Source of the DNA: a virus
IMG/VR virus record: IMGVR_UViG_3300020179_000098
Span: 1 to 33,626 of that record
Length of the DNA stretch: 33,626 nucleotides
Strand: one strand, 5' to 3'
Part shown: positions 1-33,626 of the stretch, piece by piece
How the letters are laid out: every line of letters begins with the position of its first letter
How positions within the stretch are numbered: position 1 is the stretch's first letter
Notes under the pieces: generated by a model
What the model saw: only the letters and a program-made list of their open reading frames with translations
Told to the model about the DNA's origin: nothing
Database searches by the model: none
Program-made: the position numbers and the translations under genes

Positions 1-3000
1 CTCTTACCTGTCCTGGATATGTTCAAAATCCAATTGTAAATATTACGAATCTTGTTTATGATAAAGTATCTGGAATAGCAACAATCACTACCGCAAGTAA
101 TCACTTAGCTATTAAAGGAAAACAAATTAAACTTTCTGGAATTGCTCTTACTTGTCCTAGTGGATCTGGCATTACATCTACAATATTCCCATATCCCGGA
201 TCTAGTTCAAATACATTAAGTAATTGGGATATTTTTAAAGTTAACTCAGTAATAAGTGGTACTAAATTTACTATTAATGTTGGTGTTTCTACTATTGCAC
301 ATACTTATGTTTCGGGTGGAACAGCCCAAGCCGGTATTACATCTACAATATTCCCATATCCAGGATCTTCAATCTATGGAGCTACATTTACTGTCACGGG
401 TATAACTACAAATACCTTCACATTTAATGCAGGCATTTCCACAATTATTCATAATTATGTTAGTGGCGGAATAACTAAAAAAGTTCCAACTATGCAACGA
501 GTTCTTAGATATACTGATGATAGTGGCAATGGAGCTTATGAATTTGGAGTTATTTCTGTTGCATCTACAAATACATTTACTATACAAGCTGCTCCTCTTC
601 CAACCATACCACATTACTACACTCAAGGAGGCATAGTTTCCTTTAAACAATATCAACCATTTGTATTGACAGTTGAAGAAGTTGAAACAGACAGTTTCAG
701 TGGTTTTTATCCTGGCCAATTTATAAAATTTGATGATATTTCTCAATTCTTTAATGGATTTAGGAAAAAGTTTACTCTTTCTACAACTATAAATGGGGTA
801 AGACAAGTTCTTGGACTAAGAGTTCCTGTCGGAACAAATTTAGATGTAACAAATAATATTTTTATATACATAAACGATGTATTACAGGTTCCAAATTTAT
901 CGTATAAATTCTCTGGAAGTAGAGTCATATTTACTGAGGCGCCTAAACCTGGATCAAAATGTTTTATCCTGTACTATAGAGGGTCATCTAATGATGTTGA
1001 GTTGATTGTACCACCACCAACAATTAAACCTGGAGATAAAGTAACAATTCAGGAAAATCCAGAAGATCCTTTTGATATTTCTCAATTTGATCGTGTTGTT
1101 AAAAAAGTAACGGCTTCTGACCAATTAGAAACTTTTAATTATTATTCTGTTGGGATAATAACTGATCCAACAAAAATTAGACCTCTTACTTGGCAAAAAC
1201 AAACTAGTGATACTGTGATTAGTGGTACATTATATTCCAAATCTAGACCAAATCTTCAAAGTAATATAAAACCTTCTGCAACTATCATTAAAACTATTCA
1301 ACCACAAGATACTACAATATATGTTGATAATGCATATCCTCTTTTTACCGATGTAGATGGTCTTAATGAAGATGTGAGAGATATTTTCATATTTGAAGAT
1401 AAACCTATTACACCAGCTTCAGCACAGGCTATAGTTTCTACTTCATCTACAATTTCTTCTGTTATTGTAACAAATGGTGGAGTTGGTTACGCAAATACAC
1501 AATCACCAAAAGTAGTTATTTCAAAATCTGCTATTGCATTAAAAGATCCTATTTTTGATTGGAAAAACACAACCGGTTTAACTACATCATATGATTTAAA
1601 ATCTGTACAATATAAAAACAAATTTGTAGCTATTGGAAGTAGTTCGGTTTTTGTTACAAGTTCTGATGGAATATCTTGGCAAGTTGGTACGGTCGGATTT
1701 AGTCAAACTTCCAATTTTAATTCAATTCAAGTAGTCGGTGTTGGTACAAGTAATTTGTTAGTTGCTGCAGGAACGGCGGGTAAAATTATAAGAGCTACAG
1801 ACGATGGGTCGACTATTTCTAGTTGGACTAAAATTCCACTAGAAGAAGACCTTGTTGTTCTGGGTATAGGAGCCGTAGGTAGAATAGGTAGTGCATATAC
1901 AGGAACATTTAGTCAAATAGTATATTCTAGTTATGCTAATACTTGGGTTGCTGTTGGGGCTGGTGGATCTATTTTTGTTGGTAATGGCATAAGTACAAAT
2001 AGTTTTGTTAGTAGATATTCCGAAACATTATCAGATTTTAATAGTGTTATATTTGGAAATACTTATTTTGTTGCGGTTGGCAATAATGGTACAATTCGAA
2101 CTTCTGATACTGGAACAATATGGGAAAATACTGCATCTCCAGTAACCAATAATTTAAATAAAGTAATCTATGTTAATGGAAACTTTATTATAGTTGGAAA
2201 TCAAGGAATAATTTTGAAGTCAGTTAATAAAGATACATATCAACTTATTTCAAATAATCTTGGAGCCGAAAATTTAGTAAACATATATTATAACTATGGT
2301 TTCTATGTAGCGGTGACATCTTCGGGACAATTATATTATTCCTTTAATTTAACAAATTGGGTTTACAGGAGCACATTACAATCAAAAAATATTAATGATT
2401 TAGTATTTGTAAATGATATTGGACCAGATGGCAGATATGTTATAGTTGGAACTGGAGCTACTGTAATGTATGCAGATCCAATTTATAATCCTGCAACTGC
2501 AACTGCTGTTACAAGTAATGGAAGTATTGTATCCGTACAAGTAAATAATCCAGGATTTGGTTATGTAAATGGTAGTTTTCCCCCAGTTTTAGTAGAGAGT
2601 GATACATATAAGACTGAATTTATTAGATCATTCAAAGTACAGGGAGATTTTGGAATAATTATTGGAATTACTACATATGTCGCAGGAACCTCTGGTATAG
2701 GAACTACAACTCCAAAAATCTCTTTGACTTTAAAATCTGAACAATATGATAATAGTACTTTAGGTGTAGGATACTCTGCATTGAATTCTTTTGGAATTAC
2801 TAATAGTCAGTTATCTAAAGGAGATTATTTTGTAATAACTGATAGTAATGTTCAAACTGGTGGTGACTTAGTTGGAATTACAACTTTTCTTGGTGGTATG
2901 AGTAATTATCCAAATTCTAAAATTGGGATAGCAAAATCTTTCTTAGATGGTGTTTATATTGTTGAAGATGTAACACCACCATCAGCTGGTGTAGTAACCG

Positions 3001-3239
3001 TAACATGTAACTTTGCTCCTATGGTCGATAATTATATAAAAGTTTATAGTAGAGGATCTAATAATAGTGGAATTGGGACAAATAATTTTTATGGAAGATA
3101 TAGTTGGGGTAAAATATATGACTATCAAAATAGAGTTTTAGGAAATCCTCAAACTTTTACAGCATTTAATGATAATGGAATTTCTGGAATATCCTCTTCA
3201 CCAAAAATTGTAAGAACTAGAAATATTGTAAGTAAGTAA
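1..3239 (+). CDS. Large baseplate/tail structural protein with beta-propeller (5' partial, gp7 position)
   Basis: The reading frame (codons start at base 3) is open to the left edge, so the ATG at 492 is internal and the true start lies outside the window. The first ~200 visible codons hold repeats with CPSGSG and TIFPYPG motifs that also occur in the tail fibre at 20616-27986. Bases ~760-1000 encode a beta module ending in an FTEAP / YYRGS pattern like one in the 12992-13666 protein. Bases ~1620-2480 encode seven repeats of the form (F/W/Y)VAVG...G.I..S.D...W, which fits a seven-bladed Ycf48/BNR-type propeller. Two similar V.V.NGG.GY repeats flank it (near 1461 and 2530). The protein ends in RNIVSK. 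It lies directly upstream of gp8, the place T4 gene 7 occupies; homology to gp7 itself is not shown. A virion baseplate or fibre role is inferred from context. Confidence 0.8.
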   Translation, partial: LTCPGYVQNPIVNITNLVYDKVSGIATITTASNHLAIKGKQIKLSGIALTCPSGSGITSTIFPYPGSSSNTLSNWDIFKVNSVISGTKFTINVGVSTIAHTYVSGGTAQAGITSTIFPYPGSSIYGATFTVTGITTNTFTFNAGISTIIHNYVSGGITKKVPTMQRVLRYTDDSGNGAYEFGVISVASTNTFTIQAAPLPTIPHYYTQGGIVSFKQYQPFVLTVEEVETDSFSGFYPGQFIKFDDISQFFNGFRKKFTLSTTINGVRQVLGLRVPVGTNLDVTNNIFIYINDVLQVPNLSYKFSGSRVIFTEAPKPGSKCFILYYRGSSNDVELIVPPPTIKPGDKVTIQENPEDPFDISQFDRVVKKVTASDQLETFNYYSVGIITDPTKIRPLTWQKQTSDTVISGTLYSKSRPNLQSNIKPSATIIKTIQPQDTTIYVDNAYPLFTDVDGLNEDVRDIFIFEDKPITPASAQAIVSTSSTISSVIVTNGGVGYANTQSPKVVISKSAIALKDPIFDWKNTTGLTTSYDLKSVQYKNKFVAIGSSSVFVTSSDGISWQVGTVGFSQTSNFNSIQVVGVGTSNLLVAAGTAGKIIRATDDGSTISSWTKIPLEEDLVVLGIGAVGRIGSAYTGTFSQIVYSSYANTWVAVGAGGSIFVGNGISTNSFVSRYSETLSDFNSVIFGNTYFVAVGNNGTIRTSDTGTIWENTASPVTNNLNKVIYVNGNFIIVGNQGIILKSVNKDTYQLISNNLGAENLVNIYYNYGFYVAVTSSGQLYYSFNLTNWVYRSTLQSKNINDLVFVNDIGPDGRYVIVGTGATVMYADPIYNPATATAVTSNGSIVSVQVNNPGFGYVNGSFPPVLVESDTYKTEFIRSFKVQGDFGIIIGITTYVAGTSGIGTTTPKISLTLKSEQYDNSTLGVGYSALNSFGITNSQLSKGDYFVITDSNVQTGGDLVGITTFLGGMSNYPNSKIGIAKSFLDGVYIVEDVTPPSAGVVTVTCNFAPMVDNYIKVYSRGSNNSGIGTNNFYGRYSWGKIYDYQNRVLGNPQTFTAFNDNGISGISSSPKIVRTRNIVSK
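1605..2490 (+). other. Seven-repeat beta-propeller region inside the gp7-position protein
   Basis: Seven repeats begin near bases 1620, 1755, 1943, 2066, 2183, 2302 and 2436. Each has a hydrophobic strand such as FVAIG, WVAVG, FVAVG or YVIVG, then a turn and a strand like GTIRTSDTG or GIILKS, often closed by a Trp. The spacing (~115-185 bases) and the count fit a seven-bladed propeller of the Ycf48/BNR/sialidase-like type. The region is in frame with structural sequence on both sides, so it is a domain and not a separate gene. Confidence 0.6.
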
Positions 3240-3245
3240 AAGGTA

Positions 3246-3253
3246 ACTAAATA
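3246..3253 (+). promoter_or_regulatory. Possible late promoter (ACTAAATA) upstream of gp8
   Basis: ACTAAATA lies in the 33-base gap between the stop at 3239 and the gp8 ATG at 3273. It differs from the T4 late octamer TATAAATA at two positions. The following A-run and the AT-rich sequence make chance occurrence plausible. No strong Shine-Dalgarno sequence is visible before the gp8 start. Confidence 0.35.
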
Positions 3254-3272
3254 AAAAAAAGTATATTTTAAA

Positions 3273-4868
3273 ATGCCCGCTATAATATCAGATCAATTTA
3301 GAGTTTTAAATGCTGAAAACTTTGTAAAAAGTGTTTCTGGTGTGGGCGACACATCAAACAAGTATTACACTTTTATAGGACTACCAAATAGTACTAGTCC
3401 TGCTGCTGGCGGATCTTCAAATTGGATTGCCAATACTCCATCTCCTGTAGACGGATTTAAGGAGGAATATGTAGTTAAAGAAAGTATCATATCATTAAAA
3501 CAAATCACAAGTCAGGATGTACGAAGACTTGTCAGAAAAGTTACCTGGGTAGCGGGAAACACTTTTGAAATGTACAGACATGACTATAATGTTTATAATG
3601 TTACTCCAGTTACATCTCAAACTGGTTTATATGAATCAAATTTTTATGTTATAAATGAAGATTTGAGAGTATATATTTGCCTACAAAACGGAACTGATCC
3701 CGAAAATCCAAAAGGTAGGCCATCTTTTGACCAACCTACATTTATTGATTTAGAACCAAGAGCTGCAGGAGCTAGTGGTGATGGATATATTTGGAAATAC
3801 TTATATACGATTAAACCTTCTGAAATCGTTAAGTTTGATTCTATTGAATATATACCTGTTCCCGAAAACTGGGGGAGTACGGGTGAATCAATTTCTACAA
3901 AAACCAATTCTGTTGATGGTAAAATAGAAGTTGTTATAATTAATAGCAGAGGAACGAATTATCAACCAATTTCAACATCTTTTTCAAATGTACCCATATT
4001 GGGAGATGGAACTGGAGGTAAAGCAACAATTACAATTGATTCTTTTGGTAAAGTATCTGAAGTATTTGTTACAGATGGAGGAAAAAATTACACTTATGGA
4101 ACAATACAATTTTATCCAGGAGCTCCTGGATCTGAAATAACTGGACCCCTAAAACAATTGAGTAATACTGGAATTGGTACTACTTCCATAGCATCTTTTA
4201 ATGTTATTATTCCCCCAAAAGGTGGGCATGGTTACGATATTTATCGAGAACTCGGTGCTTATAAAGTTTTACTATATTCTAGATTCGAAACCTTGGAAAG
4301 CAACCCCGATATTATTTTAGGAAATGATTTTGCTAGAGTTGGGATACTAAGAAATCCTACTATTTTAGGAAGTGATGTCCAAGTTTTAGATACTTCTGTG
4401 GTTAGTGGATTGAATGCTTTAAAATTAAGCGGAGTTACCACTAATACAACATATGCTGTAGATGCAGTTATAAAACAGACTGTTGGATTTGGATCAACAG
4501 CGATAGGATTTGTAGCCTCTTGGGATTCAATAACTGGAGTATTGAAATATTATCAACCAACAGGGCTTGCTTCAAGTGAAACTGGATTTAAAATTATTCC
4601 ATTTACTTCAAATCCAGATGTTGGATATGGAACAACAATTAATTGTTCTACGATTATTGGACCAACACTGTCAATTAACACAGGTTTTAGTGGTGTAACA
4701 ACCACAATAAATAATAGAATATATCAGTTGGGACAACAGTTTGTTGCTGGTATTTCTTCAGCTGAATATAATAAAAAATCTGGAGATATTATTTACTTGG
4801 ATAATAGACAACCTATCCCAAGATCTGCCAATCAAAAAGAAGATATTAAAATTGTATTGGAGTTCTAA
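3273..4868 (+). CDS. 8: Baseplate wedge protein gp8
   Basis: This is a T4 gp8-type subunit of the baseplate wedge. The N-terminus has the gp8 pattern FR...A.NF..S.G...N.YYTFIG, comparable with T4 gp8. The GDGYIWKYLY block (residues ~169-178) matches the GDGYVWEYLF block of T4 gp8. The C-terminal SGDIIYLDNRQP block, ending in KIVLEF, matches SGEMIYMENRPP and the final INILFTF of T4. It also has the KGGHGYDIYRELGA stretch that I associate with marine T4-like phages. At 531 residues it is much longer than T4 gp8 (334); the extra length lies mainly between residues ~185 and 430 and includes two V.EV.V...G.NY beta repeats like those in neighbouring fibre proteins. It sits between the gp7-position gene and the DUF4815 gene and ends 5 bases before the latter. 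Confidence 0.88.
   Translation: MPAIISDQFRVLNAENFVKSVSGVGDTSNKYYTFIGLPNSTSPAAGGSSNWIANTPSPVDGFKEEYVVKESIISLKQITSQDVRRLVRKVTWVAGNTFEMYRHDYNVYNVTPVTSQTGLYESNFYVINEDLRVYICLQNGTDPENPKGRPSFDQPTFIDLEPRAAGASGDGYIWKYLYTIKPSEIVKFDSIEYIPVPENWGSTGESISTKTNSVDGKIEVVIINSRGTNYQPISTSFSNVPILGDGTGGKATITIDSFGKVSEVFVTDGGKNYTYGTIQFYPGAPGSEITGPLKQLSNTGIGTTSIASFNVIIPPKGGHGYDIYRELGAYKVLLYSRFETLESNPDIILGNDFARVGILRNPTILGSDVQVLDTSVVSGLNALKLSGVTTNTTYAVDAVIKQTVGFGSTAIGFVASWDSITGVLKYYQPTGLASSETGFKIIPFTSNPDVGYGTTINCSTIIGPTLSINTGFSGVTTTINNRIYQLGQQFVAGISSAEYNKKSGDIIYLDNRQPIPRSANQKEDIKIVLEF
4859..4862 (+). promoter_or_regulatory. Ribosome binding site for the DUF4815 protein
   Basis: GGAG within the last codons of gp8, 11 bases before the ATG at 4874. 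It supports this start and suggests translational linkage to gp8. Confidence 0.5.
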
Positions 4869-4873
4869 TAAAA

Positions 4874-7800
4874 ATGGCACAAAATACTAATCTAAATACA
4901 TCTCCATATTTTGATGATTTTGATGTAACAAAAAATTATCAAAGAGTTTTATTCAAGCCAGGAACTCCGATTCAAGCGAGAGAATTAACAACCCTTCAAT
5001 CAATATTACAAAATCAAGTTGAAAAGTTTGGAAAACATTTTTTCAAAGAAGGACAAGTAGTAATACCTGGAAATGTAGCATATGATTCTGAATATACTTG
5101 TGTTCAAATAGATCCAACACACTTAGGAATTCCTGTAGTTGCATATCTTGATAAGTTAATAGATAAAAAAATAAAGGGAGAAACTAGTGGAGTATTTGCT
5201 AAAATTGAAAGATATATTACTAGTGAAGAGTCTGAAAATAATAATTATACTTTGTATATAAAATATCAAAGTTCTAGCGATACAAATTTTTCAACTAGTA
5301 AATTTATAGATGGAGAAAATCTTCTAGTATTAGAAAATATAGACTATGGTCAAGGAGTTATTAGATTAGATTCTTCATTTGCTACTGCTATCATTTCTGG
5401 ATCTACGGCTACAGGATCTGTTATTAAAATCGAAGAAGGTGTTTATTTTATAAGAGGATTTTTTGTAGATGTTTTTCCACAAGCCGTAATATTAGATCAG
5501 TATACCAACTCTCCATCATATCGTGTTGGATTATCCATTTTTGAAGATATTGCCGTGCCTTCCCAAATAAATGCAGATTTATTTGATAATGCACGAGGAT
5601 TTTCTAATTTTGCTGCTCCTGGTGCTGATAGACTCAGAATTGTTGCTAGTTTAATAAAAAAATCACTTGATGATTTTAACGATGAAAATTTTGTAGAATT
5701 ATTAAGGATTGAAAACGGAGAGATTAAAAAAGTTTCTAAAAAACAAGACACAGTTAGTTTAATAACCGACGAATTGGCAAGAAGAACAAATGATGAATCA
5801 GGAGATTATTATGTAAAACCCTTTAGTGTAGTAGCTAAAGAATCATTAAATAATGCACAGGGAAACAATGGAGTTTATAATCTTCGTCAACTAACAAAAC
5901 AAGGAAATACACCTTCGAATGATTTATTAACCTTACAGATTTCTCCTGGAAAGGCGTATGTTAAAGGATATGAAGTAGAAACTCAGATAACCATAAATGC
6001 AGATTTAGAAAAACCTAGAACTACAGAGTCAGTAAAAGACACTACTGTTCCCTTTACTCTAGGTAACATAGTAGAAATTAATAATGTTTATGGAGCAGTT
6101 CCCGTAGGATTTGGAACAACGAGTCAAGTGTCTTTGTACTCAAAAAGAACCTCAACTCCGGGTGTTGTTTCAGGAATTCCTATAGGTATTGCCAGACTTT
6201 ATGATTTAAAGTTAAAATCTTCCGGATATTCGAACGCTGCTAGTGTTTTCGAATCTGCATCTTATGATATACAGACATATACATATTTGCAATTAAATGC
6301 TACATTAACTTTATCTAGACCAGCATTTATTGAAGGGAAAAATAGTTCTGCATCTGGATTTTTAGCTATAAATGCTTCAAACTCTAATCAATTGGTGTTA
6401 TACCAAGTTTCTGGAACTTTTTCAGCTGGTGAACAATTAAAAGTTGATGGACAAGATATTTCTAGAACAGTAACTGCTGTTAGAGATTATAATTTAAGTG
6501 ATATAAGACAATTAGTTGGATTTAATGGAGCCACAACAGTATTTACTGCGGACACTGTGATATCTCAAGCAATACCTATTGCACCTCAAAATACCAGTTT
6601 TACTATTTCTGCTGCTGCTGGTGGCATAAGTAATGTAACATCATCTAATTCAACATTTGGAGTTGGAATTAATACAGGAGATATTTTTGTTTATACAAAG
6701 TCTAATGATACACTACCAACATTTAATAGAGTAACTTCAGTAAATGCTGCTTCAAAAACTATTCAAATTGAAGCCACTACTGCTGTTACCGGCGTTAATG
6801 TTGGTACATTACCTTCAACTGCAACAACTCTCACTGGCCTAGTGAAAGGAATTTCTGTACTAGAAAATCCAACAGATTCATACTTTTATGCCGAATTAGA
6901 TAACACAAATATTTCAAATGTTGATATATCAGAAGGAGAGATAGTTTTTAGAAAATCATATTCAGTAACTGTTGCATCAAATGGTTTGACAGCGACTTTA
7001 GAAAGTGATACTAATCTTACTCTAGAGCCTTTTGATGAGGAAGACTATGCATTAGTCTATAGTAATGGAGTTGTAGAACCGTTAACTAAAAACCAGTTTA
7101 CAATTACTGCTGCCAGAACTTTAACTTTAGTTAATTTATCTCAAAATGGCTCTGCTACATTAACAGCAACTTTACGAAAAAGAAAATTAAAACCAAGAAA
7201 GAAAATTTATAATAGATGTGCAATATTAGAAATCAATAATTCAAGTACAACTAAATCTGGAATAGGTAGCACAACTCTTAATGATGGACTAATATTCAGT
7301 CCTTATTATGGAACAAGAGTTCAGGATGCAAAAATTTCATTAAATGTACCTGATGTAATTTTTGTTTCTGCAATTTTTGAATCTTCAGATAATAATTCCG
7401 CCGATTTGCCAAAATTAGAAGTTATTGATTTAAATGCTAATATTTTAAATGCAATAAAAGGTGAGATTGTTTATGGTGAAACGAGTAGTGCTTTGGCGAT
7501 GTTTGTTGAAACTAACGGAACAAATCAATTTGGATTCGTTTATATTAATGAAAATACTTTCCTTAAAGATGAAAAAATTGTTTTTAGTGAATCAAATATT
7601 ACTGCAAAAGTAAGTTTATTAATAGAGGGAGATCGAAATATAGTATCAGATTTTACTTTTAACGATGGGCAAACTCTTGAAATCGCTGATTTTTCATTTT
7701 TAGTAAGAAAAGATGGCGTTACCGCTCCAACAAAGAAATTAAAAATTGTATTCCACCATTATTACATAGATGAAAATGATGATGGAGATTTTGTTACTGT

Positions 7801-10800
7801 TGCTTCCTATGATAGTGATAGATATGCAACTGAATTACCTTTTGTTGGTTTCAATAGAGCAAGTGATATTATTGACTTGAGGCCAAGAGTTAGTCCTTAT
7901 AATAGTAACTCAACGCCATTTTCTCCATTTGAATTTGAATCTAGAAAGTTTTTGCCCGCAACTAATTCTAGCCCATATAATTTTGCTAAGGACAAAGATC
8001 TATTCTTAAGTTATTCTTACTATCTTGCCAGAACCGATAAACTTTACCTTAATAGATATGGTGAATTTTCTATATCTAAGGGAGTTCCATCATTAACTCC
8101 TGTTGCTCCTGCTGTAATTGAAAACGCTTTAGAAGTGGCTACAATTACAATGAAACCTTATGTTTATAATATTGATGATGTGATTGTACAATTATCTTCC
8201 CATAAAAGATATAGAATGCAAGATATTGCAAGGCTTGAAGATAGAATAAGAAATATTGAATATTATACATCACTTTCTCTTTTAGAGACAGATACTAAAA
8301 ATTTAACTTTAAAAGATTCTCAAACTCAGTTAGATCGATTTAAATGTGGATTCCTTGTAGATAATTTTAAATCTGTAAAGACTGGAGCTTTAGGTGATCC
8401 ACAACATAAATGTAGTATTGATACTAAAGATGGTTTACTTAGAGCACAACACTATACAACTTCTGTGGATCTTTTATTAGGTTCTGAAGCAGTGATAGGA
8501 GCATCTAATGTTTCAAATCCAGAAGCAGATCTAAGATTTGTAAAAGATCTTGGAAATCCTAACACAGTTAAAGTCGGTGATATTGTGTGTTTAAAATATA
8601 CTGATGTAGTATTTCTCAAAAATACTTTTGCAACTAGAGTTGAAAATGTAAATCCATTTCATGTTGTTAATTGGATTGGTGCGATTGAATTAAATCCAGC
8701 TACAGATACTTGGATTGAAACTAAAGGCACAAAGAAAACAGTTGATCAAGAAGGTAATTATTCAAGTACAATACAACAACTTGGTGTTGATACAAACACA
8801 GGATTATCTCCTATAGATTGGGGGTCTTGGGAAACCACATGGACTGGTACTCAAGAAATTTCCAGGCAAAATATGGGTAAAATATATATTGGTACTAAAG
8901 AAATTTCCAGAAGTAGCCGTAGGGGTGGATTTCAAAAAGGTAGAGGAATTCCCGAAACTACTACCATAAACTACCAAGATCAATATACTAATTTTACTAA
9001 TGTAACAACATTAACCACTACAAAACAAGCAAGACAAGGTATTCAATACAAAGTATCTGAAAAATTCGACACAGTTAACTTAGGCACATTTGTTATATCT
9101 ACAGAAGTTATTCATAAAATGCGTACAAGGAATATTGAATTTATTGCAAGAAGATTAAAACCAACGACAAGAATGTATGCATTTTTTGATAATGTTGATA
9201 TGGCTAAATATGCCATGCCTAAATTAATTGAAATTGAAATGCAAAGTGGTACTTTTGCTGTTGGTGAAACTGTAACTGGAACATTGGGAACCGCTTCCAT
9301 TAAATTTAGATTGGCATCTCCTAATCACAAATATGGTCCATATAATCAAGCAGAACAAGTTTTTACTGCCAATCCATACTCTCCACTCCAATCGATACCT
9401 ACATCATATTCTACAACATCAACGGTATTAAATGTTGATACAGCTTCTTTAGAATTACAATCTGCTTCTGGATTTTATGGATATGTTATTCAAAACATGC
9501 AATTAAAAGGAGAAGCTTCTAAAGCGATAGCTAAAGTAACAAATGTAAGATTAATTACAGATTCATCCGGTACTTTGATTGGATCTTTACATATTCCTGA
9601 TTCAAAACTACAGTCTACACCTTCATTTGAAACTGGAACAAAAACATTTACACTTACAACTAGTTCTACTAATACTACAATCGTTGGTGCAACCGATAGC
9701 ACAGCCGATACTAAATTTACATCGTCTGGTCTATTAAACAATACTGAAGAAGTTACTTTAAGAACTAGAAATGCAAATGTAGAAAGATTAAGTAGAAGTG
9801 AAGAACGAACTTTGACTAGTCAACAAACAACACTTCAAGCCGGAACTTCTTTTGTTAATAGAACTGTTTCTCAGACAAGATGGGTAGATCCACTTGCACA
9901 ATCTTTTGAAGTTCCAGATGAAAATGGTGTATTTATCACAAAGTGTGAAATATTCTTTAGAACTAAAGATACTAATAATTTACCCGTTACTATGCAAATC
10001 AGAACTATGCAAACTGGTTTGCCCACAACGACAATTATTCCTTTTGGTGAAGTAGTTTTAGATCCAAGTCAAGTAAATGTATCTTTAGATGGTAAAACTC
10101 CTACTACATTTACTTTCCCATCTCCAGTTTATCTTGAAACTGGAAACTCATATTCTGTAGTTTTACTATCGGCGTCTAATGAATATACAGTATGGATTTC
10201 TAGAATGGGTGAAGAAGATGTCACTACATTAAATTTACCTGAATCACAAAAGATCGTTGTATCACAACAACCATTATTAGGTTCCTTATTTAAATCTCAG
10301 AACGGTGCAACCTGGGATCCAAGTCAATTAGAAGATTTAAAATTAGTTTTATACAGAGCAAAATTTGTTACTGGATCTAGTACAGCAAGATTCTATAATC
10401 CAAAATTAGATATTGGTAATAATCAAGTTGTAACTTTAAGACCAAATCCTCTAGATTGTATTTCTAAGTCAGTTTTGATAGGACTAGGGAAAAGTTTGAC
10501 TTCTGCAGAAGTTTCCGAATTGACTCCAGGAAGTCCAATATTGCAACAAAACAATTCTAAATTTAGATCAAATTTGAAAAGTATTGTTGGTTCAGTGGGA
10601 ATTGGAAGCACATTAACAATAACTGCTACAGGTCTTGGATTTACATCTACATTTAAAACCTATTCCAATGTAAGTTTAGTATCTTTAACTGGTAAAGGAT
10701 TTGGCGGAAAAGTTAATTTAAGTGTTCAAAATGGAGTGGCAATTGCAGCTACAGTTTCAATTGGTGGAACTGGATATACTATCGGAGATGCACTAGAAGT

Positions 10801-12388
10801 AAATTATTCTCAAACAGATAACCTTGGAAATAATTTAATACTTAGTATTCCAAATAATGTTGGAGTAATTTCTTCATTCAATTCTTTGCTTGTAGATGAA
10901 GTACAGGGAACATTAAATCAAAATTCTGTTGACAGTTTATTCTATGTTGGTTCTGCTGGAACTAATACACTTTCTGGAGCCACCGTAACAACAGTACTAG
11001 ATCTATCTGATGGGTTGCACTTTAAAGTTAGTCACAATAATCATGGAATGTATTCTTTAACTGATAAAGTAATTCTTTCTGGAATAGAACCAGACCAAAA
11101 ACCACAAACACTGAAAGCATCATATAATTCAACATCTACCAGTGATATTATTGTAAGTTCTGTGGGAATATTTACAAGTTTTGAAAATGTTCCGGTTTCT
11201 GCTATAAATGTTGGATATATTTTGATTGATAATGAAGTTATTTCATATACTGGAGTTGTAACATCCACTAATAGTTTAACTGGAATAACTAGGAATATCG
11301 ATAATACAATTTCGGGAAGTTATGCACTTGAATTCCCAGTATTTAAATATGAATTAAATGGAGTATCTTTGAGAAGAATTAACAAAGTTCATAATTTGTC
11401 TGATACGAATTTAGTTAAATATCCTACTGATCTGGATTATTATTATATTCAAGTTGGAATGAATAGTAGAGGTGTTGATAGAACTCCAGGAAACGCTGGA
11501 GGATTTCCTGCATTATTCTTTAAAGATGATAAGTCTTGCGGATCATATGATACAGTTCCTTTAATGGGATCTCCAAAAGGACCTAAGGCAAGTCAAAATA
11601 TACCATTTGATCTTATCAGACCTAACTTCGAAACAATAATTCCACAAAAGACAACGATATCTGCAAAAGCAAGAACTTTTAGTGGGTCTTCTCCAGATAG
11701 TAACTTAATTTCTTTTATAGATCAAGGATTTGTAGATATAACTTTAAACGCAAATAATGAGTTTGATTCTCCCAGAATTATTTGTTCTCAGGTAAATGAA
11801 GATGCATATCTATCAAGTTTCCCTGGTAAAAAATCTTTTACAATAGAAGTTACTCTATCATCGGAAGATGAAAAAGTTTCACCAATGATCGATTTAGATA
11901 GAGTAAATTTGATAACTATCGCTAATAGAATTAATTCTAAAGTTAAAAATTACGCTAATGATCCTAGAGTAAATTCTTTAACTAATGACCCAACCGCTGC
12001 AACTTACTTAAGTAGTCTTGTTGTCTTGGAAAAAAATGCTGATAGTCTAAAAGTATTCTTCGATGCGTTTAGACACTCTAGTAATGATATTAGAGTATGT
12101 TATAGAATTTTTAGATCTGATACTCCCACCGCGACTCAATTATGGGAATTATTCCCGGGATATGATAACTTAGATGCTAATATGCAAGTAAAAGATCCTT
12201 CTAAAAATAATGGAAGACCAGATAAAAATGTAACCCATTCAACATTGGAAGATGATTTCAAATCATATGAATTTACAGCTTCCAATTTACCGCAGTTTAA
12301 TGGATTCCAAATAAAAATTCTAATGTCGGGAACAAATTCTGCATTTGTTCCAAAAATTAGAGATTTTAGAGTTATTTCTAGTATCTAA
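4874..12388 (+). CDS. Giant DUF4815-type virion structural protein (gp9/gp10 position)
   Basis: This 2504-residue protein begins with the DUF4815 signature: FDVTKNYQRVLFKPG, then QARELTTLQSILQNQ and FGKHFFKEG (residues ~16-60), followed by a GKAYVKGYEVE segment. Further blocks typical of this family are an RIRNIEYYTSLSLLE helix (~1125-1140), a KPTTRMYAFFD segment (~1430), and a WVDPLAQSF domain (~1670-1820) that reads like a beta-sandwich of a tail or fibre-attachment protein. A conserved C-terminal block starts at FDLIRPNFET (~2245). Short glycine-rich inserts (GIGSTT, SIGGTGY) resemble modules in the other fibre proteins. It directly follows gp8, in the place of T4 genes 9 and 10, so a baseplate role connecting to the fibres is likely but inferred. 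The gene is intact. Confidence 0.85.
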   Translation: MAQNTNLNTSPYFDDFDVTKNYQRVLFKPGTPIQARELTTLQSILQNQVEKFGKHFFKEGQVVIPGNVAYDSEYTCVQIDPTHLGIPVVAYLDKLIDKKIKGETSGVFAKIERYITSEESENNNYTLYIKYQSSSDTNFSTSKFIDGENLLVLENIDYGQGVIRLDSSFATAIISGSTATGSVIKIEEGVYFIRGFFVDVFPQAVILDQYTNSPSYRVGLSIFEDIAVPSQINADLFDNARGFSNFAAPGADRLRIVASLIKKSLDDFNDENFVELLRIENGEIKKVSKKQDTVSLITDELARRTNDESGDYYVKPFSVVAKESLNNAQGNNGVYNLRQLTKQGNTPSNDLLTLQISPGKAYVKGYEVETQITINADLEKPRTTESVKDTTVPFTLGNIVEINNVYGAVPVGFGTTSQVSLYSKRTSTPGVVSGIPIGIARLYDLKLKSSGYSNAASVFESASYDIQTYTYLQLNATLTLSRPAFIEGKNSSASGFLAINASNSNQLVLYQVSGTFSAGEQLKVDGQDISRTVTAVRDYNLSDIRQLVGFNGATTVFTADTVISQAIPIAPQNTSFTISAAAGGISNVTSSNSTFGVGINTGDIFVYTKSNDTLPTFNRVTSVNAASKTIQIEATTAVTGVNVGTLPSTATTLTGLVKGISVLENPTDSYFYAELDNTNISNVDISEGEIVFRKSYSVTVASNGLTATLESDTNLTLEPFDEEDYALVYSNGVVEPLTKNQFTITAARTLTLVNLSQNGSATLTATLRKRKLKPRKKIYNRCAILEINNSSTTKSGIGSTTLNDGLIFSPYYGTRVQDAKISLNVPDVIFVSAIFESSDNNSADLPKLEVIDLNANILNAIKGEIVYGETSSALAMFVETNGTNQFGFVYINENTFLKDEKIVFSESNITAKVSLLIEGDRNIVSDFTFNDGQTLEIADFSFLVRKDGVTAPTKKLKIVFHHYYIDENDDGDFVTVASYDSDRYATELPFVGFNRASDIIDLRPRVSPYNSNSTPFSPFEFESRKFLPATNSSPYNFAKDKDLFLSYSYYLARTDKLYLNRYGEFSISKGVPSLTPVAPAVIENALEVATITMKPYVYNIDDVIVQLSSHKRYRMQDIARLEDRIRNIEYYTSLSLLETDTKNLTLKDSQTQLDRFKCGFLVDNFKSVKTGALGDPQHKCSIDTKDGLLRAQHYTTSVDLLLGSEAVIGASNVSNPEADLRFVKDLGNPNTVKVGDIVCLKYTDVVFLKNTFATRVENVNPFHVVNWIGAIELNPATDTWIETKGTKKTVDQEGNYSSTIQQLGVDTNTGLSPIDWGSWETTWTGTQEISRQNMGKIYIGTKEISRSSRRGGFQKGRGIPETTTINYQDQYTNFTNVTTLTTTKQARQGIQYKVSEKFDTVNLGTFVISTEVIHKMRTRNIEFIARRLKPTTRMYAFFDNVDMAKYAMPKLIEIEMQSGTFAVGETVTGTLGTASIKFRLASPNHKYGPYNQAEQVFTANPYSPLQSIPTSYSTTSTVLNVDTASLELQSASGFYGYVIQNMQLKGEASKAIAKVTNVRLITDSSGTLIGSLHIPDSKLQSTPSFETGTKTFTLTTSSTNTTIVGATDSTADTKFTSSGLLNNTEEVTLRTRNANVERLSRSEERTLTSQQTTLQAGTSFVNRTVSQTRWVDPLAQSFEVPDENGVFITKCEIFFRTKDTNNLPVTMQIRTMQTGLPTTTIIPFGEVVLDPSQVNVSLDGKTPTTFTFPSPVYLETGNSYSVVLLSASNEYTVWISRMGEEDVTTLNLPESQKIVVSQQPLLGSLFKSQNGATWDPSQLEDLKLVLYRAKFVTGSSTARFYNPKLDIGNNQVVTLRPNPLDCISKSVLIGLGKSLTSAEVSELTPGSPILQQNNSKFRSNLKSIVGSVGIGSTLTITATGLGFTSTFKTYSNVSLVSLTGKGFGGKVNLSVQNGVAIAATVSIGGTGYTIGDALEVNYSQTDNLGNNLILSIPNNVGVISSFNSLLVDEVQGTLNQNSVDSLFYVGSAGTNTLSGATVTTVLDLSDGLHFKVSHNNHGMYSLTDKVILSGIEPDQKPQTLKASYNSTSTSDIIVSSVGIFTSFENVPVSAINVGYILIDNEVISYTGVVTSTNSLTGITRNIDNTISGSYALEFPVFKYELNGVSLRRINKVHNLSDTNLVKYPTDLDYYYIQVGMNSRGVDRTPGNAGGFPALFFKDDKSCGSYDTVPLMGSPKGPKASQNIPFDLIRPNFETIIPQKTTISAKARTFSGSSPDSNLISFIDQGFVDITLNANNEFDSPRIICSQVNEDAYLSSFPGKKSFTIEVTLSSEDEKVSPMIDLDRVNLITIANRINSKVKNYANDPRVNSLTNDPTAATYLSSLVVLEKNADSLKVFFDAFRHSSNDIRVCYRIFRSDTPTATQLWELFPGYDNLDANMQVKDPSKNNGRPDKNVTHSTLEDDFKSYEFTASNLPQFNGFQIKILMSGTNSAFVPKIRDFRVISSI

Positions 12389-12393
12389 ATTAT

Positions 12394-12630
12394 ATGTTAA
12401 TACCAGTAGAAAATAATAAAGGATTTTTTAGAGACAAAAAATCGGATGCAATTTTAAATTGTTCTGATTCTGATTATCAACAATATTTGGAAGTAAAAAA
12501 TAAAAAAATAAATGAAATAACTCATATGAATGAAATAACCGAAAAAATTAATGAAATTGATCAACTCAAAGAGGATATAAATGAAATTAAATATATGATG
12601 AAATTAATCCTATCTAAATTAGACACCTGA
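12394..12630 (+). CDS. Small coiled-coil protein
   Basis: A 78-residue protein 5 bases after the giant DUF4815 gene. The first ~37 residues (GFFRDKKSDAILN) are polar and probably globular; residues ~38-76 carry heptad-like I/L/M spacing (INEI, IDQL, INEI, MMKLIL) and should form a coiled coil, so the protein is probably oligomeric. I recall small proteins with a similar VRD....AILN start next to fibre genes in other T4-like marine phages, but no function is assigned. No clear Shine-Dalgarno sequence precedes the ATG; translation may depend on coupling to the upstream stop at 12388. Confidence 0.7.
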   Translation: MLIPVENNKGFFRDKKSDAILNCSDSDYQQYLEVKNKKINEITHMNEITEKINEIDQLKEDINEIKYMMKLILSKLDT

Positions 12631-12631
12631 T

Positions 12632-12639
12632 CATAAATA
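12632..12639 (+). promoter_or_regulatory. Late promoter candidate (CATAAATA)
   Basis: One mismatch from the T4 late octamer TATAAATA, one base after the TGA stop at 12628-12630 and 20 bases before the ATG at 12660. Confidence 0.55.
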
Positions 12640-12659
12640 GTTAAAAACGGACTACTATA

Positions 12660-12992
12660 ATGGCGGCAAGGAATGTAAACTTAGTTCTTGAACAGGGGGT
12701 TGACTTTCAGGCTACCTTTACAATCAGGAATACTAATAATGCACCATTAAATTTGACTGGATATACGGGCATTTCTTCAATTAGAAAACATCCAACATCT
12801 TCTACTGCTTATCCTCTAACTCTTACATTTGTAGATTTATTAAATGGAAAAATTGCAGTTTCTATGGGACACACTGCAACTGATGCGATTGAAGGTGGTC
12901 GTTATGTTTATGATGTAATTCTTATTTCACCCAATGCTTACAGAAGTAGAGCAGTGCAAGGAAATGTTCTTGTAACACCAGGGGTATCATAA
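12660..12992 (+). CDS. Small beta-rich virion protein
   Basis: A 110-residue protein with alternating hydrophobic residues and no membrane segment or signal peptide. It begins with NLVLEQGVDFQATFTIRN, which recalls N-terminal Ig-like domains of phage baseplate and fibre-associated proteins, and ends in GNVLVTPGVS. Its stop overlaps the next start by one base (TAATG at 12990-12994), so the two are probably co-translated. I do not recognise a specific T4 counterpart. A structural accessory role follows from its place between the baseplate and fibre genes. Confidence 0.7.
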   Translation: MAARNVNLVLEQGVDFQATFTIRNTNNAPLNLTGYTGISSIRKHPTSSTAYPLTLTFVDLLNGKIAVSMGHTATDAIEGGRYVYDVILISPNAYRSRAVQGNVLVTPGVS

Positions 12993-13666
12993 TGACAGAT
13001 TACATAGTAACTTTAAATGAACCCGGTCCATTTAGAATTGGAGTTGATTATGAAATTCCAACAAAATCTATTCAATATGGAAATATAATTCTTGACAATA
13101 TAAATTCTCAATTTACTGGAATTGCAAAAACCTTTACATTAAATGCAAACGGGACTGCATATGTGCCTACTAATCCTCAACAACTAATTGTAGTTAAAAA
13201 TAATCTTGTAATGGAACCCCTTGAGGATTATGTTATTTCGACAAGTAATGTTATATTTACTGTTGCTCCAAATTCAGGAGATGATGTCTTCATTATTGCT
13301 CTTGCAACAACTGCAGATTTAACAAGAACAATTAATTTTGTTGTTGATAGTGGATCAATTGTAATGATTCCTGGAAATAAAGGATCTGTAACTTTAGATG
13401 TAAGTGGAATTTTAGAATCATTGGTAATTTTATCAGATCAACAAGGGTCTCTAACTTTAAGTATTAAAAAATCAAATTATACTAATTTTCCAACATTCTC
13501 AAATATTCATCCGTCAAATATCATCATGACAAATGAAAGAAAAATTCGTGATGACAATTTGACAGGATGGACAAAAACTTTAGTGGCTGGGGATATTTTG
13601 ACATTTGATGTTATTGCAGTAAATAATATCAATCGTTTCTTAGTTTCTTTAAAATTAAAATTATAA
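12992..13666 (+). CDS. Fibre-type structural protein with ligand-like C-terminal domain
   Basis: A 224-residue protein in two parts. Residues ~35-110 form a beta module (QQLIVVKNNLVMEPLEDY, then VIFTVAPNSGDDVFI) of the type repeated in phage fibre N-terminal regions; a related module occurs at ~760-1000 of this window. Residues ~115-224 resemble a C-terminal domain found on many phage fibre and tail proteins: a glycine-rich VTLDVSG strand, LVILSDQQGSLTLSI, an NFPTF segment, LTGWTKTLVAGDILTFDV, and a final beta strand. The start is supported by AGGGG at 12980-12984 and by the TAATG overlap with the upstream gene. The final codon and stop lie inside a late promoter octamer. Confidence 0.75.
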   Translation: MTDYIVTLNEPGPFRIGVDYEIPTKSIQYGNIILDNINSQFTGIAKTFTLNANGTAYVPTNPQQLIVVKNNLVMEPLEDYVISTSNVIFTVAPNSGDDVFIIALATTADLTRTINFVVDSGSIVMIPGNKGSVTLDVSGILESLVILSDQQGSLTLSIKKSNYTNFPTFSNIHPSNIIMTNERKIRDDNLTGWTKTLVAGDILTFDVIAVNNINRFLVSLKLKL

Positions 13667-13669
13667 ATA
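13662..13669 (+). promoter_or_regulatory. Late promoter (TATAAATA)
   Basis: Exact T4 late promoter octamer; bases 13664-13666 are also the stop codon of the upstream gene. The next ATG is at 13713, 43 bases downstream. Confidence 0.7.
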
Positions 13670-13700
13670 AAGATAGTTATTAAATGTCACTAAGTTGTAC

Positions 13701-13704
13701 GGAG
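13701..13704 (+). promoter_or_regulatory. Ribosome binding site (GGAG) for the 335-residue protein
   Basis: GGAG eight bases before the ATG at 13713; it fixes this start. Confidence 0.6.
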
Positions 13705-13712
13705 TTGTTTAA

Positions 13713-14720
13713 ATGGCACTTTTAGTTCCCAATATTGGAGAAATTGAATCGCTAAGGTACTTGATTGCCCAAAATAATCATACCGCTTCCTTGGCTGATC
13801 AATCTCCTAGAAACCTTGTTCTCAAACTTTTTACCAGTAATACGACTCCAGCGGAATCGGATGTCCCTTCTCCAACCGCTTACTATGAACCATATGGAGT
13901 TGGTAATACTAATGCTTATGGATTTGCACCAACCACTGGTTATCCATATTGTGTAAATAATAGATCCGATCAAGTATACACATCACAAACAGGTATTCTT
14001 CTTAACGGTTCACGTTGGAGAATTAATAATGTAGGTTCTGGTACGACTGCAAGTTATCCAGAACAAACCTTTACTTTTACTGGAGATGCCGGTGATGTAT
14101 ATGGTTATTATGTAACTCGTGCAAATAATATGCCTGTTGCCTTACAAGGTACAGTACATGCTGCTACTGTTGGTATTGGAACAACTGTAACTAAAGGAAA
14201 TAACACCGATCCTGTAATTGGAGTTATTGGAAATCAATATATTACTGTTGACCCAGATCAAAGTGTTGATGACTTAACACTCGGAATGGTTGTGGGTGGT
14301 AATGCTGGAATTCAAACTGGAACAAAAGTTATTGGAATTGATAGAGCTCTAAAAGTTGTTTATCTTGACAAAGCTTTGATTGATAATATTCAAGTTGCAA
14401 CTGGCTCAAGTGTGACTTTTAGTTATGGGAAAATTGTTGCTACCGGTCACCAACTTGTAGCCGGAGATGTTCTTTACATCGCTGTTGGTACAGGTAATAC
14501 TACTTTAACTGCAGGAACATATACAGTATTCAGTGTTCCAAATGCTAATGAATTTTATACAACTCCTTCCTTAACTGCAACTTCAAATGCAACTGTTGGA
14601 TTAAACACTGCAACTCTTTACAGTTCAATTATGTATGCTGAAAGATTTACAAACGGCCCTTACAGCATTCAAAATAATGGAGACCAAATCAAGATTACTC
14701 TAAATGTTGCTCTTGATTGA
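13713..14720 (+). CDS. Virion structural protein
   Basis: A 335-residue protein. Its N-terminus (ALLVPNIGEIESLRYL, then LVLKLFTSNTTPAESD) resembles a family I recall from marine T4-like phages, annotated only as structural. After residue ~150 there are two repeat-like inserts: one with YITVDPDQSVDDLTLGMVV, GIQTGTKVIGI and VYLDKAL, and one with GHQLVAGDVLYIAVG. Both types also occur in the large tail fibre. The C-terminus (YAERFTNGPYSIQN, then QIKITLNVALD) appears to return to the original fold. It is flanked by an exact late promoter upstream and by an intrinsic terminator 30 bases after its stop, so it may be transcribed as its own unit. The exact location in the particle is unknown. Confidence 0.75.
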   Translation: MALLVPNIGEIESLRYLIAQNNHTASLADQSPRNLVLKLFTSNTTPAESDVPSPTAYYEPYGVGNTNAYGFAPTTGYPYCVNNRSDQVYTSQTGILLNGSRWRINNVGSGTTASYPEQTFTFTGDAGDVYGYYVTRANNMPVALQGTVHAATVGIGTTVTKGNNTDPVIGVIGNQYITVDPDQSVDDLTLGMVVGGNAGIQTGTKVIGIDRALKVVYLDKALIDNIQVATGSSVTFSYGKIVATGHQLVAGDVLYIAVGTGNTTLTAGTYTVFSVPNANEFYTTPSLTATSNATVGLNTATLYSSIMYAERFTNGPYSIQNNGDQIKITLNVALD

Positions 14721-14722
14721 TA

Positions 14723-14730
14723 TCTAAATA
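14723..14730 (+). promoter_or_regulatory. Possible late promoter (TCTAAATA)
   Basis: Two mismatches from TATAAATA, three bases after the stop at 14720. It lies before the terminator at 14750-14780, so a transcript from here would meet that hairpin before reaching the next gene. Confidence 0.3.
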
Positions 14731-14749
14731 ACTATATCATTGAATTTTT

Positions 14750-14780
14750 GGGGATTGTTTATAAAACAGTCCCCTTTTTT
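14750..14780 (+). terminator. Intrinsic terminator after the 335-residue protein
   Basis: An 11-bp stem (GGGGATTGTTT, 14750-14760, with AAACAGTCCCC, 14764-14774; one G-T wobble), a three-base loop and six T's (14775-14780). It shows that the TTG at 14748 is not a start codon for the next gene. Confidence 0.85.
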
Positions 14781-14807
14781 ATTAGTAGATCACATTATCG
14801 TGAACAG

Positions 14808-15176
14808 ATGAATATTTACGAGTACAATTCATCTACTATTAATCATTACTCTATAGAAGATTGTGGAAATTTTTCCACCTCTATAGGGATAGATGACTAT
14901 GGCGATTTGAGTGAACAAGTTAACAATAAAGAAGATTTTTATCAAATAAATTGTATAACTACACTAGTTCCCTTTGGATCTATAAATGTAAAAGGATCTA
15001 AAACCAAATATGCAAACAGTTCTAGAGAATTTAGGATATTAATTGATCTCAATAAAAAGTCAATAGTTTTACATGGAATAATTATTCGTTGGATTGGATC
15101 AAGTATTCTATTTCAACTTTCAAACGATTTGCGTAGGAATGTAATTCCAGATGTTTCTGGTGGGGGTAAATTATGA
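14808..15176 (+). CDS. Short protein with one unit of the adjacent YDYN-type fibre repeat
   Basis: The frame is open from a TTG at 14748, but that codon is in the terminator, so I use the ATG at 14808 (122 residues, MNIYEYNSS...). Residues ~3-65 (YEYNSSTI, DDYGDLSEQ, LVPFGSINVKGS) match one unit of the repeat in the following 1799-residue protein (YDYNNDS, DDYGLI, PFGTISI.G). The remaining ~55 residues diverge and end in DVSGGGKL. The stop overlaps the next start (ATGA, 15173-15176), so the two are translationally coupled. It could be a partner chain or chaperone of the giant protein, or a leftover of repeat duplication; nothing decides between these. Confidence 0.65.
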   Translation: MNIYEYNSSTINHYSIEDCGNFSTSIGIDDYGDLSEQVNNKEDFYQINCITTLVPFGSINVKGSKTKYANSSREFRILIDLNKKSIVLHGIIIRWIGSSILFQLSNDLRRNVIPDVSGGGKL

Positions 15177-18100
15177 GTACCCCTAATGTATATTCTTATG
15201 ATTGTAAACAACCAGATCCAGAAATTTGGGGTGGTGGATCAACAACTGGTCTTTTCACAATAACATCTGGATCAGAATACGCAGAAAAAATATTTTATAA
15301 TTATGATTTAAAAGTTACTCCAGGATCCTCTGCAATAGGTTCTTTAACTTTTTCTGGAGAAACTATTTCAAGTTATTTAATTAAAAAATACATTGGAGAT
15401 TTTCCAACATACTTATTTTCTGGTAAAGGAATTTATCAAGTATTTTATAATTTTTCATCATCTGAACAAAATATTGCTCTTATTGGTAATGCAAATTATT
15501 CTTTCATATCTTCAGAAATAAGTCAAGAAGCTTCTATTGACTATTCTGGATTTATAATTGAAAAAGTAACATATGATTATAATAATGATTCTACAGTAAT
15601 ATTTTCTACTGTAGATGATGGTCTTATTGCATCATCTCTAACTCAAATTGATAATTATGGTCTGGTAACAGATCCTTTACAGGAACATGTTGATTGTGGA
15701 AGCACAGAAATATTATCCACTACAACTGCTTTAAGTGGTGGATTTACACTTTCAAATGCAGCTACTTATAGGTACATATCAGTAGATCCTCTTGCAATAA
15801 CAACTGCAGTACTATCTACACACGGAGATGAAAGTCTAACTTATCGTCCACCTATTAATGAAAGACTATATCAAAGTTACTTTGGATTTATTGGAGTAAC
15901 TTTTGATAATGATCAAATAACATTTGATTCAAAGGAAGAAGTTCCCGACATTAAATTAACAGGAAGTGCATCTAATCAATATGTAATATTCAATACTCCT
16001 GAACAAACTATTGATGTAGTTTCTACAATATCCTCAATAGAAAGTAGAGGCCATTCTTATAATGATAGTTCTATTGGCAGTTTTGGACTAGATGATTTTA
16101 GTACATTAATTGGATCACCAACTTCAACTCTAGATTATGGTTCAGTGTCATCTCCTTCAAATCAAGGAGATGAAGATTTTGGATTTGTATTTGATACAAA
16201 TAATTCTATTCTTCCTTTTGGTGATATCACACTCTCCGGATCGGCTTTAGTAAGACCACCAGATGATATTAGAACTTATAATACTGGTGCAAGTTACAGA
16301 GTAACTTATAATCCTCCAGAAAATACTTCTTCACTCTTTACATTTGGAGAAAAATTAGAATCAGTTGTTTATGATTATAATAATGATTCCGCAAAATTTG
16401 TAGAAACAGAGTCTTTAGGATTAATTAGTTCTGGTTCAACTGAGATAGATGACTTTGGTTTACTGGAAGGAGTCCTTACAGAATTTATAAATTATGAAGA
16501 AATTGATATTGTAACTACAAACTTCCCATTCGGAACATTAAGTGTTAATGGGTCAGCAAATGTAGAATATACTAATATTAACTTCTATGGTTATGTATTA
16601 GGAGCCGAGGTTAAAGTTGTTTATAGTCCAGATGATACAACTGGATCACTCTTTAGTTTTGGTCAAAATATTGAGTCAATGGTTTATGATTATAATAATG
16701 AGTCGGTCATACCATTCACTGTTGAAAATTCTGGACTAATAACCTCTGGTGTAAGTGAATTTGAAAATTATGGAAATATTTCAGAAATTAGTACTGGATT
16801 TGAAGAATATGGTGCAATTGAAATTGTTTCTCAATCCATACCATTCGGTAACATTTTAATTAATGGTTCGGCAAATACTGAATATACAAATATTAATTTC
16901 TATGGTTATATTTTAGGAGCAGAAGTTAAAGTTGTTTATAGTCCAGATAACACTACTGGATCACTGTTTAGTTTTGGTGAAAGGGTTGAATCTATAGTTT
17001 ATGATTATAATAATGATTCCATTGTCTTTATATCAGATCCTGACTACGGATTCATAACTTCATCTCCAACAAGTTCCGAGTCTTATGAATTAATTTCTAA
17101 TGTTGCATCAATTCTAGATGATTATGAAACTATATTGGGTCCAAGTATTTCTACAGATACCTATCCATTTGGTTCTCTTTATCTTTCTGGAACATCTGAA
17201 GAAAAAAATACAGAATCTTATGCGTCCAGTGTTGGTGGAACACAAATTACGCTTTCTGGTGCATCCACAAATCTACAATTTGTTGCACAGCCATCAGAAG
17301 ATGTTGTTCTATACAATATATCTGGTTCCGCTGGAATTACACCAGTACGTTATTCAGAAGTTGGATCTGGATCTCTATTTGGATTTGGAGAAAAATTAGA
17401 ATCATTTACTTATGATTATAATGATTTGTCTGCCAATGTACTGGAAACTCAGAACAATGGTCTAATAACAGATTCTTCAACAAGTCTTGATGATTATGGA
17501 TTAATATCAAATCCAGTAAGTGAACTTGAAGTTTATGGAGAAGTTGACTTAACCTCTACTGTAACTCCATTTGGTACTATTTCTATTATTGGTAATGCAG
17601 ATATAGTATACCGTAATGCAAACTTCTATGATTATCCAGTAACTTCCATAGTCCGAGTTACATATAGTCCAGATAATACCGAAGGAACTTTATTTGCATT
17701 TGGTGAAAAGTTAGAATCCGTAACTTATGACTATAACAATGAGTCTCTATTAACATTTGATATTGATAATTTTGCATTATTAACAGATGCAATAACCAAT
17801 ACCGATGATTATGGATTTGTAAATGAAGTATATGGTGAACAAATTGATAATGGTTTAGATACTGGTCTTGGAGAAAGTCAAACTATAACTCCATTTGGAG
17901 GTCTGACAATCTCGGGAACATCTGGAAATGTTCTTCGTACATATGACGAAGAAAATGCGGTTCTATTTACAATTTCTGGATCACTCAGTTATCCAAATAT
18001 TGATTATACTCCTTCTATTACTGGCATTGGAACAGTTTTTGTTTCTGGTTCTGCATCATATGCGTTTATTAATGTTGATCCTGTAACTCAAGTTCCTACT

Positions 18101-20572
18101 ATCATTGTTAATGAATCTCTGATTGAATCTAGAACACATTCATATAATGAAAGTTCTATTGTAATAGATGTAACTCCAAGTTATGGTTTAATATCCGATC
18201 CTACAACAGAAACTGGCGATGATTATGGATCTGTCGTTGGTTCCAGTGGAGAAACTATCGAATTAGGATTTATATCTGTTGGAGTTCAAAGTGCATATCC
18301 ATTTGGAACAATAACAATTTTCGGTGGATTGATACATCCAGAAATAGATTATACTCCAAAGTATGTTGGTACTGGTGTTCTTAATATCAATGGATCAGCT
18401 ACTTACAACGAAACTGATGCGTTTGGTGTTGGTAGAAGACGTGGTGGAACTATTAATCTTTGCGGTGATGCTTTATACTCCGAAACTGATGCTTATATTG
18501 GACTAGGAACAATCTTTGTAAGTGGTGATGTAAGTAATGTACAAGAAATAGATTCCTATGTTGGTTCTGGAATTATAAGTCTTTCTGGAACTGCTTTAGA
18601 AAGTGATCTTGAAGAATTTGTTGGCTCTGGAATAATTTCAATCTCTGGAACAATTACAGAAAGAAATACAGAATCGTATGTTGGTTCCGGAACTACAGGA
18701 ATCAAGTTATTTGGAGAATTATTACATCCAAATATTGATTATACTCCACATTATGGTATTGAAAAGAATATTGGTATTGGAACTACTGGAATTCAAATTT
18801 CTGGTGTTGTTGGTGAGTCGGATGCAGAGTCTTATGTTGGCCTTGGATCAGTACTTGTTGTTAATGGACTCAGCCCTCAGGATACAGAAGCTTATCCTGG
18901 TGGTCCTGCTGTTGGAAAATCTTGGAGCTTTACAAGAGCATCATATATTGCTCAAGGTTCCCTTACAATTTCTTCTGGAATTGCACAAACTCATTATTAT
19001 TCACCAATATACCCAAGAAATGCTCTCATTGGTGATCCTGGATCTGGAACAGGAACTATCAGAATTAATGATGATAACCAAATTACATTCTACAGAGCAA
19101 CTTTACCAATATTTGCTAAAGGTTCAATTTATATTCTTGGAATTGGTACTGCAGCAAATGGCAATCTTAATGGTGTAGAAATTGGAGCAAATGAAAGCTT
19201 TACTCCAGCAACAGAAATTGGATCTGGACTCTTCACATTCTCTGGTATTGCTTCTGCAAGAGAGATTGCATCATATCAAGATTATGTAACTGGTGGTGTA
19301 ATTACAATTTCTGAACAGACTGTAGGAATTATTGAAAAGAATACTGAAGCTTACTTTGGATCTGGAACTATATTTGTCTCAGAATCTCTTATAGAACGCA
19401 ATACTGAATCTTACTTTGGATCTGGAACTTTATTTACTCTATCTGGAGGTTCTGAAGCATACTCGGCTCAGACTCCAGAAGAAACAATTACATTAACAAT
19501 TTCCGGAAGTGCTCAGGAATCCTTTGTTTCTCAGATTCCAGAAAATACAATTCTATATCAGTTTGTTGGTGCGGCAACTGATGAAAAACTTATTAAAGCT
19601 TATGTTGGCTCTGGATCGGCAACTATTAGTGGATCTACAACGGTAAGATTTACACCATCACATCTAGCTACTGGAACGATTCGTTTTGTACCTACATTTA
19701 GGGTTGATGATGATTATATTTCATGTGATAGTGATGTAGAAAATATACTTCCACTTGTTAATCAACCAGTTCTTAATGATACATCAATTACTTTTGATAA
19801 TTCAAATGTTACTTTTGACAATCAGATATTTAGATCTAGCGCCTCTGTAACTTGTGATAGACAAGATAATGGAATTGTCAAATTTGTTGCGAATCCACCA
19901 GAAGATACTATTCTATTTAATATTGATGGAAACGCAGTTACTTCTGAAACTGCCCTATACACAAAAACTTCAGTTGGACTCTTTACACTATCTGGAACAT
20001 ATCAGAGTCTCAAACTTGTTTATTCTGAATCTGGAATTGGTACAGTATTCATTACATCTATATCAAGTGAAAGTGAAAGAGATGTTTATGTTGGATCTGG
20101 AAATCTCTTCACATTATCTGGAAGATCTGAGTCTTACTCTGCACAGACTCCAGAATCTACAATTATTCTTAAAATTTCTGGATCTGCACTTACATCCATA
20201 GAATCGGAATACTCGGTTGTTGGTATTGGTTTATTTGTATTCAATGGATCAGGAATTACTTCAAAGATTACATCATATACTCAAATTGCATCTGGAAATA
20301 TAACCATTTCTGGTCAACTTGTTCATCCAAATATTATCTTTATACCATCTCCAGACGGCTCTGGTACTATCAATATTCTGGGATCTTCAAATAATTCTCT
20401 TACAAAAGTATACGAAGATACTACAGTAACTTTATTTACATTCTCTTCTGGATTTGAATCATTAACTAAATCTACTTATATTGGCGTCGGAACAATTTAC
20501 ACTCAACAAATTCTTGCATCAACTATTAACAACCCATATCAAATTCCAAGAGCATACGTCTGCATCATTTAA
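15173..20572 (+). CDS. Giant repeat-built tail fibre-like protein (1799 residues)
   Basis: I do not recognise a named family. The start is supported by GGGGG at 15162-15166 and by the ATGA overlap with the upstream gene. Residues ~1-40 (YSYDCKQPDPEIWGGG) look like a unique cap. Residues ~130-1060 hold eight copies of a ~105-residue unit: YDYNN(D/E)S, a DDYG-type loop, PFG.I.I.G, then VVYSPD.T.GSLFSFGE. Three consecutive YDYN motifs are exactly 315 bases apart. Residues ~1060-1430 hold shorter ~20-residue beta repeats of the form (E)SYVGSG.I.ISG, and further V..SG...F.LSG repeats run to the end, which is IPRAYVCII. There is no transmembrane segment, and beta structure should dominate. It lies between structural proteins and the S74 fibre, so a long fibre is the most likely role (inference). 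Confidence 0.75.
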   Translation: MSTPNVYSYDCKQPDPEIWGGGSTTGLFTITSGSEYAEKIFYNYDLKVTPGSSAIGSLTFSGETISSYLIKKYIGDFPTYLFSGKGIYQVFYNFSSSEQNIALIGNANYSFISSEISQEASIDYSGFIIEKVTYDYNNDSTVIFSTVDDGLIASSLTQIDNYGLVTDPLQEHVDCGSTEILSTTTALSGGFTLSNAATYRYISVDPLAITTAVLSTHGDESLTYRPPINERLYQSYFGFIGVTFDNDQITFDSKEEVPDIKLTGSASNQYVIFNTPEQTIDVVSTISSIESRGHSYNDSSIGSFGLDDFSTLIGSPTSTLDYGSVSSPSNQGDEDFGFVFDTNNSILPFGDITLSGSALVRPPDDIRTYNTGASYRVTYNPPENTSSLFTFGEKLESVVYDYNNDSAKFVETESLGLISSGSTEIDDFGLLEGVLTEFINYEEIDIVTTNFPFGTLSVNGSANVEYTNINFYGYVLGAEVKVVYSPDDTTGSLFSFGQNIESMVYDYNNESVIPFTVENSGLITSGVSEFENYGNISEISTGFEEYGAIEIVSQSIPFGNILINGSANTEYTNINFYGYILGAEVKVVYSPDNTTGSLFSFGERVESIVYDYNNDSIVFISDPDYGFITSSPTSSESYELISNVASILDDYETILGPSISTDTYPFGSLYLSGTSEEKNTESYASSVGGTQITLSGASTNLQFVAQPSEDVVLYNISGSAGITPVRYSEVGSGSLFGFGEKLESFTYDYNDLSANVLETQNNGLITDSSTSLDDYGLISNPVSELEVYGEVDLTSTVTPFGTISIIGNADIVYRNANFYDYPVTSIVRVTYSPDNTEGTLFAFGEKLESVTYDYNNESLLTFDIDNFALLTDAITNTDDYGFVNEVYGEQIDNGLDTGLGESQTITPFGGLTISGTSGNVLRTYDEENAVLFTISGSLSYPNIDYTPSITGIGTVFVSGSASYAFINVDPVTQVPTIIVNESLIESRTHSYNESSIVIDVTPSYGLISDPTTETGDDYGSVVGSSGETIELGFISVGVQSAYPFGTITIFGGLIHPEIDYTPKYVGTGVLNINGSATYNETDAFGVGRRRGGTINLCGDALYSETDAYIGLGTIFVSGDVSNVQEIDSYVGSGIISLSGTALESDLEEFVGSGIISISGTITERNTESYVGSGTTGIKLFGELLHPNIDYTPHYGIEKNIGIGTTGIQISGVVGESDAESYVGLGSVLVVNGLSPQDTEAYPGGPAVGKSWSFTRASYIAQGSLTISSGIAQTHYYSPIYPRNALIGDPGSGTGTIRINDDNQITFYRATLPIFAKGSIYILGIGTAANGNLNGVEIGANESFTPATEIGSGLFTFSGIASAREIASYQDYVTGGVITISEQTVGIIEKNTEAYFGSGTIFVSESLIERNTESYFGSGTLFTLSGGSEAYSAQTPEETITLTISGSAQESFVSQIPENTILYQFVGAATDEKLIKAYVGSGSATISGSTTVRFTPSHLATGTIRFVPTFRVDDDYISCDSDVENILPLVNQPVLNDTSITFDNSNVTFDNQIFRSSASVTCDRQDNGIVKFVANPPEDTILFNIDGNAVTSETALYTKTSVGLFTLSGTYQSLKLVYSESGIGTVFITSISSESERDVYVGSGNLFTLSGRSESYSAQTPESTIILKISGSALTSIESEYSVVGIGLFVFNGSGITSKITSYTQIASGNITISGQLVHPNIIFIPSPDGSGTINILGSSNNSLTKVYEDTTVTLFTFSSGFESLTKSTYIGVGTIYTQQILASTINNPYQIPRAYVCII
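16547..17020 (+). repeat. 315-bp tandem repeat within the giant fibre gene
   Basis: Residues 459-511 and 564-616 of the 1799-residue protein share about 45 of 53 residues (NGSAN.EYTNINFYGY, LGAEVKVVYSPD, TTGSLFSFG). The motif gtttatgattataataatga starts at 16367, 16682 and 16997, an exact period of 315 bases (105 codons). High nucleotide similarity indicates fairly recent duplication. The other copies in the gene are more diverged. Confidence 0.85.
18340..19450 (+). repeat. Short beta repeats (SYVGSG type) in the giant fibre gene
   Basis: A run of ~20-residue units, each with an aromatic-Gly-SG turn followed by a strand: DAYIGLGTIFVSG, DSYVGSGIISLSG, EEFVGSGIISISG, ESYVGSGTTGIKLFG, EAYFGSGTIFVSE, ESYFGSGTLFTLSG. 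Twice they are interrupted by a LLHPNIDYTP or LIHPEIDYTP segment. Regular short strands of this sort suggest a fibrous beta stack. Confidence 0.75.
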
Positions 20573-20574
20573 AG

Positions 20575-20582
20575 TATAAATA
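20575..20582 (+). promoter_or_regulatory. Late promoter (TATAAATA) for the S74 tail fibre
   Basis: Exact T4 late octamer two bases after the stop at 20572 and 33 bases before the fibre ATG at 20616. Confidence 0.7.
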
Positions 20583-20615
20583 AATGAAGAAGATAAACCG
20601 TCATTAAGTATTTCC

Positions 20616-23600
20616 ATGACTAAGCAGGTACAGATAAGAAGGGGTACTACTGCCCAGCACGCCGTTTTCACTGGAGCTCTTGCAGAGGTTACTTATGATA
20701 CAGATAAAAAGACTCTAATAGCTCATGATGGAAGCACTATTGGTGGTATCGAACTTGCAAGAAAAGATTTTGCAAATGTAAGAAAAGCAGAATTTCCAGA
20801 AACTTTAAAAGTTGGTTTTAATACTGATCCAAATTACATAACAGGACTTACAGGTAACTTAAATGTTGCTGGTGTAACTACATTTGCTGGTATTGTTACT
20901 AGTGGAATGTCAACAACATCCAGCATGTCTTCATGGGATGTTCAAATTGGTTACGGAAATACAGCATTTATTGTTAATGGAAATCAATATATTGGCGGAA
21001 TTTCTACAGTAGTTACAACTAGAGGTACAACTGCTACATTCAACAACTTCAATGTAACTGGACATGGAACTACAACATTTACTCTTAATACTTATGTAAC
21101 ACAAGCTTCTGGCATTGGAAATACTGTCGTAGCTGTAGCTTCTATTGAGGGTGTTGCAATTGGAGATGTTGTAAGTATTGGAACATACTTTAGTAATGTT
21201 GTTATTACTGGATTCGGTCAAAGCACTGTAGGAACATCATTTAATTCTGATTTCTTACATACAACAATTTCAACAACAGTAAGTGCAGGATCAACTATTA
21301 TTTCTGTTGCAAGTACCGCTGGAGTTTCCATTGGCAATTCCTTTAGTATTTCTGGTGTAGGAACAAATGTTCCTATTGTAGGATTTACTACTGTATCTCT
21401 TCCAATTGTACATGTAAATATTGGTTTCACTAATGTCACCGCCATAGCTAGTATTGGCGCTACTATTGTAGCTGTCGGAGATACTGGAGGAGTTTCTGTA
21501 GGAAGTTCTTTAAGCACTGCAACAGATGGGGCTCGTGACGGTCAAATTAATAATGCAAGAATTGTAGGACTTACTACTGCGACTAGACCAGCTTATAATT
21601 CACAATTTATTAGTACAACACTAACTGGTAATGTTGGAGTAGGAGTAACTATCATCCCATTCACTCCTACTACTGGAGTTTCTATTGGAAACTCTGTCAC
21701 TGTAAGTGATGTGGGTGGTATTTATATTGTCGATGCGCCTATTGTTGGAGTAAACACCAATTCAGTTGTAATTCCTGTTGGTTCTGCTTCTACTGTTTTA
21801 ATTACAAGTTCTGGAATTGTCGGAGTTAGCACTATCAGAACAGATTCTGCAGCTGTTATACTTTCTTCTGCAATTGGCATAGGGCTTACAGTAGGTAAAG
21901 AAATTTTATTCAGCAATCCAACTTTCCCAGTAACTCCAGCATTCTTGATTGGAGTTGGAAATACTTTTGCTGTTGGACTTTCTTCCGGAACAACTGTCGC
22001 TGTTTCTACAGTAACAAATAGTTCTCCAGCAATTACTGTTGGATATAGTTCAGTAAGTGCATATCAAATTCCATATTTACAATCAGTAAATATTCAAAGA
22101 ATTCAAAACGATAATAGTAGAATTAATATTCAAAATGGATCATTTAAGAATCTAGAAGTCGTTGGAATTGCTACCATCAATGGATTGACTTTCCCGACAT
22201 CAGATGGCCTTGATGGTCAAGTTCTATTTACTGATGGCCAAGGTAATATTGGATTTACAACAGGCGGCGGCGGATCTGGATCTCAAGTTCTAGTTAGAGT
22301 TTCTCAAGCAACTGGAAGTGATTCTAATGATGGAAGAACTAAGCCTGTTCAATCCATCAAAAAGGCAGCTCAAATTGCTTCGTTCTTGGGTTACTACTTT
22401 AATACTGGTGCTACAATTATTGTAGAGTCTGGTGACTATATTGAAGATAATCCAATTATTCTCTACGATAATGTTAATATTATTGCCGACTCTCTTAGAA
22501 ACGTAGTTATAAGACCATTAAATGCTGGTATTGACTTCTTCAAGGTAAGAAATGGTAACTATATCACCGGACTTACCTTTACAGACTATATTAATCCCTC
22601 AACTAGAAATCCTCAACATACTTTTGAATATGCAATTTCATATGATGAACCATTTAATACTTCACTAAGTAGAACTGGTTATGCATGTACTGGAGTTCTA
22701 ACAGTTCAAAATGCAACATATGATCAATACACTGGAATCACCACAATCACCACATCGACTCCACATGAATTATATCCAGGAAATACAGTAAGACTTGCAG
22801 GACTTGGTTGGACTTGTGGATATGATGAAACTGGTATTAGTAGTTTCAGATATAATGAAACAGCTGGTATTGGTACAATCACTCTTCGTTCTGCCCCAAA
22901 TAGAACTGAAAATGGAGGAAGTTACATAATTGGTGAAAAGTTATTCTTACATAATCTACCATTTGCATGTTCTTCTGAACACCTTGGCGTAACCACGACT
23001 ATTTTCCCGGATGGAACAGCTCCAACAAAATACTCTTTTAGTATTACTGGGGTTAACACTGCAGCAAAAACTGTTACAATTAATGTTGGTGTGTCTACAA
23101 TCGCACATCAATACCTTGGATATCAAAAACTAGGTATTAGTACATATGTTTATACTAATACTACAGGTATCAGCACTGCTACAACCAGAGAAGCTCATGG
23201 ATATAAGATTAATGATAAGATTACTTTAACAGGTCTTGCGTTCACCTGTCCAGGTGGTTCAGGTATCACTACAACCATCTTCCCTGATGGAACAATTACA
23301 GATTATAATGTTGATGGATATACATTTAACATTACGGGAGTAACCACAAATAGCTTTACATTTAATGTTGGTATTTCTACAATTCCACATACCTACAGTG
23401 GATTTGGTGCAGTAGGAGTTAGCACATTCATTTATACAGCCTCCACGGGGGTTGCAACTTGCGTTGTTGCATCTGCACATGGATTGGAATCTGGTGACTA
23501 TGTAACTCTTACTGGACTTACATTCTCTTGTCCAGGTGGTTCTGGCATCACTACAACGATTTTCCCAGATGGAACTTCTCCATATGGTTATACTTTCCGC

Positions 23601-26600
23601 GTAAGTGCTGTAGATAATTCAACAACCTTTACTATTAATGTTGGTGTTTCTACTATTCCGCATTCTTATGTAAGTGGCGGTACAGCTGCAAAAGTTGCAA
23701 CAGTAGAAAAAGTACCAACAATTCAAAAGGTTCAATTCTACCCAGATCAAAATACAACAGGAATCAGAGATTTTGGTATTATCTCTGCTGCTTCTACAAC
23801 TACATTTGCAATTCGTGGTCCAAGTTTTTCTACGATTCCTCATTATTACGTTGCTGGAATTGGTGGAACTGCAGTGCTCAGTAAGCCACAAATTTTCAAA
23901 TCTCCATACATTCAAAACTGTACAATTCTTTCCAGTCTTGGTGGTAATGGTATTCTTGTTGATGGTGACAAGGTAATTTCTCCAAATGTACCTGCGGTGC
24001 AACTTCTTGCAGAAAACCCACCAGTAGGAGATATCCCCGAGTTTGGTAAATCAATGGTTGCTGCAACTTTTACCATGATCTCCTTTGACGGTATTGGTTG
24101 GAGGGTTATTAATGATGGATATTCTCAGGTTGTATCTTGTTTCCAGATCTTCTGTCGTTACGGATCATTAGCACAGTCTGGTGGATATCTGTCCATTACT
24201 AACTCTGCTACAAACTTCGGTACAATAGCTCTTAGAGCTACTGGATTCTCTCCAAATGCTTTTGTATTTGATAGAGGGCGTATCGCTGCAACAGGTACTT
24301 CTGGTGGTCTACAAACACTCAGAGTTATCGGTGTTGGTAGAACAGAACAAGAACTCTATGTTCTCAGATTCCTTGATAATGCTGGAGTTGATAGAACAAG
24401 TCTCTTTAAACCAATCGTTGTAGAGGCTACTGTTAACCCATCGGTGGGTGTTAATACTAATACAGATATTATTACTATTGCTGGACATCCATTTGTGGAT
24501 GGAGACAGTGTTGTATACTTGGGTAATGAAAGTGCAGAACCTCAAGTAGTAATTCAAGGTCTTGTTAATGGTAATATCTATTATGTACAATATATTTCTG
24601 CATCTACATTCAAACTTTATGAAGATGATTCATTCAGAAGATCTGTAGACCTTCGTTCAGCTCCATCTGGTATTAATACATTCCAAAAGAATAACCAAGA
24701 ATTTATTGTAGATGAAATTATTGATGCTCACTCACAATATCAGAATCTGACCTTAGCAAGTGTTGGATCTACTGCAATATTCAAATCTGGTCAACAAATT
24801 ACACAATCTGTAACCGGTGGGACTGCAACTGGTTTTGCTCTTACATATCATAATTCTTCAAGATCACTTATAGTTTCAGTTGAAGCCGTTGGTGGAGTAA
24901 GAAGATTCTTCTCAACAACTGGTGGGAATATTGTTGATCACGGAGGATCTCCAATAGCAGTAGGAGTAACACAAATTGCAGGAATTACAACATATAGAAC
25001 AATTGAATTTAAAGTAGATTCAACCGTAACTGGTAATGTAATTCAAGGTATTGGAAGTCTTCCAGTTACCTATAGATGTAATCTACATAGACCATCTATT
25101 GTTAACTCCTCATCACATACATGGGAATTCTCTGGTTCTGGTACTGACTATAATGCACTACCACAAAACGGTGGTAAGTCAGATCCAACTTCGGAACAGG
25201 TATCTGAACTTGGTGGTCGTGTATATGCTTCTGGTACTAATGAACTCGGTGACTTCAAGATTGGTAGTCAGATTACTGCATTCAACAGAACTGGTAACAT
25301 TATCTTCAACAACAAGGTATCTATCGGAGAACTTGATTCTATCCGACTAACCCTCTCTGGTGGTGTTGCTGTTGAAGAATTCTCTACCGATACCAACCTC
25401 GGTGAAGGAGAACTTGGTGGACCTCTCAATAAGAGAGTTTCAACTCAGTTAGCTGTTAGAAGTTTCATGTCTAATAGACTCGGAACCTTTATTGATAAAA
25501 CAGTATCTCAGAACGCTGTTCCAAACGCAGTTGTTCAGTTGAATTCTTCTGGACAAATCAACCCAGACCTCATTCCACCAAAAGTTGTTAACTATACAAG
25601 AACAAACGTTTCTACTGGTAGAACTGTACTTGTTAATGAAATTCCAGCCATCAACATTCTCAATGGTGACACTGTTGTTGAACCAGATCTGTCATATGTT
25701 CTTATTCAAGATGTCGTAGGTCAATACCTAATTCTTGATGGTGATTCTGCAGACTATAACTTCAATAATGGTGATAGTGTAGTCAGTGCTCTTGCAGCTG
25801 CCGCAGTTGGCGTTGTAACTGTGCCACCAATTGGCGTTGGAATTGGTACTACAATTTCTCCTTATGTTGGTTATGGTGCAACTGGTCTTGTTAAGGGTGT
25901 TCTACTTGGAGCTCCAATCCAAAATGGTGGTTCTGGATATACAACTCCTGGTATTTACACTTGTTTCTTACAATCTACAACTGGTATTGGTACATCAGCT
26001 CTTGCAGAAGTTACAGTTAGTGCCGCAGGTACAGTAAGAGATGTTAATATTAAGACTGGTGGACGCTACTATCAATCTGGAAATATTCTTACTGCAATTG
26101 ATTCTGAAGTTGGTGGAAGATCTGGTGGTGGAGCATTCACTGTTATAGTAAATGATGTAGAAACAAGACTCTATCTCAAACTTACAAATAATCAGAAGTT
26201 TGCAGGAACTGTTGCACTTCCAGACTACATTGCTGACGGAAATGCAGTTGGTATTTCTACAACTCTTAACCTTGATGTATCTTATGAAATTGATCCAACT
26301 ACAATTGAAACTGGTGGTGATGTTGACTTCCCGAATGATAGAATTGTTCTTGGAGTTGGACATACATTCCAAAATGGAGATGCAGTTAAATATGTAACAA
26401 ATGGTGGAACAAATATTACTGGTGTTATTGAAGATACTACTTATTATGTTAAGAGAGTTGGTGTTTCCTCTGTCGAACTACACTCAACATATGCAATTTC
26501 TTCAAGACAAGACCTATCTGGTAGTGGAATTGGAACACATGCCCTAATAAGATGTGGTGTTTCAACCTCTAAAGATACAATTACCTTCGTTAATCATGGA

Positions 26601-27986
26601 TTCTCTACTGGAGATCCTGTCAGAATTACAGGAAATACTCCTGTAGGCGTTGATACGGGTGCATTCTATTACATTGGATCTATTGTTCAGAATGGATTTA
26701 CACTTCACCTCACAAGATCCGATGCAGCATCATCGGTTAATGGCGTAACCTTTAATGCAGTTGGAATGGCTCAAACCGGTACAGGTACAATGACCTTTAC
26801 CGAACAAAATGTAAGATATCAAAATACAGTTAATACATCTTCAACTGATCCAACTAACTGGTCTCTACTTGCAAGTAATGATGTTGATGCTGCTAATATC
26901 GTTAGTGGTACAGTTTCACCATCTAGACTCGGTTCTGGTAGTGCAAACTCTGATACATTCTTAAATGGAAACTCTTCTTATCAGAAGGTCGTTAAGAGTG
27001 TTGGAATTGCAAGCACAACCCCAATGCAAGTAATCGCTTCCAGTTCCGATTTTGGGGTTGGATTCGCAACTCACTATGGTAATGTTGAACTTAGACTCAA
27101 TAGAGTTGCTTCTACTCTAGATGAATTCTCAACAACTGGTGTTGCTAAGTTCAAGTCTTCAACATTTACAATTGGTAGTGATGGAGCAGTAAGTATCAAG
27201 AGTTCTTCAACGGGTGATATTGATGCCGCTACACTGGGCGGATCTAATGGTGCGTTTTATCTGAACTCTGCAAACCATACAGGTACAATTCCAATTAACA
27301 GAGGTGGTACAGGTCAAACTGGCCTACCAGGCGCTGGCGCAATTCTTATTGGTAATGGTTCTGCATACAACTTAACCACAACTCCAACTTTTCAAAGTAC
27401 AGTTACATTTAATGGAAATATTGATGTAAATAACGCAACTAGTGGTGGTGGTATTGAACTTCGTGGTAGTTCCCCAACGATTAACTTCCGCGATACTGAT
27501 CATAGAGGTGCATACATCCATGTAAACAGCAACTTATTCTATGTTCTTAGAGCTTCTGGAACTGATGTTGGTAGAGGAAGTTGGGCAACAGCTGGCAGCT
27601 ACTGGCCATTTGTTATTAACTTGGAAAATAATAACGCAGAAGTTGGTGGAACTCTCACCATGTATTCTGATGTTAGATCCAAGAAGAATATTGAGACTAT
27701 CACTAATGCATTACAAAGAGTTCTCTCAATGAGAGGTGTATTTTATGAAAGAATTCTTGAAGATGAAAATGTTGAGTCCAAGCGTGAGTGTGGAGTTATC
27801 GCACAAGAAGTTCAGGAAGTTCTTCCTGAAGTAGTTCATGAAGCTGCTGGGGGCAAGGATGGACATCTATCAGTTGCATATGGAAATATTGTTGGTCTTC
27901 TCATTGAGGCAATCAAGGAACAACAGAAACAGATTGAAGACCTTAAGACATCAATTGATGAGTTAAAATCTCAGTTAGACAAATAA
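20616..27986 (+). CDS. Tail fibre with Mtd-like N-terminus, beta-helix and S74 intramolecular chaperone
   Basis: A 2456-residue fibre. Residues ~1-50 (VQIRRGTTAQH..F.GALAEVTYDTDKKTLIAHDG) are the N-terminal module shared with Mtd-type phage fibres. Residues ~160-475 contain four or five degenerate repeats of the form GATIV.V..T.GVSVG.S...V. Residues ~556-700 begin a pectate-lyase-like beta-helix (ATGSDSNDGRTKPVQSIKKAA), which is broken by three CPGGSG-type repeats (~730-1070) and resumes near 1090 (SPYIQNCTI, GNGILVDGD). Later parts carry HG..GD.V and GG.GY modules. From residue ~2349 there is a Peptidase_S74/endosialidase-type chaperone (SDVRSKKNI, CGVIAQEVQEVLPE), then a coiled coil to the end. 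By analogy with this family it should trimerise and self-cleave just before Ser2351. The Shine-Dalgarno sequence is weak. It probably recognises the host surface. Confidence 0.88.
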   Translation: MTKQVQIRRGTTAQHAVFTGALAEVTYDTDKKTLIAHDGSTIGGIELARKDFANVRKAEFPETLKVGFNTDPNYITGLTGNLNVAGVTTFAGIVTSGMSTTSSMSSWDVQIGYGNTAFIVNGNQYIGGISTVVTTRGTTATFNNFNVTGHGTTTFTLNTYVTQASGIGNTVVAVASIEGVAIGDVVSIGTYFSNVVITGFGQSTVGTSFNSDFLHTTISTTVSAGSTIISVASTAGVSIGNSFSISGVGTNVPIVGFTTVSLPIVHVNIGFTNVTAIASIGATIVAVGDTGGVSVGSSLSTATDGARDGQINNARIVGLTTATRPAYNSQFISTTLTGNVGVGVTIIPFTPTTGVSIGNSVTVSDVGGIYIVDAPIVGVNTNSVVIPVGSASTVLITSSGIVGVSTIRTDSAAVILSSAIGIGLTVGKEILFSNPTFPVTPAFLIGVGNTFAVGLSSGTTVAVSTVTNSSPAITVGYSSVSAYQIPYLQSVNIQRIQNDNSRINIQNGSFKNLEVVGIATINGLTFPTSDGLDGQVLFTDGQGNIGFTTGGGGSGSQVLVRVSQATGSDSNDGRTKPVQSIKKAAQIASFLGYYFNTGATIIVESGDYIEDNPIILYDNVNIIADSLRNVVIRPLNAGIDFFKVRNGNYITGLTFTDYINPSTRNPQHTFEYAISYDEPFNTSLSRTGYACTGVLTVQNATYDQYTGITTITTSTPHELYPGNTVRLAGLGWTCGYDETGISSFRYNETAGIGTITLRSAPNRTENGGSYIIGEKLFLHNLPFACSSEHLGVTTTIFPDGTAPTKYSFSITGVNTAAKTVTINVGVSTIAHQYLGYQKLGISTYVYTNTTGISTATTREAHGYKINDKITLTGLAFTCPGGSGITTTIFPDGTITDYNVDGYTFNITGVTTNSFTFNVGISTIPHTYSGFGAVGVSTFIYTASTGVATCVVASAHGLESGDYVTLTGLTFSCPGGSGITTTIFPDGTSPYGYTFRVSAVDNSTTFTINVGVSTIPHSYVSGGTAAKVATVEKVPTIQKVQFYPDQNTTGIRDFGIISAASTTTFAIRGPSFSTIPHYYVAGIGGTAVLSKPQIFKSPYIQNCTILSSLGGNGILVDGDKVISPNVPAVQLLAENPPVGDIPEFGKSMVAATFTMISFDGIGWRVINDGYSQVVSCFQIFCRYGSLAQSGGYLSITNSATNFGTIALRATGFSPNAFVFDRGRIAATGTSGGLQTLRVIGVGRTEQELYVLRFLDNAGVDRTSLFKPIVVEATVNPSVGVNTNTDIITIAGHPFVDGDSVVYLGNESAEPQVVIQGLVNGNIYYVQYISASTFKLYEDDSFRRSVDLRSAPSGINTFQKNNQEFIVDEIIDAHSQYQNLTLASVGSTAIFKSGQQITQSVTGGTATGFALTYHNSSRSLIVSVEAVGGVRRFFSTTGGNIVDHGGSPIAVGVTQIAGITTYRTIEFKVDSTVTGNVIQGIGSLPVTYRCNLHRPSIVNSSSHTWEFSGSGTDYNALPQNGGKSDPTSEQVSELGGRVYASGTNELGDFKIGSQITAFNRTGNIIFNNKVSIGELDSIRLTLSGGVAVEEFSTDTNLGEGELGGPLNKRVSTQLAVRSFMSNRLGTFIDKTVSQNAVPNAVVQLNSSGQINPDLIPPKVVNYTRTNVSTGRTVLVNEIPAINILNGDTVVEPDLSYVLIQDVVGQYLILDGDSADYNFNNGDSVVSALAAAAVGVVTVPPIGVGIGTTISPYVGYGATGLVKGVLLGAPIQNGGSGYTTPGIYTCFLQSTTGIGTSALAEVTVSAAGTVRDVNIKTGGRYYQSGNILTAIDSEVGGRSGGGAFTVIVNDVETRLYLKLTNNQKFAGTVALPDYIADGNAVGISTTLNLDVSYEIDPTTIETGGDVDFPNDRIVLGVGHTFQNGDAVKYVTNGGTNITGVIEDTTYYVKRVGVSSVELHSTYAISSRQDLSGSGIGTHALIRCGVSTSKDTITFVNHGFSTGDPVRITGNTPVGVDTGAFYYIGSIVQNGFTLHLTRSDAASSVNGVTFNAVGMAQTGTGTMTFTEQNVRYQNTVNTSSTDPTNWSLLASNDVDAANIVSGTVSPSRLGSGSANSDTFLNGNSSYQKVVKSVGIASTTPMQVIASSSDFGVGFATHYGNVELRLNRVASTLDEFSTTGVAKFKSSTFTIGSDGAVSIKSSSTGDIDAATLGGSNGAFYLNSANHTGTIPINRGGTGQTGLPGAGAILIGNGSAYNLTTTPTFQSTVTFNGNIDVNNATSGGGIELRGSSPTINFRDTDHRGAYIHVNSNLFYVLRASGTDVGRGSWATAGSYWPFVINLENNNAEVGGTLTMYSDVRSKKNIETITNALQRVLSMRGVFYERILEDENVESKRECGVIAQEVQEVLPEVVHEAAGGKDGHLSVAYGNIVGLLIEAIKEQQKQIEDLKTSIDELKSQLDK
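22832..23690 (+). repeat. Three CPGGSG-type repeats inserted in the tail fibre
   Basis: Units start near 22832, 23133 and 23415 (spacing ~301 and ~282 bases). Each reads GIST..Y....GI.T.......HG, then LTGL.F.CPGGSGITTTIFPDG, then Y.F.I.GV.....TINVGVSTIPH.Y; the first unit is the most diverged. The same units occur at the left edge of the window (bases ~60-470) in a different protein. Confidence 0.8.
27660..27983 (+). other. S74 intramolecular chaperone domain of the tail fibre
   Basis: Residues 2349-2456 contain the S-D-x-R-x-K pattern (Ser2351, Asp2352, Arg2354, Lys2356), the GVIAQEV block and a terminal coiled coil. In endosialidase-type fibres this domain assists trimerisation and is released by self-cleavage before the conserved Ser. 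Cleavage here is inferred from conservation. Confidence 0.85.
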
Positions 27987-27989
27987 ATA
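27982..27989 (+). promoter_or_regulatory. Late promoter candidate (AATAAATA)
   Basis: One mismatch from TATAAATA and overlapping the TAA stop of the tail fibre (27984-27986). It lies 22 bases before the first C1q-like gene. Confidence 0.5.
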
Positions 27990-27997
27990 TAGATAAC

Positions 27998-28002
27998 GGA
28001 GG
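27998..28002 (+). promoter_or_regulatory. Strong ribosome binding site (GGAGG)
   Basis: GGAGG nine bases before the ATG at 28012. It is the best Shine-Dalgarno match in the window, suggesting high expression of the first C1q-like protein. Confidence 0.7.
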
Positions 28003-28011
28003 TTCTGGCTT

Positions 28012-28605
28012 ATGGCTATTACGATTGGATCAAATTTTGTAAGAAGTGATGGATCAATGGACTGGCGGGTGAGTACATCCAACGTTGTGGAAAGATTCAC
28101 AACACAAGCCATTGCTTCTGGTAATGATTACCAGCCAGCATTTAGTTATCATGGAACTAATGGTTGGGTATATTACTCGGCAAATACTTGGAATGAAATG
28201 CGTGATAATTATTGGGGAGGTTTAGCTGGATATCAAAAGGGTCCGGGATCTTATGGGATGAACTCTAACTGGAGATATTATGCCCCTAGACAAGGTTATT
28301 ACTATTTTCACGTAGATCTCTATACATTATGCGATAGTAACGATACGAATAATTATACTCACTTGTTATTTGGTAGAAATGGTAATGTGAGTTGGATGCC
28401 TAGTGGAAGAACTCCATATACAATTTATGGTCATGGAAATAAGAGAGGTAGTGGTGGTGGCCAATATCCAAGTGGACCAAATATTTCAGCAGTAATGTTT
28501 TTAACTGAAGGTCAATATTGTAGTGTATATAATTACAAAGGTAATAGTACAAGTACAAGAGTTTACATGGCTCATAGTTATTTTTGTGGTCACTTAATTT
28601 CTTAA
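28012..28605 (+). CDS. C1q/TNF-like adhesin-type protein, copy 1
   Basis: A 197-residue protein that looks like a free-standing C1q/TNF-type jelly roll. It has GSYGMNSNWRYYAPRQGYYYF (the F.AP..G.Y.F core of C1q domains), a LTEGQYCSVYNY strand where C1q domains have L..GD.V, and a final YFCGHLIS like the C1q terminus FSG.LI. By my count it has 22 Tyr and 6 Trp, which is very aromatic. It is the first of three tandem paralogues. C1q-like domains trimerise and bind ligands, so a fibre-tip or decoration role is plausible. No signal peptide or coiled-coil stalk is present, so it would need another protein to anchor it. Confidence 0.75.
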   Translation: MAITIGSNFVRSDGSMDWRVSTSNVVERFTTQAIASGNDYQPAFSYHGTNGWVYYSANTWNEMRDNYWGGLAGYQKGPGSYGMNSNWRYYAPRQGYYYFHVDLYTLCDSNDTNNYTHLLFGRNGNVSWMPSGRTPYTIYGHGNKRGSGGGQYPSGPNISAVMFLTEGQYCSVYNYKGNSTSTRVYMAHSYFCGHLIS

Positions 28606-28620
28606 GAGAGGGTATCAATA

Positions 28621-29205
28621 ATGGCAATTACAATAACCAGTAATAATGTTATCTCAAATACTGATCTAAGATTTAGACCAGGAAATACCGATTACCCTTT
28701 ATATTATTACTCAAATGGACCAAGATATAGTGATAGAACACCAGCATTTACTGCAGAAGGTACTGCAGGTTGGTTGTATCATAATAATATGAGTGGTGGT
28801 GCTAGTGCTGGAAATGCAGTGTTTGCAAATGCAATGGGTTGGAACTGGCAGCAGCAGGGTGCAGGATCTTATGGAATGAATTCAAATGGAAGATATTATG
28901 CACCTCTTTCTGGATACTATTATTTTTATTTTTCAACATATTTTCATAATGATAATAACTCTACAAATTATATTCACTTAAATTTTGTAAAAAATGATGG
29001 ATATGGTTGGAATAATGGAAGAACGCCACATAACATATATGGTCACGGAACCCCCTACACTTATGAGGATGGAATAGTAGTTTCTTGCAACATGTATCTA
29101 GGTCAGGGCGAATATTGTGCTATTAGACCTCCATACTGGAACAGTAATAATCAATCCAGAATTTATGCATCTCACTCAACATTTTCTGGTTGTCTTATTG
29201 GATAA
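28621..29205 (+). CDS. C1q/TNF-like adhesin-type protein, copy 2
   Basis: A 194-residue paralogue of the 28012-28605 protein. It shares GSYGMNSNGRYYAPLSGYYYF, a NYIHLNF strand, GRTPHNIYGHG and the C-terminal FSGCLIG. The first ~70 residues (RFRPGNTDYPLYYYS, AGWLYHNNMSGG) differ substantially, as expected if the exposed loops carry specificity. The Shine-Dalgarno sequence is GAGAGGG at 28606-28612, and only 15 bases separate it from copy 1, so the two are probably on one transcript. Confidence 0.75.
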   Translation: MAITITSNNVISNTDLRFRPGNTDYPLYYYSNGPRYSDRTPAFTAEGTAGWLYHNNMSGGASAGNAVFANAMGWNWQQQGAGSYGMNSNGRYYAPLSGYYYFYFSTYFHNDNNSTNYIHLNFVKNDGYGWNNGRTPHNIYGHGTPYTYEDGIVVSCNMYLGQGEYCAIRPPYWNSNNQSRIYASHSTFSGCLIG

Positions 29206-29208
29206 ATA
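29201..29208 (+). promoter_or_regulatory. Late promoter candidate (GATAAATA)
   Basis: One mismatch from TATAAATA; it contains the TAA stop of copy 2 (29203-29205) and lies 22 bases before copy 3. Confidence 0.5.
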
Positions 29209-29216
29209 TTTTTAAT

Positions 29217-29222
29217 AGGAGA
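29217..29222 (+). promoter_or_regulatory. Ribosome binding site (AGGAGA) for copy 3
   Basis: AGGAGA eight bases before the ATG at 29231. Confidence 0.65.
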
Positions 29223-29230
29223 ACTCTAAA

Positions 29231-29827
29231 ATGGCAATCATCATAGGCGATAATTATATTGGTTGCGATCAAGCAACGATGAGTTTTAATGTTAATACCA
29301 ATACTAATGTCGCCAATATCAATAGTACGAGTGGAAGACAGTTTAATACTCCATCTTTTTATGCTACTTGCACTCAAGATGCCTGGAGATATTGGGGTCA
29401 AATGAGTGGGGCCAACACCTGGAGAAATACAGATGCTTGGGGAACAAATAATAATTGGGCAGTAACGCAGAGAGCTCAAGGATCATATGGTTTTGATACA
29501 ACTTACGGCAGATATTATGCTCCAGTAAGTGGATATTATGTTTTTGGTCAGACATACTATGCATATAGTGATAGTAATGCATATAATTACATGCATATCA
29601 ATTTTAATAAAAATAATGGAACAGGTTATAACGGCCAGGGCCGCCATGGTCATTCAATCTTTGGACATCCAGACCACATTTCACATCAAGCAGGAATAAA
29701 TCATGAGAGTGTAATTTATTGTGATCAAGGTCAGTTTGTAAATCCAGCTCCATATCTAGGAACTGGAAATGGTGCTGGTAGAATTTATATGGGCCACTTC
29801 CATTTCTATGGACACCTGTGTCCATAA
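29231..29827 (+). CDS. C1q/TNF-like adhesin-type protein, copy 3
   Basis: A 198-residue paralogue of the two preceding proteins. The core GSYGFDTTYGRYYAPVSGYYVF, the NYMHINFNKNNGTGY strand pair, an HSIFGHP loop and the C-terminal HFHFYGHLCP align with them. It is the most diverged, with a different N-terminal ~75 residues and a His-rich loop (GRHGHSIFGHPDHISHQAG) that could bind metal (inference). It has its own near-consensus late promoter and a good Shine-Dalgarno sequence. Confidence 0.75.
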   Translation: MAIIIGDNYIGCDQATMSFNVNTNTNVANINSTSGRQFNTPSFYATCTQDAWRYWGQMSGANTWRNTDAWGTNNNWAVTQRAQGSYGFDTTYGRYYAPVSGYYVFGQTYYAYSDSNAYNYMHINFNKNNGTGYNGQGRHGHSIFGHPDHISHQAGINHESVIYCDQGQFVNPAPYLGTGNGAGRIYMGHFHFYGHLCP

Positions 29828-29829
29828 TA

Positions 29830-29837
29830 TATAAATA
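29830..29837 (+). promoter_or_regulatory. Late promoter (TATAAATA)
   Basis: Exact T4 late octamer two bases after the stop at 29827, 24 bases before the ATG at 29862. Confidence 0.7.
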
Positions 29838-29845
29838 GTAAAAAA

Positions 29846-29850
29846 AGGAG
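29846..29850 (+). promoter_or_regulatory. Ribosome binding site (AGGAG)
   Basis: AGGAG, 11 bases before the ATG at 29862. Confidence 0.6.
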
Positions 29851-29861
29851 ATTTTAGAACA

Positions 29862-30206
29862 ATGGCTGTAACTCTGAGTGTAGAATTAACTGATCTGGAG
29901 TATGCTGCTCTCGCTCATATTGCAGTAGATCCTCATGATTGGTTTCAAGACATGGTAAAACTTCGTTGCAGAAATACAATTGCAGAAGTAGCCAATAATA
30001 GAATTAAAGAAATGATTGCAGATCCTGCAGTAACAACAATTCCTGCAGATAAAAATACAATTTTCCAAAATATGATGGATTCTGGGGAGTTAAAATCTTT
30101 AGCTCAAATGACTGAAGAAGAAACTGAAAGAACGAGAGCCATGGTAACAACTATGGGAGATCTTATCCCAGAAACTCCTGCTTTAAATGCAGATCATTTA
30201 AAATAA
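29862..30206 (+). CDS. Small conserved phage protein near fibre genes
   Basis: A 114-residue, mostly helical protein with ELTDLEYAALAHIAVDPHDW at the N-terminus and a TTIPADKNTIF segment in the middle. I recall small proteins with this LEY.AL...A.DP..W pattern, followed by ADP..T.IPADK, in the fibre regions of many phages; their function is not established to my knowledge. It has its own late promoter and Shine-Dalgarno sequence. Its 3' end overlaps the convergent minus-strand gene by nine bases. Confidence 0.75.
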   Translation: MAVTLSVELTDLEYAALAHIAVDPHDWFQDMVKLRCRNTIAEVANNRIKEMIADPAVTTIPADKNTIFQNMMDSGELKSLAQMTEEETERTRAMVTTMGDLIPETPALNADHLK

Positions 30207-30806
30207 GCATTTCAAATTAAAAGAGATACTAATTCTATAATTTTTAGATTCTTTTACTGAGTGTAAAAATTCAGAGGGAAATATGATTATATTTCCCTCT
30301 TTTATGTTGTCTGTAAAATATAAATTACCTGGAGATTCTGCATATTCATATTTTGTGCCGTGTGCATAAAAAATAGTAGTATTTGGTTCATTTAGTTCCA
30401 ACAGATAAATTCCTGAAAAGGTAGAGCCCGAGTGTTCATGTACTTCTTGAGAATAACCTGGTTGATAAACGTTGTACCAGATTTCTTCCAATATGGTTTG
30501 TTTGGGATTTTTTCTGCCGGCGTAAGAAGGATGATTAAATAGATCTTGCAAGGCTGGATCTATTATTTCGTTTACAATTTTTTCTGTAAAAATACTTTTT
30601 ACTTCTTCACTATCTCGTTCAAAGAAAGAAGTAATAATTTCACAGTTCCAGACACTATTTGCATTTTTTCTTATTTGATTTGGATAATTGTAAAATTTTT
30701 TATCTTTACTTTGTTCTTCTATGGTTGAAAATATTTGTTCTTTTATTTCTTTGTGATTTTTAACTTCTTTGATGAAAAGAAATGGTGCTGGCCAAGAAAG
30801 TAACAT
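30198..30806 (-). CDS. 2OG-Fe(II) oxygenase family protein (PF13759-like)
   Basis: A 202-residue protein and the only convincing minus-strand gene in the window. The pattern matches the short phage-type 2OG-Fe(II) oxygenases: W-N at residues 109-112, HEHSGSTFSGIYLLEL (His123, His125), a GNIIIFPSEFLHSV block (His182), and RISISFN (Arg191 as the likely 2-oxoglutarate ligand). The family hydroxylates or oxidises substrates using 2-oxoglutarate, O2 and iron; the substrate here is unknown. It is transcribed divergently from the halogenase and converges with the 29862-30206 gene. No clear Shine-Dalgarno sequence precedes its ATG. The length is normal for the family and no key residue is missing. 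Confidence 0.8.
   Translation of the reverse strand: MLLSWPAPFLFIKEVKNHKEIKEQIFSTIEEQSKDKKFYNYPNQIRKNANSVWNCEIITSFFERDSEEVKSIFTEKIVNEIIDPALQDLFNHPSYAGRKNPKQTILEEIWYNVYQPGYSQEVHEHSGSTFSGIYLLELNEPNTTIFYAHGTKYEYAESPGNLYFTDNIKEGNIIIFPSEFLHSVKESKNYRISISFNLKCLF
30273..30300 (+). terminator. Hairpin, probable terminator of the fibre-region transcript
   Basis: A perfect 12-bp stem (AGAGGGAAATAT, 30273-30284, with ATATTTCCCTCT, 30289-30300) and a GATT loop, followed by TTTA. It lies 66 bases past the plus-strand stop at 30206 but inside the minus-strand oxygenase CDS. The T-run is short on the plus strand. Confidence 0.5.
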
Positions 30807-30880
30807 AAAACATCATAAAAATAGTATAATATATAGTATGTTAAAACATATTGAAGTTTGTTAATTTTTGGAGAATATTA
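30807..30880. promoter_or_regulatory. Divergent intergenic region with -10-like element
   Basis: Very AT-rich spacer between the divergent oxygenase and halogenase genes. TATAAT at 30825-30830 is a perfect sigma70-type -10 hexamer for the plus strand, but no clear TTGACA lies about 17 bases upstream. There is no TATAAATA octamer here, so this cassette may be expressed at a different time from the flanking late genes. Confidence 0.4.
30870..30874 (+). promoter_or_regulatory. Ribosome binding site (GGAGA) fixing the halogenase start
   Basis: GGAGA six bases before the ATG at 30881. It favours that ATG over the in-frame TTG at 30851. Confidence 0.7.
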
Positions 30881-32434
30881 ATGAGAATTAATAAGGTCGT
30901 GATTGTTGGCGGCGGAAGTTCGGGATGGATGACTGCAGCGGGACTATGTAAAAATTTTGATGATTTAGATGTAACACTCATTGAATCTAAAGATATTAAA
31001 ACAATGGGTGTTGGCGAGTCTACTCTTGGTCAATTTAATAGTTTTTTACGACTAATTGGTCTAGATAAAGACGATTATTGGATGAAAGAAGTTGACGGTA
31101 CATATAAAATTTCTATTAAATTTACAGATTTCAGAGAAAAAGACTCTGTATTTCACTACCCATTTGGCCATCATAATGCAGAAAATATTCCTAGAGGATT
31201 GGATTGTTGGCCCTTGTTAAGGCAGATAAATCCAGAATACAATACTTTAGAAAAATTTGCTAGATTTTACCATCCTTTTGTTCATCTTGCTGAAGAAGGT
31301 AAGATGACGTATAACGATGATGATAGTTTAGTAGGTTTTAAATTTAAGAGTGATACTGCATACCATATAGATGCTATCAAATTTGGAATATTTTTAAGAG
31401 ATAAGATTTGTTTGCCTGCAGGCGTTCATCATATTACTGAAGAAATTATTGATATTAAGAAAAAAGAAAATGGAGATATTGATTATCTCTTATCTGAATC
31501 TGGAATAAAATTAGAAGCAGATCTTTTTATAGACTGTACAGGATTCAAGTCACTTCTTCTTGAAGAAACAATGGGATCTAAATTTATTTCATTTAATGAA
31601 ACTTTGGTCAATGATAAAGCATTGGCTGCAAAAGTTCAGTATAATGATATTGAAAAAGAAATGGAAAATGTTACAAATTGCACTGCTATTAAAAATGGGT
31701 GGGTTTGGAATATTCCACTATGGAATAGAATTGGTACAGGATATTGTTATTCAAGTAAATTTGTTTCAAGAGAGCAAGCTGAAATTGAATTTAGAAACCA
31801 TCTAAAAAAACAAGGAAAAGAATTGCCGGATGATTATGAATTCAATGAGATTAATATTCGTCATGGTAAAAGAGAAAAAGGTTGGGTAGGAAATGTTCTT
31901 GGTGTTGGTCTTTCTTACGGATTTATTGAACCTCTAGAATCTACCGGACTATTAACAACTCATGAAAACATTTATAAGTTAGTCAGAACTTTACAAAGAA
32001 GAGATCGTTGGGTTTGTGGTCTTGATAAATCTATCTACAATAGATGGTTAGATGAACTATTAGATGGATGTAGATCTTTTATTGAGATGCACTATGCACT
32101 TTCAATGAGAGATGATACTGAATATTGGAAACATGTCACAAGTATCCCATATATCAATGAATATGATGTTCACCAATTAGAAGTTGGTGTTTTTAGGCAT
32201 CCAAACTTTGGTGGATTAATTGGAGGACTTCCATATATTGCTGCTGGTATGGGTTATCTCCCAACATATGTTTTAGGAACTGGTGCTCCAGGAAGTGGAA
32301 CAATTTCTCCCGAAGAAGTTGAGTACTTTAATGATATCAATAAACAATTTATGATGTTTACAGACCAAATTAAAGCGTATGTAGACACACTACCTACACA
32401 TTATCAATTCTTAAAAGACAATATTTACTCATGA
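30881..32434 (+). CDS. Flavin-dependent halogenase (tryptophan halogenase family)
   Basis: A 517-residue protein, a typical length for the family. Halogenases of this type use FADH2, O2 and halide to make HOX, which reacts via a lysine with the substrate. Visible motifs are the FAD-binding VIVGGGSSGW (residues 7-16), GVGEST (43-48), the catalytic Lys76 in GTYKISIKF (PrnA Lys79 position), the diagnostic W274-x-W276-x-I-P motif, and EPLESTG (350-356), which includes the conserved Glu region. All expected residues are present, so activity is likely. A marine cyanophage relative (VirX1, phage Syn10) has been described as a flavin-dependent halogenase that prefers iodide. No flavin reductase is visible nearby; the host must supply FADH2. 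Its stop overlaps the next start (ATGA, 32431-32434). The substrate is unknown. Confidence 0.88.
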   Translation: MRINKVVIVGGGSSGWMTAAGLCKNFDDLDVTLIESKDIKTMGVGESTLGQFNSFLRLIGLDKDDYWMKEVDGTYKISIKFTDFREKDSVFHYPFGHHNAENIPRGLDCWPLLRQINPEYNTLEKFARFYHPFVHLAEEGKMTYNDDDSLVGFKFKSDTAYHIDAIKFGIFLRDKICLPAGVHHITEEIIDIKKKENGDIDYLLSESGIKLEADLFIDCTGFKSLLLEETMGSKFISFNETLVNDKALAAKVQYNDIEKEMENVTNCTAIKNGWVWNIPLWNRIGTGYCYSSKFVSREQAEIEFRNHLKKQGKELPDDYEFNEINIRHGKREKGWVGNVLGVGLSYGFIEPLESTGLLTTHENIYKLVRTLQRRDRWVCGLDKSIYNRWLDELLDGCRSFIEMHYALSMRDDTEYWKHVTSIPYINEYDVHQLEVGVFRHPNFGGLIGGLPYIAAGMGYLPTYVLGTGAPGSGTISPEEVEYFNDINKQFMMFTDQIKAYVDTLPTHYQFLKDNIYS

Positions 32435-33120
32435 AACCAGATTTTTTAAAATTAAAATTTTTAGAAGATCAGAATGTTCAGGAAATTTCAAAATATCTTC
32501 AATCCAATCATGATTCAAATTGGCAAGATGGGTTATTAACTTTTGTTGGAGATCCAAACACTAAGAAGAATAAACAGTTAAGAAATCAGATATTTAAACA
32601 AAAAATATCAGACATAGTAACTCAATCTTTAAGTAGTAATAAAGAATATTCTAGATATACTTACCCCAAACATATACAAGATTTTTTAGTTACTAGAACT
32701 GATATTGGTGGATATTACAATCCACATAACGATATAGGATTGAACGGACATTATAGCACAACTATTTTCTTATCAGATCCAAATTCATATGAAGGTGGAG
32801 AACTCTGTTTATATTTGAATGGAGAAGAGGAAAAAATTAAGTTAGATCCAGGATATGGAGTTGTCTATAAAACTGGGATACCACATAGAGTCAGTAAAGT
32901 TTTATCTGGACAAAGAGATGTAATTATTTTCTGGACAATATCTTACTTTAAAGATCCATTTATATCTGAACTTTATTATGATTTGGCTGGAATATCGTTT
33001 AATTCAGACGATTTAAATATAATAACTACTCATTCAGATTTTGAAACTATAATGCAACAAAATTCTTTCAAATTGAATGGTATTCTTAATAATTTAATAA
33101 GAAGATACGCAGACATCTAA
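32431..33120 (+). CDS. PiuC-like 2OG-Fe(II) oxygenase (PKHD-type)
   Basis: A 229-residue protein translationally coupled to the halogenase by an ATGA overlap. The iron ligands are His99 and Asp101 (YNPHNDIGL) and His152 (GIPHRVSKV), with Arg162 (SGQRDVIIFW) as the likely 2-oxoglutarate contact. The EGGELCLYLNG segment and the final block after the Arg match PiuC/PKHD-type hydroxylases, which occur in many marine T4-like phages. The reaction is probably hydroxylation, substrate unknown. Coupling with the halogenase suggests they act in one pathway or on one target, but independent functions are possible. The gene is intact. Confidence 0.85.
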   Translation: MKPDFLKLKFLEDQNVQEISKYLQSNHDSNWQDGLLTFVGDPNTKKNKQLRNQIFKQKISDIVTQSLSSNKEYSRYTYPKHIQDFLVTRTDIGGYYNPHNDIGLNGHYSTTIFLSDPNSYEGGELCLYLNGEEEKIKLDPGYGVVYKTGIPHRVSKVLSGQRDVIIFWTISYFKDPFISELYYDLAGISFNSDDLNIITTHSDFETIMQQNSFKLNGILNNLIRRYADI

Positions 33121-33122
33121 AT

Positions 33123-33130
33123 TATAAATA
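33123..33130 (+). promoter_or_regulatory. Late promoter (TATAAATA) for gp13
   Basis: Exact T4 late octamer three bases after the stop at 33120. Its last bases are also part of the left arm of the terminator at 33126-33157. Confidence 0.7.
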
Positions 33131-33157
33131 CCTCTAGGAAACTAGGGGTATTTTTTT
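33126..33157 (+). terminator. Intrinsic terminator just before gp13
   Basis: Up to 12 paired bases (33126-33137 with 33142-33153, one T-G wobble), a GAAA tetraloop and seven T's (33151-33157) ending directly at the gp13 ATG. It should stop read-through from the oxygenase operon. Confidence 0.85.
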
Positions 33158-33626
33158 ATGGCGCAACCATCTAGTAGAGCGGAGTTGAAAGATTACTGCC
33201 TCAAACAATTAGGTAAGCCAGTTTTAGAAATAAATGTAGATGATGATCAGATTGATAATCTAATTGATGATGCGATTCAATATTTTCATGAGCGTCATTA
33301 CGATGGAATTGATCGTGTATTTTTAAAGCATAAACTTACTCCTGCAACTAAAAATATTTTAAAGCAGTCTGGCCCAGTTGGATCTTCAACAACTTCACCA
33401 AATGTTGTAGGCGCGGGAGTAACATCTCTTACTTATGTTGAAGGTGTAAATTATTTACCTTTGCCTGATTCTATTATTGGTGTTAATAATATTCTCAAAA
33501 TAAACTCAACAAATACTGCATCTGCTGGATTGTTTAATATAAAATATCAATTATTTTTAAATGATGTTTATTATTATGGTGCATTAGATCTTCTAAACTA
33601 TTCGATGGTTAAAAGATACCTAGAGG
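33158..33626 (+). CDS. 13: Neck protein gp13 (3' partial)
   Basis: The frame is open to the right edge (156 codons visible). The N-terminus MAQPSSRAELKDYCLKQLGKP, then VLEINVDDDQIDNLIDDAI, then HERHYDG is characteristic of gp13 neck proteins of T4-like marine phages. gp13 with gp14 closes the head and joins it to the tail. Its place after the fibre region agrees with the T4 order (wac-13-14). The ATG follows a T-run with no Shine-Dalgarno sequence, because the terminator occupies that space; the terminator stem itself holds AGGGG (33144-33148), which would be available only if the hairpin is open. Confidence 0.87.
   Translation, partial: MAQPSSRAELKDYCLKQLGKPVLEINVDDDQIDNLIDDAIQYFHERHYDGIDRVFLKHKLTPATKNILKQSGPVGSSTTSPNVVGAGVTSLTYVEGVNYLPLPDSIIGVNNILKINSTNTASAGLFNIKYQLFLNDVYYYGALDLLNYSMVKRYLE

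Follow-up and report, generated by a model that had tools for sequence, protein, structure and literature searches.

Introduction

Beta-propellers are known from the baseplates of other phages, among them the five-bladed propeller of the phi11 RBP, which has a GlcNAc-sized cavity, and the seven-bladed propeller of phiKZ gp131C, located at the baseplate periphery, and host binding has been inferred or proposed for both the phi11 and phiKZ gp131 propellers (PMC4901313). In each of these cases, the propeller belongs to a separate peripheral baseplate protein, and the analysis showed no link in sequence to the gp7 propeller described here. Much closer counterparts are found in gp7 of the Synechococcus phages S-SSM7, Sf-FS3, and S-SCSM2R, which contains the same propeller as the window (the whole stretch of DNA analyzed here, a viral record of 33.6 kb), with 36-38% identity over the propeller, and in gp7 of S-CAM9, S-8S56, and DSL-LC03, where a more distant propeller (~30% identity to that of the window) occupies the same site. 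In both the S-SSM7 and S-CAM9 types, the insertion lies between two GGxGY modules, has seven blades where these were counted, and includes a long connection between blades 2 and 3. Existing annotations of these proteins go no further than baseplate wedge initiator, "large exoprotein," or "YHYH domain," and literature searches found no paper in which a cyanophage baseplate and a propeller are combined. The same gene in S-SM2, P-SSM2, and Bellamy encodes a gp7 that has both GGxGY modules but lacks the propeller, with the modules joined directly to one another.

Results

The original prediction, made from the letters of the sequence, placed a seven-bladed propeller at positions 1605 to 2490 of the window, within a structural protein upstream of gp8. 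The features that bear on this are as follows, all on the plus strand.

3 to 3239: last 1078 aa of gp7 (baseplate wedge initiator); a single ORF, its 5' end open at the contig edge
645 to 1400: conserved stretch of gp7 preceding the cassette (residues 215-466), serving as the anchor region and as the basis of the tree
1416 to 1529: first GGxGY module (residues 472-509)
1542 to 2489: seven-bladed beta-propeller cassette (residues 514-829), from predicted fold and blade motifs
1623, 1758, 1944, 2067, 2184, 2304, and 2436: blade motifs 1 to 7, VAVG type
1839 to 1907: long blade 2-3 connection (residues 613-635), from alignment
2493 to 2600: second GGxGY module (residues 831-866)
2607 to 3236: conserved gp7 C-terminal domain (residues 869-1078)
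3273 to 4868: gp8, baseplate wedge subunit (PF09215, phrog_438)

Identity of the propeller-bearing protein

The gene directly downstream is indeed gp8, in the same gp7-gp8 order as in annotated phages, and the structural protein can be named more exactly as gp7 itself. The ORF at 3-3239 matched phrog_2885, "baseplate wedge subunit," in a PHROG search (E 1.4e-88) and the 3001-aa gp7 of S-SSM7 by tblastn (40% identity over 95%), and these matches, together with the adjacent gp8, identify it on sequence grounds as the C-terminal part of a T4-like cyanophage gp7. A profile search gave no match between this gp7 and the solved T4 gp7, and a fold search with the model of a propeller-less gp7, which was of mid-confidence only (mean pLDDT 65), returned no credible PDB match.

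A predicted seven-bladed propeller

The repeats noticed originally are in frame, lying within the one open frame from 3 to 3239, and their number was also correct. Seven regularly spaced blade motifs fall within residues 541-821, with none in the rest of the ORF, compared with 0.08 on average and a maximum of 2 when the residues of the segment were shuffled. The VAVG motif is a loose one, reading VAAG in blade 2 and VAVT in blade 6. AlphaFold2, run with 48 related sequences, produced four-stranded blades with block means mostly of ~90 pLDDT over the segment, and the predicted fold aligned with seven-bladed propellers over ~280-300 residues (Z ~27-29, rmsd 2.5-3 A; Foldseek and VIA-align). Residues 514-829 are thus confidently predicted to form a propeller of seven four-stranded blades in a closed ring. 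A conserved KDPIxxW marks the start of the domain near nt 1542, ~60 nt earlier than thought.

Blade 2 is linked to blade 3 by a longer connection at the same place in every aligned propeller, including those of S-CAM9 and DSL-LC03, which suggests that these distant propellers and that of the window share common descent. From the order of secondary structure elements listed for the predicted model, the N-terminal segment also appears to complete the last blade as its outer strand, an arrangement that would leave the two termini of the domain side by side.

An empty site in related gp7 proteins

The two similar GGxGY repeats reported to bracket the propeller are real, and the impression of an inserted cassette is borne out by gp7 proteins without it. 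Only ~10-25 residues separate the two modules in gp7 of S-SM2, P-SSM2, Bellamy, S-SCSM1, SynMITS9220M01, S-B05, and others. Among IMG/VR loci, all 80 of the closest gp7 relatives of the window carry the propeller, inserted at this site, and none of 80 loci of the S-SM2 type does, 3 of these being cut near the site. The distance from the anchor region to the end of the protein is bimodal: once contigs that end or are broken inside the gp7 gene are set aside, it is 566-631 aa in proteins with the propeller and 259-338 aa in those lacking it.

Judging by sequence matches, gp7 proteins with the propeller are a small minority among GenBank phages: 12 records matched the propeller (E <= 1e-3), and 397, not all of which need be gp7, had a match to any part of the full query. 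Only two loci were recovered when viral contigs were scanned with the S-CAM9 anchor region. In one locus (L131), the gp7 frame is split into several ORFs, with a break also inside the propeller, possibly as a result of sequencing errors. Propellers of this kind are carried by a subset of the viruses that infect cyanobacteria in marine and fresh waters, at one fixed site in a tail-baseplate protein.

Inheritance and selection

In a tree of the anchor region without DSL-LC02, gp7 proteins with the propeller group on a single branch (support 100/95, recovered in 99% of bootstrap trees). When DSL-LC02, which has a very long branch, was included, a quick tree needed two changes, and the tree with a single clade was not rejected (p-AU 0.33). 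Identity in the propeller correlates with identity in the anchor region (r = 0.95), and this, together with the single branch, points to roughly one gain or loss of the propeller, after which it was passed on with gp7. Swapping of the propeller as a module between phages is not favored, given the same correlation. As the tree is unrooted, its direction has to be judged from distribution, and gain rather than loss is favored because gp7 proteins without the propeller are common and, to our knowledge, T4 gp7 has none.

The propeller is under purifying selection, yet it evolves faster than its flanks. Its whole-domain dN/dS is mostly 0.14-0.29, compared with ~0.05-0.22 for the anchor region and the C-terminal region, and its identity is lower than that of the anchor region in 96-100% of pairs. 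Values in this range indicate that the domain is being maintained and is not decaying. Diversifying selection was not seen, the whole-domain dN/dS being well below 1.

Relatives outside gp7

The blade motif of the gp7 propeller is that of generic VAVG/DGxxW propellers (DUF6242 type), such as those of Limnohabitans phage DC31 and of an IMG/VR contig, 3300032323_000894 (L087), which has two ORFs at 2338-6976, 701 and 725 aa long, that are rich in VAVG/DGxTW repeats. These are stand-alone proteins of 600-730 aa rather than parts of gp7, and they gave the top profile scores outside gp7, at 177-219 bits. Outside gp7, the propeller has its strongest relatives in the two L087 ORFs. Some generic VAVG/DGxTW propellers just pass the Pfam model for DUF6242 (PF19755, gathering score 29 bits). 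The propellers in gp7 score below this cut-off, that of DSL-LC03 reaching 18.4 bits and that of the window having no match to the model at E <= 0.1.

Discussion

The reading that we favor, at a probability of roughly 0.5, is that a generic propeller was inserted into gp7, has been inherited there, and provides an extra contact surface on the baseplate wedge. A VAVG/DGxxW propeller would have entered a single lineage of T4-like cyanophages as an in-frame insertion in the short linker that joins the two GGxGY modules, and would have been passed on with gp7 since. If the chain enters and leaves the propeller side by side, as closure of the last blade by the N-terminal strand would imply, the ring could occupy the linker without disturbing the fold of the wedge. 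Six copies may then be displayed around the baseplate, where their surface might bind a component of the host surface, either glycan or protein, or help to position the fibers during adsorption. That the phages also encode dedicated tail fibers is a point against a role in host contact. Since one domain of a core baseplate protein is cleanly either present or absent in abundant viruses of cyanobacteria, its role in adsorption or assembly is directly testable by comparing gp7 with and without it.

The strongest competitor, to which we give a somewhat lower but still substantial chance, is that the propeller serves as an internal docking platform for another baseplate or fiber protein and does not contact the host. 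This is consistent with the function of gp7 as a wedge scaffold protein, with the inheritance of the propeller under purifying selection, and with the high conservation of some of its loops, namely FxLxxW in blade 6 and AGGS in blade 3. Most gp7 relatives form a baseplate without a propeller, however, and the propeller changes more quickly than the parts of gp7 that flank it, both of which speak against this reading. Conservation over the propeller loops gave no clear signal of a hypervariable face, so docking fits as well as adhesion does, and the two readings stay close, with the contact surface preferred. A bolder version of the contact surface is conceivable, although we consider it doubtful: through a propeller held between tandem GGxGY modules, gp7 itself could constitute a six-fold host-binding surface that acts independently of the tail fibers, an adhesion module of a type not previously described.

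A likeness to sialidase/BNR repeats had also been suggested, and propellers do occur in several glycosidase families, which raises the idea of a glycan-degrading enzyme of the sialidase or depolymerase type. Five members of the family weakly matched the glycosyl_F510_1955 model, but no BNR or sialidase Pfam model was matched, the canonical Asp-box (S/T-x-D-x-G-x-T-W/F) is absent from the window and occurs singly in 5 of 30 relatives, and no catalytic set was identified in the propeller. With neither Pfam matches nor Asp-boxes, a sialidase is not supported, and an enzymatic role of any such kind appears improbable.

The resemblance to Ycf48, a photosystem II assembly factor, is real but weak, and the possibility raised with it, that a host Ycf48 was captured and fused to gp7, did not hold. 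The propeller matched the Ycf48 family model PF14870 at 35 bits (cut-off 27), phmmer matched Ycf48 PDB chains at E 2.6e-6, and the top Foldseek match is Ycf48, which, like its counterpart HCF136, shares the seven-bladed fold. Only 7 of 30 relatives matched PF14870 (E <= 0.01), however, and the curated equivalog model for Ycf48, NF010237, gave 30.8 bits where 326 are required, about tenfold short. In the other direction, profiles of the phage propeller missed the Ycf48 PDB chains, and of 24 cyanobacterial Ycf48 proteins, 19 were unmatched and none exceeded 37 bits, whereas generic propellers and repeat proteins from phages and bacteria reached 116-219 bits. Any match to the phage propeller was confined to 7 of 292 cyanobacterial genomes, with the two strongest being proteins other than Ycf48 that have generic DGxTW repeats. 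Ycf48 has a conserved Arg patch (PMC10403576). Positions that are Arg in at least 90% of the 24 Ycf48 proteins align to other residues in the window propeller or fall outside the match, and the alignment itself is built of non-collinear pieces. A tail-tip scaffold would also be an unlikely site for a lumenal assembly factor, and literature searches found no link between phage baseplates and Ycf48. The equivalog score, the profile comparison, the missing Arg patch, and the non-collinear match together rule out capture of Ycf48 from the host for practical purposes, and by sequence the propeller is of the generic bacterial and phage type, not a stolen photosynthesis protein.

It follows that a PF14870 label on a phage protein need not imply photosystem biology, since generic propellers can just pass its cut-off. 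Among the structural matches was a protein of a marine phage that carries the name "photosystem II stability/assembly factor" and may be a case of this.

Several other genes in the window were also noted. The 2456-aa tail fiber at 20616-27986 has an N-terminal Mtd_N (major tropism determinant) domain and a C-terminal Peptidase_S74 chaperone domain. A repeated module, GITTTIFP...GVSTIxHxYVSGG, is found both in this fiber and in the gp7 stretch at 36-640, ahead of the anchor region, and the two have the same PHROG matches (phrog_17885 and phrog_3442), as if this module were circulating among tail proteins. The ORF at 15173-20572 encodes a protein of 1799 aa in which degenerate repeats are numerous (e.g., GTLFAFGEKLESVTYDYNNES) and which had no Pfam match and matched only phrog_11522 (function unknown) among PHROGs. 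An ORF at 30851-32434 matched the tryptophan halogenase PHROG phrog_2928 (E 1e-155) and has 2OG-Fe(II) oxygenase-like ORFs on both sides.

Follow-up and report, generated by a model that had tools for sequence, protein, structure and literature searches.

Results of our analysis indicate that the genes of a flavin-dependent halogenase and two 2OG-Fe(II) oxygenases, located between adhesin genes and the neck protein gene gp13 in the window (the whole 33,626-nt stretch of marine phage DNA that was analysed), belong to a conserved neighbourhood and are near-obligately linked to genes of fibre-tip proteins. The tips concerned are of two unrelated kinds, glycine-rich and of predicted C1q fold, and both kinds are near-obligately linked to halogenase and 2OG genes. 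This linkage makes the receptor-binding tips a concrete candidate substrate. We consider it slightly more probable than the contrary that the region is an exchangeable tailoring cassette, placed between the adhesin genes and gp13, whose enzymes modify the fibre tips; its substrate, product and halide we infer. A wider proposition, to which we give a little less than even credence, is that exchangeable cassettes provide phages with dedicated enzymes for the halogenation and hydroxylation of their own receptor-binding tip proteins; this would explain the purpose of VirX1-type halogenases and of the 2OG oxygenases that abound in marine phages.

Halogenases and 2OG oxygenases of cyanophages have long been listed as auxiliary metabolic genes, with guesses on their role ranging from antibiotic protection to nitrogen sensing; published interpretations favour, as their purpose, an antibiotic or a secondary metabolite, or else a role in nitrogen metabolism. 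The link to tips gives VirX1 a candidate natural target. If true, the proposed modification would mean that a virion protein is halogenated post-translationally by an enzyme of the virus itself, and the side chains of phage host-range proteins may bear chemistry that is invisible in the genome.

Organization of the region between the fibre and neck genes

The preliminary description of this region had placed a halogenase and two 2OG-Fe(II) oxygenases at positions 30198-33120, between the adhesin side and the neck gene. These coordinates are right, and the neck gene gp13 (33158..33625, plus strand, truncated by the window end) was assigned to phrog_211 (E = 1.7e-18); its product is 83% identical to the neck protein of phage S-SCSM2R. 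The gene of the PF13759 oxygenase, oxyA (30198..30806, minus strand, 202 aa), does diverge, as had been described, from the halogenase gene (30881..32434, plus strand, 517 aa from the ATG at 30881) across a spacer of 74 bp (30807..30880, assigned to no strand). The described ATGA overlap is seen at 32431-32434, where the stop codon (TGA) of the halogenase gene and the start codon (ATG) of the PKHD/PiuC-like PF13640 oxygenase gene, oxyB (32431..33120, plus strand, 229 aa), have these letters in common. Immediately upstream of the enzyme genes there are three tandem plus-strand genes of C1q-fold fibre-tip proteins, namely tip protein 1 (28012..28605, 197 aa), tip protein 2 (28621..29205, 194 aa) and tip protein 3 (29231..29827, 198 aa), followed by small114 (29862..30206, plus strand, 114 aa), a partner gene of the C1q tips, which overlaps oxyA tail-to-tail by 9 bp. 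Two findings extend the preliminary description, namely the recognition of these upstream neighbours as C1q-fold fibre tips and the presence of such clusters in cultured cyanophages.

Late-promoter-like motifs precede the genes of tip protein 1 (AATAAATA, 30 nt before the start) and tip protein 3 (GATAAATA, 30 nt upstream), small114 (TATAAATA, 32 nt upstream) and gp13 (TATAAATA at 33123-33130). Unlike for the tips and gp13, the motif scan of the window revealed no late-promoter motif upstream of the enzyme genes, including the divergent spacer, which is the presumed enzyme promoter region. Two terminator-like hairpins were found on the plus strand, one at 30273..30300 within the 3' end of oxyA (a 12-bp stem followed by TTTAT) and one at 33126..33153, directly before gp13. 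The gp13-proximal hairpin and TATAAATA are kept in loci L113, L275 and L114, and L275 has a different hairpin at the place matching 30273..30300. The co-transcription of the enzymes with the late fibre genes is unsupported, given the missing late motif and the terminator-like hairpin before the enzymes. The enzymes may act earlier, because the late-promoter motif of the tips and gp13 is missing from their genes.

Expression before the fibres would also fit enzymes that alter glycans or receptors of the host envelope, e.g., in superinfection exclusion, and that travel with the tips via the same receptor. Modification of the host surface accounts for the linkage to adhesin tips, and the islands of phages S-SSM7 and Sf-FS3 hold sugar-nucleotide and heptose enzymes; however, the island of the window yielded no recognisable glycosyltransferase or membrane-targeted gene, and flavin halogenases are not known to act on glycans. 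We consider this role improbable.

Halogenase and 2OG-Fe(II) oxygenases

The halogenase ORF first opens at a TTG at 30851, and GGAG precedes the ATG at 30881. The encoded protein matches PF04820 (E = 8.9e-102, profile positions 1-404 of 458) and phrog_2928 (E = 9e-156). It contains GGGSSG at position 10, K76 in TYK, WVWNIP at 274 and EPLES at 350, so that the GxGxxG and WxWxIP motifs and the catalytic Lys and Glu are present in the alignment to VirX1. The protein is placed in the VirX1 clade (24 rows, syn9 and Sf-FP1 among them). VirX1 of phage Syn10 (PDB 6qgm) is 47% identical to it and is matched over residues 2-516 of the window halogenase (phmmer E = 4e-142), with the catalytic motifs kept. 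The syn9 halogenase matches the window copy exactly as well as Syn10 VirX1 does; in syn9, too, 2OG genes come after the halogenase gene, but the tips beside it are glycine-rich, whereas those of the window are of the C1q kind. VirX1 has been described as the first viral halogenase to be characterised; its active site is open, and it takes large phenolic substrates, with the preference I > Br > Cl (PMC8407142).

Results of the profile search assign oxyA to the cyanophage PF13759 2OG-Fe(II) oxygenases (phrog_81), with 47.3 bits against a cut-off of 27 (E = 2.9e-12). The copies of cultured phages are at most about 36% identical to it, and the window gene runs divergent from the halogenase gene, unlike those of the compared cyanophage oxygenases of this family. 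The iron-binding motif HxD/E is a general feature of 2OG oxygenases and is not specific to PF13759. The putative iron site of oxyA comprises HEH and a distal H, i.e., HxH instead of the canonical motif, and judging by the sequences of two relatives that were checked, syn9_48 and FP1_97, both with HLH, this appears typical of the family. The oxyB protein (PF13640, 35.4 bits, cut-off 27, E = 2.2e-8) has the HxD...H...R motif in the form of PHND, PHRV and QRD, in common with PKHD hydroxylases. Its PDB matches are the PKHD hydroxylase 3dkq of Shewanella (E = 1.8e-13) and PiuC (E about 1e-8), which supports the label PiuC-like, although both matches are distant. PiuC is tied to iron uptake, whereas oxyB overlaps a halogenase gene and is tied to phage adhesin tips.

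Conservation of the enzyme neighbourhood in other viruses

Of the viral relatives of the halogenase gene, 71 after dereplication, 64 have a 2OG gene within 3 kb, against a background of 20%; 24 dereplicated halogenase genes directly adjoin a gene of the oxyB family. The refuting condition set in the preliminary description, rare co-occurrence or scattering of the three genes, was thus not borne out, and a dedicated modification system, as had been suggested for them, is favoured over chance by these two counts; the suggestion had missed the link to tip genes, which is the best clue to the substrate. The gene order of the window recurs in four viral contigs, with one extra gene, and the adjacency of oxyB changed at least 6 times across the halogenase clades. 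Some islands have an added JmjC_2 gene; JmjC_2 is a Pfam family with ribosomal protein hydroxylases among its members. A bacterial counterpart of the halogenase-2OG pairing was not supported, as no more than 5 of the 80 loci with a bacterial halogenase contain these 2OG families within 8 kb according to profiles that were built from phage sequences.

The enzyme families had been described as known singly in marine T4-like phages, but it is wrong to regard them as known only in this way: in cultured phages such as syn9, Sf-FP1, S-RIM44 and S-CREM1, this very site is occupied by a halogenase gene together with several 2OG genes. In some relatives, S-B64, S-MbCM6, P-SSM2 and HTVC008M, a halogenase gene is located away from it. 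Phage S-SCSM2R, whose gp8 and gp13 are 79.5% and 83% identical to those of the window, has neither tandem tip genes nor the island at the site, and the same is true of another close relative, S-CAM9. A site that is empty in these two phages and full elsewhere could be a permissive insertion site between the adhesin genes and gp13, with enzymes that are passengers serving general metabolism (2-oxoglutarate or nitrogen status, DNA repair), and an earlier study connected 2OG genes with DNA repair and with the metabolism of nitrogen (PMC3037559). Passengers, however, would be expected to assort independently, whereas the halogenase, 2OG and tip genes assort together at 90-100%, also in separate halogenase clades, and 2OG or halogenase genes within 3 kb of gp13 are enriched on its upstream side (14/51 vs. 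3/45 downstream, Fisher p = 0.014). We find this explanation highly improbable.

The ten-gene cluster of phage S-SSM6a, which corresponds to the cluster of S-SSM7 at this site, has been proposed to be a secondary-metabolite or capsule-decorating system (PMC7824862). It occupies the same place between the fibre genes and gp13 and comprises a halogenase and several 2OG genes, but its halogenase, 30% identical to that of the window, belongs to a distant type, and its carbamoyltransferases and heptose enzymes are absent from the window. By analogy, the enzymes of the window might produce during infection a halogenated and hydroxylated metabolite, antibiotic- or toxin-like, or decorate a capsular sugar. 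In line with this, VirX1 halogenates many small molecules (PMC8407142), and bacterial members of the halogenase family act on small aromatics. Nevertheless, the window ORFs that were searched included neither a scaffold-forming enzyme nor a peptide precursor, although the window is a fragment and such genes may lie further away; small114 tracks the tips and not the halogenase, and the linkage to two kinds of tips presented below would be left unexplained. We consider a small-molecule pathway unlikely.

Linkage of the enzyme genes to fibre-tip genes

In the scan anchored on C1q tips, a halogenase gene was present in each of the 40 loci whose downstream sequence extends for 2 kb or more, while in that anchored on glycine-rich tips (PF21722), the kind found in tandem at this place in VirX1-bearing cultured cyanophages, it was present in 44/44 loci and a 2OG gene in 43/44. 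Halogenase-linked tips served to build the anchors, and distant tips are under-sampled in these counts. After dereplication, the C1q and glycine-rich scans yielded 22 and 62 distinct tip-adjacent halogenases, respectively. The cultured records that contain a close relative of the glycine-rich tip number 14, and each of them also encodes a VirX1-type halogenase. Tips occur mostly in threes, the loci have two layouts, co-directional and convergent, and neither scan revealed a locus with both kinds of tips; "weak C1q" matches in syn9-like loci were re-identified as glycine-rich tips. Tandem tips, halogenase and 2OG genes were found together, the exceptions being distant C1q homologues, among them five C1q loci at 60-70 bits without a halogenase gene. 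Two halogenase clades that lie well apart show the linkage to C1q tips (at least 2 changes), and shared ancestry alone is therefore insufficient to explain it. The complete linkage in both scans, as well as the lack of both tips and island in S-SCSM2R and S-CAM9, was counted in favour of the cassette, as were the JmjC_2 gene of some islands and the open active site of VirX1.

In the proposed tip-modifying cassette, the enzymes would be expressed from a promoter in the divergent spacer. The halogenase would add halogen to aromatic side chains of tip proteins before or during fibre assembly, and the oxygenases would hydroxylate other residues of these proteins. The modification could alter receptor binding or stability of the tips, and tips would be acquired, lost and exchanged along with their matched enzymes. 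Co-transfer of enzymes that do not act on the tips could also yield linkage, and was counted against the cassette.

Fibre-tip proteins and small114

Sequence search of the PDB with the C1q tips gave nothing significant, and therefore a fold search was used. The AlphaFold model of tip protein 2, of medium confidence (pLDDT 70.8), matched C1q/TNF domains best in Foldseek (E = 2e-6, probability 1.00), and the matches included the short tail fibre domain of cyanophage A-1(L) (8ke9, E = 4.8e-5). Tip proteins 1 and 3 belong to the same family, and a C1q/TNF jelly-roll fold is thus predicted for the window tips. They differ from the A-1(L) fibre domain, with which they are predicted to share the fold, in being a tandem trio accompanied by small114. 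With the Pfam C1q profile, the window tip scored 12.6 bits, below the cut-off of 23.7, and its homologue in locus L283 scored 25.0. No sequence match to the C1q tips was found in 50,697 cultured-phage records (E 0.01).

The small114 gene adjoins C1q tips in halogenase-positive loci as well as in distant halogenase-negative ones. It is unlikely to encode a peptide precursor, because it follows the tips and not the halogenase, and this function was rejected.

Richness of the tips in Tyr was likewise rejected as evidence of halogenation, as distant halogenase-free C1q tips are equally rich in this residue (9.4% vs. 8.5% in halogenase-positive loci). The Tyr content that is not raised, the five halogenase-free C1q loci, the off-site halogenases and the missing late motif were counted against the cassette. 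The contents of Trp and His are higher in halogenase-linked C1q tips, the two sets representing different lineages.

Discussion

The window spans the entire length of a 33.6-kb virus record, and its baseplate protein gp8 is nearest to those of the T4-like Synechococcus phages S-SCSM2R (79.5%), Sf-FS3 and S-SSM7. Its three enzyme genes lie where the preliminary description had placed them: the 2-oxoglutarate (2OG) oxygenase gene oxyA at 30198-30806 on the minus strand (PF13759 match), the halogenase gene from the ATG at 30881 to 32434 (PF04820, E 8.9e-102), and a second 2OG oxygenase gene, oxyB, at 32431-33120 (PF13640 match), with the neck protein gene gp13 as the next gene. The solved structure nearest to the halogenase is that of VirX1 of cyanophage Syn10 (6qgm, E 4e-142), and the product of oxyB, earlier called PiuC-like, does resemble PKHD hydroxylases, PiuC among them. 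Catalytic motifs, described as intact in all three enzymes, are so in the halogenase and in OxyB (HxD...H...R), while OxyA carries HxH, as do the family members checked.

The three tandem fibre-tip genes at 28012-29827, upstream of small114 (a gene for a 114-aa partner), form one family, for which a medium-confidence model predicts a C1q/TNF fold. Used as a query against viral contigs, the family yielded 57 additional loci. A halogenase is present in 40/40 strong-match loci whose sequence continues for 2 kb or more downstream, a count that takes in the window, loci from an earlier scan and some near-duplicates; across the two tip scans, C1q and glycine-rich (below), dereplicated adjacent halogenases number 22 and 62. 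The contigs in these scans are fragments, and in the six strong-match loci without a halogenase the contig ends just after the tips. Distant homologues (mostly 26-33% identity) comprise C1q genes and usually small114 but lack a halogenase, and a 2OG gene accompanies them in a single case; as the anchor alignments were made from halogenase-linked tips, they cover coupling at such distances sparsely. The loci L313-L329, distant C1q loci of this halogenase-free kind with small114 usually retained beside the tips, are useful negative comparators.

In cultured phages bearing VirX1, the place of the C1q tips is taken by tandem glycine-rich tips (PF21722/phrog_863), after which come a different small gene and the halogenase. 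Loci anchored on these tips contain a halogenase in 44/44 cases and a 2OG gene in 43/44. A close relative of the Sf-FP1 glycine-rich tip occurs in 14 cultured records, every one of which is also among those with VirX1-type halogenases. The two tip kinds never occur in one locus in either scan, and the commonest copy number of each is three. In pelagiphage HTVC008M, a glycine-rich protein is encoded just before the 2OG series upstream of gp13. Isolates under the single name S-RIM44 differ in content: KX349291/93/94/96 and NC_047734 have a VirX1-type halogenase and glycine-rich tips, and KX349292/95/97 and KU594607 have only a distant halogenase (~28% identity) and lack any close match to the glycine-rich tips.

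In cultured cyanophages, VirX1-type halogenases and runs of 2OG genes occupy the interval between fibre genes and gp13. This arrangement was traced all the way to gp13 in Sf-FP1 and S-RIM44; in syn9, S-CREM1, P-TIM40, P-RSM6, S-WAM1 and S-SZBM1 it was traced as far as the analysed sequence extended. A 2OG or JmjC gene lies within 3 kb of 64 of the 71 dereplicated halogenases from halogenase-anchored viral contigs with 3-kb flanks, against a background of 20% at random positions of gp13-anchored contigs; these islands supplied the seeds for the 2OG profiles, which served for the controls as well. For 24 dereplicated halogenases, an adjacent gene belongs to the oxyB family. In gp13-anchored contigs, 2OG- or halogenase-type genes occur within 3 kb upstream in 14/51 cases vs. 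3/45 downstream (Fisher p 0.014). Syn9 gp49 is a JmjC_2 protein, and the public labels 'DNA endonuclease V' and 'minor coat protein' on some genes of this interval (L019:12421-12939 and L019:12936-13547, in syn9) stand for 2OG-like proteins (weak PF13640 match, DUF6445). At L048, L151 and L179 a halogenase immediately precedes gp13 or lies a short way upstream of it, and no 2OG gene was detected in the space between the two. In S-SSM7 (L029:13658-25848) and Sf-FS3 (L031:17905-27186), the interval, which comes after Gly/Cys-rich tandem tips, is filled with genes for carbamoyltransferases and heptose enzymes as well as 2OG genes; here a further kind of tip comes with a different set of enzymes.

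The window's own order recurs in L113, L273, L274 and L275 (three C1q genes, small114, divergent oxyA, one extra gene, halogenase, oxyB, gp13) and, as halogenase, extra gene, oxyB and gp13, in L114; the window's halogenase shares 70% identity with that of L113 and 61% with that of L114. Because L113 and L274 look nearly identical, these loci represent few independent lineages. A family of ~210-290 aa, absent from the window and without a Pfam match, recurs in the islands (L113:5538-6365, tandem copies in L277-L310, syn9 gp43 at L019:7577-8365); its AlphaFold model (pLDDT 78.5) weakly resembles dUTPase/dCTP deaminase (Foldseek E 1.6e-3).

Shared ancestry alone does not explain the C1q linkage: in a 58-row tree, the halogenases linked to C1q tips occupy two clades that are separated and have good support, which takes at least 2 changes. 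Adjacency of oxyB requires 6. The layout is co-directional in the window type and convergent in L277-L310 and L379/L381. In the five convergent-type contigs checked (behind L291, L168, L296, L298 and L156), gp13 lies on the same strand downstream of the C1q genes, at a distance that we read from the contig coordinates as ~18-22 kb; the island is therefore in the same interval. In the island-free near relatives S-SCSM2R and S-CAM9, tandem tips are missing from the site as well, and their entire records gave no match to PF21722.

Our best reading is that the halogenase and oxygenases would modify the fibre tips. The linkage, the predicted fold and the motif pattern are observed; from them we infer only a putative substrate, residue and halide and a possible influence on binding. 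VirX1 is described as having an open active site, accepting bulky phenols and preferring iodide (PMC8407142). Tyrosine richness of the tips was considered as evidence for halogenation and rejected. The main rival, a small-molecule product, has been put forward for the related S-SSM6a cluster (PMC7824862) and accounts for the enzymes, but leaves the tip genes unexplained. Sullivan et al. tied 2OG genes to nitrogen status (PMC3037559). Within the open-access library that was searched, we found no report linking phage halogenases to fibre proteins.

ATAAATA, the T4-type late-promoter motif, occurs eight times on the window plus strand, in seven cases no further than 60 nt from where a gene begins; these genes include C1q-1, C1q-3, small114 and gp13, and on this strand none precedes oxyA, the halogenase or oxyB. 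In L113 and L273-L275, similar motifs stand ahead of small114, gp13 and two of the tips, and the enzymes there have none. The island is bounded by terminator-like hairpins, of which the one preceding gp13 is conserved. We infer that the enzymes form a separate transcription unit read from the 74-bp divergent spacer, possibly expressed earlier than the late genes.

In the window, L113 and L156/L163/L167/L168, the three tip copies are separate, position-matched lineages within each virus group, as though each served as its own subunit, perhaps in a heterotrimer.
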